DNA from: Xanthomonas arboricola pv. guizotiae
Lineage (GTDB): Bacteria; Pseudomonadota; Gammaproteobacteria; Xanthomonadales; Xanthomonadaceae
Assembly (NCBI RefSeq): GCF_002940205.1
Contig: NZ_MDSK01000025.1
Coordinates: forward strand, 1-64,000
Direction: 5' to 3'
Length of the DNA stretch: 64,000 nt
Both the position numbers and the translations under genes were made by a program. Every line of letters starts with the position of its first letter. The first letter of the stretch is position 1. The notes beneath the pieces are model-generated. The model was not told where the DNA came from. It did not search any database and was given only the letters and a program-made list of their open reading frames with translations. Below, piece after piece: positions 1 through 64,000 of this stretch.

Positions 1-294
1 GTCGCATCGATCTCCACTTGGCGTTGCTTTCGCTCGCATCCTCCATCATCTGCTTACGCCTTCTTCCTGGGTTTTGTTAGCCGCTCTAAGTACGTGAATC
101 CGATCAACGGCAAGCAGACCACCAAATCCGTGGGCGTGCGCTGGGACTTGCATCCTTCCCTTGCGCTGAAGGCGCAGTGGGATGTCGTCGATACCCACGG
201 CACCATCGGCAAGAGCTTCAATATCGGCAGCTTCCGACCAGGCTTCGACGGTAAGGCGAACGTGTTTGCCGTAGCACTCGATTTCGTCTTTTAA
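1..294 (+). CDS. outer-membrane porin, C-terminal fragment (5' end outside window)
   Basis: The reading frame is open from the first base to the TAA at 292-294. The readable C-terminus (KSVGVRWDLHPSLALKAQWD, then ending NVFAVALDFVF) alternates polar and hydrophobic residues and finishes on Phe, as the last beta-strands of outer-membrane porins do. The small secreted phosphate-binding-like protein that follows, and the chemoreceptor after it, suggest an anion or phosphate-selective porin, but this is inferred from context only. The first 30 residues are less porin-like, so a frameshift near the window edge cannot be excluded. Confidence 0.6.
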   Translation, partial: VASISTWRCFRSHPPSSAYAFFLGFVSRSKYVNPINGKQTTKSVGVRWDLHPSLALKAQWDVVDTHGTIGKSFNIGSFRPGFDGKANVFAVALDFVF

Positions 295-321
295 CCCATC
301 GTCGCCTTGCACGGAGTTCAC

Positions 322-732
322 ATGAAAAATTTCTCTCCACTCCTGATGGTCCTGCTGTTCTGCCCGCCACTGCACGCGGTTGCCGGCGCGGTGGTAGTGG
401 CCAAGGATTCGCCTGTTGTCGTGGCCAATGTCGAGGAGGCCAAGAAAGTCTTCCTCGGTCGCCAGACCACCAGCGGCGGCAAGACCATCACCTTGATCTA
501 CCAGAAGGATGCAGCCACTCGTGCTGAATTCGAGGGCAAGGTATTGGGCAAGACAGGCGCCGATTTGACCGGCTATTGGTCCAAGCTGATCTTCTCCGGC
601 AAAGCGAGCGCACCGACCGAAGTCGCCGGTGATGCGGACGTCAAGGCCAAGGTAAAGGCAAATTCCGGCGCGGTCGGCTATGTCAGTGACAAAGCCATCG
701 ACGACTCCGTCAAGGTGTTGTTGAAGTACTGA
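322..732 (+). CDS. small periplasmic phosphate-ABC-transporter substrate-binding-like protein
   Basis: 136 residues. The ATG at 322 is preceded by ACGGAG at 311-316; an in-frame TTG at 307 is less likely. Residues 1-25 form a signal peptide (hydrophobic MVLLFCPPL, then AVAGA). The mature part is a single PstS-like lobe: an early beta-strand ([10 protein letters not shown]), a middle segment about adding the bound group ([11 protein letters not shown]) and a late [12 protein letters not shown] motif typical of PBP-like phosphate-binding proteins. It is much shorter than true PstS (about 340 residues), so it is probably a soluble sensor or auxiliary binding protein rather than a transporter component. 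It lies 27 bp after the porin and 53 bp before the chemoreceptor, suggesting one transcription unit. Confidence 0.7.
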
Positions 733-785
733 GTTGCTTAGGTCTGGCACAAGGTGCCAGATCTCACCTTTCCGGGAGAGACCTC

Positions 786-2996
786 ATGTCATCCGCCTCC
801 AAACGCCTTTCACTTCCCAGATGGGGAATGCTTTCGCGTGCTACCGCACGCTTATCGCGGCGGTTGCGCTACATATCGATCCGCAGCAAGATTTTGCTGT
901 TGCCCAGCATCGCCCTGCTGGGCTTGCTGGCCTACAGCGTCTACACCATCTCCGCATCGCGCGCCAATATCCACACATTGGAGCGTTTTGCTGCCAATAC
1001 CCTACCGGTGATGTCGCTGGCCGCGCAGGCCAACCAGGGGCTGATCGAGACACAGGCCACCTTCAGCCAGGCGCTTGGCGACAAAGACGAGTTCCTGATC
1101 GAGGATGCGGTCAAACTCGCCCAAACAGCGCGCCAGAAGATTCAGTCGATCAAGACCAAGGATCCCAGCTATGCGCCACGGGTCACCGAATTGGTTGCCC
1201 TGTGGGATCGCTATGTCGAAAAAAGCAAGCTCGCCGTCACCGGCATCATCAGCGGTCAAGGCGACATGCAGTCGTTCCAGGCACTGGCGACCGAAAAACA
1301 GGCTGCCTACCAACAGGTACGCGACGCGCTCAACAAGCTGGGTAGCGACAGCGAAACCAGCTTCAAGAGCGCGCTGACCGAAGCGGCTGCGCAGGCGACG
1401 CGTGCGTCGTGGATCGGTGCGTCGGCGACCGTGGTGCTGCTGCTGCTGACGGTGCTGGCTGCACTGCTGATCGATGCGGCCATCCGTCAGCCCATCGAGC
1501 GGCTCAACCAGGCGATCGGCCAGGTGGCGCGTGGCGATTTCGATGTACACGTGGAGGACGAGGGAAAAGATGCGCTGAGTACAATGTGCCGCTCGTTCAA
1601 CTCGTTGCTGGTGGATTTGAAGGCAGCGATCAGCGAAACCAACCAGGTGCTGGCGGCGGTAGAGCGCGGCAACTTCAGTCAACGCGTCGCCGCCGATCTT
1701 CCTGGGGATCTGGCCACGCTCAAGCATGGCGTTAATGCCGGCGCCGACAGCGTACAGCGCACCATGCGTGCCCTGGACGCAGTCATGGATGCACTGGCCA
1801 GAGGCGACTTCTCCGCACGGATGAGCGAAGACGTGGAAGGCGATTCGCGCGTGAAGGTGGATCGCGCGATGCACCTGCTGCAGGAGTCGCTGGAAGAATT
1901 GAGAACCAGCATGACCGCCACTGCCGAGGGCAATTTCAAGCGTCGGATCGATGCGGATCTTCCCGGTGACCTGGGCGTGCTCAAGCAGGCGGTCAATCAA
2001 TCTTTGAATGCGTTGGATCTGGCACTTTCGGAGATCAGCGCCACCACAGATGCACTTGCCAATGGCGATCTGAGCCGGCGCGTCCAGGGTCTCTATGCAG
2101 GCACCCTCGGTGCGCTGACATCCAGCCTCAACGGATCGCTAGACAGTTTGAGCGAGGTCATCGGCGAGGTGGCCAGCACCGCAGAAGATGTGAGCAACGG
2201 TGCCGATGAAATTTCGTCGGGCAACAGCGACCTGTCCGGACGCACCGAACGCCAGGCTGCAGCGCTGGAGCAAAGCGCAGCCAGCATTAAGTCGCTGCTG
2301 GAGTCGGCGCGCCAGGCCGCAGAAAACAGCCGTCAGACCAGCGAACTGACGGTCGGTGCGCTGGAGAACTCGCGCCACGGCGCGGAAGTGGTCAGCAAGG
2401 CTGGCGATTCCATGGAAGGCATCAACCAGTCCAGTCGGCGGATCGCCGATATCATTGGCCTGATCGATTCCGTGGCATTCCAGACCAACCTGCTCGCCCT
2501 CAACGCGGCAGTGGAAGCCGCCCGTGCCGGCGAGCACGGGCGCGGTTTTGCAGTGGTTGCCAGCGAAGTTCGCAACCTTGCGCACCGAACCGCATCGTCG
2601 GCCAAGGAAATCCGCGATCTGATCAGTGACTCCAACCAACGCGTGCACGAGGGCACCGATCTGGTCGCCGCTACACGCGAGCAATTGGAAGCGATCAATG
2701 CATCCAACGAGCGGGTCGCACAGCTCTCCCGCGAAGCCGCCAGCGCCGCACAGGATCAATCTTCGGGACTGCAGGAACTCAGCCGGGCGGTGGACGATCT
2801 GGAAAGCGTGAACCAGCAAAACAGCAGCCTGGTCGAGGAGGTGTCCGCATCCAGCGAGTCGCTACGCGAACGCGCGGTGCAGCTGCGCACGATGGTGGCG
2901 GGGTTCCGGTTGCAGGATGCGGATAGTGCAGTACGGCAGAGTTCGGCGGTGGTCGCAAAGCTGGCCCTGCAGCGTGCGGCCAGAACACCGGCCTGA
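786..2996 (+). CDS. methyl-accepting chemotaxis protein with repeated HAMP-like modules
   Basis: 736-residue membrane chemoreceptor that would control CheA/CheW at the inner membrane. TM1 is near residues 35-55, a helical periplasmic sensor spans about 56-208, and TM2 is near 209-230. A HAMP domain follows, then several further HAMP-like units recognisable by the repeated core ([36 protein letters not shown]). The cytoplasmic hairpin has the conserved tip [20 protein letters not shown] followed by [15 protein letters not shown]. The start follows a GGGAGAG ribosome-binding site at about 774-780. Position after a phosphate-binding-like protein hints that the ligand is sensed through that protein; this is inference. 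Confidence 0.93.
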
Positions 2997-3009
2997 CCGC
3001 TCTTTCGAT

Positions 3010-3041
3010 GTCGGTGGCTTGCCATGGGGCAAGCCACCGAC
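3010..3041. terminator. long perfect hairpin between convergent genes
   Basis: A 14-bp perfect inverted repeat (3010-3023 with 3028-3041) closes on a 4-base ATGG loop, between the chemoreceptor and the convergently transcribed glutamine-synthetase-like gene. It lacks a T-run, so it is a terminator-like or transcript-end structure serving either strand rather than a textbook intrinsic terminator. Confidence 0.5.
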
Positions 3042-3104
3042 GCATGGGTCGCGATGGAAACGCGCCTGCAGAGTGGTGGCCCGGCAGGAAAAGCACGGAG
3101 CGCC

Positions 3105-4490
3105 TTACACATTCAACAACAGGAACTCCCGCTCCCACGAACTGATCACCCGAAAGAACGTCTCGTATTCCTTGCGCTTGACCGAGATGTAGGCGCGCAC
3201 GAAGCGCCGCCCCAGCATCTCCTGCAAGGCCTCGCAGCCCTCCAGACCGTCCAGCGCCTCGCCCAGCGAGCGTGGCAACTCGTAGCCGTGCTCCTTGCCG
3301 TTGCTGCTGATCGGCGCGGTCGGCTCGAGCTTTTCGCGGATGCCGAGCAACCCGCAGGCCAGGGTCGCTGCCATCGCCAGATACGGATTGGCGTCGGAGC
3401 CGGCAAAGCGGCTTTCCACCCGCATGTTCTGCGGCACATCGATCGGCACCCGCAGCCCGCAGGTGCGATTGTCGAAGCCCCACAGCACGTTGCTCGGCGA
3501 CACCTCGCCGAACATCAGCCGCCGGTAGGAATTGACATTGGGTGCCAGCAGCCCCATCGCCATCGGAATGTATTTCTGCAGGCCACCGAGATACTGCGCA
3601 AAGGTGTCGCTGAAGCCGCCGTCGCGTTTGCCGCTGAACACGTTCTTGCCGGTGCCGGCATGCAGCAGGCTCTGGTGGATGTGCATCGCACTGCCCGGCT
3701 CGGTCTCCATCGGCTTGGCCAGAAACGTCGCATACACGCCATGCCGCAGCGCCGCTTCGCGCATGGTGCGCTTGAACAGGAACACCTGATCGGCGCGCGA
3801 GAGCGCATCGGCGTGGGTGAAGTTGACCTCCAGCTGCGCGGCGCCGGATTCGTGGATCAGCGTATCCACGTCCAGTTCCATCGCATCGCAATAGTCGTAC
3901 ATCAGGTCCAGGATGGGGTCGAACTCGTTGACCGCATCGATCGAATACGACTGCCGCGCAGTCTCCGGCCGACCCGAGCGCCCGGCCGGCGGCAACAACG
4001 GAAAGTCCGGGTCGGTGTTCTTCTGCACCAGGAAGAATTCCAGCTCCGGCGCCACCACCGGTTGCAGCTTGGCGTCGGCATAGGCGTCCAGCACGCGCCG
4101 CAGCACATTGCGCGGGGCAAGCTCATGCGGCTGGCCGTCCTTGGTGTAGCAATCGTGGATGACCTGCGCGGTGGGATCGGCCGCCCACGGCACCATGCGC
4201 ACGGTGGACGCGTCCGGGCGCAGATGCATGTCCGAATCCGATGGCGAGGTCAGCTCGTAGTAATCGTCCGGGAAATCGCCGGTGACGGTGGTGGCGAAGA
4301 TGCCTTCCGGCAGCCGGGTGCCGTAGTCGTGCGAAAACTTGTCCGCCGGAATGATCTTGCCGCGTGCGTTGCCGGTGATGTCCGGCACCAGGCACTCGAC
4401 CTCGGTGATGTGGCGGTCCTTGAGCCAGCGGCGCAGCGCGCTCTCGGGCTGCTTGGGCGTGGATGTGCGCGAACGTGTGCGGATCGACAT
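3105..4490 (-). CDS. glutamine synthetase family ligase, PuuA-like (gamma-glutamylputrescine synthetase)
   Basis: 461 residues, cytoplasmic. Joins glutamate to an amine such as putrescine using ATP, the first step of the gamma-glutamylated polyamine pathway. The N-terminal GlnA beta-grasp part (VECLVPDITGNARGKIIPA) is followed by the catalytic barrel with Mg/Glu ligands (APELEFF, ESGAAQLEVNF), the ATP-site histidine motif GSAMHIHQSLL, NSYRRLMFGE and the R-rich VESRFAGSDANPYLA. It lacks the adenylylation tyrosine motif of housekeeping GlnA. The gene ends 6 bp after the start region of the PuuD-like gene upstream on the same strand, forming a two-gene operon. A second PuuA-like paralogue is encoded divergently at 5540. 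Confidence 0.88.
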   Translation of the reverse strand: MSIRTRSRTSTPKQPESALRRWLKDRHITEVECLVPDITGNARGKIIPADKFSHDYGTRLPEGIFATTVTGDFPDDYYELTSPSDSDMHLRPDASTVRMVPWAADPTAQVIHDCYTKDGQPHELAPRNVLRRVLDAYADAKLQPVVAPELEFFLVQKNTDPDFPLLPPAGRSGRPETARQSYSIDAVNEFDPILDLMYDYCDAMELDVDTLIHESGAAQLEVNFTHADALSRADQVFLFKRTMREAALRHGVYATFLAKPMETEPGSAMHIHQSLLHAGTGKNVFSGKRDGGFSDTFAQYLGGLQKYIPMAMGLLAPNVNSYRRLMFGEVSPSNVLWGFDNRTCGLRVPIDVPQNMRVESRFAGSDANPYLAMAATLACGLLGIREKLEPTAPISSNGKEHGYELPRSLGEALDGLEGCEALQEMLGRRFVRAYISVKRKEYETFFRVISSWEREFLLLNV

Positions 4491-4496
4491 GCAACC

Positions 4497-5252
4497 TCAC
4501 TGACCGCGTCGAGCGGCGTATTGGCGACAGGCCTCGCCGAAGGCCTGGAAGATGGCACGGTAGAACGGATGCTGGGCGACACGCCACTCCGGATGCCACT
4601 GCACCGCGAGCAGAAAGCCCGGCCCGGCGCCGCGAAAGGCTTCGATCAGGCCGTCCGGCGCGGTGGCCTCGATCAGCAGGCCGTCGGCCAGGCGCGCAAT
4701 GCCCTGCCCGTGCAGCGAGTTCACCGCGACCTGCGCACTGTCGCTCATGCCGGCCAGCAGGCCGCCGGGGTGCAGCTGCACCGGATGCGCCGGGCCGTAC
4801 TGCATGTCCAGCGGCGCGGCACGGTCTTCGCGGTGATCGGCCAGGCCGGGCACATCATGCACGCGTTGATACAGGCGCCCGCCCAGCGCCACGTTGACCT
4901 CCTGCAGCCCGCGGCAGATCGCCAGCACCGGCAGGCCGCGCGCGAGCGCCTGCGGAATCAGCCCCAGGCTGGTGGCATCGCGCGCCGGGTCGTGCGGATT
5001 GCCCTCCCAGCTCGGCTCGTCGCTGTAGTGATGCGGCTCGACATTGCTCACCGCACCGGTCAGCAACAGGCCATCCAGGCGATCCAGCCACGCGCCCGCA
5101 TCCAGCGTAGGCTGCAGGCTCGGCAACAGCACCGGCATCGCCCCGGCCGCGTCCACCACCGCGCGGATGTATTTTTCCCCAGTGGCCAGAAACGGATGCG
5201 GCCCTTGCTGGAGGCGATCGGTCGGCAACCCGACCAGTGGAACGATGGGCAT
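4497..5252 (-). CDS. gamma-glutamyl-gamma-aminobutyrate hydrolase (class I GATase-like), PuuD-like
   Basis: 251 residues, cytoplasmic. Expected to hydrolyse gamma-glutamyl-GABA to glutamate and GABA. The class I glutamine amidotransferase fold shows the nucleophile elbow AICRGLQEVN with catalytic Cys and the His-containing VQWHPEWR near the C-terminus. An early LLLTGAVSNVEPHHY stretch corresponds to the oxyanion region of the family. First gene of the minus-strand pair; its ATG at 5252 faces the divergent intergenic region. Together with the neighbouring ligases and flavin oxidase it makes a nearly complete Puu pathway; no PuuC dehydrogenase is visible here. Confidence 0.88.
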   Translation of the reverse strand: MPIVPLVGLPTDRLQQGPHPFLATGEKYIRAVVDAAGAMPVLLPSLQPTLDAGAWLDRLDGLLLTGAVSNVEPHHYSDEPSWEGNPHDPARDATSLGLIPQALARGLPVLAICRGLQEVNVALGGRLYQRVHDVPGLADHREDRAAPLDMQYGPAHPVQLHPGGLLAGMSDSAQVAVNSLHGQGIARLADGLLIEATAPDGLIEAFRGAGPGFLLAVQWHPEWRVAQHPFYRAIFQAFGEACRQYAARRGQ

Positions 5253-5480
5253 GCAGATCTCCCGGTTGACGCTGCTGCATCACGCCTGCGCTCGCCATCA
5301 GGCAGGCGCTGGCACTGTACAGGGCACAGGTGGCGCGCAGCTGGCGGCTTGCGCATCACCTGCATCCCTCCGACTGCGACGACTTGTCAGCGGGTGCTCG
5401 TCACGGGTTGATGGGGTGCGTCGCCGATGCCTGCGAACTTAGCGTGCGGCCACCTGCATTGCCAGGGTCCACACACGCAC

Positions 5481-5494
5481 GATCGCGAACGATC
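5481..5494. promoter_or_regulatory. small palindrome in divergent puu intergenic region (possible operator)
   Basis: GATCG-CGAA-CGATC (5-bp arms, 4-base spacer) lies about 45 bp before the start of the second glutamine-synthetase-like gene, in the 287-bp region between divergent operons. It is well placed for a shared regulator such as a PuuR-type repressor, but no regulator gene is nearby and so short a palindrome can arise by chance. Confidence 0.25.
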
Positions 5495-5539
5495 ACCTGC
5501 GCTTTGCTAGTCTGAGCGGCGACCTTGCAGGTGGTGCCC

Positions 5540-6919
5540 ATGGTTTCCGAGAACTCCGTCGCGTGCTTGCCCGCCACCGATGCCGCCACGCTGGCGCGAA
5601 TCGGTGGCTGCGAAGCGGTCGATCTGCTGTTGCCCGACACCAATGGCGTGCTGCGTGGCAAACGTGTGACAGCCGAAGTCCTGGACAAGGTCTATCGCGA
5701 TGGCGTGTGCCTGCCGATGTCGCTGATCGCCACCGACATCACCGGCAATACCGTCGAGGAAACCGGGCTGGGCTACGCCATCGGCGATGCCGATCGCATC
5801 TGCCGGCCCATCGCCGGCTCGCTGCGCACGGTGCCGTGGGCGCCGCGGCCGATGGCGCAGCTGCTGCTGGCGATGCATCAGCCGGACGGCAGCGTGTTCG
5901 AGGTCGCGCCGCGCGCGGTCCTGCAGCGCGTGCTGCACGGTTTTGCTGCGCTCGGCCTGACCCCGGTCATGGCGGTGGAACTGGAGTTCTACCTGTTCGA
6001 CGCGGTGCCCGATGCGCAGGGACGCCCGCAGACGCCGCGCGACCCGCAGACCGGTGCGCGCAGCGACAGCACCCAGGTGTATTCCTTGCAGGACCTGGAC
6101 GACCAGCGCGCGTTCACCGACGCGGTGACTGCCGCCTGCCGGCAGCAGGGCATCCCGGCCGACACCGCCGTGGCCGAATACGCACCCGGCCAGTTCGAAA
6201 TCAACCTGCAGCATCGCGCCGATGCGGTGGCCGCCTGCGACGAGGCGATCCTGCTCAAGCGCACCATCAAGGCGATTGCGCAACAGCAGGGCAAGCTCGC
6301 CAGCTTCATGGCCAAGCCGTTTCCCGGCCAGGCCGGCAGCGGCCTGCACCCGCATGTGAGCCTGCTCGATGCCGACGGGCACAACGTGTTTGCCGGCAGC
6401 GTCGGTGTGCCCGCCGACCGCCTGCGCCATGCCATCGCCGGCCTGCAGCGGCACGCCGATGCCTCGCTGCTGATGTTCGCGCCGCACGCCAACAGTTACC
6501 GCAGGTTCGTCAGCAATGCCTTCGTGCCGCTGGATGCGAGCTGGGGCTTCAACAACCGCACCGTGGCGCTGCGCATCCCGCACAGCGATACACGCAACAC
6601 CCGTATCGAGCATCGCATCGCCGGCGCCGATGCCAACCCGTACCTGGCCGCCGCCGCCGTGCTGGCCGCCATGCTGGACGGCCTGCAACATCCCGCCGAA
6701 CCCAGCGCGCCAGTCACCGGCAATGCCTACGCGCAAGCGGTCTTTCGTCCGCGCACCTGGCAGGCGGCGGTGGATGCATTCGGCGCCAGCGACTTTGTCG
6801 GCGCGCAGTTCGGCAGCCAGTTCCAGCACGTATTCGGCCAGCAGAAACAGCGCGAGCTGCTCGACTACCAGGCGCAGGTGCCGGATCTGGATTACGCCCG
6901 GTACCTGCGGATCGTCTGA
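5540..6919 (+). CDS. second PuuA-like glutamine synthetase family ligase
   Basis: 459 residues. I chose the ATG at 5540 because AGGTGG at 5529-5534 is correctly spaced; a TTG at 5525 would add five residues. Same architecture as the minus-strand paralogue: VDLLLPDTNGVLRGKRVTAE at the N-terminus, VELEFYLFDA, the YAPGQFEINLQH glutamate-site strand, GSGLHPHVSLLD (ATP/metal) and IEHRIAGADANPYLAAAAV. The two proteins are clearly diverged and so may ligate different amines. Its stop overlaps the start of the following oxidase in an ATGA junction, implying translational coupling. Confidence 0.88.
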   Translation: MVSENSVACLPATDAATLARIGGCEAVDLLLPDTNGVLRGKRVTAEVLDKVYRDGVCLPMSLIATDITGNTVEETGLGYAIGDADRICRPIAGSLRTVPWAPRPMAQLLLAMHQPDGSVFEVAPRAVLQRVLHGFAALGLTPVMAVELEFYLFDAVPDAQGRPQTPRDPQTGARSDSTQVYSLQDLDDQRAFTDAVTAACRQQGIPADTAVAEYAPGQFEINLQHRADAVAACDEAILLKRTIKAIAQQQGKLASFMAKPFPGQAGSGLHPHVSLLDADGHNVFAGSVGVPADRLRHAIAGLQRHADASLLMFAPHANSYRRFVSNAFVPLDASWGFNNRTVALRIPHSDTRNTRIEHRIAGADANPYLAAAAVLAAMLDGLQHPAEPSAPVTGNAYAQAVFRPRTWQAAVDAFGASDFVGAQFGSQFQHVFGQQKQRELLDYQAQVPDLDYARYLRIV

Positions 6920-8235
6920 TGGACGGCCCGGCCACAACGCTGCCGCCAACCGATCCGCCGGGTAACGGCTATCCCGACAGCTGGTATGCCCGCAGCACGC
7001 CGGCCCTGCCGGAGCAACCACGCCTGCAAGGCGTCCAACGTGCCGATGTCTGCATCCTCGGCGCCGGCTATACCGGCCTCACCGCTGCGCTCGCCCTGGC
7101 CGAGGCCGGCTACACCGTCATCGTGCTGGACGCCAGGCGCATCGGCTGGGGCGCCTCCGGGCACAACGGCGGCCAGGCCATCGTCGGCTACGGCTGCGAG
7201 CAGGAAACCCTGGAAGCGCTGGTCGGCGACGCCGACGCGCGGCTGCTGTTCGACTTCTCGCGCGACGGCATGCGCCTGCTGCGCGCGCGCATCGACCGCC
7301 ACGCCATCGCCTGCGACTGGCGCAACGGCCACGCCCATGTACCGCTGAAGCCGCGCCAGGTGCAGGCCTTGCAGCACGGCATCGTGCGCATGGCCGAGCG
7401 CTACGACTACCCGCTGGAATGGTGGGACCGCGCGCGTACGCGGCAGGTGCTGGACAGCCCGCTCTACCTGGGCGCGATGTTCGACCCGGCCAGCGGCCAT
7501 CTGCATCCGCTGGCCTATGCGCTGGGCCTGGCGCGCGCAGCGCTGGCGGCCGGCGTACGCATCCACGAGGCCTCGCCCGTCTCCCGGCTGGAGCACGGCG
7601 CGCGCGTGACGATGCATACCGACCAGGGCAGCGTCAGCGCCGAGTTCGGCGTGATCGCCGGCAACGCCCTGCTGCAGGGCATTTCCACAGCGCTGGAACG
7701 CCGCATCATGCCGGTCGGCACCTATGTCGGTGCGACGCCGCCGCTGGGCCAGGCCCGTGCACGCGCGCTGATCGCCAACGACATGGCGGTCGCCGACACC
7801 AACTGGGCACTGGACTACTACCGGCTCAGCGCCGACCACCGGCTGCTGTTCGGCGGACGCGCCAGCTACTCCTCGCGCCCGCCGCCCGGCCTGGATCGGT
7901 TGATGACCCGGCGCATGCACACGGTCTTCCCGCAACTGCGCGACGTGCCGCTGCAAGCCCTGTGGGGCGGCTACGTGGACATCTCGCGCAATCGCGCCCC
8001 GCACTGGGGCCGGCTGGGGCCGAACGTGTATTTCGCGCAGGGATTTTCCGGGCATGGCGTCGCCGCCACCGGCCTGGCCGGCCAGGTCATCGCCGAGGCC
8101 ATCGCCGGCCAGAGCCGACGGCTGGACGTGTTCGCACGCATTCCGCATCGGCCCTTCCCCGGGGGGCGCCTGCTACGCACGCCGCTGCTGGTGGCGGCGA
8201 TGAGTTGGTACCGGCTGCGCGATGCGTTGTGGTGA
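6919..8235 (+). CDS. FAD-dependent oxidoreductase, PuuB-like gamma-glutamylputrescine oxidase
   Basis: 438 residues, DAO/GlpO-type flavoenzyme expected to oxidise the gamma-glutamylated amine to the aldehyde with release of ammonia and H2O2. The N-terminal dinucleotide fold is clear (ADVCILGAGYTGLTAALALA), followed by IGWGASGHNGGQ, the family's FAD-contacting segment. The C-terminal NVYFAQGFSGHGVAATGLAG is the second FAD motif. The start codon overlaps the preceding ligase stop (ATGA), so the two are translationally coupled. A Pro-rich N-terminal leader of about 35 residues precedes the FAD domain, as in PuuB. Confidence 0.88.
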   Translation: MDGPATTLPPTDPPGNGYPDSWYARSTPALPEQPRLQGVQRADVCILGAGYTGLTAALALAEAGYTVIVLDARRIGWGASGHNGGQAIVGYGCEQETLEALVGDADARLLFDFSRDGMRLLRARIDRHAIACDWRNGHAHVPLKPRQVQALQHGIVRMAERYDYPLEWWDRARTRQVLDSPLYLGAMFDPASGHLHPLAYALGLARAALAAGVRIHEASPVSRLEHGARVTMHTDQGSVSAEFGVIAGNALLQGISTALERRIMPVGTYVGATPPLGQARARALIANDMAVADTNWALDYYRLSADHRLLFGGRASYSSRPPPGLDRLMTRRMHTVFPQLRDVPLQALWGGYVDISRNRAPHWGRLGPNVYFAQGFSGHGVAATGLAGQVIAEAIAGQSRRLDVFARIPHRPFPGGRLLRTPLLVAAMSWYRLRDALW

Positions 8236-8331
8236 ACAGGGCGCCGTCTTGGGCACTTTGAGACGCGGCGCTCAAGTTTTGGCGAGCAGGGCCGTTAGCT
8301 GGTATGACGGTTCGATCCGCACGGCCAGCCG

Positions 8332-9630
8332 ATGTCCCCAGGTACCCTACATCGCAATAGTGAAAGCGCAGTCCTGCCGCAACGCGTGTTGCTGGTGGAG
8401 AACTCGCGCACCTTCACCAGCATGCTGCGCGAAGCCATCGAGCAACGCGTGGAGCTGCCGGTCACGGTCGTATCGACGCTGGCGGAAGCCGCCCGTGTAC
8501 TGGACGAAGAAGACGGCTGGTTTCTGGTCCTGACCGGCCTGGTATTGGTGGACGGCGACCGCGACAAGGTCGTGGAATTTTTCCTCTCGCGCAAGCTGCC
8601 CACCGTGGTGGTCAGCGGCGTCTACGACGAGGATCTGCGCCAGCGCGTGCTGCAGCAGCAGATCATCGATTACGTGCTCAAGAACGCGCCCGGCAGCATC
8701 GAATATCTGGCCTGGCTGGTGCAACGCCTGGAGCGCAACCGCCGCATCGCCGCGCTGGTGGTGGACGATTCCCTGTCCGCACGGACCTATGCGGCCGCGT
8801 TGCTGTCGATGTACGGCTACCGCGTGGTGCTGGCGGCCGACGGTGCGGCCGGCCTGCAGGCGATCGAGCGCGACCCCGGCATCCGCCTGACCATCGTCGA
8901 CCAGGAAATGCCCGGCATGGAAGGGGTGGAATTCACCCGCCGGCTGCGTGCGATCCGTTCGCGCGACAAGGTCGCGGTGATCGGCATCTCCGGCAACAGC
9001 GACTCGTCGCTGATCCCGCGTTTCCTCAAGAACGGTGCCAACGATTTCCTGCGCAAGCCGTTCTCGCGCGAAGAGTTCTTCTGCCGCGTGTCGCAGAACG
9101 TGGACCAGCTGGAACTGATCGGCACGCTGCAGGACCTGGCCACCCGCGACTTCCTCACCGGCCTGCCCAACCGGCGCTATTTCCTGGAACAAAGCCAGCG
9201 GGTGATCCCCACCCTGCTGTCGCAGGAGCAGACGGTCACCGCGGCGATGCTGGACATCGACCACTTCAAGCACATCAACGACACCTGGGGCCACGAAGCC
9301 GGCGACCAGGCGCTGCGGGCGGTGGCCGCATCGGTCTCCAGCCACGCGCGGCCGCAGGATCTGGTGGCGCGTTTCGGCGGCGAAGAATTCTGCCTGCTGG
9401 TACCGGGGCTGGATGCCGCCAACGCCACCAGCTACTTCGAAACCCTGCGCGAACGCATCAGCGCACTGCGCGTGCGGATCGGCGATGAAACCCTCAGCAT
9501 GACGGTGAGCATCGGCGTATGCATCGCCACCGAAGACGGCCAGTCGCTGCACCATCTGCTGGGCGAAGCGGACAAGTACCTATATCTGGCCAAGGCCGGC
9601 GGCCGCAACCAGGTGCGTCTGGCCAGCTGA
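8332..9630 (+). CDS. REC-REC-GGDEF response regulator diguanylate cyclase
   Basis: 432 residues, cytoplasmic. The first receiver-like domain (about 18-118) has Thr68 (VLTGL) where the phospho-acceptor Asp normally sits, so it is probably not phosphorylated. The second receiver (139-255) is intact: acidic pair in VVDDS, Asp190 in IVDQEMPG and Lys242 in RKPF. The GGDEF domain (about 268-430) has the active site RFGGEEF (349-353) and an I-site RPQD at 340-343, so c-di-GMP synthesis with product inhibition is expected. The ribosome-binding site is weak. No partner histidine kinase is adjacent. Confidence 0.88.
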   Translation: MSPGTLHRNSESAVLPQRVLLVENSRTFTSMLREAIEQRVELPVTVVSTLAEAARVLDEEDGWFLVLTGLVLVDGDRDKVVEFFLSRKLPTVVVSGVYDEDLRQRVLQQQIIDYVLKNAPGSIEYLAWLVQRLERNRRIAALVVDDSLSARTYAAALLSMYGYRVVLAADGAAGLQAIERDPGIRLTIVDQEMPGMEGVEFTRRLRAIRSRDKVAVIGISGNSDSSLIPRFLKNGANDFLRKPFSREEFFCRVSQNVDQLELIGTLQDLATRDFLTGLPNRRYFLEQSQRVIPTLLSQEQTVTAAMLDIDHFKHINDTWGHEAGDQALRAVAASVSSHARPQDLVARFGGEEFCLLVPGLDAANATSYFETLRERISALRVRIGDETLSMTVSIGVCIATEDGQSLHHLLGEADKYLYLAKAGGRNQVRLAS

Positions 9631-9675
9631 GCGGCGTCAACGCAGCGCAGCGTGCAGATGCGCGCGATGCGCTGC

Positions 9676-10980
9676 TTACGTCGAAACCGCCGATGCCGCA
9701 CGCCGTCGCAGCGCACGTGCGGCCATCAACGCCAGCAGGCTCAACACCGCCGCGGCGCCCAGATACTGCCCGACCGCCTGCACGCCATAGCGTGCGGCCA
9801 GTTGCGTGGCCACGTACGGCGCCGGTGCCGCCCCCAGAATGCTGGCCAGGTTGAACGACAGCGATGCGCCTGTGTAGCGCACTTCGGTGGGATACAGCTC
9901 GGCCAGCAGCGTGCCGCAAGGGCCGTAGGTCAGGCCCATGAAGAAGAACCCAAGACCCAAAAATGCCAGCACCTGCAACGGATGATTGGCCTGGAACAGC
10001 GGCGCGAATGCCAAGCCGAACGCGATGCTCGCGACACTGGCCAGCATCATCGCCAGCGGTGCGCCATGGCGGTCGCCGAACCTGGCCGACAGCGGGATGC
10101 CGATCGCGAAGAACACGATGCCGGCCATCTGCAACAGCAGGAACTGCTCCTTGTCGTAGCCCAGGGTCTTGGTCCCGTAACCCAGCGCGAACACCGTCAT
10201 CAGGTAGAACAGCACGAAGGTGGCGAATGCGCCCAGCGTGCCGATGATCAGCGCCGGCCAGTGCTGCGAGATCACCGTGCCCAAGGGCAGGCGCACGCGC
10301 GTCTTGCGGTCCAGGGCCTTCTGGAAATCCGGCGTCTCGGTGATGCTCAGGCGCACCCACAGGCCGGTCAGCACCAGCAACGCGCTGGCCAGAAACGGCA
10401 CCCGCCAGCCCCATTGCATGAACTGCGCATCGTCGAGCAACGCGCCCATGCCGAGAAAGGTGCCGGTGGACAGCAGAAAGCCCAGCGGCGCACCCAGCTG
10501 CGGAAACATGCCGTACCACACGCGCTTGCCGGGCGGTGCATTTTCGGTGGCAAGCAGCACGGCCCCGCCCCACTCGCCGCCCAGGCCCAGGCCCTGGCCA
10601 AAGCGGCACAGCGCCAGCAACGCAGGTGCGAACACGCCGATCTGCGCGTAGCTGGGCAGCAAGCCGATCGCCACGGTGGACAGGCCCATCGTCAGCAGCG
10701 CCGCCACCAACGTGGCCTTGCGCCCGATCCGGTCGCCGAAATGGCCGAACACCGCCGAGCCCACCGGCCGTGCGATAAAGGCCACCGCAAACGTCGCCAG
10801 CGACTGCAGCATCGCCGCACTGCCGTCGCCGGCGGGAAAGAACAGCGTCGGAAACACCAGCACCGCAGCGGTGGCGTAGATATAGAAATCGAAGAACTCG
10901 ATGGTGGTGCCGATCAGACTGGCGAACAGCACGCGCGCAGGCGAATTGATGGGAGCAGCAGGCGGCGCAGCAGCAGTCAT
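9676..10980 (-). CDS. MFS transporter, metabolite:H+ symporter (MHS) type
   Basis: 434 residues with about 12 hydrophobic segments; an inner-membrane proton symporter for a small organic acid or zwitterion. Diagnostic MHS features are the opening SLIGTTIEFFDFYIYATAA, the loop FGDRIGRKATL and the GLGLGGEWGGAVLLATE motif. The ATG at 10980 is preferred; a TTG at 11001 would add seven residues. It converges with the GGDEF gene, leaving only 45 bp between stops. The substrate cannot be read from the sequence. Confidence 0.85.
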   Translation of the reverse strand: MTAAAPPAAPINSPARVLFASLIGTTIEFFDFYIYATAAVLVFPTLFFPAGDGSAAMLQSLATFAVAFIARPVGSAVFGHFGDRIGRKATLVAALLTMGLSTVAIGLLPSYAQIGVFAPALLALCRFGQGLGLGGEWGGAVLLATENAPPGKRVWYGMFPQLGAPLGFLLSTGTFLGMGALLDDAQFMQWGWRVPFLASALLVLTGLWVRLSITETPDFQKALDRKTRVRLPLGTVISQHWPALIIGTLGAFATFVLFYLMTVFALGYGTKTLGYDKEQFLLLQMAGIVFFAIGIPLSARFGDRHGAPLAMMLASVASIAFGLAFAPLFQANHPLQVLAFLGLGFFFMGLTYGPCGTLLAELYPTEVRYTGASLSFNLASILGAAPAPYVATQLAARYGVQAVGQYLGAAAVLSLLALMAARALRRRAASAVST

Positions 10981-11182
10981 CGTTGATCGGCATCCAGACA
11001 AGACAAGTCAGCCGATTCTGGCAGATTGCAGCAGCGGTTTGCGTAGACCAACCTGCTTGCAAAAAGTTACAGCCGTGACTGCTTGCCTTTCGGGCCGAAT
11101 CGGCTTCTCGTCGGATAATGATCGGGAGAGCAAAGCGGACTGTCGTCAGCTGATGATTGACCGCGCTGAGAATGAGTCAGTT

Positions 11183-11542
11183 TCAGAGCCTCGGGTCTGC
11201 GGTTTGGTAGCAGGACCTTTGCCCACCCACCATCGCGTGGCACGTCGCAAGCATGTCCTCAGGCACCGCCAACACTCGGAATCTCGTTTGCTTTGGAGCC
11301 GTCGGACAGTGTTGATAGATTATTTGTAGAGCGGATGATCTGCAGTTTTGCTGCAAGGCCCTTGCCCGCCCACCATCGCGGGACACAGAGGCCTCCAGCA
11401 CGATCTGGCCAGCCTGCTGCGTTGCCAGCCAGGACACGAGCTTGCGGTGGCCCGCGCCGGTGTTGTGAAACCGCGCAAAAGGGCCGTGGTGGACGGCGAC
11501 ATCCAACATGGCCTTGCACACATCAATCCCGATGCCGTTCAT
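11183..11542 (-). pseudogene. IS110-family transposase remnant (N-terminal DEDD region only)
   Basis: From ATG 11542 the first 50-60 residues match the start of IS110-type transposases: MNGIGIDVCKAMLDVAV holds the first catalytic Asp (Asp7), then FHNTGAGHRKLVSWLATQ, then QIVLEAS with the catalytic Glu (Glu50). After about residue 53 similarity stops and the frame runs into unrelated DNA that contains a 50-bp imperfect repeat. Full-length transposases of this family are over 300 residues and no C-terminal serine-containing domain is present, so this is a dead copy. Its upstream leader is described separately. Confidence 0.72.
11195..11386. repeat. pair of ~50-bp imperfect direct repeats beside the IS110 relic
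   Basis: Copies at 11195-11243 and 11337-11386 share a ctgc-gttt-g-tgca core, then ccttgccc and cccaccatcgcg, ending ggcac/gacac. They lie just beyond the point where the transposase similarity ends, and the second copy overlaps that breakpoint. They may record a duplication or a nested element that disrupted the transposase gene. Confidence 0.55.
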
Positions 11543-11575
11543 GGGTGAACTCCGTTAGGCTTGAAGGGTCGAGAG

Positions 11576-11779
11576 CTCCCCTGCCTGCCCAGCCTTACGT
11601 CTACGCGTGGTAACTCTGGCAACTGTTCGGGCGATACAGGGAGGAACCGGCGTGGGCACCTAGCTACAAGACGATCGGTAACGATCCAGGCTCTCACGGT
11701 GGCCCACGCCGGCTCTCGACACCTACGCTGCCACATTCCGAACAGATAAGGCGCTTACGCGGCATCCATGCCGCGTAAG
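11576..11779 (-). ncRNA. structured leader of the IS110 relic: candidate guide (bridge/seek) RNA remnant
   Basis: The non-coding stretch directly upstream of the transposase start contains three successive inverted repeats. Reading 5' to 3' on the minus strand: (1) a perfect 12-bp stem, 11779-11768 with 11765-11754, 2-base loop; (2) an 11-bp perfect stem, 11712-11702 with 11657-11647, enclosing an inner 5-bp hairpin (11686-11682 with 11677-11673, 4-base loop); (3) a two-part stem, about 11643-11629 with 11590-11576, split by an internal loop. A short hairpin followed by two large loops, upstream of the transposase, is the arrangement known for guide RNAs of the IS110 group. Assignment is inferred from position and fold only; boundaries are approximate, and with the transposase truncated it is probably inactive. 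Confidence 0.42.
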
Positions 11780-11949
11780 GTCCCGCGACGGTGAGCAGGC
11801 AAGGACCTGTCGAGGTGGTCGGTGTGTTTGGTTGCAAGCAAAACATGGACTACGTTGTTCGGATCAGGTTGCGTCTGATCGAGCTTCCCGTGCAGGTGAA
11901 GAGGCTTCGGTCTCCCGCTTTCCTCAGCCGGGAAGAACCAGCAAGTTGC

Positions 11950-12258
11950 TCAGTCGCCCTGCTGCGTTTGCGTCATTGCACGCTGCGCATGCGCTGCCAG
12001 CCCGAGATCCGTCAGCACCGCGAATTGGCGCTCGCCGCGGTCTTCCAGCTGGATCCAGCCCGGGCCGGGTTGACCGTCCAGACTCGCGTTGCCCAACCAC
12101 GCCAGGGTACGCAGCAGCACGCTCATGCGCACGCCCAGTTGCTTGCACAGGCGCGCCAGCGACACGCCCTCGGGCGTGTCGGCCAATGCGGCAAGCAGCA
12201 GCGCGGTGAGCTGTGGATCAGCGGACAAGCACCGCTCCGATGTCGCGCGGCGCCGCAT
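11950..12258 (-). CDS. small winged-helix-like hypothetical protein
   Basis: Up to 102 residues. The segment LLLAALADTPEGVSLARLCKQLGVRMSVLLRTL has the length and pattern of a helix-turn-helix, followed by a beta-wing-like stretch (GWIQLEDRGERQFAVLTDLG). It is the last gene of the minus-strand formate-type operon and overlaps the end of the molybdoenzyme gene. The ATG at 12258 overlaps by 41 bp; a TTG at 12228 preceded by GGAG overlaps by only 11 bp and is a plausible alternative start. It could be a DNA-binding regulator or a small oxidoreductase partner; no family assigned. Confidence 0.6.
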   Translation of the reverse strand: MRRRATSERCLSADPQLTALLLAALADTPEGVSLARLCKQLGVRMSVLLRTLAWLGNASLDGQPGPGWIQLEDRGERQFAVLTDLGLAAHAQRAMTQTQQGD

Positions 12259-14566
12259 CTGCGGTTTCGGCGCGGTGCGGCAGCACGATCACCGGAATCG
12301 ACTTGGAGGTGGGCGTGCGCGCTTCGTCGGCGAAGCTGGACAGCGGCACCAGCGCGTTGGTTTCCGGGTAGTACGCCGCCAGGCAGCCACGTGGAATATT
12401 GTAGTCCACCAGCAGGAAGCGCCGCGCCTCGCGATGCACGCCGTCCTCGCACAGGCTCTCCAGGTCCACCCAATCGCCGGCCTTCATGTTCAACGCGGCG
12501 ATGTCCGCGCCATTGATGAACAGCACGCGGCGTTCGCCGAACACGCCGCGGTAGCGATCGTCCAGGCCGTAGATGGTGGTGTTGTATTGATCGTGCGAGC
12601 GCGTGGTGGCCAGCGTGAATACCATCTGCTCGGTGTGGCTGCGGCGTGCGCGATGGATCGGGTTGTCGGTCGGCACCGCGTGCGGCTTGAACACCGCGCG
12701 CTTCTCGGGCGTCACCCACTGGCGATCGCGCGCGGTGTTGGACAGGCGGAAGCCGCCCGGCACCCGCACGCGCTGGTTGAAGTCGGCAAAATCGGGGAAC
12801 ACCTGGGCAATCAGGTCGCGAATGCGGTCGTAGTCGCCCACCAGCCAGCGCCAGCGGATCGCGCTGCGCGCACCCAGCGTCGCCTCGGCCAGGCGCGCCA
12901 CGATCGCCGGCTCGGACAGCAGCTCCGGCGAGGCCGGCGGATTGATGCCGGCCGACAGGTGCACCATGCTCATCGAATCTTCCACCGTCACGCCTTGCGA
13001 GCCGGCGTCCTGGATGTCGATTTCGGTACGGCCCAGGCATGGCAGGATCAGCGCATCGCGCCCATGCACCAGATGGCTGCGATTGAGCTTGGTGGTGACA
13101 TGCACGGTCAATTCGCAATTGCGCAGCGCGCGATGCGTGGCGTCGGTATCCGGCGTGGCGGCGGCGAAATTGCCGCCCATCGCGAAGAACACCTTGCCGC
13201 GCCCGTCCAGCATCGCCTCGATCGCACCGACGGTGTCGAAACCGTCTTCGCGCGGCGGCGCGAACCCGAACAGCGTCTGCAACTTGTCCAGGAAGGCGGC
13301 CGGCGGTTTTTCGTAGATCATCATCGTGCGGTCGCCCTGCACGTTGCTGTGTCCGCGCACCGGGCACACGCCCGCACCGGGACGGCCGAGATGGCCGCGC
13401 AGCAACAGCAGATTGGTGATCATGTGGATGGTGGCCACCGAATGCTTGTGCTGGGTGATGCCCATGCCCCAGCAGGCGATCACGCGCTCGGCGTTGAGAT
13501 AGAGTTCGCCGGCCTTGCGCAGTGCCGCCTCGTCCAGCCCGGACTCTTCGACGATGGTGTCCCAGGATTCGCCATGCACCTCGGCGGCGAAGGCGTCGAA
13601 GTTGGCGGTGTGCTCGGCGATGAAATCCAGATCCAGCAGCCGTGGCGTGCCCTCGCGCTGGGCTTGCGCGTCACGCTCGAGCACATGTTTGATGATGCCC
13701 TTGATCGCGGCCAGATCGCCGCCGATCTTGAGCTGGAAATAATCCGAGGCGATGCGGGTGGAACCGTTGTGCAGCATCTCCAGCTTGTCCTGCGGGTCGG
13801 CGAACTTTTCCAGCCCGCGCTCGCGCAAGGGATTGAATGCCGCAATCGCCGCGCCGCGCTTGGAGGCCTGACGCAACTCGCCGAGCATGCGCGGGTGATT
13901 GGTGCCCGGGTTCTGGCCGAAGATGAAGATGGCATCGGCCAGTTCGAAATCGTGCAGCGACACCGTGCCCTTGCCCACGCCGATCTGCGAACGCAGCGCG
14001 GTGCCGGACGGCTCGTGGCACATGTTGGAGCAGTCGGGGAAGTTGTTGGTGCCGAACTCGCGCACGAACAACTGATACAGGAAGGCCGCCTCGTTGCTGG
14101 TGCGCCCGGAGGTGTAGAAGATCGCCTCGTCCGGCGATGCCAGCCCGTTGAGGTGCCCGGCGATCTGCGCGAAGGCCTCGTCCCAGCTCACCGGCACATA
14201 GTGATCGGTGGCAGCGTCGTAGCGCATCGGCTGGGTCAGCCGGCCCTGCCCTTCCAGCCAGTAGTCGCTGTACTGCGACAGCAGGCTGACGCTGTGCGAG
14301 GCGAACAGCTCCGGCCCGGCGCGGCGCGCGGTGGACTCGGCCGCGACGGCCTTGGCGCCGTTCTCGCAGAACTCGAAGGTGGAGGTGTGATCGCGGTCGG
14401 GCCAGGCGCAGCCGGGGCAGTCGAAACCGTCCGGCTGGTTGGCGTGCAGCAGCGTCTTGGCGCCCTGCACCGCGATGTCCTGTTCCATCAGGTGCTTGGC
14501 CACCGAGCGCAATGCGCCCCAGCCACCGGCGGGATTGTCGTATTGCTGGATGGTCTTCTTGCTCAT
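12218..14566 (-). CDS. molybdopterin-dependent oxidoreductase alpha subunit, FdhF/YdeP family
   Basis: 782 residues, cytoplasmic (no Tat signal). The YdeP-type N-terminus has three cysteines, C50 and C53 in CPGCAWPD and C67 in FCENG, as probable iron-sulfur ligands. This is followed by molybdopterin-binding segments (YTSGRTSNEAAFLYQL, MCHEPSGTAL, IFIFGQNPGTNHPRML) and the C-terminal molydop-binding domain (FTLATTRSHDQYNTTIYG). The ATG at 14566 follows GGGAG and overlaps the fdhD stop (ATGA). An in-frame upstream extension to 14626 is rejected because it lies within fdhD. The substrate is probably formate given fdhD, but YdeP-type enzymes are poorly characterised. Confidence 0.85.
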   Translation of the reverse strand: MSKKTIQQYDNPAGGWGALRSVAKHLMEQDIAVQGAKTLLHANQPDGFDCPGCAWPDRDHTSTFEFCENGAKAVAAESTARRAGPELFASHSVSLLSQYSDYWLEGQGRLTQPMRYDAATDHYVPVSWDEAFAQIAGHLNGLASPDEAIFYTSGRTSNEAAFLYQLFVREFGTNNFPDCSNMCHEPSGTALRSQIGVGKGTVSLHDFELADAIFIFGQNPGTNHPRMLGELRQASKRGAAIAAFNPLRERGLEKFADPQDKLEMLHNGSTRIASDYFQLKIGGDLAAIKGIIKHVLERDAQAQREGTPRLLDLDFIAEHTANFDAFAAEVHGESWDTIVEESGLDEAALRKAGELYLNAERVIACWGMGITQHKHSVATIHMITNLLLLRGHLGRPGAGVCPVRGHSNVQGDRTMMIYEKPPAAFLDKLQTLFGFAPPREDGFDTVGAIEAMLDGRGKVFFAMGGNFAAATPDTDATHRALRNCELTVHVTTKLNRSHLVHGRDALILPCLGRTEIDIQDAGSQGVTVEDSMSMVHLSAGINPPASPELLSEPAIVARLAEATLGARSAIRWRWLVGDYDRIRDLIAQVFPDFADFNQRVRVPGGFRLSNTARDRQWVTPEKRAVFKPHAVPTDNPIHRARRSHTEQMVFTLATTRSHDQYNTTIYGLDDRYRGVFGERRVLFINGADIAALNMKAGDWVDLESLCEDGVHREARRFLLVDYNIPRGCLAAYYPETNALVPLSSFADEARTPTSKSIPVIVLPHRAETADAAPRDIGAVLVR

Positions 14567-15408
14567 GCGGGCTCTCCCACGGCGACGCCCAGATCCAGGC
14601 GCTGCGGATGGCTGTAAACGACACAATCGTGATCGCGGGCAAACCCGATCAGGGTCAGTCCCGCACTGTCGGCCAGGCTGATCGCCAGCGCGGTCGGCGC
14701 CGAAATCGCTGCGAGCAGCGGGATCCGGGCCTGCGCGGCTTTCATGGCCATTTCGTAACTGGCACGGCTGGTGACCACCGCAAACCCTTGCGACGCATCG
14801 ACGCGTTCCCGCGCCAGCGCACCGATCAACTTGTCGAGCGCGTTATGCCGGCCGACGTCTTCGCGCACATGGCGCACCACACCGTGCGCATCGGCCCAAC
14901 CGGCGGCATGTACCGCGCCGGTCTGCGCGGCGATCGGCTGCTGCGCGTGCAGTGCCTCCAACGCACGCGCCAGTGCCTGTGCATCGATCTGCAACGAGGA
15001 CCGCAGCACCGGCGGCACACGCAGCACCGCCTCGATCGATTCGTTGCCGCACACCCCGCACCCGCTGCGGCCATCCAGATTGCGCCGCCGCCGGTCCAGC
15101 GCGGCGGCACGCTCGGGCGGGATCTCGATCTGCAGCGAGGCGCCTTCCAGAAACGTCTGCACCGCCACCACCCGCAGATCCTGCGGCTGGTCGACGATGC
15201 CCTCGCTCAGCGAGAAGCCGAGTGCGAAATCCTCCAGGTCTTCCGGCGTGGCCATCATCACCGCGAACGGCACGCCGTTGTAGTGGAAGGCGACCGGCAT
15301 TTCGGCCGCCACCAGATCCTGCACCGTGGCGTTGCGGCCGCCACGGTGGCGGACCACCGTGCGCACCACACTGCCGGCGCGCACGGAACGGGAAGACGGA
15401 ATGGTCAT
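14563..15408 (-). CDS. fdhD: FdhD, formate dehydrogenase accessory sulfurtransferase
   Basis: 281 residues, cytoplasmic. Transfers sulfur from IscS to the molybdenum cofactor of formate-dehydrogenase-type enzymes. The essential CxxC is at Cys117/Cys120 in SGCGVCGNESIEAVL. Other hallmarks are ATPEDLEDFALGFSLSEGI, GAVHAAGWAD, EDVGRHNALDKLIG and TSRASYEMAMKAAQARIP, all conserved in FdhD. It sits between the transporter gene (6 bp upstream) and the molybdoenzyme (4-bp overlap), which is the expected client. Confidence 0.95.
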   Translation of the reverse strand: MTIPSSRSVRAGSVVRTVVRHRGGRNATVQDLVAAEMPVAFHYNGVPFAVMMATPEDLEDFALGFSLSEGIVDQPQDLRVVAVQTFLEGASLQIEIPPERAAALDRRRRNLDGRSGCGVCGNESIEAVLRVPPVLRSSLQIDAQALARALEALHAQQPIAAQTGAVHAAGWADAHGVVRHVREDVGRHNALDKLIGALARERVDASQGFAVVTSRASYEMAMKAAQARIPLLAAISAPTALAISLADSAGLTLIGFARDHDCVVYSHPQRLDLGVAVGEPA

Positions 15409-15414
15409 CTCATC

Positions 15415-17094
15415 TCAATGAAACAGCACGAAGGCTTTCTGCAGCGTGACCCAGATGCCCCAGGACATCGGCACGCCGACCGCCAGCCAGGCCAGCGCGA
15501 CCAGGGCGAGGTTGCCGCCATGCCCGATGCGCGCCATCTGTTCCGGCGGCAGCACCGCCTTGCCGCTGCGGTCCACCTTCTCGTGCGCCAGCTGCTTCTC
15601 GCGCGCCAGTTCTTCGGGCGTCATGAAATGACGCGCGGCCACCGGGCGCACCAACAGGTTGCAGATCAGGCCGAGCACGAGCATGCCGGCGAGGATGTAC
15701 ATGGTGGTGTTGTAGACCTGTGACGGCGGGCTGCCGTGGGCCAGCTGGTACTCGCGCATGTAGCCGACCACCACCGGACCGAGGATGCCGGCGGTGGCCC
15801 AGGCGGTCAGCAGGCGGCCGTGGATGGCACCGACCATCTGGGTGCCGAACAGGTCGGCCAGATACGCCGGGATGGTGGCGAAGCCGCCGCCGTACATCGA
15901 CAGGATGATGCAGAAGATGCCCGCGAACAGCGCGATGCCGCCCACACCGCCGGCCGACGGCGCAGCCGCGTACAGGCAGATGCCCAGCACGAAGAACAGC
16001 GTGTAGGTGTTCTTGCGACCGAGCTTGTCGGACATGCTGGCCCAGAAGAAGCGCCCGCCGATGTTGAACAGGCTGAGCAGGCCGGTGAAGCCGGCCGCGA
16101 TGGCCGCGATGCTGGCCAGCTGCGCCGTGTCCAGGCTGCCGAAGCCGACATCCACCCCGATCAAGCGGCCGCCGAACACTTCCTGCAGCATCGGCGAGGA
16201 CATGCCGATCACGCCGATACCGGCCGACACGTTCAGGCACAGCACGCCCCACAGCAGCCAGAACTGCGGGATCCCCCAGACCTTGCTCACGTGCACGTGG
16301 TTGGCGGTGATCATGGCGTTGTTGCTGGCCACCGGCGCGGTCCAGCCGGCGGGGGTCCAGCCACTCGGCGGCACGCGGTAGCCGAACGCGCCAGCCATCA
16401 TGAACACGAAGTACAGCGCCGCCATCACCAGGAAGGTTTCCAGCACGCCCACCGAGGTCGGCGTGGCGAAGTGGCGCATCAGCGCATCGGCCAGCGGGCT
16501 GCCGATCATCGCGCCGCCACCGAAGCCCATGATCGCCATGCCGGTCGCCATGCCGCGACGGTCAGGGAACCACTTGATCAGCGTCGACACCGGCGAGATG
16601 TAGCCCAGGCCCAGACCGATGCCGCCGATCACGCCCGAACCCAGCCACAGCATCCAGATCTGATGGAAGTGGATGCCGGCCGCCGAGATCACCAGGCCGC
16701 CGCACCAGCACAGCGCCGAGACCACACCGGCCTTGCGCGGGCCGGCACGTTCCAGCCAGCCGCCCCAGATCGCCGCCGAGCAGCCCAGCAGCACGAAGAA
16801 CAGCGTGTACATCCACTGCAGCTCGCTGATCTTCCAGTCGCAGGTGGTGGCGACCATGCGCGCGAACAGGCCCATGTCGGCCGGGCACGCGATCGCCTCG
16901 GTGATGCCCAGCGCCTTGGACAGCGGCAACCAGAACACGCTGAAGCCATAGGCCATGCCGATGCACAGGTGGATCGCCAATGCCGCCGGCGGTACCAACC
17001 AACGATTGAAGCCTGGACGCGCAACGATGCGCTCCTTGGACAGCAGGCCGGCGTCTGCGCCGTTGGCGCTCGCCACGGTGGACCCTTGTGTCAT
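15415..17094 (-). CDS. OFA-family MFS transporter (oxalate/formate antiporter type)
   Basis: 559 residues with about 12 membrane segments plus a long central loop. The OFA pattern is visible in IHLCIGMAYGFSVFWLPLSK near the N-terminus, GGWLERAGPRKAG, GIGLGLGYISPVSTLIKWFP and DRRGMATGMAIMGFGGGAMIG. The ATG at 17094 follows AGGGGAACGGGA; 52 upstream codons in frame are not credible. First gene of the fdhD/YdeP operon, so it probably brings in formate, oxalate or a related carboxylate for the enzyme. The C-terminal tail (REKQLAHEKVDRSGKAVL) is cytoplasmic and charged. Confidence 0.85.
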   Translation of the reverse strand: MTQGSTVASANGADAGLLSKERIVARPGFNRWLVPPAALAIHLCIGMAYGFSVFWLPLSKALGITEAIACPADMGLFARMVATTCDWKISELQWMYTLFFVLLGCSAAIWGGWLERAGPRKAGVVSALCWCGGLVISAAGIHFHQIWMLWLGSGVIGGIGLGLGYISPVSTLIKWFPDRRGMATGMAIMGFGGGAMIGSPLADALMRHFATPTSVGVLETFLVMAALYFVFMMAGAFGYRVPPSGWTPAGWTAPVASNNAMITANHVHVSKVWGIPQFWLLWGVLCLNVSAGIGVIGMSSPMLQEVFGGRLIGVDVGFGSLDTAQLASIAAIAAGFTGLLSLFNIGGRFFWASMSDKLGRKNTYTLFFVLGICLYAAAPSAGGVGGIALFAGIFCIILSMYGGGFATIPAYLADLFGTQMVGAIHGRLLTAWATAGILGPVVVGYMREYQLAHGSPPSQVYNTTMYILAGMLVLGLICNLLVRPVAARHFMTPEELAREKQLAHEKVDRSGKAVLPPEQMARIGHGGNLALVALAWLAVGVPMSWGIWVTLQKAFVLFH

Positions 17095-17503
17095 TCCCGT
17101 TCCCCTAAAAAAGTACGATGAAGTGTGTCCGGAGCGGCCGACGAGGCGGCTGCGCACAGGCGGTGTCAGTGGTCCCGAAAACGATTGATGGCTGCGATCG
17201 ATTGACGTGTTGCGATAAGGGCAGCGGCGACTACCAGGCCCAACTGGCACTCGTCTGGCGCATCATCGGCGATCGTTGGATCTTTGCAATGCTTCGGCAC
17301 GCCCCGCAGCCAGTCAAAAACCCGTCATGGCCGTGCCACAAGGCGTTCCCAGAGCTTAGCGGCCGACGCTGCGACTAATTGACTAGTCCGTGCGGATCGG
17401 CGCATGCGGGTCCGCAAAGCGTGCTCGCCGTCGCGCTTGGCCGGGGTGACGGCCGATGCGCGGTGGCCGTACAGTCGGACGCTTTCCAGCGACGGAGTCC
17501 GCC
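17095..17503. other. 409-bp intergenic region, mostly unassigned
   Basis: Divergent region between the OFA transporter and the aminotransferase. It must hold both promoters; a TTGACG hexamer at about 17200 is the only promoter-like word I noticed. On the plus strand, around 17250-17305, it encodes IIGDRWIFAMLRHAP, reminiscent of the GDRW-LLILR helix of HxlR regulators, but with no surrounding gene. Nothing else recognisable. Confidence 0.4.
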
Positions 17504-18856
17504 ATGCACGCCCACCCTCCGCGCGACGGCGCGCCTGCGCCGCAGGCACCGGCGCCACTGGACGCGTTCTGGATGCCGTTCACTGCCAACCGCCAGTTCA
17601 AGACGCGCCCGCGCCTGCTCGCCTCCGCAGCCGGCATGTACTACCGCGATGTCGACGGCCGCCAGATCCTGGACGGCACCGCCGGGCTGTGGTGCTGCAA
17701 CGCCGGCCATGCCCGCGAGCGCATCGTGGCGGCGATTCGTGAGCAGGCTGGCAAGCTGGATTTCGCGCCGACCTTCCAGATGGGCTCGCCGCTGCCGTTC
17801 GTGCTGGCGCAGCGGCTGGCCGCGATCGCCCCGCCGGGCCTGGGCCATGTGTTCTTCACCAACTCCGGCTCGGAGGCGGTCGATAGCGCGATGAAGATCG
17901 TGCTGGCCTACCACCGCCTGCGCGGCGAGGGCCAGCGCACCCGCTTCATCGGCCGCGAAAAGGCCTATCACGGGGTCGGCTTCGGCGGCATGTCGATCGG
18001 CGGGCTGCCCAACAACCGCAAAGGGTTCGGTCCCCTGCTGGCCGGCACCGACCATCTGCGCCACACGCTGGATCTGCAACGCAATGCCTACGCACGCGGA
18101 CTGCCGGCGCACGGCGCCGAGCTGGCCGACGATCTGGAACGCCTGATCGCCCTGCACGACGCCTCGACCATTGCGGCGGTCTTCGTCGAGCCGGTGTCCG
18201 GCTCGGCCGGGGTGATCCTGCCGCCGGAAGGCTATCTGCAGCGGCTGCGCGCCATCTGCGACCGCCACGGCATCGTGCTGGTGTTCGACGAGGTCATCAC
18301 CGGCTTCGGCCGGGTCGGCGAGGCGTTTGCGGCGCAGCGCTTCGGCGTCACACCGGACCTGATCACCGCCGCCAAGGGACTGACCAGCGGCAGCGTGCCG
18401 ATGGGCGCGGTCCTGGTGGCCGATGCGATCCACGCCGCCTTCATGCAGGGGCCGCAGAACGCGATCGAGCTCTTCCACGGCTACACCTATTCCGGCCATC
18501 CGCTGGCCTGCGCCGCGGCGATCGCCACGCTGGACACCTACGCCGAAGAAGGCCTGTTCGACCGCGCGACCACGCTGGGCCCGCAATGGGAAGACGCACT
18601 GCACAGCCTGCGCGGGCTGCCGCACGTCATCGACATCCGCAACATCGGCCTGATCGGCGCGATCGAGCTGGCGCCACGCGACGGCGCGCCGGGCACACGC
18701 GGCTACGAGGTGTTCGAACGTTGCTTCCACGACGGCGGCCTGCTGGTGCGCGTCACCGGCGATGTCATCGCGCTGTCGCCACCGCTGATCGTCACCCCCG
18801 AACAGATCGGGCAGATGGTCGAAACGCTGGGCAGGATCCTGCGCAGCACCGCCTGA
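17504..18856 (+). CDS. class III aminotransferase, omega-amino acid:pyruvate type
   Basis: 450 residues, PLP enzyme. Start ATG 17504 follows ACGGAG. The substrate-channel start LDAFWMPFTANRQFKTRPRL and DGTAGLWCCNAGHAR are typical of beta-alanine/omega-amino acid:pyruvate aminotransferases. The PLP site is FDEVITGFGRVG (261-272) with the Schiff-base lysine Lys291 in ITAAKGLTSG. TNSGSEAVDSAMK binds the phosphate. It could act on the omega-amines or GABA produced by the Puu pathway at 3-8 kb, though it is a separate unit. Confidence 0.9.
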   Translation: MHAHPPRDGAPAPQAPAPLDAFWMPFTANRQFKTRPRLLASAAGMYYRDVDGRQILDGTAGLWCCNAGHARERIVAAIREQAGKLDFAPTFQMGSPLPFVLAQRLAAIAPPGLGHVFFTNSGSEAVDSAMKIVLAYHRLRGEGQRTRFIGREKAYHGVGFGGMSIGGLPNNRKGFGPLLAGTDHLRHTLDLQRNAYARGLPAHGAELADDLERLIALHDASTIAAVFVEPVSGSAGVILPPEGYLQRLRAICDRHGIVLVFDEVITGFGRVGEAFAAQRFGVTPDLITAAKGLTSGSVPMGAVLVADAIHAAFMQGPQNAIELFHGYTYSGHPLACAAAIATLDTYAEEGLFDRATTLGPQWEDALHSLRGLPHVIDIRNIGLIGAIELAPRDGAPGTRGYEVFERCFHDGGLLVRVTGDVIALSPPLIVTPEQIGQMVETLGRILRSTA

Positions 18857-18968
18857 CGACGAGCGACGCAGGCGCCCGCGCGTAACGCCCGCACGCGGCG
18901 CGGTCAAGCGCGCAAAGCCGGGGCAGGCTCACTACAATGCCGGCCCCGCACTTCCCCGCAGTTGCCGC

Positions 18969-19826
18969 ATGAACATCGTTGTCAAAGAAGAACTCAAGGC
19001 CTACATCGACCCGCTGACGCCCGACGAACACGAGGCGCTGGAGCGCAGCCTGCTGGCCGAGGGCTGCCGCGATGCGCTGGTGCTGTGGGGCGACGTGCTG
19101 GTGGATGGCCACAACCGCTACGGCATCTGCCAGAAGCACGACCTGCCGTTCCAGACCGTGCAGAACCCGCGCTTCCAGTCGATGCAGGACGTGCAGCTGT
19201 GGATGATCGAGCAGCACCTGGGCCGGCGCAGCGTGTCGGACTTCCAGCGCGGCGTGCTGGCACTGCGCAAGCGCGAGATCCTGGCCGCGCGCCAGCGCAG
19301 CCAGCGCAACGCCGACGCCGCTGCCGAAGCGCCGGCGATGGCCGACATTGAGCAGCCGGCCACCGGCGTCGACCACGACGCCACGCCGGCGGCCACGGAC
19401 AGCGACAGCCCGCCGTGGGAAGAGACCTCCACCCCGGTCAGCCGCGCCGAGCTGGCGCGCGAGGCCCGCCTGAGCAACAACCAGGTGGTGATGATCGAGC
19501 GCATCCACAAGCAGGCCGCCCCGGAAGTGGTGCAGGCGGTCAAGGCCGGCGAGATTTCGATCAGCGCCGCCGCTGCCGTGGCCACCTTGTCCGAGGACGA
19601 ACAACGCGCCGCCGCGCAGGCCGGCAAGGCCGAGCTCAAGCAGGCTGCCAAGCGCGTACGCGACGCCAAGCGCAAACCCAAGCCCGACGAGGCCGAAGGC
19701 GGCGAAGCCGAACGCCGCGACATGAAAGCCCTGCAACGCCGCGTCAGCGAGCTGGAAAACGAAAACGCCGCGCTGCAGGCCAAGGTGACCGCCCTGCAAT
19801 CGCAGCTGGAGCGCCTGCGCGGCTGA
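18969..19826 (+). CDS. ParB-like nuclease-fold protein (plasmid replication/partition-related)
   Basis: 285 residues. The N-terminal ParB/Srx-like fold carries VLVDGHNRYGICQKHDLPF (about 41-60), matching the nucleotide-contacting region of ParB-type domains, followed by a QLWMIEQHLGRRSVSDFQRG helix. A central helix-turn-helix-like stretch (SRAELAREARLSNNQVVMIE, then VKAGEISISAAAAVATL) resembles a ParB DNA-binding core. The C-terminus is a heptad coiled coil (RRVSELENENAALQAKVTAL). No parA neighbour exists, so a chromosomal regulator or nucleoid role is as likely as partition. Confidence 0.75.
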   Translation: MNIVVKEELKAYIDPLTPDEHEALERSLLAEGCRDALVLWGDVLVDGHNRYGICQKHDLPFQTVQNPRFQSMQDVQLWMIEQHLGRRSVSDFQRGVLALRKREILAARQRSQRNADAAAEAPAMADIEQPATGVDHDATPAATDSDSPPWEETSTPVSRAELAREARLSNNQVVMIERIHKQAAPEVVQAVKAGEISISAAAAVATLSEDEQRAAAQAGKAELKQAAKRVRDAKRKPKPDEAEGGEAERRDMKALQRRVSELENENAALQAKVTALQSQLERLRG

Positions 19827-19847
19827 GTACCAAACGGTGCATCACCC

Positions 19848-20214
19848 GTAGGAGCGCACCCGGGCGCGACGTGGCTGTCCCGGTAACGCCGTCGCGCTCA
19901 GGCGCGCTCCTACAAAAAAGCGCCCGACACCAATCGCTGCAACCACCCGTAGGAGCGCACCCGGGCGCGACGTGGCTGTCCCGGTAACGCCATCGCGCTC
20001 AGGCGCGCTCCTACAAAAAGCGCCCGACACCAATCGCCGCAACCACCCGTAGGAGCGCACCCGGGCGCGACGTGGCTGTCCCGGTAACGCCGTCGCGCTC
20101 AGGCGCGCTCCTACAAAAAGCGCCCGACACCAATCGCTGCAACCACCCGTAGGAGCGCACCCGGGCGCGACGTGGCGTTACCGGTAACGCCATCGCGCCC
20201 GGGTGCGCTCCTAC
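19848..20214. repeat. array of four ~100-bp units with GTAG/CTAC-ended palindromes (REP/BIME-like)
   Basis: Units begin at 19848, 19949, 20049 and 20149 (period 100-101 bp). Each starts GTAGGAGCGCACCCGGGCGC and closes with an inverted arm ending GCGCTCCTAC, separated by a central GTAACGCC. The linker (aaaagcgcccgacaccaatc) is almost identical between units. The final unit has a different right arm and no linker, and ends 59 bp before the DUF445 start. The terminal GTAG tetranucleotide is the hallmark of REP elements mobilised by RAYT (TnpA-REP) enzymes in Stenotrophomonas/Xanthomonas. Confidence 0.85.
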
Positions 20215-20273
20215 GAGGCCATCACGCCCGGCCGTGGACATGCCCTGCTCCGGCGACTGGGTACACTGCGCGG

Positions 20274-21578
20274 ATGGAACCAAGCGTCAGCACTCCCCGC
20301 CCCGTCGATCCCCGTCGTGCCCAGCTGCAGCGCATGAAGCTGTTGGCGGTGGCCTTGCTGCTGGCCATGTTCGCCGGCTTCGTCGTCAGCCACCTGATGG
20401 GCGAACAAGGCGTCTGGGCCTGGGTCTCGGCCTTCTGCGAAGCAGCCACGGTCGGCGCACTGGCCGACTGGTTTGCGGTGGTGGCCTTGTTCCGCCACCC
20501 GATGGGCCTGCCGATTCCGCATACCGCCATCCTGCCGCGCGGCAAGGACCGGCTGGCCGATGGCCTGGCGGTGTTCGTGCGCGACCAGTTCCTCGCCCCC
20601 GAGGCATTGATGGACAAACTGCGCGTGTTCGACCCGGCCAGCCGCCTCGGCGATTGGCTGGCCAAACCCGAACAGGCGCGCATGCTGGCGCAGATGGCGC
20701 GCAGCTGGATGCTGCAGGCGCTGGACCTGCTGGACGAGGCCGCAGTGCGTCGCGCCATTCAAGGCTTCGTGGTCGACCGCCTGCGCAAATGGAATGCCGC
20801 CGCCACTGTCGGCGAGGTGATGGCATTGCTCACCACCGATGGCCGGCACCAGAAACTGCTGGACGAGGTGCTGCTGCGCCTGGGCGAGTGGCTGTATCAG
20901 GAGCAGGTCAAGACGCGCGCCTCGGCATTGATCGTGCGCTACGCGCGGCGCGAGTGGCCCAAGCTGGTCGGCACGGTGAACTGGGTCAAGCCGATCGAAG
21001 AGATCGGCGACAGCCTGGCCGACCGCATGGCGCGGGCGGCGATCGAGGAGTTGCAGGACATTCTCAAGACCCCCGAGCACCCGATCAGGCTCGACTATGA
21101 AGCCTGGCTGCAACGCTACATCGCGCGTCTGCGCGACGAGCCGGCAATGGCCCAGCGCGTGGAAGAACTCAAGCAGCGCGTGATCGAGCACCCGGCCTTG
21201 CAGGACTACGTACACGGCCTGTGGGGCGAGATTCGCGATGCACTGCGCAACGATCTGGCGCGTGAGCAATCGTCGATGGCCGCGCACATGGAGCGCTCCA
21301 TGCAATCGCTCGGCCAGGCCTTGGCGCAGGATCCCTCGCTGCGCGAAGCGCTCAACCAGCACATGTTGCAGGCCGCAGACAAACTCACCACGCGCTTGCG
21401 CGCATCCGTGACCGACCATATCGCGTCGACGATGAAAAGTTGGGACGAACGTCACCTCGTCGAACAATTGGAATTGGGTGTCGGACGCGATCTGCAATAC
21501 ATTCGGTTCAATGGAACGTTGGTGGGCGGACTGATCGGGCTTGCCCTTCACGCATTATCGATCTGGCTGGCGTTCTGA
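20274..21578 (+). CDS. DUF445 family membrane protein (YjiN-like)
   Basis: 434 residues. Hydrophobic N-terminal segment (LLAVALLLAMFAGFVVSHL), then the DUF445 signature AATVGALADWFAVVALFRHP followed by IPHTAILPRGKDRLADGLAV. The long middle part is amphipathic helical, and a C-terminal membrane anchor (VGGLIGLALHALSIWLAF) closes the protein, giving both ends in the inner membrane. The ATG at 20274 is chosen because the upstream in-frame extension is repeat DNA. Function unknown. Confidence 0.82.
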   Translation: MEPSVSTPRPVDPRRAQLQRMKLLAVALLLAMFAGFVVSHLMGEQGVWAWVSAFCEAATVGALADWFAVVALFRHPMGLPIPHTAILPRGKDRLADGLAVFVRDQFLAPEALMDKLRVFDPASRLGDWLAKPEQARMLAQMARSWMLQALDLLDEAAVRRAIQGFVVDRLRKWNAAATVGEVMALLTTDGRHQKLLDEVLLRLGEWLYQEQVKTRASALIVRYARREWPKLVGTVNWVKPIEEIGDSLADRMARAAIEELQDILKTPEHPIRLDYEAWLQRYIARLRDEPAMAQRVEELKQRVIEHPALQDYVHGLWGEIRDALRNDLAREQSSMAAHMERSMQSLGQALAQDPSLREALNQHMLQAADKLTTRLRASVTDHIASTMKSWDERHLVEQLELGVGRDLQYIRFNGTLVGGLIGLALHALSIWLAF

Positions 21579-21730
21579 TGCATTGGCAATGACGTCGATC
21601 GCCCACCGGAAGCACGTGCAGACGCTGGGGAGACTGCACGCAGTCCGATGATGGTCAGGCGCCACCACGAAGCCGACCTCGCTGTCGGCCAGCACACCGG
21701 GCACGCAACAGGCAAGGCAAAGGGACAGAA

Positions 21731-25825
<4,095 letters not shown>

Positions 25826-25857
25826 CCGCTCGCCACGCCGGTTGGCAAGGAGCCTGC

Positions 25858-26292
25858 ATGCCGCATCGTCCCCTGCTGTGTGTCGACGACGAATCCAGCA
25901 ACCTGGCCACCCTGCGCCAGCTGCTGCGCGACGATTTCCCGCTGGTGTTCGCCAAGTCCGGCGGCGAAGCGCTGGAGGCGGTGCTCCGCCACACGCCGGC
26001 GTTGATCCTGCTGGATGTCGAGCTGCCCGACATGGACGGCTATGCGGTGGCGCGCACGCTCAAGCAGCAGCCCGCCAGCACGTGCAGCGTTGCCCGGCGC
26101 GTGCTTGAACCCCGCTCCGCAGCGGCGGACAATAGCCATGTTGCGCCGCACAACACCGTGCGACGCGGGCCGGTCCGATCGCCATCTGCGCGTACCGGTG
26201 CGGCCCCGCAACCGAGAGTCCGATGTCCTCCAGCGTGTCCGAGGCCGGCGTCACGCCGCCACGTTATCCCGATTACCGCATCATCTCGCTGA
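25858..26292 (+). pseudogene. truncated response regulator following the CHASE kinase
   Basis: A normal receiver begins at ATG 25858 (LLCVDDESSNLATLRQLL; phospho-acceptor in LLDVELPDMDGYAVARTL) but is cut at about residue 76, where TLKQQPASTCSV turns into Arg/Pro-rich sequence with no receiver beta-4/beta-5, conserved Thr/Ser, Lys or output domain. The frame then runs into the next MFS gene. The kinase-regulator gap is only 32 bp, so this was its partner. A deletion with its junction near 26085-26100 is the simplest explanation. Confidence 0.72.
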
Positions 26293-27650
26293 TCCTGGCC
26301 TGCGCCATCTTCATGGAGCAGATGGATGCCACCGTGCTGGCGACCGCGTTGCCGACCCTGGCGCGCGATTTCGGCGTCGCCGCACCGGCGATGAGCATCG
26401 CCATGACCAGCTATCTGCTGGCGCTGGCGGTGCTGATTCCGGCCAGCGGCGCGATCGCGGACCGCTTCGGCCTGCGCCGGGTGTTCGGCGCATCGATCTG
26501 GGTGTTCGTCGCCGGCTCGATCCTGTGTTCGCTGGCCGACAGCCTGCCCACCATGGTCGCCGCCCGCGTGCTGCAAGGCGCCGGCGGCGCGATGATGGCC
26601 CCGCTCGGACGGCTGATCCTGCTGCGCACGGTGGAGCGTCGTCACCTGGTGTCGGCCATGGCCTGGACGCTGGTGCCGGCCTTTATCGGCCCGATGCTGG
26701 GCCCGCCGCTGGGCGGATTTTTCGTCTCGTATCTGGACTGGCGTTGGATCTTCTACATCAACGTGCCGATCGGCATCGCCGGCTTTTTGCTGGTGCGCCG
26801 TTTCATCCCGGAAATTCCCACCGACACCACGCCGGCACGTTTCGACCTGCGCGGTTTCGTGCTGTGCGGCACCGCCTTGGGCTGCCTGCTGTTCGGCCTG
26901 GAAATGGTCAGCCAGCAGGACGGCATCGGCACCGCGAGCTGGCTGCTGGCCATCGGCGGCAGCGCTGCGCTGGGGTATCTGTGGCATGCACGCCACCACC
27001 CCGCTGCGCTGCTGGACCTGAGCCTGCTGCGGATCGATTCGTTCCGCTTGTCGGTGATCGGCGGTGCGCTGATGCGCATCACCCAGGGCGCGCATCCGTT
27101 CTTGCTGCCGCTGCTGTTCCAGATCGGCTTCGGCATGAGCGCCGCGCACAGCGGGCGCCTGATCCTGGCCACCGCGCTCGGCGCGCTGCTGATGCGCAGC
27201 ATCACCCCGCAGTTGCTGCGCCGCTTCGGCTATCGCAACAGCCTGATCGGCAACGGCGTGCTCGCCAGCCTGGGCTACATGGTGTGTGCGTTGTTCCGGC
27301 CCGACTGGCCGCCGGCGCTGATGTTCGGCCTGCTGCTGTGCTGCGGCGCCTTCATGTCGTTCCAGTTCGCCGCCTACAACACCATCGCCTACGAAAACGT
27401 GCCCGCATCGCGCATGAGCCGCGCCAGCAGCCTGTACACCACCTTGCAGCAACTGATGCTCTCGGTGGGCGTCTGCGCCGGCGCAATGATCCTCAAGCTG
27501 GCGATGCTCGCCGGCGATCACACCCAACCGGCGCAACGCGATTTTTCGCTGGCATTCTGCGTGGTCAGCCTGATTTCGCTCAGCGCCACCTGGTGGCATG
27601 TGCGTTTCGACAAGGATGCCGGGCAGGAAATGAGCGGGCACCGGGCGTAA
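26223..27650 (+). CDS. MFS multidrug efflux transporter, DHA2 (EmrB/QacA) family
   Basis: 475 residues with about 14 hydrophobic segments. TM1 carries the DHA2 motif MEQMDATVLATALPTLARDF; loop 2-3 has GAIADRFGLRRVF; motif C-like GPMLGPPLGGFFV and DWRWIFYINVPIGI are typical. It would export drugs or other hydrophobic compounds by proton antiport; no membrane-fusion partner is adjacent. ATG 26223 overlaps the dead frame of the truncated regulator by 70 bp, suggesting that the deletion brought this gene close to the kinase. Confidence 0.87.
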   Translation: MSSSVSEAGVTPPRYPDYRIISLILACAIFMEQMDATVLATALPTLARDFGVAAPAMSIAMTSYLLALAVLIPASGAIADRFGLRRVFGASIWVFVAGSILCSLADSLPTMVAARVLQGAGGAMMAPLGRLILLRTVERRHLVSAMAWTLVPAFIGPMLGPPLGGFFVSYLDWRWIFYINVPIGIAGFLLVRRFIPEIPTDTTPARFDLRGFVLCGTALGCLLFGLEMVSQQDGIGTASWLLAIGGSAALGYLWHARHHPAALLDLSLLRIDSFRLSVIGGALMRITQGAHPFLLPLLFQIGFGMSAAHSGRLILATALGALLMRSITPQLLRRFGYRNSLIGNGVLASLGYMVCALFRPDWPPALMFGLLLCCGAFMSFQFAAYNTIAYENVPASRMSRASSLYTTLQQLMLSVGVCAGAMILKLAMLAGDHTQPAQRDFSLAFCVVSLISLSATWWHVRFDKDAGQEMSGHRA

Positions 27651-27660
27651 CGGGTCGGTT

Positions 27661-27765
27661 CTGATCGCCGACATCATCAGCGTCATCGACGGCATCGTCT
27701 TCCAGATTAATATCCTGGCGTTGAACGCTGCTGTGGAGAGGGGAACTGGCAGGATTTTTGAGCCA
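27661..27765 (+). pseudogene. relic of a methyl-accepting chemotaxis protein signalling tip
   Basis: Frame +27661 reads LIADIISVIDGIVFQINILA then LNAAVERGTGRIF, a degraded version of the chemoreceptor hairpin tip (compare [20 protein letters not shown] in the intact receptor at 786-2996). The expected EAARAG segment is missing or altered and the reading frame has no chemoreceptor sequence on either side. Only about 35 codons survive. It marks a lost chemoreceptor gene or an insertion scar at the edge of the accessory region. The remaining 27766-28117 bases show nothing recognisable. Confidence 0.7.
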
Positions 27766-28117
27766 GTGGCCGGCACCTGCGCCTGGCCTGACATGGCTCG
27801 ACGCGCCGGACAGGTCGCCGCAGGAATGGAGACGGCGGCTGACCAAGCGCCTCGGGCAACACGGCATGCCATCGGCAGCCAATCCCTCGCTCTGACTGCA
27901 GACCGCGGACGTCCTCCTACAACAAGGCGATCACATCCAGTCGCAGTGGCGCGACGCTGTGCCAATCTCCTGCGTGGCAAGCCTGATCTGCGTTAGCACA
28001 CTTGAAACCATTGCGTGCAAGAGGCCTAATCCGGAAGATGGCCAGGTATAGAGGCTGGATATAACCTCACACGACGTATAGATCGCTCTATTTCCTTGAT
28101 CGCGCATTCTCGCAGCG

Positions 28118-28740
28118 TCATCGACGCGCAGCGACCACTCGATACTGACCGCGATCGCCGTAACGCGGCCCCTTCTTTTCCAGCTCCGCACATAATCTGT
28201 CTTCGCCGCACGGCACCAGATTGGCACGCGCAACACGATCCAGAAAGGCGATTTCCGCCCTGAGTTGGGCGGCTTCCGCAACAGCCGCTTTTGTGCCGTA
28301 GAGCGCGTAGCCGGCGACGATGACGCTGATGGTGCCCGCCACCACCAAAGCAATTGATGCGATCCACATGCGTCGCGTTGTCGTTGTTTCCAGGGAGTGT
28401 TGTGCGTGCGCGTAACGCTGGGTCGCCTGCTGGACCGTCTGCTCCGCAGTTGCATCTTCTTGTTGAATCGCTCGGCCGCCGGCTCCAACGTTTGCGTCAG
28501 CGCCTGATTGCTCAATTGCGTTAGCCGGGGAAGTGCGCTTTCCACCACGCGACTGACGCGCTGATCGGCACTGTTGACGGCGCTCTGCAGAAGCTTCAGC
28601 TGCTCCCGGACCAGATCGTCCAATGCGTGCTCGCGCCGCTGCAGCGTGCCGATCATCGCCGCCAGGGCCTGGATCGATTCTTTCAGCATCCGTTCCGACC
28701 CGTTGGCATCGGGAAGTGCGGAGGTGCTCTGCATGTCCAT
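28118..28740 (-). pseudogene. frameshifted coiled-coil/single-TM protein downstream of the effector
   Basis: From ATG 28740 (after AGAGGA) the first frame gives a helical protein (LVREQLKLLQSAVNSADQRV, then VVESALPRLTQLSNQALTQT) until about 28465. There the coherent sequence moves to another frame: EQTVQQATQRYAHAQHSLET, a membrane segment IASIALVVAGTISVIVAGYA, then CGEDRLCAELEKKGPRYG, ending at 28118. Joining the two frames gives about 207 residues; a one-base loss near 28455-28470 explains the break. No slippery heptamer is obvious, so mutation (or sequencing error) is likelier than programmed frameshifting. It lies 41 bp after the effector stop and may belong to the same system. Confidence 0.65.
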
Positions 28741-28780
28741 AGTGTCCTCTCGAGGATTTAACTTGTTGCACGTGTTTTGG

Positions 28781-31700
28781 TTATCCACCGCCGCCGCCCC
28801 CACCACCGCCGTCTCCACCCCCACCACCGTCGCCCTGCGGACCGCCTTGCATCGCAGGATTGTTGGCAAACTGCGGCAGTGTCATCACCATCACCGGGCC
28901 ACGGCTGGTCTGCACCTCTGTTGAGACGTCCATGTTCAGTGCCTGGCGCATGCTCGCCTGTTCCTGAGCCTCCTGCATCGCCTGGGCGTCCAGAAATTCA
29001 TGCCCTTGTTTGGCAAGGGCCTGGCTATACGGGCTGTTGGCGACGCGTTTCAAGGCCTGTTCGATCGCCAGCTCGTCCTTGCAGTCGATGGCGTACAGCA
29101 ACTCGTCCACATCCGGATCGCCGGTGATGGTTTTACGCTGGGGCTGCGGCCGATCTTCATGCTCGCCTGCGGCAAGAGACTGTGGCGCGGTGTCTGGTGG
29201 CGGGGTGCGTGGTGGTCTCAGTCCAGAGGGGCCATCAGGATCGTACCCATCACGCAGTTCCAACTCGGTAAAGGGCCGCTCACCGCGATCCACGCGCGCC
29301 TGCCGCGCTTCTGCGATGCGGTCTTCTGTTTCGAGATCCTGTTCGAGTTGGATGCGCAGCTCACGCATGGAGCGCGCTATTTCCTCCCAGGAGTTCGGAT
29401 CGGCGGGCACAGCGGCGGGACGGTCGTGCTCATCTGCCAGGGACGCGGAAAGCGGCTCGCGCCTATCGGCCGCGTCCTCGGGTGTGTCGGCGGAGCGGCC
29501 AGCGGTCGGCATTTCCCGCGATGCCTTTGCCTCTTGCGCGAGGTGTACGGGCAAGGGCAATGCTGCAGGGGGATCTGGTGCTTCCGGTGCTTGAGCCTTT
29601 GGAGTGAGTGCCTGTTGATCGTCGCGGTGTTCTGCGGCCAGCGGGGTTGCGAGCGATGGCGCGGAAGGCGCGATCGCCGCCTGGGCCAGGCGCGCGTCCG
29701 CCGGATGCGCGGGCTGCTGCGCATCCCAGGCTTGCGCCGTTATTGACTGTTGGCCGCTGTGCAGGTCCGCAACCTGCTTCTGATCTGCCGGTGCTGTCTG
29801 CGCGATCGCCGCGGTCTGCGCTGTCGGCTGCTGGACTTCCTGCAGACGCTCTTCTTGCGTGTGTTGGCTTTGCGGCCGCTGCTGCGCTACGTCGGATGCA
29901 TGTGCTTGCACAGCCTCTGCCAACTGCTCCTGGCGCCGTTGGGCGACGTCATCCTGGGTAGACCGCTGCTCGGGCTGGCGTGGCGATGTGTCTTGTGCAT
30001 GGAGCGACGGCGGCGCGCGCGAGACGGCTTCTTGTGCCGGCTCCTGGCCGCGCTGTTGAGTCGCTTGGGCGTGCAGCAGCGGTTGCTCGGCATGTTGCAC
30101 AGTCTGCGCCTGCAGGCGTTCCTGCTGGCTTTGCTGGGCGTCCTGCGCCTGGCGTGTTTGCTGCTCGCGCCGCTGCGTCTCCTGGGCCTGCTGCTGCGCT
30201 TGTTCGCGCTGCTCGGTCTCGTGCGCCTGCCGCTGGACGTGTTCGCGTTGCTGCGCCTCCTGCACCTGGCGTTCTTGCTGCTCCAGCTGCTGCGACCCGT
30301 GCTGGCGAAGCTCTTGCAATGCGTGCACCTGCAGCGCCTGTGCGTCCTGCGACCGATCTTCGTGCGCAGCTTGCTCCTGCAGCGTGTGCGCGCGTGCCTG
30401 CGCCAGCTGCTGTTCTTGCGCTTGCTGGTCCTCCCGCTGCCGTTCCTGACGCTCCTGCGCGGCGCTGGCCGCCTGGCCCCGTGCCTGTACGTCGAGCGCA
30501 TGCTGGCTGGAGGGTGCGGAAGACGACGTATCCGCATCTGCTGATCCGTCCGATGCGCGGGGCCCAGCGGCCAGCTGTTGCACTGGCACGGCCGGCTTCT
30601 GGTGGGCCTGCACCTCCTGCAGCGCCTGACGAATGTCCTCGGTGCTGGTGACCGCTGCAATGCGCTCTACACCATCGGGGCCGCGTTGCAGATGCGCAAT
30701 CGGGCTATCGGCGCCAAAGGTGCCACCCGGGCCGCGCTGCAACTGCATCGCACCGTCGCCGGCAAGTCCCTCTGCCTGGCGGGTGCGTTGAGTCGCCAAC
30801 TCGATCGCTTCACGCCATTGCGGCTGCAACTCGGTGCCGACGATGCGATAGCGGTACTGCGTCTGCTCGCCCTGTATGTCGTGCGGCGTTTGCCGGATGG
30901 CCGCAATCGCCTGCGCCTGCTCGGCCAGTGCCGGTTGCAGCATCGCGCGCGTGGTGTCCAGTTCCAGCACGCGATTACCATCGGGTGGGGCACCGTTGCT
31001 GGTCCACTGACCGTCCATGTTGCGGTAGTAGCGCTGGCCGTCTGAAGCGATCAACGCATCCGGGTCGGGTAGCGCCTGCTGCACCGCCGGCGACATCGGC
31101 AGGCCATCGGCCGCCCAACCGCTGCGATGATGCGCCAGTTCGTAGCGCGCGGCGATCGCGCCGGGACTGTTGGCGATGTTGCGGGCGATGACGTCCTGCG
31201 CTTGCGCGTCCAGTTCGGCTTTGCGGGGCGGCAAGGCGGTTTCCTGCACGTAGCTGCCGCGATCATTGGCGCCAGAGATCTCGGCCTTGACCAGACGATG
31301 CCACTGACCGTCCGCTGCATCGCGTCGCCAGTCGGCGCTGCTCAGGCTGGGGCGGTCAGTGGCATTGGCCGGCTGGCGATACGGATCCTGTGGAGCGGGC
31401 GCATCTTTGAGGGCGAGCGCTGCAGCGGCGTTGGTGGCCTGGTAATTGAGTTCGCGTGCCTTCTCGTAGCTGGCGACGATGGGCATGGCAGTGGGATTGT
31501 CCACGCCATCGTTGGTGGTGTCGGCCTTGCCCTCACGCGCCCAAGCGGTGCCGTTGAACGACCACTGGGTGCCCTCGCGATCGGTCTGGGTGTAGATGGC
31601 GCGGCTGTCAAGCAACGCGGCGGCTTTCTCGCCAGCGGCACTCAAGAAATACGCATCGGCCGCGATCAGCACCATCGGCCCGGCGCCCGAGCTGCCCAGC

Positions 31701-33163
31701 GCGTAGGCAGCGGCAGTACCGCCGGCCCAGCCGCCGACGTTGCGGCCGGCAAAGTGCGCAAGCTCCGACTGCGCAGCGAGCGGGTTGTCTTGCGAGAGCA
31801 GCGTAGTAATTTTCTCGCCTGACTGTGTGGCGTCATACAGCGTGGCGGCTATGCCCACGGCACCCAGCGCACCGACCGTCGTTGCGCCGGGACGTTCGAG
31901 CAACGGCGGTGCATAGGGCATTATTTCCACGTTGGGCGTGCGTAACAGGCGAGCGGTCAACGTATCGCCTTCGGTTACTGCGGCATCGGCCACCTGCGCG
32001 GTGCGCTGCACCGACCGCGCGGCCTCTGCCATCGGTGCGAATGCGCTGCGCAGCGGCTCGGGCATCTGCGCGGGCTGGTGCACCACCTCGCCCGGCTGGG
32101 CATGGCGCGCATAGTCGGCGGTGAGTTGGTGCACCTGCCCGGCGAGCATGGCGCGGTCCATCTTCGGCGCGCTGCGGAACAGCGCGTTGCCCTCTTCGGA
32201 GCGATGAATCACGTTCATGCGCGCATCGGCCGGCTCGTGCATGCGCGGCAGCAACGGCTCGCTGAGCAGGCCGTTGTGGTAATCGGTCATCAGGTTGAGA
32301 CTGCGCGTACCCAGCCCACCGCGCAGATAACTGCCGCCGATGTCCGAATGCGCGCCGGCCACGGTGACATGCAGGAAGCGGCCGTCGTTGGACAGCCCAT
32401 GCGGCACGATCTGATCGACCGGAAACAAGCCGCGTCGCTCATGCGCGGCGCTGACCTGAAAGCCCGACACCACCGATGACGGCAGGCGTCGGTCGAACAA
32501 CTCCATGTAGCCAGTGGGCACCGGGTCGTACAGACCCACGCTCATCGGGGTCAGGCCGGGGGATTGGTGGTAGCGGTTGTAGCGAGGTAGCCCGTTTGCA
32601 TCAATGCCGCTGATGCCGCCCTTCGGATTGGGAATGCCACGCTCGTCGATCATGCGCGCCAACAATGGGACTTGACTGGCGCCACGGCTGAAACCTTCCA
32701 GATGGACAGCGATCTTGGCTTCTGGGTCTATCTTGAATATTTGCTGAGACTGCGTTCTCAACCGCTCATACATTTCCTCTGCGCGCGCCAGGCTGGTGCG
32801 GCCGGTGGCCCCATCGAGCGTCCGCGTCAGGAATTCGTCCTGGGTGCCGGCGCCTTCGATGTATTCGACGTGGAGGCGCTGTATACCTGAGTCCTTTAGG
32901 CTCTTGATTTGCTCTCTAAACTTGGCAACATTGGTGGCGTACAGCGGATCTTTGTCGGCATTGTTGCCGGTGCCATCCATCAGGCCGACGATCAGATAGG
33001 AGTGCGGGTCGGCACGGTCGAATAACTGCGGCACCTTGAAGCCATACAGGTGATGCGCCGCCTGTTCGTAGGTTTGCAGATGCTCCAGGGTGGCCCCGTA
33101 ATGCGACACGTCATCCAGCGGCAGGCCGTCTTCGCCCAACTGCAGAACGGTCTTCCTGTCCAT
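28781..33163 (-). CDS. large DUF2235 alpha/beta-hydrolase, candidate secreted effector with Gln-rich tail
   Basis: 1460 residues. The N-terminal DUF2235 domain shows DGTGNN (63-68), the nucleophile elbow GFSRG (Ser159), LYDPVPTG (211-218) and the histidine motif AGAHSDIGGSY (His272), matching type VI phospholipase-like (Tle1) enzymes. A middle region (about 440-860) contains small hydrophobic and YRNMDGQW-type modules. Then about 300 residues are Gln/Glu/Ala-rich heptads, with a Pro-rich linker, a short helical domain (DVDELLYAIDCKDELAIEQA) and a Gly-rich C-terminus. Start follows GAGGGAG. Export route (T6SS or T4SS) is not shown; no canonical signal peptide. The gene just upstream is a candidate immunity protein. 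Confidence 0.78.
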   Translation of the reverse strand: MDRKTVLQLGEDGLPLDDVSHYGATLEHLQTYEQAAHHLYGFKVPQLFDRADPHSYLIVGLMDGTGNNADKDPLYATNVAKFREQIKSLKDSGIQRLHVEYIEGAGTQDEFLTRTLDGATGRTSLARAEEMYERLRTQSQQIFKIDPEAKIAVHLEGFSRGASQVPLLARMIDERGIPNPKGGISGIDANGLPRYNRYHQSPGLTPMSVGLYDPVPTGYMELFDRRLPSSVVSGFQVSAAHERRGLFPVDQIVPHGLSNDGRFLHVTVAGAHSDIGGSYLRGGLGTRSLNLMTDYHNGLLSEPLLPRMHEPADARMNVIHRSEEGNALFRSAPKMDRAMLAGQVHQLTADYARHAQPGEVVHQPAQMPEPLRSAFAPMAEAARSVQRTAQVADAAVTEGDTLTARLLRTPNVEIMPYAPPLLERPGATTVGALGAVGIAATLYDATQSGEKITTLLSQDNPLAAQSELAHFAGRNVGGWAGGTAAAYALGSSGAGPMVLIAADAYFLSAAGEKAAALLDSRAIYTQTDREGTQWSFNGTAWAREGKADTTNDGVDNPTAMPIVASYEKARELNYQATNAAAALALKDAPAPQDPYRQPANATDRPSLSSADWRRDAADGQWHRLVKAEISGANDRGSYVQETALPPRKAELDAQAQDVIARNIANSPGAIAARYELAHHRSGWAADGLPMSPAVQQALPDPDALIASDGQRYYRNMDGQWTSNGAPPDGNRVLELDTTRAMLQPALAEQAQAIAAIRQTPHDIQGEQTQYRYRIVGTELQPQWREAIELATQRTRQAEGLAGDGAMQLQRGPGGTFGADSPIAHLQRGPDGVERIAAVTSTEDIRQALQEVQAHQKPAVPVQQLAAGPRASDGSADADTSSSAPSSQHALDVQARGQAASAAQERQERQREDQQAQEQQLAQARAHTLQEQAAHEDRSQDAQALQVHALQELRQHGSQQLEQQERQVQEAQQREHVQRQAHETEQREQAQQQAQETQRREQQTRQAQDAQQSQQERLQAQTVQHAEQPLLHAQATQQRGQEPAQEAVSRAPPSLHAQDTSPRQPEQRSTQDDVAQRRQEQLAEAVQAHASDVAQQRPQSQHTQEERLQEVQQPTAQTAAIAQTAPADQKQVADLHSGQQSITAQAWDAQQPAHPADARLAQAAIAPSAPSLATPLAAEHRDDQQALTPKAQAPEAPDPPAALPLPVHLAQEAKASREMPTAGRSADTPEDAADRREPLSASLADEHDRPAAVPADPNSWEEIARSMRELRIQLEQDLETEDRIAEARQARVDRGERPFTELELRDGYDPDGPSGLRPPRTPPPDTAPQSLAAGEHEDRPQPQRKTITGDPDVDELLYAIDCKDELAIEQALKRVANSPYSQALAKQGHEFLDAQAMQEAQEQASMRQALNMDVSTEVQTSRGPVMVMTLPQFANNPAMQGGPQGDGGGGGDGGGGGGGGG
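30786..31008 (-). repeat. parent copy of the effector segment duplicated at 33847-34068
   Basis: This part of the effector gene, encoding WTSNGAPPDGNRVLELDTTR onward to QWREAIELATQRT, recurs upstream with only a handful of changes (for example D/E, H/Q and Q/L substitutions). It is the intact partner of an orphan fragment 2.8 kb away on the same strand. Confidence 0.85.
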
Positions 33164-33176
33164 ATCGAGCGCTCCC

Positions 33177-33737
33177 TCAGTAGGTCTTAGTCCAGGCCAG
33201 GATCAATTCATCACGGCTGATTTTTATGAGCGGATCGCGCTCGGGGTCCGCCAGGTGCTTGGTCAGGACATCGGCCCGCATATAGACATTGATCGTGCGG
33301 TCGTTGACTTCCAGCAAGATGTAAACGTGATGCCGCCCGTTTGCCGAATAGCCATAGATCAAGAAGAATTCATCTACGTCTTCCCTGGCAACACTGTGCA
33401 GAATCACATGGCCGGGAAAGATCGCTTCAAGGTCGATTTCGGCATGGCGATCTATGCCGTCCAGTGCCGTCCAATGGATATCGACCGTACTGGGAAAGCC
33501 GCGCGTCTCGAACTCTTCGGTGCTGCCGAAGCTACCGGTCCAGTTGTCTTTCCATTCTGGCCGGGGGGGGGGGCCAGAAGGCTTATGCAGATAATTGGAG
33601 TGCTGCTGCCGAGCAAAGACAATGCTGCACCGGATGACGTGATAGCAGCGCGCATCGAACGAATAGCTATCAAACCGCAATGGCCATGGCTCGCCCGGCT
33701 TTTTTCTTGCCAGATGCAGATTAGGGATGTTGAACAT
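33177..33737 (-). CDS. putative immunity/partner protein of the DUF2235 effector (DUF2931-like)
   Basis: 186 residues from ATG 33737; the start at 33788 lacks support. It ends 13 bp before the effector start, so the two are co-transcribed with this gene first. Features are a Trp/Arg-rich N-terminal half (PWPLRFDSYSFDARCY), PSTVDIHWTALDGIDRHAEI and HHVYILLEVNDRTINVYMRA, resembling the DUF2931 family found beside phospholipase effectors. No signal peptide or lipobox is visible, which is odd for a periplasmic phospholipase inhibitor. Codon 73-75 (Pro-Pro-Pro) lies in an 11-base C/G homopolymer, so the reading frame could switch by slippage. Confidence 0.62.
   Translation of the reverse strand: MFNIPNLHLARKKPGEPWPLRFDSYSFDARCYHVIRCSIVFARQQHSNYLHKPSGPPPRPEWKDNWTGSFGSTEEFETRGFPSTVDIHWTALDGIDRHAEIDLEAIFPGHVILHSVAREDVDEFFLIYGYSANGRHHVYILLEVNDRTINVYMRADVLTKHLADPERDPLIKISRDELILAWTKTY
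33563..33573. repeat. G(11) homopolymer inside the putative immunity gene
   Basis: Eleven consecutive G on the plus strand (C on the coding strand) encode the end of Gly, Pro-Pro-Pro and the first base of Arg. At 11 bases the frame is open; any change not a multiple of three would truncate the protein. Tracts of this length commonly vary by slipped-strand mispairing. Confidence 0.9.
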
Positions 33738-33830
33738 GTCGGCAGACTCCGTGTCGAAGGGCGCAAGCGCGAAGAGAGTGAGTACCAACTACAGCGCTTT
33801 CGGCCGAATATAGCAAAGCAGGCTCGTCCG

Positions 33831-34469
33831 TCATCCAGCCAACGCGCCGTTGCGTCGCCAACTCGATCGCTTCACGCCATTGCGGCTGCAACTCGGTGCC
33901 GACGATGCGATAGCGGTAGAGCGTCTGCTCGCCCTGTATGTCCTGCGGCGTTTGCCGGATGGCCGCAATCGCCTGCGCCTGCTCGGCCAGTGCCGGTTGC
34001 AGCATCGCGCGCGTGGTCTCCAGTTCCAGCACGCGGTTGCCTTCTGGCGGGCGGCCGTTGTTGGTCCACACGCAAGTATCAGATCGCAGTTGATCAAAGT
34101 CACCTTGATCGTCGCCTGCAGCTGTGTCACGGCTTCATTCACACGGCGGCAAGCCAGCGGATCGCCTTGCATGACAGCCTGCCCGTCGGCCGACACTTCG
34201 ATCCGTCGCAGTTCCCCAGGCATGCCTTCCACGTAGGACGGATGCGGATCACTGCAGTAGCACGCGCACCCCAGCTTTTTCGAGAAGGCCTGATCGTTGG
34301 GCAGGTAAAGCCCATTGTCCGGAGAATCGATCGCAAACATGCCCTGTCCTTCAAGATAAACCAGCAATCGGCTTCGATCGCGTATCACGCAGTCGATGAT
34401 GAGCTGCAGACAAAACCAGGCGCGGTCTTGTGCTGGTGACACGGTTCCTTCTCCCGAGCTATCCGTCAT
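33831..34469 (-). CDS. chimeric hypothetical ORF upstream of the effector module
   Basis: 212 codons. The first 130 or so (MTDSSGEGTVSPAQDRAW onward, through YLEGQGMFAIDSPDNGLYLP and GELRRIEVSADGQAVMQG) read like a small soluble protein of unknown family. From about 34070 the frame passes out-of-phase through the duplicated effector fragment, so the C-terminal 80 residues are Arg/Ser-rich nonsense. Probably a real gene whose end was replaced by the duplication, perhaps another immunity or adaptor gene. No family recognised. Confidence 0.4.
   Translation of the reverse strand: MTDSSGEGTVSPAQDRAWFCLQLIIDCVIRDRSRLLVYLEGQGMFAIDSPDNGLYLPNDQAFSKKLGCACYCSDPHPSYVEGMPGELRRIEVSADGQAVMQGDPLACRRVNEAVTQLQATIKVTLINCDLILACGPTTAARQKATACWNWRPRARCCNRHWPSRRRRLRPSGKRRRTYRASRRSTAIASSAPSCSRNGVKRSSWRRNGALAG
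33847..34068 (-). pseudogene. orphan fragment of a DUF2235 effector gene
   Basis: About 222 bp nearly identical to 30786-31008 of the intact effector. In its own frame it reads WTNNGRPPEGNRVLELETTR and continues to QWREAIELATQR, then breaks into unrelated sequence. It lacks a start, the hydrolase domain and the tail. Like orphan cassette fragments at Rhs/CDI loci, it suggests that effector modules have been exchanged or deleted here. Confidence 0.82.
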
Positions 34470-34943
34470 CCACTTTGCGAGTCAGTAGCCGTGACGCAGC
34501 GCCGAGAGATTCGCCCAGCTACGACAAGGCCCCGATAGTGGAGAGCACCGCCATCGTTGACCGGCGCTCGTGCGCCTTGGATTTCGGGCCTCCACACCCG
34601 GCTGCAGGATTTACTACAGCCAGGCGATAGCTCATCGGACTATTCGGCAGTGTCAGGAAGCTTGGGATTTTTCACCTGATCGCGTGCGTTGTCTGTCGTG
34701 CGTCACGCATGCAGCCATGCTCACAGAAGAGGCAGCGCGTGAGTCGTCGCTGACCGGATTTTGGACCACGCGATTGTCAATAATCGGAGGACGCGTTGGG
34801 CTCGCGACTGTACGGAGTACTTCGCATGTGAACAAGGCGACCCTTGGGCCGCCTTGTGCATGAGCAGACAACTACGTCACTGCATCAGCTCAGCCAAGGT
34901 GATGGGGGAATCACTCGCTCCGCCATCACCTCGCTGCACACAG
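34470..34943. other. 474-bp intergenic region without recognisable features
   Basis: Between the chimeric ORF and the glutamate dehydrogenase stop. Base composition is closer to even than in the flanking core genes, and the short ORFs here have no family resemblance. It looks like decayed accessory DNA at the right edge of the effector region. Confidence 0.5.
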
Positions 34944-37900
34944 CTACATCCCGTGCGCAGCCAACTGGCCCAGCCGCTGCACCGCCACCGACACCGTCGG
35001 GTAGTCCAGGGTCTTCTGCTCGGCCACATCGGCCAGCATCGCCAGGGTGAAGCGCAGGCTGGAATCGTCGCGTGCCAGCCAGTTGGCCACCTTGTCCTCG
35101 GCACTGCTGCCGGGCAGGGTCAGCACCTGCGCCACCAGTGCGCGCTGATGCGCGGCCAGCTCGTCGCGCAGCACGCCGCGTGCCACTGCGTGCCAGCGGC
35201 CATTGACCTCCAGCGCATCGATCTGCTCGAACAACCACGGCAGGCGCAGCGCTTCGCCCAGGCGAAAATGCACCTTGGACACGTCCACCGGCTTGAGCTT
35301 GCGGGTGCGCGCGGTTTCGATGATGTCGAACGCCGGTTCCAGATAGCGCAACTCGGACAACTGCTGCGCCAGCGCCGGCGGCAGGCCCTTGTCCTGCCAC
35401 TCCTGCACGCTGGCTTCGTACTGCGGGCGCTGCGCGTCCGACAGCACGCCGGAGGCGATACGGATGTCGTTGAACGGGCCGTGGTAACGCTCCACCGCCG
35501 CGGTAATGCCCGGCATCTGGCCCGGACGCAACAGCAGCCAACGCACGAACGAACGCTGCAGGCGCCAGATCACTTCCAGTGCATCGATCTGCACCGACTC
35601 GGGCACCTTGCCGTCCAACGCGTCGATCTGCGTCCACAACGCGCGTGCATCCAGCGTCTCGCGGCTGATGGTGTAGGCCTTGGCGACCTCGGCAATGCTG
35701 CGGCCGGTGTCTTCCTGCATGCGCATCAGGAAGGTGGCGCCCATGCGGTTGATGGTGGTGTTGGTCACCGCGGTGGCGATGATCTCGCGCTTGAGGCGGT
35801 GACGCTCCATCGCATCGGCGTACTTTTTCTGCAGCGGCTGCGGGAAGTAGCGCTGCAATTCCTTGGACAGATACGGGTCTTCGGGAATATCCGATTCCAG
35901 CAGCTGCTGGAACGCCACCAGCTTGGAGTACGACAACAGCACCGACAGCTCCGGGCGCGACAGACCCTGCCCGCGCGCCTTGCGTGCGGACAGTTCGGCA
36001 TCGGAGGGCAGGAACTCGATCTGGCGATCGAGCAGGCCCTGCAATTCCAGCGTGCGGATGAAGTGCTGCTTGGAGCCGAGACGTTTGACGCTCATCCGCT
36101 CCATCAGGCTGATGGCCTGGTTCTGGCGGTAGTTGTCCCACAACACCAGGTCGGCCACTTCGTCGGTCATCGACGCGAGCAATGTGTTGCGCGCGTCGTA
36201 GGTGAGCTTCTTGGCCTGCACCATGTCGTTGAGCAGGATCTTGATGTTCACCTCGTGATCGGAGGTGTCAACGCCGGCCGAGTTGTCGATGAAGTCGGTG
36301 TTGAGCAGCACGCCGGTCTGCGCCGCTTCGATGCGGCCGAGCTGGGTCAGGCCCAGGTTGCCGCCCTCGCCTACCACCTTGCAGCGCAGCTCGCCGCCAT
36401 TGACGCGCAGGCCGTTGTTGGCGCGATCGCCCACATCGGCATGCGATTCGCTGGACGCCTTGACGTAGGTGCCGATGCCGCCATTCCAGAACAGGTCCAC
36501 CGGCGCCTTGAGGATGGCGTTCATCAGCTCGTTGGGCGAGAGCTGCTTGACGTTGGCTTCCAGGCCTAGCGCCTCACGCACCGGCGCGCTGATGTCGATG
36601 GATTTGAGCGTGCGCGGATAGATGCCGCCGCCGGCGCTGATCAGCCTGGCGTCGTAATCGGCCCAGCTGGAACGCGGCAGCTTGAACAGGCGCTCGCGCT
36701 CGGCGAACGAGGCCGCTGCATCCGGCGACGGGTCGAGGAAGATATGCCGGTGATCGAACGCCGCCAGCAGGCGGATATGCCGCGACAACAGCATGCCGTT
36801 GCCGAACACGTCGCCGGACATGTCGCCGATACCGACCACGCTGAAATCCTGGCTCTGGCAATCGCGCCCCATCGCGCGGAAGTGGCGCTTGACCGACTCC
36901 CACGCACCGCGCGCGGTGATGCCCATGCCCTTGTGGTCGTAACCGACCGAACCGCCGGAAGCGAACGCATCGCCCAGCCAGAAGCCGTGGTCCAGCGCCA
37001 GCCCATTGGCGATATCGGAGAACGTGGCGGTGCCCTTGTCGGCCGCAACCACCAGGTACGGATCATCCTGGTCGTGACGCACCACCTGCGGCGGCGGCAC
37101 GATCTTGCCGCCGACGATGTTGTCGGTGATGTCGAGCAGGCCCTGGATGAACAGCTTGTAGCAGGCGATGCCTTCGGCCTGGATCGCATCGCGATTTTCT
37201 GTCGTGGAGCCCCCGCCGACCGGCGAGCGCTTGACGTAGAAACCGCCCTTGGCACCGACCGGCACGATGACGGTGTTCTTGACCATCTGCGCCTTGACCA
37301 GGCCCAGCACCTCGGTGCGGAAATCCTCGCGCCGGTCCGACCAGCGCAGGCCGCCGCGCGCCACCGCGCCGAAGCGCAGGTGCACGCCTTCCACCCGCGG
37401 GCTGTAGACGAAGATCTCGCGGTACGGGCGCGGCTTGGGCAGGTCCGGCACGATCGAAGAATCCAGCTTGAAGCTGATGCAGTGGCCGTGCTTGCCGCTC
37501 TTGTCGGTCTGGTAATAGTTGGTGCGCAGCGTGGCATCGATCACCCCGATGAAGCTGCGCAGGATGCGGTCCTCGTCCAGGCTGGAGACCCGATCCATCA
37601 GCTTCAGCAGCGTGGCGCGCGTGGCTTCCTGCTGCGCATCGCGGTCGCTGCCGCGCGCCTGCAACACCGGCTCCAGCGCCTTGAGCGTGGCCTCGTCGGC
37701 ACCGGCCAGCACCGACAGTTCCTCGCGCAGGCGCTCCTGCCCGGCAAAGATCTGTGCCTTGGTTTCGCTGCCGGTGGACGGGTCGAAGCGTGCCTCGAAC
37801 AATTCCACCAGCAAACGCGCCAGCAACGGGTAACGGGTGAAGGTGGCTTCGACATAGGCCTGCGAGAACGGCACTGCGGTCTGCAGCAGATACTTGCAGT

Positions 37901-39968
37901 AACCGCGCAGCAGCGCAACCTGGCGCCAATGCAGGCCGGCGGCCAGGATCAGACGGTTGAAGCCGTCGTTCTCGGCATCGCCATTCCAGATGCGCTCGAA
38001 CGCTTCGCCAAAACCGGCATCGGCGTGCGCGGCATTGATCTTGCCGGCGGTGGTTTCGACTTCGAAATCCTGGATGTAGACCGGCGTTTCGCCCACCTGC
38101 AGCCGGTACGGCCGCTCGGAGATCACCCGCAGGCCCATGTTTTCCATCATCGGCATCGCATCGGACAACGGAATGTCGTCGAGCTGGCGATACAGCTTCA
38201 GGCGCAGGCCTTCGCCCGCATCCAGACGCACGCCGTCGTCGCGACGGATCTCCTGCAGGCTCAGATGCAGATCGTCGGGACCATCCAGCGAGGCCAGATG
38301 TTCGACGTCCGCCACCGCCGATTCGATCGACGAATCCTCGATATAGCCGGCTGGCAATGCGCGGCCGAAGTTGGCTGCCATGCGCAGGCCATTGGCTTCG
38401 CCATGCCGGGCGACCAATGCCTCGCGCAGCGCATCGCGCCAGTTGCGCAGCAGATGCGCCAGACGCGATTCGAGTTCGGTGGTGTTGAATTCCAGCGCCT
38501 CGCCACTCTTGGGCCGCACGATCAGGTGCAGCTGCGCCAGCGGCGACTCGCCCAGCACCACGCTGGAGTCGATGTATTCGCCGTGCAGCGCATCCTTGAG
38601 CAAGGCTTCGATGCGCAGCCGCACATCGGTGTTGAAGCGCTCGCGCGGGATGTACACCAGCGCGGAAATGAAACGGCTGTATTTGTCGCGGCGCAGGAAC
38701 ATGCGGCTGCGCACGCGCTCCTGCAGGCCGAGGATGCCGATCGCGGTGCGATACAGCTCTTCCTCGTTGGACTGGAACAGCTCCTCGCGCGGCAGCGTCT
38801 CGAGGATGTGCCGCAACGCCTTGCCGCTGTGGCTGCTCGGGGTCAGCCCGGACTTGCTCATCACGTATTCGTGGCGCTGGCGCACCAGCGGGATTTCCCA
38901 CGGGCGGCGGTTGTAGGCGCTGGAGGTGAACAGGCCCAGGAAGCGCTGCTCGCCGACGATGCGGCCCTTGGCATCGAATTCCAGGATGCCGATGTAATCC
39001 ATGTAGCCGACCCGATGCACGCGCGAGCGCGCATTGGTCTTGGTCAGGATCAGCGCGTCCTTGAGCTTGGCCGAGGTGTTCAGGCCATGCGCCGCCAGCG
39101 TGGTCACCGGGCGCGCCGGCGAAGTGTCGCGGCCGCGCATCAGGCCCAGGCCGGTTTCTTCCACCGGCGCCAGCACGTCCTGGCCGTCCTGCTTCTCCAC
39201 GCGGTATTCGCGGTAGCCGAAGAAGGTGAAATGGTCGGACGCGGCCCAACGCAGGAATTCCTGCGCCTCGTGGCGGCTGATGTCGTCCATCGGCAGGCGC
39301 CGGGTGGCCAGGTCGTCGGCCAGCATCACCATCTTTTCGCGCATCGACGCCCAGTCGTGCACGATCGCGCGCACTTCGCCCAGCACCTTGCGCACTGCCG
39401 CTTCCACCTTGGGCATTTCTTCCGGCGGCTGGCGGTCGATTTCCAGCACCATCAGCGACTCGCTCTTGCCCTCGCCCACCGCGGTCAGCTTGCCGGCCTT
39501 GTCGCGGGCGATGCGCAGCACCGGGTGGCCGAGCACGTGCACGCCGATGCCCAGGTCCGACAGCGTCATGCTCACCGAGTCCACCAGGAACGGCATGTCG
39601 TCGTTGACGATCTGCAGCAGCGTGTGCGGCGACTCGTAGCCGTGGCTCTTCAGGGTCGGGTTGAACACCCGCACATTGACCGTGCCGGCCTTGCGCGTGC
39701 GCGCAAACTCCAGCATGTCCGCCGCCAGGGCCGCCCATTGCTCGGCTGGGTGGTTGGGGAACTCGTCCTCTTCCATGCGCCGGTAGAAGTCCGCTGCGAA
39801 CAACTGCACCTCGGACTGCTTGGCGGCCGGATAGCGTTTGCGCAAGGCAGCAAACACCGGCTCCAGGGTGACCGCCTGCGGTTCGCTGGCAAGCACGGGG
39901 ACTGCACGTTCGGCGACCGGTTTGACCGACGTCGTGGACGATTTCGAAGCGGCTTTCTTGGCTGTCAT
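34944..39968 (-). CDS. gdhB: NAD-specific glutamate dehydrogenase, large (180-kDa class)
   Basis: 1674 residues, cytoplasmic homo-oligomer that oxidises glutamate to 2-oxoglutarate with NAD+. ATG 39968 begins MTAKKAASKSS. The long N-terminal regulatory half contains ACT-like segments (MPFLVDSVSMTLSDLGIGVH), and the catalytic part shows GAKGGFYVKRSP (Lys-rich substrate site), GIGDMSGDVFGNGML (nucleotide region), LFWNGGIGTYVKA and CKVVGEGGNLGLTQLGRIEA. The length and order match the Streptomyces/Pseudomonas large NAD-GDH. It would drain glutamate released by polyamine and amino-acid breakdown into the TCA cycle. Confidence 0.95.
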   Translation of the reverse strand: MTAKKAASKSSTTSVKPVAERAVPVLASEPQAVTLEPVFAALRKRYPAAKQSEVQLFAADFYRRMEEDEFPNHPAEQWAALAADMLEFARTRKAGTVNVRVFNPTLKSHGYESPHTLLQIVNDDMPFLVDSVSMTLSDLGIGVHVLGHPVLRIARDKAGKLTAVGEGKSESLMVLEIDRQPPEEMPKVEAAVRKVLGEVRAIVHDWASMREKMVMLADDLATRRLPMDDISRHEAQEFLRWAASDHFTFFGYREYRVEKQDGQDVLAPVEETGLGLMRGRDTSPARPVTTLAAHGLNTSAKLKDALILTKTNARSRVHRVGYMDYIGILEFDAKGRIVGEQRFLGLFTSSAYNRRPWEIPLVRQRHEYVMSKSGLTPSSHSGKALRHILETLPREELFQSNEEELYRTAIGILGLQERVRSRMFLRRDKYSRFISALVYIPRERFNTDVRLRIEALLKDALHGEYIDSSVVLGESPLAQLHLIVRPKSGEALEFNTTELESRLAHLLRNWRDALREALVARHGEANGLRMAANFGRALPAGYIEDSSIESAVADVEHLASLDGPDDLHLSLQEIRRDDGVRLDAGEGLRLKLYRQLDDIPLSDAMPMMENMGLRVISERPYRLQVGETPVYIQDFEVETTAGKINAAHADAGFGEAFERIWNGDAENDGFNRLILAAGLHWRQVALLRGYCKYLLQTAVPFSQAYVEATFTRYPLLARLLVELFEARFDPSTGSETKAQIFAGQERLREELSVLAGADEATLKALEPVLQARGSDRDAQQEATRATLLKLMDRVSSLDEDRILRSFIGVIDATLRTNYYQTDKSGKHGHCISFKLDSSIVPDLPKPRPYREIFVYSPRVEGVHLRFGAVARGGLRWSDRREDFRTEVLGLVKAQMVKNTVIVPVGAKGGFYVKRSPVGGGSTTENRDAIQAEGIACYKLFIQGLLDITDNIVGGKIVPPPQVVRHDQDDPYLVVAADKGTATFSDIANGLALDHGFWLGDAFASGGSVGYDHKGMGITARGAWESVKRHFRAMGRDCQSQDFSVVGIGDMSGDVFGNGMLLSRHIRLLAAFDHRHIFLDPSPDAAASFAERERLFKLPRSSWADYDARLISAGGGIYPRTLKSIDISAPVREALGLEANVKQLSPNELMNAILKAPVDLFWNGGIGTYVKASSESHADVGDRANNGLRVNGGELRCKVVGEGGNLGLTQLGRIEAAQTGVLLNTDFIDNSAGVDTSDHEVNIKILLNDMVQAKKLTYDARNTLLASMTDEVADLVLWDNYRQNQAISLMERMSVKRLGSKQHFIRTLELQGLLDRQIEFLPSDAELSARKARGQGLSRPELSVLLSYSKLVAFQQLLESDIPEDPYLSKELQRYFPQPLQKKYADAMERHRLKREIIATAVTNTTINRMGATFLMRMQEDTGRSIAEVAKAYTISRETLDARALWTQIDALDGKVPESVQIDALEVIWRLQRSFVRWLLLRPGQMPGITAAVERYHGPFNDIRIASGVLSDAQRPQYEASVQEWQDKGLPPALAQQLSELRYLEPAFDIIETARTRKLKPVDVSKVHFRLGEALRLPWLFEQIDALEVNGRWHAVARGVLRDELAAHQRALVAQVLTLPGSSAEDKVANWLARDDSSLRFTLAMLADVAEQKTLDYPTVSVAVQRLGQLAAHGM

Positions 39969-40240
39969 GAGAGCGCTGGGATGCTCGGTGGAAAACCTGA
40001 ATTGTACCGGCGCCGGATGAAGACGCCTTGCTGCATAGCGCAAATTCCTGGCCCGGCGCCGGCCTCCGGCGCAGCGCAAAGCCCCTACCCGACTGTAATT
40101 CCTGCAGCGGCGCCGGATTGGCGCCTGCGCGGCCAGCCGCCGGACCGCCACAACCGGCAAAGTCCGGCCGCGCGCTTGGGCCACAAGGCGTTGTGCAGAC
40201 AAAACTGCGACCGTCAAGCCTGTTTAAAAACTAAACTGGA

Positions 40241-40255
40241 CGGTATAGTCTACCG
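40241..40255. promoter_or_regulatory. candidate TetR operator before the efflux regulator gene
   Basis: CGGTA-TAGTC-TACCG is a perfect inverted repeat with a 5-bp spacer, immediately upstream of the regulator's ATG (40258). Position over the ribosome-binding region and start suggests autorepression by the TetR protein and, through readthrough, control of the RND genes. Confidence 0.5.
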
Positions 40256-40257
40256 CC

Positions 40258-40917
40258 ATGACCCCCCGTTCCCACCGTGCTGCCCGGCGCTCGGACTGCG
40301 ATCGCCGCATCCATGCGGCTGTGCATACGCTGCTTGCCGAGCGCGGCATGCGGCTGAGCATGGATGCGGTGGCCGAGCGCGCCGGCTGCTCCAAGCAGAC
40401 GCTCTACAGTTATTACGGTTGTAAAGAAAACCTGCTGCGCGATGTGCTTCAGGACCATGTGCACCTGGCCACGGTGCCGCTGGGCACCGCCTCGGGCGAG
40501 TTGCGCGAGGATCTGCTGGCCTTCGCGCTGGCCCACCTTGACCGCCTGAACCGCCCGGATGTGCTACAGACCTGCCGGTTGGTGGAAGCCGAATCGCACC
40601 GGTTCCCCGATCAGTCGCAGCAGATCTTCCAGGACGGGGTCGTCGGCATGCAGCAGCGCCTGGCGCAGCGCTTCGAACAGGCGATGCAGGCCGGCCAGCT
40701 GCGCCATGACGATCCGCACTGTATGGCCGAACTGCTGTTGAGCATGATCGTCGGTCTGGATTTCGACCGGCAACGCTTTCAGGTACCCCACCGCGCCGGC
40801 CTTCCCGCCAGGCAGCAGTGGGCGCAATTCGCTGTCGACACCTTCCTGCGCGCATTTGCCGCGGTCGCTGCCACGCCTTCGCTGTCCCCGCTTTCCTTTC
40901 TCACTTCAAGACCCTAA
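40258..40917 (+). CDS. TetR/AcrR family transcriptional regulator of the RND efflux operon
   Basis: 219 residues. The N-terminal helix-turn-helix is clear: LAERGMRLSMDAVAERAGCS, then KQTLYSYYGCKENLLRDVL. The C-terminal two-thirds is an all-helical ligand-binding domain of the AefR-like type (DVLQTCRLVEAESHRFPD). Its stop is only 14 bp before the fusion-protein start, so it is the first gene of the efflux operon rather than divergent. It is expected to repress the operon until a drug or metabolite binds. Confidence 0.88.
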   Translation: MTPRSHRAARRSDCDRRIHAAVHTLLAERGMRLSMDAVAERAGCSKQTLYSYYGCKENLLRDVLQDHVHLATVPLGTASGELREDLLAFALAHLDRLNRPDVLQTCRLVEAESHRFPDQSQQIFQDGVVGMQQRLAQRFEQAMQAGQLRHDDPHCMAELLLSMIVGLDFDRQRFQVPHRAGLPARQQWAQFAVDTFLRAFAAVAATPSLSPLSFLTSRP

Positions 40918-40931
40918 CGGAGTTCCTCCTG

Positions 40932-42239
40932 ATGATCGCCCCGCTCCGCACATTCGGCCTGGCCTGTGCCATCACCCTGGCGCTGGCTGCCTGCAGCAAG
41001 CCCGAACAACAGCAGGCGCCGCCGCCGCCGGAAGTGTCGGTGCTGGAAATGAAGCCGCAGACCCTGCCGCTGGAACGCGACCTGGTCGGCCGGCTGTCGG
41101 CGTTCCGCTCGGCCGACGTGCGTGCGCGCGTGGACGGCGTGCTGCTCAAGCGCCTGTACACCGAAGGCACCGACGTCAAGGAAGGCCAGCCGCTGTTCGA
41201 GATCGACCCGGCGCCGCTGAAGGCCACGCTGCTGCAGGCGCAGGGCCAGCTGGCCGCCGCCGAAGCGACCTATGCCAATGCCAAGATCGCCGCGACGCGT
41301 GCGCGCAGCCTGGCGCCGCAGCAATATGTCTCGCGCGCCGATATCGACACCGCCGAAGCCAACGAGCGGTCGTCCGGTGCGAGCGTGCAGCAGGCGCGCG
41401 GCGCGGTCGAGTCCGCCCGCATCCAGCTCGGTTTCGCCAGCGTCACCTCGCCGATCACCGGACGCGCCGGCATCCAGCGCGTGACCGAAGGTGCGCTGGT
41501 GGGCGCCGGTGAGGCGACCCTGCTGACCACGGTCGACCAGGTCGACCCGCTGTACGTGAACTTTGCGATGAGCAGCGAAGAACTGGCCGCCCTGCGCCAG
41601 GCCCAGAGTAGCGGCAACGTGCAGCTCAGCGGCGATGGCAAGTCCACCATCAACGTGGAACTGGGCAACGGCACGCAGTACCAGCACCCCGGCACCCTGG
41701 ACGTGTCGGCGGTGACGGTGGACCCGAGCACCGGCGCGGTGTCGCTGCGCGCGACCCTGCCCAACCCCGAACAAGCCCTGCTGCCGGGCGCGTTCGTGAC
41801 CTTCAAGGCCAGCCTGGGCCAGCGCAACAACGCCTACCTGCTGCCGCAGCAGGCCGTGCAGCGCGATGCCACCAGCGCCTACGCGCTGGTGCTGGGCAAG
41901 GACGGCAAGGTGGCGCGCAAGAACCTCACCGTCGATGGCCAGCAGAAGGGCCAGTGGATCGTCACCGCGGGCATGACCCCGGGCGACCAGGTGATCGTCG
42001 ACGGCGTGCAGAAGGCCAAGGAAGGCCAGCCGGCCAAGGGCGTGCCGTGGGATCCGAACAAGCCGGCGCAAGGCGGCCAGCCGGGCGCACCGGGCGCGGC
42101 TCCCGCCGCCGCCCAGGGCGGCGGCGCGCAGGCCGCACCGGCAGCCGACACCGCCGATGCAGCGGCACCGGCCGCGCAGGAACAGTCCAAGCCGGACGCT
42201 GCGGCGCAGCCGGCCGACTCCCAGTCCAAGCAGCAGTAA
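40932..42239 (+). CDS. RND efflux membrane-fusion (periplasmic adaptor) lipoprotein
   Basis: 435 residues. Signal peptide with lipobox LALAAC (lipidated Cys21). Barrel-sandwich/lipoyl halves flank a helical hairpin (SADVRARVDGVLLKRLYTEG and PITGRAGIQRVTEGALVGAG), followed by the beta-barrel (VDQVDPLYVNFAMSSEEL) and a membrane-proximal domain. An Ala/Gln/Pro-rich C-terminal tail of about 65 residues is longer than in AcrA. ATG 40932 is preceded by GGAG. Works with the RND pump encoded 12 bp downstream; no outer-membrane channel gene is present, so an unlinked TolC-like protein is needed. Confidence 0.93.
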   Translation: MIAPLRTFGLACAITLALAACSKPEQQQAPPPPEVSVLEMKPQTLPLERDLVGRLSAFRSADVRARVDGVLLKRLYTEGTDVKEGQPLFEIDPAPLKATLLQAQGQLAAAEATYANAKIAATRARSLAPQQYVSRADIDTAEANERSSGASVQQARGAVESARIQLGFASVTSPITGRAGIQRVTEGALVGAGEATLLTTVDQVDPLYVNFAMSSEELAALRQAQSSGNVQLSGDGKSTINVELGNGTQYQHPGTLDVSAVTVDPSTGAVSLRATLPNPEQALLPGAFVTFKASLGQRNNAYLLPQQAVQRDATSAYALVLGKDGKVARKNLTVDGQQKGQWIVTAGMTPGDQVIVDGVQKAKEGQPAKGVPWDPNKPAQGGQPGAPGAAPAAAQGGGAQAAPAADTADAAAPAAQEQSKPDAAAQPADSQSKQQ

Positions 42240-42251
42240 CGGAACCCGGAC

Positions 42252-45200
42252 ATGCCTAAGTTTTTCATCGAACACCCTGTCTTTGCCTGGGTGGTGGCGA
42301 TCCTGATCTCGCTTGCGGGCGTGATCTCGATCCTGAATCTGGGTATCGAGTCGTACCCGACGATCGCCCCGCCGCAGGTCACCGTGACCGCCAACTTCCC
42401 CGGCGCCAGCGCCGATACCACCGAAAAAGCGGTGACCCAGGTCATCGAGCAGCAGCTCACCGGTATCGACCATCTGCTGTACTTCAACTCGTCCTCGGCC
42501 GCCAACGGCCGCGTGACCATCACGCTGACCTTCGAAACCGGCACCGACGCGGATATCGCGCAGGTGCAGGTGCAGAACAAGGTGTCGCTGGCCACGCCGC
42601 GCCTGCCCTCGGAAGTGACCCAGCAGGGCGTGGTGGTGGCCAAGGCCAACGCCGGCTTCCTGATGGTGGCCGCGTTGCGCTCGGACAACCCGTCGATCGA
42701 CCGCGACGCGCTCAACGACATCGTCGGTTCGCGCGTGCTCGAACAGATCTCGCGCGTGCCCGGCGTGGGCAGCACCAACCAGTTCGGCGCCGAGTACGCG
42801 ATGAACATCTGGTTGAACCCGGAGAAGCTGCAGGGCTACAACCTGTCGGCGACCCAGGTGCTGACCGCCGTGCGTAACCAGAACGTGCAGTTCGCCGCCG
42901 GTTCGGTGGGCGCCGACCCGACCCCGGAAGGCATCAGCTTCACCGCCACGGTGTCGGCGGAAGGCCGCTTCAGCTCGCCCGAGCAGTTCGAAAACATCAT
43001 CCTGCGTACCGACAACAACGGCGCCACGGTGCGCTTGAAGGATGTCGCACGGGTCACCGTGGGGCCGAGCACCTACGGCTTCGACACCCAATACAACGGC
43101 AAGCCCACCGGCGCCTTCGGCATCCAGCTATTGCCGGGCGCCAATGCGTTGAACGTGTCCGAGGCGGTCGGTGCCAAGCTCGACGAACTGCAGCCGACCT
43201 TCCCGCAGGGCGTGACCTGGTTTGCGCCGTACGAATCGACCACTTTCGTGCGCATCTCCATCGAGGAAGTGATCCACACGCTGGTGGAAGCCATCGTGCT
43301 GGTGTTCCTGGTGATGCTGCTGTTCCTGCAGAACTTCCGCGCCACCGTGATTCCCACGCTGGTGATTCCGGTCGCACTGCTGGGCACGTTCTTCGGCATG
43401 TACATGATCGGCTTCACCATCAACCAGCTGACGCTGTTTGCGATGGTGCTGGCGATCGGCATCGTGGTCGACGATGCGATCGTGGTGATCGAGAACGTCG
43501 AACGCATCATGAGCGAAGAGCATCTGGAGCCGAAGGCGGCCACCCAGAAGGCGATGACCCAGATCACCGGTGCGGTGGTGGCCATCACCGTGGTGCTGGC
43601 GGCGGTGTTCATCCCCTCCTCGCTGCAACCGGGCGCTTCGGGCGCGATCTACAAGCAGTTCGCGTTGACCATCGCCATGTCGATGGGGTTCTCCGCGTTC
43701 CTGGCGCTGAGCTTCACCCCGGCGCTGTGCGGCGCGTTCCTCAAGTCGACCCATTCGACCAAGAAGAACTGGGTCTACCGCACCTTCGACAAGTACTACG
43801 ACAAGCTGGCGCATCGCTATGTCGGCGTGGTGAGCCACACCCTCAAGCGCTCGCCGCCGTGGATGATCGTGTTCGTGGTGCTGGTGGTGCTGTGCGGCTT
43901 CCTGTTCACCCGCATGCCGGGCAGCTTCCTGCCGGAAGAAGACCAGGGCTTTGCGTTGGCGATCGTGCAGTTGCCGCCGGGCGCGACCAAGATCCGTACC
44001 AACGAAGCGTTCGCGCAGATGCGTGCGGTGCTGGAGAAGCAGCCGGCCGTGGAAGGCATGCTGCAGATCGCCGGCTTCAGCTTCCTGGGCTCGGGCGAAA
44101 ACGTCGGCATGGGCTTCATCCGGCTCAAGCCGTGGGAAGAGCGCGATGTGACCGCAGATGAGCTGATCAAGCAACTCAACGGCGCCTTCTACGGCATCAA
44201 GGGCGCGCAGATCTTCGTGGTCAACCTGCCCACCGTGCAGGGCCTTGGCCAGTTCGGCGGCTTCGACATGTGGCTGCAGGACCGCTCCGGCGCAGGCCAG
44301 CAAGCCCTGACCCAGGCGCGCAACATCGTGCTGGGCAAGGCGGCGGAAAGGCAGGACACCATGGTGGGCGTGCGCCCGAACGGGCTGGAAGACGCGCCGC
44401 AGCTGCAGCTGCACGTGGACCGCGTGCAGGCGCAGTCGATGGGCCTGGACGTCAGCGACGTCTACAGCTCGATCCAGCTGATGCTCGCGCCTGTCTACAT
44501 CAACGACTACTTTTCCGAAGGCCGCATCAAACGCGTCAACATCCGTGCCGACGACCAGTTCCGTACCGGCCCCGAGTCGCTGCGCAGCTTCTTCAGCCCC
44601 AGCGCCACGGCCACCGGTGCCGATGGTCAGCCGGGGATGATTCCGCTGAGCAATGTGGTCAAGGCCGACTGGACCTACGCCTCGCCGGCACTGAACCGCT
44701 ACAACGGCTATTCGGCGGTGAATATCGTCGGCAACCCGGCTCCGGGCGGCAGCTCCGGCCAGGCGATGACCGCGATGGAGGAGATCGTCAACAACGACCT
44801 GCCGCCGGGCTTCGGGTTTGACTGGAGCGGCATGTCGTACCAGGAAATCATTGCCGGTAATGCGGCCACGCTGCTGCTGGCGTTGTCGGTCGTGGTGGTG
44901 TTCCTGTGCCTGGCCGCCCTCTACGAGAGCTGGTCGATTCCGGTGGCGGTGCTGATGGTGGTGCCGATTGGCGTGCTGGGCGCGATCACCTTCTCGATGC
45001 TGCGCGGCCTGCCGAACGATCTGTACTTCAAGATCGGCATGATCACGGTGATCGGCCTGGCGGCCAAGAACGCGATCCTGATCGTGGAGTTCGCGGTGGA
45101 GCAGCGTGCGGCGGGCAAGACGCTGCGCGAGGCGACGCTGGAAGCGGCGCATCTGCGCTTCCGCCCGATCCTGATGACCTCGTTCGCCTTCATCCTGGGC

Positions 45201-45422
45201 GTGCTGCCGCTGGCCATCTCCACCGGTGCCGGCGCCAACTCGCGTCACTCCATCGGTACCGGCGTGATCGGCGGCATGGTGTTCGCCACCGTGCTCGGCG
45301 TGATCTTCATCCCGCTGTTCTTCGTGGTGGTGCGCCGCATGCTGGGCGACAAGCTGGACGAACAGTCCAAGGAATACCTGGTCGCACAGAACGACTCGGG
45401 GACGCATCGTCCGGATCGCTGA
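42252..45422 (+). CDS. RND multidrug efflux permease, HAE1 (AcrB/MexB) family
   Basis: 1056 residues, trimeric inner-membrane pump. Opens MPKFFIEHPVFAWVVAILIS as all HAE1 pumps do. The proton-relay pair is present in GIVVDDAIVVIENVERI (TM4), and the later TM10-11 segments include LAAKNAILIVEFA and FRPILMTSFAFILGVLPLAI. Two large periplasmic loops carry FPGASADTTEKAVTQVIEQQ and SYQEIIAGN. Together with the adaptor this forms a broad-range drug pump, with the TetR gene ahead as regulator. Confidence 0.96.
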   Translation: MPKFFIEHPVFAWVVAILISLAGVISILNLGIESYPTIAPPQVTVTANFPGASADTTEKAVTQVIEQQLTGIDHLLYFNSSSAANGRVTITLTFETGTDADIAQVQVQNKVSLATPRLPSEVTQQGVVVAKANAGFLMVAALRSDNPSIDRDALNDIVGSRVLEQISRVPGVGSTNQFGAEYAMNIWLNPEKLQGYNLSATQVLTAVRNQNVQFAAGSVGADPTPEGISFTATVSAEGRFSSPEQFENIILRTDNNGATVRLKDVARVTVGPSTYGFDTQYNGKPTGAFGIQLLPGANALNVSEAVGAKLDELQPTFPQGVTWFAPYESTTFVRISIEEVIHTLVEAIVLVFLVMLLFLQNFRATVIPTLVIPVALLGTFFGMYMIGFTINQLTLFAMVLAIGIVVDDAIVVIENVERIMSEEHLEPKAATQKAMTQITGAVVAITVVLAAVFIPSSLQPGASGAIYKQFALTIAMSMGFSAFLALSFTPALCGAFLKSTHSTKKNWVYRTFDKYYDKLAHRYVGVVSHTLKRSPPWMIVFVVLVVLCGFLFTRMPGSFLPEEDQGFALAIVQLPPGATKIRTNEAFAQMRAVLEKQPAVEGMLQIAGFSFLGSGENVGMGFIRLKPWEERDVTADELIKQLNGAFYGIKGAQIFVVNLPTVQGLGQFGGFDMWLQDRSGAGQQALTQARNIVLGKAAERQDTMVGVRPNGLEDAPQLQLHVDRVQAQSMGLDVSDVYSSIQLMLAPVYINDYFSEGRIKRVNIRADDQFRTGPESLRSFFSPSATATGADGQPGMIPLSNVVKADWTYASPALNRYNGYSAVNIVGNPAPGGSSGQAMTAMEEIVNNDLPPGFGFDWSGMSYQEIIAGNAATLLLALSVVVVFLCLAALYESWSIPVAVLMVVPIGVLGAITFSMLRGLPNDLYFKIGMITVIGLAAKNAILIVEFAVEQRAAGKTLREATLEAAHLRFRPILMTSFAFILGVLPLAISTGAGANSRHSIGTGVIGGMVFATVLGVIFIPLFFVVVRRMLGDKLDEQSKEYLVAQNDSGTHRPDR

Positions 45423-45446
45423 TCCCGGACATGGCGCAGAACGAAG

Positions 45447-45474
45447 AGCCCCGGCAGTGCCGGGGCTTTTTTTT
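45447..45474 (+). terminator. intrinsic terminator of the RND operon
   Basis: A 9-bp perfect GC-rich stem (AGCCCCGGC, 45447-45455, with 45459-45467), 3-base loop, followed by a run of eight T. It starts 25 bp after the pump stop codon. Confidence 0.9.
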
Positions 45475-45480
45475 GGGCGG

Positions 45481-45847
45481 CGCTCCCGTGATGCCCCGTG
45501 GCGGGGATGGGCGCGACGGGCCTTGCCGGTAACGCCCGTCGCGCCCAAGGGCGCTCCTACGGGGTAGCGGGGATTGGTGACACGGGGTGATTGGGCAAGA
45601 CCGCATAGCGTGATTTGCGACAAACGCCCCCGCCGTCGTAGGAGCGCACCCGGGCGCGACGGGCCTTGCCGGTAACGCCCATCGCGCCCAAGGGCGCTCC
45701 TACGGGGTAGCGGGGATTGGTGACATGGGGGTGATTGGGCAAGACCGCATAGCGCGATCTACAACAAACGCCCCCGCCGTCGTAGGAGCGCACCCGGGCG
45801 CGACGGGCCTTGCCGGTAACGCCCGTCGCGCCCGGGTGCGCTCCTAC
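45481..45847. repeat. second array of GTAG/CTAC palindromic repeats (three units, 144-bp period)
   Basis: Complete units start GTAGGAGCGCACCCGGGCGC at 45638 and 45782 and end GCGCTCCTAC at 45703 and 45847; a first unit ending at 45560 has a worn left arm. Each has the central GTAACGCCC. The linker between units (ggggtagcggggattggtga and on through gattgggcaagaccgcatag) differs from that of the array at 19848, but the palindromes are the same family. It lies between the pump terminator and the fruR stop. Confidence 0.85.
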
Positions 45848-45861
45848 GATATGGCGGGCGG

Positions 45862-46851
45862 CTAGGTGCGCGGGCGTGCGCCGGTGGAGCCGCGGACCAC
45901 GCAGCGGCCGGTCATCACCATGCGGCGGATCGGCAGCTGCGGATTGCTCAAGCGTTCCAGCAGCAGCGACATCGCCGCGCGGCCCATGTCCTCGACCGGC
46001 TGCTCGACCACGGTAATGCCCGGCTCGACCAGATCGGTCCAGCGCTCGTTGTCGAAACCGGCCAGGGCCAGGTCGTCGGGCAGGCGCAGACCAGCGGTGC
46101 GGGCGGCCTTGAGCGCGCCCATCAACAGCAGGCTGTTGCTGGTGACGATGGCGTCGGGCCGGTCCGCGCTGGCCAGCCATTGGCCGACTTCGGCGATCGC
46201 CGCTTCGGCGGTGGGCGCCACTTCACGATAGGCAGGCGCCAGCCCTGGCGCCGCCATCGCGGCCAGATAGCCTTTGCGGCGCTCGGTCGCGGTGGTGCTG
46301 GTGCCGAACAGCCCGCCGATGCGCCGATACCCCTGCTCCTGCAGATGCGCCACCAGTTCGCCCATGGCTGCGGCGTTGTCCAGCACCACGCTGTCGTAGC
46401 GGCTGCCGGGGCCGGCGCGGTCCACCAGCACGGTCGGGTAGTCCAGCACCAGCTCATGCATGCGCCCGACCGTGCTGCGGGTCGGCGCGAAGATCAGCCC
46501 GGTGATGCGCTCTTCCTGCATCAATTGCAGGTACAGCGCCTCGCGCTCGGGGTCTTCGTCGGTATTGCACAGGGTCACGCGCATGCCGGCGCGATAGGCC
46601 ACTTCCTCCACCGCGCGGATCAGCGCGGTGAAGTACGGGTTGCGGATGTCGGCGACGATCACTCCCAGGATGCCGGACTGCTGGGACCGCAGGCGGCGCG
46701 CCATCAGGTTGGGCCGGTAGCCGGTCTGGCGTACTGCCGCCTCGACCTTGGCCCGCACCTCCTCGCTGACCGGGCCGGTGCCCAGCGCACGCGAGACCGT
46801 CGATTTGGACACCCCGGCCACACGGGCCACGTCATTGATGCTGATGCTCAC
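45862..46851 (-). CDS. fruR: LacI-family repressor of the fructose PTS operon, FruR
   Basis: 329 residues from a GTG start at 46851. The helix-turn-helix is SINDVARVAGVSKSTVSRAL and the hinge helix follows in PNLMARRLRSQQSG. The periplasmic-binding-like effector domain (GILGVIVADIRNPYFTALIR onward, VTSNSLLLMGALKAA, ALAGFDNERWTDLV) would bind a sugar phosphate, by analogy fructose 1-phosphate. It is transcribed divergently from fruB; an operator-like palindrome overlaps its start, indicating autoregulation, and a perfect one precedes fruB. Confidence 0.9.
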   Translation of the reverse strand: MSISINDVARVAGVSKSTVSRALGTGPVSEEVRAKVEAAVRQTGYRPNLMARRLRSQQSGILGVIVADIRNPYFTALIRAVEEVAYRAGMRVTLCNTDEDPEREALYLQLMQEERITGLIFAPTRSTVGRMHELVLDYPTVLVDRAGPGSRYDSVVLDNAAAMGELVAHLQEQGYRRIGGLFGTSTTATERRKGYLAAMAAPGLAPAYREVAPTAEAAIAEVGQWLASADRPDAIVTSNSLLLMGALKAARTAGLRLPDDLALAGFDNERWTDLVEPGITVVEQPVEDMGRAAMSLLLERLSNPQLPIRRMVMTGRCVVRGSTGARPRT

Positions 46852-46852
46852 T

Positions 46853-46864
46853 GGGACCGTTCCC
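46853..46864. promoter_or_regulatory. FruR operator-like half-perfect palindrome at the fruR start
   Basis: GGGACCGTTCCC differs by one base from the core GGGAACGTTCCC of the perfect site upstream of fruB. It lies one base outside the fruR start codon, where a bound repressor would block its own expression. Confidence 0.7.
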
Positions 46865-46960
46865 GCTCCATTTGCGCGCCTACTGCCAGGCGTCCTGTTC
46901 CGTCCGAATGCTAACCCGAAAGCACTACGGCGTTTTTGTGCAGTGCACATTGACGCCAGG

Positions 46961-46978
46961 AGTGGGAACGTTCCCACT
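46961..46978. promoter_or_regulatory. FruR operator upstream of fruB (perfect 18-bp palindrome)
   Basis: AGTGGGAACGTTCCCACT is fully self-complementary and lies 36 bp before the fruB start, so it overlaps or abuts the promoter. A central CG with flanking inverted halves is typical of LacI-family operators. The match with the second site beside fruR supports assignment to FruR. Confidence 0.85.
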
Positions 46979-47013
46979 ATACTTCCCAACCCGTTCCTAC
47001 CCCGGAGTCCGTC

Positions 47014-49533
47014 TTGTCCTCTCCGTCGCCAGCCGCCCCCGTCACTCCCGAACTCGTGCGCCTGCGTGCCCATGCCCGCGACAAGGACGATGCCATCGCA
47101 CAGGCCGCCCAGTTGCTGGTCGCCGCCGGCTGCGTGGCGCCGGGCTACGACGCCAGCATGCGGCGCCGCGAAGGCCTGGCGAACACCTTCCTCGGCCATG
47201 GCCTGGCGATCCCGCATGGCGTGGGCGAAGACCGCCATCTGGTGCGCCGCGACGGCATCGCGGTGCTGCAGTTGCCCGAGGGGGTGGAGTGGAACCCGGG
47301 CCAGACCACCCGGCTGGTGGTCGGTATCGCCGCCCAGTCCGACACCCACATCACCCTGCTGCGCCGGCTGACCCGCCTGATCCAGGACCCGGCCCAGCTG
47401 GAAGCGCTGTTCAGCACCGACGACCCCGGCGTGATCGTGGCGGCCCTGACCGGCGACCGCGCGCCCGACACCAGCGCCGCGCCGGCCACCGATCTGGCCG
47501 AAACATTCGAGTGGACGATTGCTTACCCCAGCGGCCTGCATGCCCGTCCGGCCACCCGCTGGGCCGAGACCGCGCGCGGTTTCTCGGCGCGCGCCCAGGT
47601 GCGCGCCGGCGACCAGGCCGCCGATGCCAAGAGCCTGGTCGGCCTGCTGCAGTTGGGCCTGCGTGCCGGCGACAGCATCACCGTCTCGGCCGAAGGCAGC
47701 GACGCTAGCGCGCTGCTCAAGCGCCTGCGCGCAGTGATGGACAGCCTGACGGCGCAGGAAAAGGCCGATGCCGAACGCGCCGCGCAACGCCGCGCCGCCC
47801 CGGTGGTCGGCTGGACGCCGCCGCAGGCGCAACCGGCCATCGTCGGCATCGGCGCCAGCCCGGGCGTGGCGATCGGCATCGTGCACCGCCTGCGCGCGGC
47901 GCAGACCGAGGTGGCCGATCAACCGGTCGGCCTGGGCGATGGCGGCGCACTGCTGCACGACGCGCTGACCCGCACCCGCCAGCAACTGGCGGCGATCCAG
48001 GACGACACCCAGCGCCGGCTCGGCGCCTCGGATGCGGCGATCTTCAAGGCCCAGGCCGAACTGCTCAACGACACCGACCTGATCACCCGCACCTGCCAGC
48101 TGATGGTCGAAGGCCACGGCGTGGCGTGGTCCTGGCACCAGGCGGTGGAACAGATCGCCTCGGGCCTGGCCGCACTCGGCAACCCGGTTCTGGCCGGCCG
48201 CGCGGCCGACCTGCGCGACGTCGGCCGCCGCGTGCTGGCCCAGCTCGACCCGGCCGCTGCAGGCGCCGGCCTGACCGACCTGCCCGAGCAGCCCTGCATC
48301 CTGCTGGCCGGCGATCTGTCGCCGTCGGACACCGCCAACCTGGACACCACGCGCGTGCTCGGCCTGGCCACCGCGCAAGGCGGGCCGACCTCGCATACCG
48401 CGATCCTGTCGCGCACGCTCGGCCTGCCGGCGCTGGTCGCGGCCGGCGGCCAACTCATGGATATCGAAGACGGCGTCACCGCCATCATCGACGGCAGCAG
48501 CGGGCGGCTGTACATCAACCCGTCCGAACTCGATCTGGACGCCGCGCGCGCGCATATCGCCGAACAGCAGGCGATCCGCGAGCGCGAAGCCGCGCAGCGC
48601 GCATTGCCGGCCGACACCAGCGACGGCCACCACATCGACATCGGCGCCAACGTCAACCTGCCCGACCAGGTCGCGCTGGCGCTGACCCAGGGCGCCGAAG
48701 GCGTGGGCCTGATGCGCACCGAATTCCTGTTCCTGGAAAGCGGCCGCACCCCCAGCGAGGACGAACAACACGCCACGTATCTGGCGATGGCGCAGGCGCT
48801 GGACGGCCGCCCGCTGATCGTGCGCGCGCTGGACATCGGCGGCGACAAACAGGTGGCGCATCTGGAACTGCCGCACGAGGAAAACCCGTTCCTGGGCGTG
48901 CGCGGCGCGCGCCTGCTGCTGCGTCGCCCCGACCTGCTGGAGCCGCAACTGCGTGCGCTGTACCGCGCCGCCAGGGACGGTGCGCGGCTGTCGATCATGT
49001 TCCCGATGATCACCTCGGTGCCGGAGCTGATCGCGCTGCGCGCCATCTGCGCACGCATCCGCACCGACCTCGACGCGCCGGAAGTGCCGATCGGCATCAT
49101 GATCGAAGTGCCCGCCGCCGCCGCGCAGGCCGACGTGCTGGCGCGCCACGCGGACTTCTTCTCCATCGGCACCAACGATCTCACCCAGTACGTGCTGGCG
49201 ATCGATCGCCAGAACCCGGAACTGGCCGCCGAAGCCGACAGCCTGCATCCGGCGGTGCTGCGCATGATCCGCAGCACGATCGATGGTGCGCGCAAACACG
49301 ACCGCTGGGTCGGCGTGTGCGGCGGGCTGGCCGGCGATCCGTTCGGCGCCAGCCTGCTGGCCGGCCTGGGCGTGCAGGAATTGTCGATGACCCCCAACGA
49401 CATCCCGGCGGTCAAGGCACGCCTGCGTGGCGCCGCGTTGAGCCAGCTACAGCAGCTCGCCGGGCAGGCGCTGAACTGCGAAACCGCCGAACAGGTGCGC
49501 GCGTTGGAAGCCAAGCGCGAGGACGCGGCATGA
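47014..49533 (+). CDS. fruB: multiphosphoryl transfer protein, fructose PTS EIIA-HPr-EI fusion
   Basis: 839 residues, cytoplasmic phosphorelay that passes phosphate from PEP to FruA. Domain order: EIIA-Fru (1 to about 150; phospho-His68 in AIPHGVGED), HPr (about 165-250; His176 in SGLHARPA and a Ser in AKSLVGLLQLGL at the regulatory-serine position), and EI (about 275-835; His461 in GGPTSHTAILSR, PEP site LMRTEFLFLESGR and NDLTQYVLAIDRQ). TTG start at 47014, after CCGGAG. ATGA overlap with fruK implies coupling. Confidence 0.96.
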   Translation: MSSPSPAAPVTPELVRLRAHARDKDDAIAQAAQLLVAAGCVAPGYDASMRRREGLANTFLGHGLAIPHGVGEDRHLVRRDGIAVLQLPEGVEWNPGQTTRLVVGIAAQSDTHITLLRRLTRLIQDPAQLEALFSTDDPGVIVAALTGDRAPDTSAAPATDLAETFEWTIAYPSGLHARPATRWAETARGFSARAQVRAGDQAADAKSLVGLLQLGLRAGDSITVSAEGSDASALLKRLRAVMDSLTAQEKADAERAAQRRAAPVVGWTPPQAQPAIVGIGASPGVAIGIVHRLRAAQTEVADQPVGLGDGGALLHDALTRTRQQLAAIQDDTQRRLGASDAAIFKAQAELLNDTDLITRTCQLMVEGHGVAWSWHQAVEQIASGLAALGNPVLAGRAADLRDVGRRVLAQLDPAAAGAGLTDLPEQPCILLAGDLSPSDTANLDTTRVLGLATAQGGPTSHTAILSRTLGLPALVAAGGQLMDIEDGVTAIIDGSSGRLYINPSELDLDAARAHIAEQQAIREREAAQRALPADTSDGHHIDIGANVNLPDQVALALTQGAEGVGLMRTEFLFLESGRTPSEDEQHATYLAMAQALDGRPLIVRALDIGGDKQVAHLELPHEENPFLGVRGARLLLRRPDLLEPQLRALYRAARDGARLSIMFPMITSVPELIALRAICARIRTDLDAPEVPIGIMIEVPAAAAQADVLARHADFFSIGTNDLTQYVLAIDRQNPELAAEADSLHPAVLRMIRSTIDGARKHDRWVGVCGGLAGDPFGASLLAGLGVQELSMTPNDIPAVKARLRGAALSQLQQLAGQALNCETAEQVRALEAKREDAA

Positions 49534-50486
49534 GCCTGCAGGCCATCACCGTCACGCTGAACCCGGCCATCGACCAGACCATCCAGCTCGACCACCTGCA
49601 ACCGGGCGCCGTGCACCGCGCCAGCAGCGTGCGCAACGATGCCGGCGGCAAGGGCATCAACGTGGCCGCCTGCCTGGCCGACTGGGGCAGCCAGGTCGCC
49701 GCGCTGGGCGTGCTCGGGGTCGGCAATGCCGGCGTGTTCGAAGCGCTGTTCCGCGAGCGCGGCATTGCCGATCACTGCCAGCGCGTGGCCGGCGAGACCC
49801 GCACCAACCTCAAGCTGGTCGACGCGCGCAGCAACGACACCACCGACATCAACCTGCCCGGCCTGCGCCTGGGCCCGCCGCATCTGCAAGGTGTGGCCGA
49901 TCACCTTGCGCCGCTGCTGCGCCCCGGCCTGCCGGTGGTGCTGTCGGGCAGCCTGCCGGCCGGGCTGCCGGACGACAGCTGGGCGCAGCTGCAGGCCCAG
50001 GCCAGCGCCGCCGGTGCGCGCGTGCTGCTGGACACCAGTGGCGCGCCGCTGGTGGCCGCACTCGGCGCCGCACGCCAGGCGCTGCCCTACGCGGTCAAGC
50101 CGAACCGGCACGAACTGGAAGCCTGGACCGGCCGCCCGCTGAGCGACCGCGCCGCCCTCAGCGCCGCCGCGCACGAGCTGATCGCACGCGGCATCCAGCT
50201 GGTGGTCATTTCGATGGGCACCGAGGGCGCGCTGTTCGTGCAGCGCGACCAGCGCCTGATCGCGCGTCCGCCGCGGCTGGCGCAAGGCAGCAGCGTGGGC
50301 GCCGGTGACGCGATGGTGGCCGGCCTGGCCGCCGCGCTGCTCGGCGAGTCCACCGATCTGGAAAGTTGCGCACGGCTGGCGACCGCGTTCTCGGTCAGCC
50401 GGCTGGAAAGCGGCGATGCGCGCCGGCTGATCCCGCAGCAGGTACGCAAGCTCGCCGACGAGATCGTCATCGACCCGCTCTCGTAG
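49530..50486 (+). CDS. fruK: 1-phosphofructokinase
   Basis: 318 residues, PfkB family. Converts fructose 1-phosphate to fructose 1,6-bisphosphate. Hallmarks are TLNPAIDQTI at the N-terminus, NDAGGKGINVAACLADWG (substrate-binding), VVLSGSLPAGLP, the VKPNRHELEAWTG segment and the catalytic anion-hole motif GSSVGAGDAMVAGL. Its start overlaps the fruB stop by 4 bp. Product of this enzyme feeds glycolysis, and its substrate is the likely FruR inducer. Confidence 0.96.
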   Translation: MSLQAITVTLNPAIDQTIQLDHLQPGAVHRASSVRNDAGGKGINVAACLADWGSQVAALGVLGVGNAGVFEALFRERGIADHCQRVAGETRTNLKLVDARSNDTTDINLPGLRLGPPHLQGVADHLAPLLRPGLPVVLSGSLPAGLPDDSWAQLQAQASAAGARVLLDTSGAPLVAALGAARQALPYAVKPNRHELEAWTGRPLSDRAALSAAAHELIARGIQLVVISMGTEGALFVQRDQRLIARPPRLAQGSSVGAGDAMVAGLAAALLGESTDLESCARLATAFSVSRLESGDARRLIPQQVRKLADEIVIDPLS

Positions 50487-50599
50487 CACCACCGCCGGCG
50501 CGAACGCTGGCGGTGCCAGCGCAGCGCGCCGGTGTTTTGTGCAAGACACCACGTATCCCGCCGGCGTTTGCCGGCGACCGAACAACGCAGGAGATTTGC

Positions 50600-52342
50600 A
50601 TGTCCTCTTCCATCGTGGTCATCGCCGCTGGCGACCGCAGCACCGAAGCCGTCCTGGCGGCCGAAGCGCTGCGCCGCGCGGCCACCGCCGCCGGGCGCAG
50701 CGTGACGATCGAGATCCGCAGCGACCAGGGCGTGCTCGGCGCATTGCCGGGCGAACTGGCCAGCGCCGCCAGCCAGGTGCTGGTGATCGGCGACGCCGAT
50801 GCCGACACCGCCCGCTTCGGCGACGCGCAGCTGCTGCGCCTGAGCCTGGGCGCGGTGCTGGACGACCCGGCCGCCGCAGTGAACCAGCTCGTCGCACCGG
50901 CCGCCGCCAATGCATCGGCTGCCGCAGCCAGCGCAGGCGCCAGCAGCAAGCGCATCGTTGCGATCACCTCCTGCCCCACCGGTATCGCGCACACCTTCAT
51001 GGCCGCCGAAGGCCTGCAGCAGGCCGCCAGGAAACTCGGCTACCAGATCCGCGTGGAAACCCAGGGCTCGGTGGGCGCGCAGGATGCCCTGACCGACGCG
51101 GAAATCCGCGATGCCGATCTGGTGCTGATCGCCGCCGATCGCGAGGTCGACCTGGCCCGCTTCGGCGGCAAGCGCCTGTTCAAGAGCGGCACCAAGCCGG
51201 CGATCAACGATGGCCCGGCGCTGATCAACAAGGCCCTGGCCGAGGCGAGCGTGCACGGCGGCGCAACGCCAGTTGCCGGCCCCGCTGCCAGCGCCACCGC
51301 GAGCAAGGGCAACACCCGCACCGGCGCCTACAAGCACCTGATGACCGGGGTGTCGTTCATGCTGCCGTTCGTGACTGCCGGCGGGCTGCTGATCGCGCTG
51401 GCCTTTGCGCTGGGCGGCATCTATGCCGGCGACGACACGCATCAGGGCACCTTGGCCTGGTCGCTGTTCCAGATCGGCGCCAAGGCCGGCTTTACCCTGA
51501 TGGTGCCGGCGCTGGCCGGCTATATCGCCTACTCCATCGCCGACCGCCCCGGCATCGCGCCCGGCATGATCGGCGGGCTGGTCGCAGCCAACCTCAACGC
51601 CGGTTTTCTCGGCGGGATCATCGCCGGCTTCATCGCCGGCTACGGCGTGGCCGCGCTCAACCGCTACATCAAGCTGCCGCGCAACCTGGAAGGGCTCAAG
51701 CCGGTGCTGATCCTGCCGGTGCTGGGCACGCTACTGGTCGGGTTGGCGATGATGTACGTGTTCGGGCAACCGGTGGCCGATCTGCTGGCCTGGCTCACCG
51801 CCTGGCTGCGCGGCATGCAGGGCAGCAGCGCGCTGCTGCTGGGCCTGTTGCTCGGCGGCATGATGGCCTTCGACATGGGCGGGCCGGTCAACAAGGCCGC
51901 CTATGCGTTTTCCACCGGCCTGATCGCCAGCCAGGTCTACACCCCGATGGCCGCCGCCATGGTGGCCGGCATGACCCCGCCGCTGGGCATCGCGCTGGCC
52001 ACCTGGGTGTTCCGCAACCGTTTCACCGTGGAAGAACGCGGCTCGGCCACGGCCGCCGGCGTGCTCGGGCTGGCCTTCGTCACCGAAGGCGCCATCCCGT
52101 ATGCCGCGCGCGACCCGCTGCGCACCATCCCGGCGCTGGTGATCGGCTCGGCCGTGGCCGGCGCGATCTCGATGACCGCCGGTGCCGAGCTGAAGGCACC
52201 GCACGGCGGCATCTTCGTGCTGCTGATCCCCAACGCGGTGACCCACCTGCTCAATTACGTGCTGGCCCTGGTGGTCGGCGTGGTGGTCACCGCGGTGGCA
52301 CTGCGCCTGCTCAAGAAGCCGGTGGCCGATGTGGTCGCCTGA
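50600..52342 (+). CDS. fruA: fructose PTS EIIBC permease
   Basis: 580 residues. An N-terminal EIIB'-like domain (1-105) lacks the active cysteine; the functional EIIB (about 115-215) has phospho-Cys125 in TSCPTGIAHTFMAAEGL; EIIC (about 240-580) is the membrane channel (MTGVSFMLPFVTAGGLLIAL and FDMGGPVNKAAYAF, VTEGAIPYAARDP). ATG 50600 follows AGGAG. Imports fructose as fructose 1-phosphate using phosphate from FruB. The 113-bp gap after fruK makes it the last PTS gene before the porin. Confidence 0.96.
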   Translation: MSSSIVVIAAGDRSTEAVLAAEALRRAATAAGRSVTIEIRSDQGVLGALPGELASAASQVLVIGDADADTARFGDAQLLRLSLGAVLDDPAAAVNQLVAPAAANASAAAASAGASSKRIVAITSCPTGIAHTFMAAEGLQQAARKLGYQIRVETQGSVGAQDALTDAEIRDADLVLIAADREVDLARFGGKRLFKSGTKPAINDGPALINKALAEASVHGGATPVAGPAASATASKGNTRTGAYKHLMTGVSFMLPFVTAGGLLIALAFALGGIYAGDDTHQGTLAWSLFQIGAKAGFTLMVPALAGYIAYSIADRPGIAPGMIGGLVAANLNAGFLGGIIAGFIAGYGVAALNRYIKLPRNLEGLKPVLILPVLGTLLVGLAMMYVFGQPVADLLAWLTAWLRGMQGSSALLLGLLLGGMMAFDMGGPVNKAAYAFSTGLIASQVYTPMAAAMVAGMTPPLGIALATWVFRNRFTVEERGSATAAGVLGLAFVTEGAIPYAARDPLRTIPALVIGSAVAGAISMTAGAELKAPHGGIFVLLIPNAVTHLLNYVLALVVGVVVTAVALRLLKKPVADVVA

Positions 52343-52527
52343 CCTTCGGCCACCTCGCCATTGCCGCGTGCCGTCCGCGCATGCGCCACGCCTGACCGCC
52401 GCCCCACTCCACCCCTGACCGGTTTCACCGCTGGGCTGCGCACCTTCGTGCGCGGCCGGCGGCTTGCCCATCCCCTAGCTGTCGCGTTCGCCACCCGGCC
52501 ACGCCTTCCTTCGTTCGGAGTCCTGCC

Positions 52528-53805
52528 ATGACCGTCCTCGCCCCCCGCCATGCCCGTCCCCGCCTGCTGTGCCTGTCGCTGGCGCTGGCGCTGACCCCGC
52601 TCGCCCACGCGCAGGACGCCGCCGATGCCTTCAAGCTCAAGCTGGGTTACACCGGCGAAGCCGCATCGATGATCGATGGCGGCCGCAAGAACGGCGACGC
52701 CTATGCCGGCCAGCTGATGGTCGGTACCGATGTCGACATGGACCGCCTGTTCGGCTGGGGCGGCGCCACGGTCAAGCTGCAGGTCTCCAACCGTCATGGC
52801 ACCAACCTGGCCAACAGCAGCATCGGCAACAGCACCTCGGTGCAGGAAATCTACGGCGGCCAGGGCACGCGGCTGGCCAACTTCACCCTGCTGCAGAAGC
52901 TGTTCGACGACCGCCTGGAACTGGAAGCCGGCCGCAGCGTGGCCAACATCCACTTCCTCGGCTCGGACCTGTGCCAGTACTTCCAGGGCAACTCGGCCTG
53001 CGGCAACCCCACCTTCGTGTTCCGCACCAGCAACTTCACCTACTGGCCTGTTTCCAGCTGGGCCGCGCATGCCACCGCCTGGGTCACGCCCAAGGTCTAC
53101 GTGCATGTGGGCGCCTACGAGGTGAACCCGGTGCAGGCCCAGGACGGCCAGCACGGCCTGAAGTGGAGCACCGACGACACCACCGGCGTGGTGGTGCCGT
53201 ATGCCATCGGCTACAAGAACAAGGGCGGCGACGGCAGCATGGCCGCGATGTACGAACTGGGCGGCTGGCAGGACAACTCCGACTACACCGACCCGCTGCG
53301 CGACCGCAACGGCAACCCCGCCGTGCTCAGCGGGCTGGACTACGACAACAAGCAGGGCCGCTCGGGCGTGTTCGCCCGCTTCGAACAGCAGGTCACCAAC
53401 CCGGATCCGTCCGGCAGCCGCGGCCTGACCGTGTTCGGCGCCATCCTCAAGAGCACCGGCGGCCAGGCGATCGAGGACCATTTCGTGCAACTGGGCCTGG
53501 TGCAGAAGGGCACCTTCGCCAGCCGCCCGCAGGACAACATCGCCTTCGTGATCACCCAGCAGAAGTACAGCGACGAGGCGATCGAAAACCTGCGCCTGGC
53601 GCGCGCCTCCGCTGGCGGCACCGGCACCCCGGCCGACAACCAGATCATGATGGAGCTGAGCTACGGCATCCAGGTCACCAAGCGCCTGCGCATCGCCCCG
53701 AACCTGCATTACGTGATCAACCCCGACCAGTTCAACGAACCCACCCGCAGCAACGATCTGAAGAACGCGCTGATCGCGGGCATGCGGATCGACTGGAATC
53801 TGTGA
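52528..53805 (+). CDS. carbohydrate-selective porin, OprB type
   Basis: 425 residues. Signal peptide (LCLSLALALTPLAHA) cleaved about residue 28. The mature protein is beta-barrel: alternating strands, GKKNG-like turns and a C-terminus ALIAGMRIDWNL typical of OprB porins. GWGGATVKLQVSNRHGTNLA and NFTLLQKLFDDRLELEAGR are characteristic of the family. A 185-bp gap separates it from fruA and it shares the direction, so it probably supplies fructose across the outer membrane as part of the same regulon. Confidence 0.9.
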   Translation: MTVLAPRHARPRLLCLSLALALTPLAHAQDAADAFKLKLGYTGEAASMIDGGRKNGDAYAGQLMVGTDVDMDRLFGWGGATVKLQVSNRHGTNLANSSIGNSTSVQEIYGGQGTRLANFTLLQKLFDDRLELEAGRSVANIHFLGSDLCQYFQGNSACGNPTFVFRTSNFTYWPVSSWAAHATAWVTPKVYVHVGAYEVNPVQAQDGQHGLKWSTDDTTGVVVPYAIGYKNKGGDGSMAAMYELGGWQDNSDYTDPLRDRNGNPAVLSGLDYDNKQGRSGVFARFEQQVTNPDPSGSRGLTVFGAILKSTGGQAIEDHFVQLGLVQKGTFASRPQDNIAFVITQQKYSDEAIENLRLARASAGGTGTPADNQIMMELSYGIQVTKRLRIAPNLHYVINPDQFNEPTRSNDLKNALIAGMRIDWNL

Positions 53806-53832
53806 TCCGGCACCAGTAAGTACGTTTCCATA

Positions 53833-53858
53833 GCGACGCCTGCAATGCAGGCCGTCGC
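53833..53858 (+). terminator. terminator-like hairpin after the porin gene
   Basis: GCGACGCCTGC and GCAGGCCGTCGC pair with a one-base bulge around a short loop, 28 bp beyond the porin stop. A T-rich CTTTTTGG follows about 30 bp downstream rather than directly, so it is a weak or structural terminator. It ends the fructose regulon. Confidence 0.6.
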
Positions 53859-54114
53859 TCGCATTGCCCTGGGTCTGGCTCTGGCTTTTTGGCTATTGCC
53901 ATGCACTTGCCTTTTCCCGCTTTGCGCGGCCCGATACCGAATAACACCACTTAGGGGAATCGACGATCATTCCTAGACAATGTTCCCACTTTCGTTTTTT
54001 CGCCTGAAGAATTTTGAAATTGCGCGACATAACTTCGGGGCGGCGCAAGATCTGTGAAAAACCGTAGATAGGCTCAACGACGTGTGTTTCAGCAGCTGTG
54101 GAAGGATAACGGAC
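53859..54114. other. AT-richer upstream region of the halogenase-like cassette
   Basis: Noticeably richer in A and T than the fru locus or sec genes (for example TTCGTTTTTTCGCC near 53993 and TGAAGAATTTTGAAATTG near 54005). It must hold the promoter of the halogenase-like gene. A 43-codon ORF at 53845-53976 overlaps the preceding hairpin and has no ribosome-binding site. No operator recognised. Confidence 0.45.
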
Positions 54115-55995
54115 ATGACCTCAACTGCGGCACACCACTATCCGCCTAAATCCAATCAAATCGTCGTCATCGGTGCAGGCATCATCGGGCTGACAAATGC
54201 GCTTCAGTTGGCCAAGCGCGGCCTAAGTGTCACGCTGATCGACAATCTGCAAGAGCGCAGACACAGCTTCAAGGTAGGCGAATCCTTTCTGGTCTTTACC
54301 AGCGCATTCTTGCGCACCATCGGCGAATTGGACACGTTTCTCACCGAGCGATCGTTCATCAAGCTCGGCGTCTGGTTCAGCGCTGGCGCCGAGCACCGTC
54401 ACGATTTCGGCGAGACCACAGAATGGGCCGTGAATGCAGATCCGCACCCACCTCACTATCTGTATGACCTGGCCCCCGACAAGAAATGGTTTCGCTGCAT
54501 GTTTCTGGACATGCAAATCGTAAGACCAGAAGCCGAAGCGGTCATGCTCGATGCGGTACGTGAACACCCGAACATCACCTTGATCGACAACGTGCGTATC
54601 CGCAAGGTGGTGCTCGCCGAGGACGACGGACCGCACCTGATGCATTGGCAAGGCCAGGGTTGCGATGGAAGGATCGATACGCGGTGGCTGGTGGATTGCT
54701 CGGGGCGCAGCCGGCTATTGACCAGGCAGCAGGGACATACCGCAGAGAAGCACGAAGAGCGCGATGGATTCCAGACCACCGCCATCTGGGGCCAGTTCGA
54801 ACATGCGGGAGATGCCGTGTTCGATGCTCGTTGGCATTGCTTGCTGCAGGACGGGCGATCGACGCCTCGCGATCTGTATACCGTGCACCTATGGGGGCGC
54901 GGCTACTGGATCTGGGTGATCCGCCTGTCTCAGGATCGTATTAGCGTTGGCGTGACTTTCGACCAGCGCACCCCACCGGAAGGCGCAACACCTGCCGAGA
55001 AATTCTGGAATCTGATCCGGCGCTATCCGTTGCTGGAGGGCATCATCAACGAACAGACACTGCTCGAGCTGCAGACCTTCCGCAACGTCCAGCATTGGAC
55101 CGACACTTTCGTAAGCACGCGTCGCTACGCGATGGCCGGAGACTCGGCAAGCATCATTGATGCCTATTACAGCCAGGGCATGGCGCTTGGCATGGTGACC
55201 AGCTGGCACATCGCCAATGTGGTGCAACGCGACGTGCTCGATCAGCATCTCGACCGGGGCTATATCGAGAGAATCAATCATGCCACCCGCCAGGACTGGC
55301 ACATGTTGCGCAACATGGTGCACCACAAATACTCCCCGGCCATCGAGGATTCACGCTTCTTCCTGCTGTCGCACATGCTGGATATGGCGGTGTTCTGGTG
55401 CATGGGCAGCACGCGTTCGGCGTTGACGCATTGGCTCGTGCAGACCGAAGGTCAATCCTCGCGTGAAACCGCCCAGCTGCGCCGTCTGCGGCAGCGACTG
55501 GAATCGCGTTTGTTCTACTCGCGCTCGCCCTATTGGCTATGGCTGTCGCCAGAACGGGTGCAGCGACTGCAGGCGCATCTGCAACGTCAGCTCGCCAGGC
55601 GCGCACGTTGGCGTCAGGACAACGGCATCAGGCTACCGCGTGTCACCAGTTTCCTCAGCCTGACGGCTCCGTTGCCGCGTGTCTGGAAGCTGTTTGGCGG
55701 CGCAAAGGCTGGCCATATCGACGTCAGCGCACGCGACCTCGTGCAACCTGCGGAACAGCGGCCAGCTGGCAGCGCGACATGGTTCGACCGGCTGCCCATA
55801 TCCCCCATGACACGTCTCGGCTGGGTTATCCGGCTGCGTCCATTGGGATTATTGCTGCAGTTTGCGCTCTGCTATGCGTGGGACGCCGCTGAGACGCGGA
55901 TACGCAGAGGCTGGCGCGGCGTCAATCGCGTCCACGCTGCTGTTGACGACGTGCAATCAACTCCGCAGGACGCACAAGAACGGAGCGTGCCTTGA
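54115..55995 (+). CDS. flavin-dependent halogenase-like FAD oxidoreductase
   Basis: 626 residues, start ATG 54115 after AAGGA. FAD fold GAGIIG (20-25), the GES motif 55-57 where halogenases have GEA, DCSGRSR (194-200), a WIWVIR motif (265-270) and the FAD-binding AGDSASIIDAYYSQGMAL (341-358). In flavin halogenases the signature is WxWxIP; here the last residue is Arg, so true halogenation versus another hydroxylation or oxidation cannot be decided. A long C-terminal extension with Arg-rich helices ends in a possible membrane-associated segment (LRPLGLLLQFALCYAW). It is followed by the ATP-grasp ligase one base later, suggesting a two-gene biosynthetic operon. Confidence 0.78.
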   Translation: MTSTAAHHYPPKSNQIVVIGAGIIGLTNALQLAKRGLSVTLIDNLQERRHSFKVGESFLVFTSAFLRTIGELDTFLTERSFIKLGVWFSAGAEHRHDFGETTEWAVNADPHPPHYLYDLAPDKKWFRCMFLDMQIVRPEAEAVMLDAVREHPNITLIDNVRIRKVVLAEDDGPHLMHWQGQGCDGRIDTRWLVDCSGRSRLLTRQQGHTAEKHEERDGFQTTAIWGQFEHAGDAVFDARWHCLLQDGRSTPRDLYTVHLWGRGYWIWVIRLSQDRISVGVTFDQRTPPEGATPAEKFWNLIRRYPLLEGIINEQTLLELQTFRNVQHWTDTFVSTRRYAMAGDSASIIDAYYSQGMALGMVTSWHIANVVQRDVLDQHLDRGYIERINHATRQDWHMLRNMVHHKYSPAIEDSRFFLLSHMLDMAVFWCMGSTRSALTHWLVQTEGQSSRETAQLRRLRQRLESRLFYSRSPYWLWLSPERVQRLQAHLQRQLARRARWRQDNGIRLPRVTSFLSLTAPLPRVWKLFGGAKAGHIDVSARDLVQPAEQRPAGSATWFDRLPISPMTRLGWVIRLRPLGLLLQFALCYAWDAAETRIRRGWRGVNRVHAAVDDVQSTPQDAQERSVP

Positions 55996-55996
55996 G

Positions 55997-56950
55997 ATGA
56001 CTGCCAAGCCGCAGACTGCAATTTACCTCAGTCTGGGTGCGCCGCATCTGGAGTATCCGGCAGCGGTTCAAGCGTTGCGCTTACGTGGGGTGCAGGCACG
56101 CATGGTGCACTTGAACGAGATCGACAACGTGGATTTGCGCGGCGTTGATCTCATCAACGTCCGCATGTGTCGCTGGTACCACAAGCACCGCGGATTCCTG
56201 AATCAGATAGAACGCCTGCACCAGCGTGTGCAGGATCTTCCCGAAGGACCGATTCCGTTCGCCAACGACATCGCGCTGATCCGCGATGCGCTCGACAAAG
56301 GTCTGTATCTGCGCAAACTAGGCGACTCAGGGATCGACCTGATCCCCACCTGCTGGGTTGAGCGCGGCGCGCCGCTGCGCATCCAGGAGCTCATGCAAGA
56401 AACCGGCTGGGACGACATCGTCATCAAACCGACCGTTTCCTCCGGTTCGTGGAGAACCATCCGCCTTTCTCGAGGCGGCAGAAGCAGTTCCAAGAGTCAC
56501 TACGTGCTTGGAGAAGACACCGAACGCTATACGGCAATCCTGTCCAGGTTATTGAAAACCCACAGCATCTTCGTGCAGCGCTTCGAGCCTTCGATACTCG
56601 AGTTCGGCGAGCTTTCCTTCGTATTTCTTGGCGGGCACTTCAGCCACGCGGTCCGCAAGACCGTCGGCGATCAGGGCGGCTGGTGGGCGCACGAGCGTCT
56701 GGGAGGCCGTAATCAGCCGTGGCGTGCGGGCCGCGAAGAACTGAACTGGGCCCAGCACATCCACGACACCTTGGTACACCGCTACGGCTGGCTGTGGTTC
56801 GATCGCATCGATGCACTTCATGATCGGGACGGCCGACTCCAGTTGCTGGAATGCGAACTGGCTATTCCGCGCTTGCTTCTACCCGAGGGACAGGCGTTCG
56901 ATCGCTATGCTCAGGTCATCGCCGACGGCATCCAGCGCACCGCGGCGTAA
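55997..56950 (+). CDS. ATP-grasp ligase (RimK/glutathione synthetase-like)
   Basis: 317 residues, cytoplasmic. ATG 55997 follows the upstream stop by one base, so it is translationally coupled. ATP-grasp elements in order: Lys144 in DDIVIKPTVSSGSWR (ATP-lid strand), the FVQRFEPSILEFGELS segment (Glu205), HAVRKTVGDQGGW, and metal-binding acidic pair E285/E287 in LLECELAIP. The last matches the ELE variant of small glutathione-synthetase-like ligases used in amino-acid or peptide natural products. It would join a carboxylate to an amine or thiol via acyl phosphate; substrate unknown but presumably the flavoenzyme's product or precursor. Confidence 0.8.
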   Translation: MTAKPQTAIYLSLGAPHLEYPAAVQALRLRGVQARMVHLNEIDNVDLRGVDLINVRMCRWYHKHRGFLNQIERLHQRVQDLPEGPIPFANDIALIRDALDKGLYLRKLGDSGIDLIPTCWVERGAPLRIQELMQETGWDDIVIKPTVSSGSWRTIRLSRGGRSSSKSHYVLGEDTERYTAILSRLLKTHSIFVQRFEPSILEFGELSFVFLGGHFSHAVRKTVGDQGGWWAHERLGGRNQPWRAGREELNWAQHIHDTLVHRYGWLWFDRIDALHDRDGRLQLLECELAIPRLLLPEGQAFDRYAQVIADGIQRTAA

Positions 56951-56955
56951 CCAAG

Positions 56956-57090
56956 GTATTCATGCTGGTGGGCTTGGCGATCTACCTTGCGTTCCGTTTT
57001 GAGCGGAAGTTTGCGGCGGTCGCCAGCCTGACCGCGTTGTTCGCTCTATTGGTCATCGTGGCCTTCTTGTCGCTGACCGGTCGCGATTTC
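56956..57090 (+). pseudogene. inverted secF fragment at the island edge
   Basis: Reads VFMLVGLAIYLAFRFERKFA through LSLTGRDF, 45 residues of which 36 match residues 152-196 of the intact SecF encoded on the opposite strand (57640-57774). There is no start, and it begins 5 bp after the ATP-grasp stop. It is followed by a Gln-rich reading stretch (QQQQALEQQRQWQLQQELSL, from 57099) of unknown origin. Together these look like debris from a rearrangement that placed the cassette beside secF. Confidence 0.85.
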
Positions 57091-57206
57091 TGCACACGCA
57101 GCAGCAACAGGCGTTGGAACAACAACGACAATGGCAGTTGCAGCAGGAGCTGAGCTTGCAGCAAGAGTGCGGGCGACTGGCCGCACAGGAAAAACCCGTG
57201 CGGCAA

Positions 57207-57239
57207 ACGAAAAAACCGCGGAGCGCGCGGTTTTTTCGT
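57207..57239. terminator. bidirectional terminator between the island and secF
   Basis: A perfect 14-bp inverted repeat (57207-57220 with 57226-57239; CCGCG next to six A on the left and CGCGG followed by six T on the right) gives T-runs on both strands. It ends the minus-strand sec operon 20 bp after the secF stop and can also stop transcripts arriving from the cassette. A second 6-bp hairpin lies at 57181-57203. Confidence 0.9.
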
Positions 57240-57258
57240 CAGACACCCACTGGCTGCA

Positions 57259-58227
57259 TCAAGGACGGCGCGCCAGCGCCTCCACGTCCTTGGCCTTGGG
57301 CAGCAGATCCTGCTTGGTGACGGCAAACGGCCCGATGCTCAGCATCGGCACTGCCACGATCACCGAGGAGATCACCACGATCACCGCGCCGATCATGTGC
57401 GTCTCGGCCAGGCCTTCCATCGACTCGCCGCCGTAGATGTACAACGCCAGCGCCGACAGGAAGAACATCACCGCGGTGATCACCGTGCGCGACAGCGTCT
57501 GGTTGATCGAACGGTTCAACACTTCCAGCGGCTCCACGCGCAGTGCGCGGAAGTTCTCGCGTACGCGGTCGAACACCACGATGATGTCGTTGATCGCAAA
57601 GCCCATCACCGACAACAGGCCGGCCAGCACGGTCAGGTCGAACTCGCGGCCGGTCAGCGACACGAAGGCCACGGTGACCAGCAGGTCGAACAAGGCGGTC
57701 AGGCTGGCGACTACCGCGAACTTCCACTCGAAGCGGAAGGCGATGTAGATCAGAAAGCCCACCAGCATGAACACGGTGGCGTACACACCGTTCAAGGCCA
57801 GGTCCTTGCCGACCTGCGGGCCGACGAACTCGCCCGGCTGCACGGTGGCGGGGTTCTGCTCAGTGCTGACCGCCTTGCGCACTTCTTCGGCGACGCTGCT
57901 TGCGGCATCGTCGCGATTGTTGTGCTGCTCGCGTGCCTGCAGGCGGATCATCACTTCGTTGCCGCCGCGCGCGTTCTGCACCTGGGCGTTCTCGAAGCCG
58001 GCCCTGGCCAGCTGCTCGCGCACCTGATCCACGTCCACGGTCTTCTGGAACGAGGTCTGCACCAGCGTGCCGCCGGTGAATTCCAGCGCGTAGTTGAAGC
58101 CCTTGCCGACGATGACGCCGACCGAGGCCACCGCGATCACCAGCATCAGGATCAGCACCGGCTTGCGCAGGCGCATGAAGTCGATCTTGGTGTCGTTGGG
58201 AATGAGATGGAGCGGGAACAATTTCAT
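57259..58227 (-). CDS. secF: protein translocase subunit SecF
   Basis: 322 residues, six-TM inner-membrane protein that, with SecD and YajC, uses the proton gradient to help complete Sec-dependent secretion. The first periplasmic domain starts after TM1 (YALEFTGGTLVQTSF) and the C-terminal RND-like core contains FMLVGFLIYIAFRFEWKFAV, AGLLSVMGFAINDIIVVFDR and VRENFRALRVEPLEVLNRSI. Ends just before the bidirectional terminator. Part of it is copied, inverted, at 56956-57090. Confidence 0.96.
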   Translation of the reverse strand: MKLFPLHLIPNDTKIDFMRLRKPVLILMLVIAVASVGVIVGKGFNYALEFTGGTLVQTSFQKTVDVDQVREQLARAGFENAQVQNARGGNEVMIRLQAREQHNNRDDAASSVAEEVRKAVSTEQNPATVQPGEFVGPQVGKDLALNGVYATVFMLVGFLIYIAFRFEWKFAVVASLTALFDLLVTVAFVSLTGREFDLTVLAGLLSVMGFAINDIIVVFDRVRENFRALRVEPLEVLNRSINQTLSRTVITAVMFFLSALALYIYGGESMEGLAETHMIGAVIVVISSVIVAVPMLSIGPFAVTKQDLLPKAKDVEALARRP

Positions 58228-58339
58228 GGAAAAGATCTTCCGTTTAGACGTTGCGCACCGTCAGGATGCGCAACGCTTGCGAAGGGATTCATCCCCTACC
58301 CCAGCAGCGCGCTGCAAGGGGCAAGGCCGGACTCGCATC

Positions 58340-60184
58340 TCAGATGGCGACGGTCTTCAGCTTCTTGCGGCGGCCGTAGATCAGCACCGCCAGCGCACGC
58401 GACACGGTGATCGCGGTGAACATCGAGGCGAAGATACCGATCATCATGGTCAGCGCGAAGCCCTTCAGCGGGCCGGTGCCGAACGCGTACAAGGCCACCG
58501 CCACGATCAGACCGGTGAGGTTGGCGTCCAGGATGGTGCCGCCGGCCTTTTCATAACCGGCGGCAATCGCCGATTTGGCCGGCACGCCCAGGCGCAGCTC
58601 TTCGCGGATACGCTCGTTGATCAGCACGTTGGCGTCCACCGACAGGCCCACCGACAAGGCCAGACCGGCAAACCCCGGCAGCGTCATGGTGGCGCCGAAC
58701 AGGGACATCACCGCCACCACGATCAGCAGGTTGAACAGCAGCGCCACCGAGGTGATCGCGCCGAACACGCGGTAGTAGACGGTGAAGAACACCAGCGTGA
58801 ACAGGAACGAGTAGATCACCGCGGTGACGCCGCGCTCCACGTTCTCCGCACCCAGGCTCGGGCCGATCACGTATTCCTCGACGAAATCCATCGGTGCGGC
58901 CAGCGAACCGGATTTCAGCAGCTTGGCCAGGTTCTCGGCCTCGGTCTTCTCCAGGCCGGTGGTCTGGAAGTTCTTGCCGAACACGCCGGCGATGCGGGTC
59001 GGCGACAGTGCCTCTTCCTTGACCCGCACGCTGCGCACTTCCTTGCCGTCGACCATCGTCACGGTGGGAATGCGCTCGATGTAGACCACCGACATCAGCT
59101 TGCCGACATTGGCGCTGGTGTAGTCGAGCATGCGCTGGCCGGCGACGTTGTTGAGCGTCACCGCCACCGCCGGCATGCCGTTCTGGTCGGTGCTGACGCT
59201 GGCGCTGACCATCTGGTCGCCGGTCACCAGCGCGCGCTTGTTGAGCAGCACCGGCGCGCCGGTATCGCGCACGCGGTAGACCTTGGCTTCGGGCGGGATG
59301 CTGCCGCTGCGCACGGCGTCTTCGGCATTGCCTTCGACCACCGCGCGGAACTCCAGCGAGGCGGTGGCGCCGATCAGGCGCTTGGCCTCGGCGGTGTCCT
59401 GCAGGCCGGGCAGCTCGACCACGATGCGGTCCTCGCCCTGGCGCTGGATGGTCGGTTCGGACACGCCCAGCGCGTTGACGCGGTTGCGCAAGGTGGTGAG
59501 GTTCTGCTCGATCGCGCCGCTGGCGATCTGCTTGAGTTCGGCCTCCGGCACCTTGACCGAGATGGTCTGGCCGCTGACGTCGTAGGTCAGGGTCGGCTGC
59601 GACTTGGCCAGCGCGGTGCGCGCGGCGTCGACGCTGGCGCCTTCGCTCAGGCTGACCTGGATGCTGTTGTCGCCGCGGCGCTCGACCGAGCGATAGGCGA
59701 TACGGCCATCGCGCAGCGTGGTGCGGATGTCTTCGGCAAAGCCGTCCAGGCGCTTTTCCAGCGCGGCCTTCTGGTCCACCTGCATGGCGAAGTGCACGCC
59801 GCCGACCAGGTCCAGGCCCAGCACCATCGGCCGGCCGCCCAGCTTGGCCAGCCAGTCCGGCACGGTCGAGGCCAGATTCAGCGCCACCGTGTAGTTTTCG
59901 CCCAGTTGCTGGCGCAGCACGTCGTTGGCGCGGGTCTGTGCCTGCAGGTTGGGCAGGCGCACCATCAGGCTGTCGCCTTCGCGGGTGACCGCCTTCGGCG
60001 TGATGCCGGCGGCCTTGAGGTCGGCGTCGATGCGGCTGCGCAAGGCGTCGTCCAGCTGGGCACCGCGGCTGGCGGTGATCTGCACGGACGGGTCCTTCTG
60101 GTAGATGTTGGGCAACGCGTACAACGCGCTGACCGCCAGCACCAGCAGGATCAGGAAATACTTCCAGCGAGGAAATTCGAGCAT
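58340..60184 (-). CDS. secD: protein translocase subunit SecD
   Basis: 614 residues from ATG 60184 (MLEFPRWKYFLILLVL); the frame to 60208 adds eight unlikely residues. The large P1 periplasmic domain begins after TM1, with GLDLVGGVHFAMQVDQKAAL and ELPGLQDTAEAKRLIG, followed by the membrane core FALTMMIGIFASMFTAITVS and NLTGLIVAVALYAFGTGPLK. Works with SecF, which follows after 112 bp, in the inner membrane. Confidence 0.96.
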   Translation of the reverse strand: MLEFPRWKYFLILLVLAVSALYALPNIYQKDPSVQITASRGAQLDDALRSRIDADLKAAGITPKAVTREGDSLMVRLPNLQAQTRANDVLRQQLGENYTVALNLASTVPDWLAKLGGRPMVLGLDLVGGVHFAMQVDQKAALEKRLDGFAEDIRTTLRDGRIAYRSVERRGDNSIQVSLSEGASVDAARTALAKSQPTLTYDVSGQTISVKVPEAELKQIASGAIEQNLTTLRNRVNALGVSEPTIQRQGEDRIVVELPGLQDTAEAKRLIGATASLEFRAVVEGNAEDAVRSGSIPPEAKVYRVRDTGAPVLLNKRALVTGDQMVSASVSTDQNGMPAVAVTLNNVAGQRMLDYTSANVGKLMSVVYIERIPTVTMVDGKEVRSVRVKEEALSPTRIAGVFGKNFQTTGLEKTEAENLAKLLKSGSLAAPMDFVEEYVIGPSLGAENVERGVTAVIYSFLFTLVFFTVYYRVFGAITSVALLFNLLIVVAVMSLFGATMTLPGFAGLALSVGLSVDANVLINERIREELRLGVPAKSAIAAGYEKAGGTILDANLTGLIVAVALYAFGTGPLKGFALTMMIGIFASMFTAITVSRALAVLIYGRRKKLKTVAI

Positions 60185-60370
60185 TGCGACAGTCCCGCGC
60201 GACACCATCCCGGCGCCGCGCCTAGCAGTGAGAACGACTTCAGGCGGCCAACACAGCGTCGCCAGCGGTCGTCAGGTGGATGCGGCGGTGCCGCGCAGCG
60301 GCGCGCCCAGCGCCGGTTCGCGGCACCGACTGCGCCCACCCGACAGTGAGCGCAGCGGGTCGGTTGCCGC

Positions 60371-60724
60371 TTAGTTGGCAGACTTCAGCGTGCCCTTGGG
60401 CAGCACGTGGCCCACGGCACTCTTCTGCACGCGGATGCGCACGTTGTCGGCCACTTCCACGGTGATGAAGTTGTCGCCGATGTCGGTGATCACGCCCGCC
60501 ACGCCGCCGGAGGTGATGACTTCGTCGCCGCGCGCCAGCTTGTCCAGCAGCGACTTGTGCTCCTTCTGGCGCTTCATCTGCGGGCGGATCATCAGGAAGT
60601 ACATGACCGCGATCAGGATGATCGGCAGCGCGAAGGTGGACAGGCCGCCCATCGGGCCGGGCGCCGGCGCGCCGCCAGTGGCCTGCGCCTGGGCGACGGG
60701 GATCAGGAAATCGAGCAGATTCAT
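60371..60724 (-). CDS. yajC: preprotein translocase subunit YajC
   Basis: 117 residues, single-pass inner-membrane protein. TM segment FALPIILIAVMYFLMIRPQM followed by the conserved cytoplasmic KRQKEHKSLLDKLARGDEVI and TSGGVAGVITDIGDNFITVE. A 186-bp gap precedes secD, and it follows tgt, matching the conserved queA-tgt-yajC-secD-secF order. Confidence 0.95.
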   Translation of the reverse strand: MNLLDFLIPVAQAQATGGAPAPGPMGGLSTFALPIILIAVMYFLMIRPQMKRQKEHKSLLDKLARGDEVITSGGVAGVITDIGDNFITVEVADNVRIRVQKSAVGHVLPKGTLKSAN

Positions 60725-60855
60725 TCAGTGCATCCTAGTTTGGGTGCCAGCGCGCCAACCGGCCGCTCGCTATTCAGGTACCGCCGGAGCGGAACAGCCG
60801 GGAATTATGCCATGCAGGCTCCAAACCGTCCGCGCAAGGGCGCGAACGGCCGGTC

Positions 60856-63161
<2,306 letters not shown>

Positions 63162-63206
63162 GGCCGCAGGATCGTTGGCGGAGTAGCCGCATATTGTAAC
63201 TGCGGC

Positions 63207-63320
63207 GGGGAATTGAGAATCGGGAATGGGTAATCGCAACGGCACCAGCGCTTCATCGGCGCAGATTCCGCCCCCGATTCGCTGCTCTTGCGATTCCCTA
63301 TTCCCGATTCTCCATTCACC
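63207..63320. repeat. second inverted GAATCGGGAATGGG-type repeat, upstream of queA
   Basis: gagaatcgggaatgggtaat (around 63214) pairs with gcgattccctattcccgatt (around 63290). It separates queA from the Lrp gene and just overlaps the 3' end of the latter. Confidence 0.78.
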
Positions 63321-63747
63321 GCTCGAATTTCGTCGACAAAATGATCGACGTCGTCGTGCGCTCCACGCCGTCGATCGCGCCGATGGCGTCGGTGAGCACG
63401 TCCATCTCGTTGACGCCGCCGACCACGCCCAGGGCGATCAGGTCGTAGGCGCCGCTGACCGAGTGCAGCAGGCGCACCTGGGGGATGTCGCGCAGCGCCT
63501 TGACCACGGCCGGCATCTTCTTGGGCAGCACGGTGATCAGGATATGCGCGCGGATGCGGCCCTGTTCGTAGGCGTCATGGGTGCGCACGGTATAGCCGCT
63601 GATCACGCCGTCGCGTTCGAGTTTTTCGATCCGGCTCTGCACGGTGGTGCGCGACAGCCCGAGCCGGCGCGCAATCTGCGCGGTGGAGGCGCGCGCGTCC
63701 TCGCGCAGCAGCGACAGCAGGCGTTCGTCGGAGGGAGTGATTTTCAC
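63316..63747 (-). CDS. Lrp/AsnC family transcriptional regulator
   Basis: 143 residues. The N-terminal winged helix is [20 protein letters not shown] then [20 protein letters not shown]; the C-terminal RAM (ligand-binding) domain contains [20 protein letters not shown] and the usual beta-alpha-beta-beta pattern. The gene is divergent from the one starting at 63869, with a strong palindrome in between, so it probably controls that neighbour and itself in response to an amino acid. Confidence 0.92.
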
Positions 63748-63761
63748 TTTTGCCCAATTGG

Positions 63762-63778
63762 TTCGTCGATTCGACGAA
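63762..63778. promoter_or_regulatory. candidate operator of the Lrp-type regulator
   Basis: TTCGTCG-ATT-CGACGAA: perfect 7-bp arms with a 3-bp spacer, 15 bp before the regulator start and about 90 bp before the divergent gene. Location and symmetry fit an Lrp-type dimer site controlling both genes. Confidence 0.65.
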
Positions 63779-63868
63779 AATACCCGACTTCCTGCCCGAA
63801 TTCACGCTGCCAAACGCCGATCTTCTGCTGATAATAGGGAGGGAACGCCACCTTGCAGGAGATGCGCC

Positions 63869-64000
63869 ATGTCCGTCCTCGCCCCGCTCGCCCCGCTGCG
63901 TGCCCACGCCGGCCGCCGCCTGACCGATGGCCTGGACGACGCGACCATCGCGCGCCTGGCCGCCAACCACCCGGATCTTGCACGCGCCATCGACGCGGCG
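63869..64000 (+). CDS. 5' end of an unidentified gene, divergent from the Lrp regulator (cut by window end)
   Basis: ATG 63869 follows GCAGGAG at 63855-63861. The 44 visible codons (MSVLAPLAPLRAHAGRRLTD, then DDATIARLAANHPDLARA) show no signal peptide and no recognisable motif. By position it is the likely target of the Lrp-type regulator, which usually governs amino-acid metabolism, but the product cannot be named from this fragment. Confidence 0.7.
   Translation, partial: MSVLAPLAPLRAHAGRRLTDGLDDATIARLAANHPDLARAIDAA

Follow-up and report, generated by a model that had tools for sequence, protein, structure and literature searches.

A rare gene pair encoding a halogenase-like flavoprotein and a DcsG-like ATP-grasp ligase, with signs of horizontal spread, in Xanthomonas arboricola pv. 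guizotiae

In a 64,000-nucleotide stretch of the Xanthomonas arboricola pv. guizotiae genome (contig NZ_MDSK01000025.1, positions 1 to 64,000; the window), a gene for a flavoprotein of the halogenase superfamily lies directly ahead of a gene for a small ATP-grasp ligase (Table 1). The pair is a real unit and is rare. Our tentative reading, held at a little under even confidence, is that it forms a self-contained, carrier-free cassette of two enzymes that spread horizontally, in which the flavoprotein would halogenate a small molecule and the ligase would form an amide. For the flavoprotein step itself, halogenation is the assignment that we lean towards, at slightly short of an even chance, and oxygenation is a less probable one. 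The basis in hand consists of the families of the two proteins, their invariant residues, the pairing, the coding constraint, and the signs of horizontal spread.

Table 1. Features of the gene pair and its insertion site in the window
Feature	Position	Strand	Remarks
Island between the oprB and secF flanks, 3,395 bp	53810..57204	.	GC 59.0%, against 66.0% for the window
Flavoprotein gene, 626 aa, intact	54115..55995	+	Flavin-dependent halogenase superfamily (Pfam, PDB profiles)
GxGxxG FAD-binding motif, residues 20-25	54172..54189	+	Glycines invariant in 8/8 rows
Lys83, column of the conserved lysine of halogenases	54361..54363	+	K in 6/6 family and 33/33 outside rows; 8/8 in a family-only alignment
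Family-specific insert, around NADPHPPHYL to DKKWF	~54436..54498	+	Highly conserved in 8/8 family rows
WIWVIR, altered WxWxIP, residues 265-270	54907..54924	+	8/8 full-length family rows, window included
IIDAYYSQG, altered Fx.Px.Sx.G, residues 347-355	55153..55179	+	8/8 full-length family rows
ATP-grasp ligase gene, 317 aa, intact, DcsG-like	55997..56950	+	
ECELAIPR, acidic ATP-grasp signature	56849..56872	+	Invariant in 9/9 rows
Decayed inverted partial secF copy, 140 bp	56951..57090	+	Directly after the ligase stop codon; opposite orientation to the genus secF
Self-complementary stretch, looks like a two-way terminator behind island and secF	57207..57239	.	Reverse match in 32/33 genus loci

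The first-pass annotation had described a halogenase-like gene one base ahead of an ATP-grasp ligase gene, in an AT-richer island flanked by fru and sec genes. The coordinates confirm the one-base gap, with the TGA of the first gene ending at 55995 and the ATG of the second starting at 55997. The fru and sec flanks were likewise found from open reading frames read by eye, as were all flank gene names lacking a profile match; the immediate left flank of the island is oprB (OprB by Pfam). The GC content is 59.7% in the flavoprotein gene and 59.9% in the ligase gene, and the third-position GC is 71% and 72%, respectively, compared with 90-93% in oprB, most of the fru transporter, secF, and secD. 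The island is thus indeed AT-richer than the flanking genes. Twelve of 612 window tiles of the same length have a GC content at or below that of the pair, and the tiles within one GC point of it lie at the pair site, at ~31.8-35.7 kb, and at the left end of the window. This difference in composition points to a foreign origin. Another low-GC stretch, at window 28781-33788, contains a 1,460-aa open reading frame with a small one upstream; by eye, the former presumably encodes a DUF2235-type type VI secretion phospholipase effector.

The flavoprotein scored 37.3 bits against Pfam Trp_halogenase (PF04820), above the gathering cut-off of 21, and its best solved relatives by PDB profile matching were PltA (2.2e-14), CmlS (6.9e-14), and tetracycline 7-halogenase (1.8e-13). 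Its scores against the NCBIfam equivalog models for CmlS (NF033113) and QhpG (NF049967) were 58.6 and 49.4 bits, below the cut-offs of 900 and 240, and the GoxB and LodB models gave 31 and 28.7 bits against cut-offs of 400 and 400. The ligase scored 73.5 bits against DcsG (NF058666), for which the equivalog cut-off is 360. Profile searches had been proposed as a check; neither protein passed the cut-offs of the characterised families tested, and the pair was placed in no family with a known product.

Six family rows were then aligned with 33 outside relatives, comprising 19 orthologues from the genus, which count as one group, and 14 proteins from plasmids. The sixth residue of WxWxIP was P in all 33 outside rows and R in all six family rows. 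In the Fx.Px.Sx.G motif, F and P were each found in 32 of the 33 outside rows; inside the family, S and G are kept and F and P are lost. The family-specific insert was gapped in the seven outside relatives displayed, two of which keep a few residues. Of the halogenase signatures, the protein has GxGxxG, has the lysine by column match only, and lacks WxWxIP and Fx.Px.Sx.G. The Pfam score and the WIWVIR of all eight full-length members agree with the initial description of a halogenase-superfamily flavoenzyme with an altered WxWxIP. The catalytic lysines of PltA (K73) and CmlS (K71) coincide with Lys83 or are offset from it by a single residue; in the HMMER alignment, the CmlS lysine is the one with the offset. 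An AlphaFold model of the flavoprotein from seven sequences had a mean pLDDT of 47.6, too poor for tunnel or lysine geometry. A hydrophobic stretch near residue 568 scored 1.4, the threshold for a transmembrane segment being about 1.6.

The alteration of two halogenase signatures in all eight full-length members argues against the halogenase reading, as do the offset of Lys83 from the CmlS lysine and the fact that no conserved flavin reductase or regulator was seen with the pair. A less probable alternative keeps the cassette but has the flavoprotein act as a monooxygenase or oxidase: having lost the P of WxWxIP and the F and P of Fx.Px.Sx.G, it would let the substrate approach the flavin, to be hydroxylated or oxidised before or after ligation. 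According to passages in PMC8407142 and PMC10696468, WxWxIP has been suggested to shield the substrate from the flavin cofactor, preventing monooxygenation, and Fx.Px.Sx.G or its variants line the tunnel. The replacement of P by R in all eight members, set against the P of every outside row, is consistent with such an enzyme, as is a weak match to QhpG, a flavin monooxygenase (3.1e-13). In contrast, the lysine column and WxW are retained in all members, and a passage in PMC8407142 describes WxWxIP or its variants as missing from some accepted halogenases. The same source notes that GxGxxG occurs in almost all flavoenzymes, and a passage in PMC10696468 calls the function of certain WxWxIP residues unclear.

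The ligase has the ATP-grasp fold and is closest to DcsG, D-cycloserine synthetase, which was its best fold match; the microviridin-type ligases MdnC, AMdnB, and PsnB were among the lower Foldseek matches. Its signature, first noted as being of the ELE type, reads E-C-E within LLECELAIPR (ligase residues 283-292; the nine rows include the window), and we take this acidic signature to have a metal-binding role.

The ligase gene lies directly behind the flavoprotein gene, in the same order, in all eight other records found: Nocardia gamkensis, an Acidovorax MAG, Methylobacterium ajmalii, M. indicum, M. aquaticum, Pseudomonas rhizoryzae, Streptomyces flaveus, and Streptomyces sp. yr375. Since seven of these loci came from a scan of genome contigs with the flavoprotein alone (the M. 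aquaticum record came from plasmids), the pairing is more than chance. Conservation of the gene neighbourhood had also been proposed as a check; the pairing is kept in these distant bacteria and the surroundings are not. The best-segment identity to the window was 66-68% for the flavoprotein and 57-62% for the ligase, and the M. ajmalii and M. aquaticum copies are nearly identical at the pair locus. In yr375 (L029 7701-8861), the part encoding flavoprotein residues 1-328 was not found, and the ligase gene is intact. The pairwise identities of the two proteins were correlated (r = 0.94, 28 pairs from eight records, Mantel p = 0.0001, computed for the partners only), as expected for a unit moving together. 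For five pairs each, dN/dS was 0.14-0.25 for the flavoprotein and 0.11-0.29 for the ligase; these low values are rough, several dS being large or near saturation, and indicate coding constraint in the family. In the fetched flanks, no carrier protein or NRPS conserved beside the pair was seen, as the first-pass annotation had held for the window; no flavin reductase or regulator conserved with the pair was seen, and no third gene was common to all copies.

The pair shows several signs of what may have been horizontal transfer. The flanks differ from genus to genus; the one exception is secDF, found near the Acidovorax copy as well as near that of the window. SecD is 43% identical between these two, whereas the flavoprotein is 67% and the ligase 57% identical, and a pair more alike than SecD is expected for transfer. 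At the Nocardia locus, two transposase pieces above the Pfam cut-off lie on one side of the pair, and one piece below the cut-off lies on each side. The 1-kb flanking DNA gave only a few matches between genera (~32-36 bp, E 0.002-0.007); longer matches occurred between the two Streptomyces or among Methylobacterium. The M. aquaticum copy is on a 1.57-Mb plasmid (L022, NZ_AP014705.1) typed as mobilizable, beside a mutS-like gene (by eye), and the same mutS-like gene (by eye) is found downstream in the M. ajmalii and M. indicum loci. The Acidovorax copy lies 2.8 kb behind secD-secF (L024 2195-5144), and the window copy abuts the secF piece and secF itself (window 57259-60208), which may reflect a preferred neighbour or chance.

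A protein search of 35 genus genomes found the ligase in that of the window alone; among the other 34, one is only 81% complete. In genome-set searches, in which only the top candidates per genome were scored (for example, five per genome), ligase relatives reached E 1e-40 solely in the seed genomes themselves: 2 of 392 in the Streptomyces set, 2 of 111 in the Methylobacterium set, 1 of 148 in Nocardia, 1 of 13 in the genus set of Pseudomonas rhizoryzae, and 1 of 299 in the Acidovorax family set. Among 369 genomes drawn from the class of the window, a family member occurred only in the window's genome, and six others had distant ligase relatives. A genome-contig scan with the ligase gave no match; because the flavoprotein scan found loci that contain the ligase, this does not speak for its absence. 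Around six distant DcsG-like ligases (L030-L035), no halogenase-like gene was recognised by eye within ~1.5 kb on each side. The gene table of a Vibrio ligase match contained no halogenase, and two other fetched ligase matches carried no annotation.

In both Streptomyces, an antiporter of the sodium/hydrogen-exchanger family lies directly behind the pair (L028 10989-12284 and L029 9958-11391). Plasmid loci were hand-picked (15 from 29 flavoprotein records), and the unannotated M. aquaticum and Caballeronia loci were left out; in 5 of the remaining 13, homologous antiporters (BLASTP) were found no more than ~4 kb from the flavin-halogenase-like gene, the PLSDB gene tables being incomplete. We also read 12 plasmid neighbourhoods around relatives of the Streptomyces antiporters, taken from 37 listed rows (of 123 and 138 records), several being near duplicates of each other. 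Three contained a named halogenase, and eight of the nine others looked biosynthetic by eye. Some of the antiporter's plasmid relatives lie beside halogenase and flavin reductase genes. Outside the 12, a listed antiporter row from S. xanthophaeus (H54) has a halogenase-like flavoprotein alongside. The antiporter is weakened as a marker of halogenation. With a named halogenase in only 3 of the 12 neighbourhoods, the context speaks more for secondary metabolism than for halide, and its support for halogenation is weak.

These surroundings also bear on an improbable alternative, a detoxification or catabolic cassette in which the flavoprotein would oxidise a plant or microbial compound and the ligase would conjugate it, giving tolerance. 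Such a role would suit a unit of just two genes that is patchy across phyla and sits beside unrelated genes, with no antiporter or other exporter common to the copies outside Streptomyces in the fetched flanks. In contrast, several outside relatives of the flavoprotein (others not) are found among genes of biosynthetic type (PKS, prenyltransferase, enediyne chromoprotein), and relatives of the Streptomyces antiporters mostly have such surroundings.

Very unlikely, in our view, is a role in peptide or protein maturation, with the flavoprotein modifying a side chain, as QhpG, LodB, and GoxB do, and the ligase crosslinking or extending, as microviridin ligases do. The matches to the QhpG, GoxB, and LodB models and the microviridin-type Foldseek matches would fit; against this, the three model scores are below their cut-offs and the best fold match is DcsG. 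Comparison of frames of at least 18 aa (BLASTP, E 1e-3, seg on) within 2 kb on each side at eight loci revealed no small open reading frame common to the genera, and a RiPP precursor was accordingly rejected.

The insertion site was compared with genus loci. In G003, whose secF region is the best match among the genus genomes, the same flanks are 272 bp apart (locus L070, 2726-2997). The pair was in none of the 16 genus loci that hold both the oprB and secF flanks, as determined by blastn against 19 and then all 33 fetched loci, the remaining 17 of which show the secF side only. The oprB-secF spacing differs among genus genomes, reaching ~5 kb (L080), indicating that the interval is a variable slot. 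The inverted partial secF copy is 75-86% identical to secF genes of the genus. Positions 57061-57197 are present at 93% identity in G007, beside the secF of that genome; part of the scar is therefore not unique to the window strain. Beyond the G007 secF (L112 2665-5434), in a stretch without the oprB flank, VirD4-like conjugation genes and a piece of an IS3-type transposase were recognised by eye, so the slot seems to receive mobile DNA of different kinds. The stretch at 57207-57239 was not among the three sites of a terminator scan, the count of which (3) equalled that in shuffles (3.0), and a promoter scan for the sigma-70 consensus only gave no site, against 0.9 in shuffles. An RNA or tRNA site was rejected after an empty Rfam search at gathering score (52400-57600) and an empty ARAGORN tRNA scan (50000-64000).

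The least probable account is that the pair is neutral or selfish passenger DNA that currently has no function in the window genome: this would fit the variable slot into which the pair is inserted, the broken secF piece there, the yr375 flavoprotein gene lacking its front half, and the absence of a promoter-like site in the sigma-70 scan, but both window genes are intact and the low dN/dS indicates constraint in the family. Phage cargo was rejected, as viral contigs held no relatives of either protein and phage records none of the ligase; against PHROGs, the flavoprotein gave weak matches only (best 0.00083; tryptophan-halogenase family 0.0011) and the ligase none. A defence system was rejected as well, PADLOC matching only flavoprotein residues 15-43 and nothing in the ligase.

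For the halogenating cassette that we favour, the following steps can be proposed. A flavin reductase of the host would supply reduced flavin to the flavoprotein, which would form a C4a-hydroperoxyflavin and with it oxidise halide to hypohalite. From there, Lys83 would deliver the hypohalite to a small substrate that is free and not carrier-bound. The DcsG-like ligase would use ATP to activate a carboxylate as an acyl phosphate, and attack by an amine, between two molecules or within one, would yield the amide; halogenation and ligation could occur in either order. Judging from their genus names, the carriers are presumably soil and plant-associated bacteria, and what the cassette makes is probably a small, diffusible compound with bioactivity; the spread over two phyla suggests that this product is useful. 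More speculatively, and rather doubtfully, flavoenzymes with WIWVIR and the fixed insert, together with a DcsG-like ligase, may form a separate class. It would rank with the smallest natural-product pathways that are complete, travel as a unit between Pseudomonadota and Actinomycetota, and yield an amide or lactam, halogenated or oxidised, of a new structural type. Because two genes are few enough for one-step expression in a laboratory host, the roles of WxWxIP and Fx.Px.Sx.G in halogenation or oxygenation could be tested on a natural variant in which the lysine is retained.

No description of the pair was found in the literature covered, which excludes preprints and most subscription papers. 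The flavoprotein resembles the flavin-dependent halogenases PltA, CmlS, and tetracycline 7-halogenase in its profile family, GxGxxG, lysine column, and WxW, and its alignment to CmlS extends to profile position 415. Unlike them, it has WIWVIR, IIDAYYSQG, the insert, and a ligase as its sole conserved neighbour. For every one of the other 34 genus genomes, the best match to the flavoprotein is a conserved halogenase-like protein of the genus, which in the 19 read has KVGES, a similar lysine segment, and 540 aa from a Met chosen by script, and which is 26-27% identical to the flavoprotein over aligned residues (two computed). This protein keeps WxWxIP and FLDPFYS in 19 of 19 read, whereas the flavoprotein does not; it lacks the insert in the two displayed, and those genomes have no ligase relative. 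Similarity to the maturases QhpG, LodB, and GoxB is weak, mostly partial, and far under the cut-offs, and no small open reading frame beside the pair was common to the genera. Unlike DcsG (PDB 6jil), the ligase, which scores far under the DcsG cut-off, has no third gene common to all copies and is paired with a flavoprotein.
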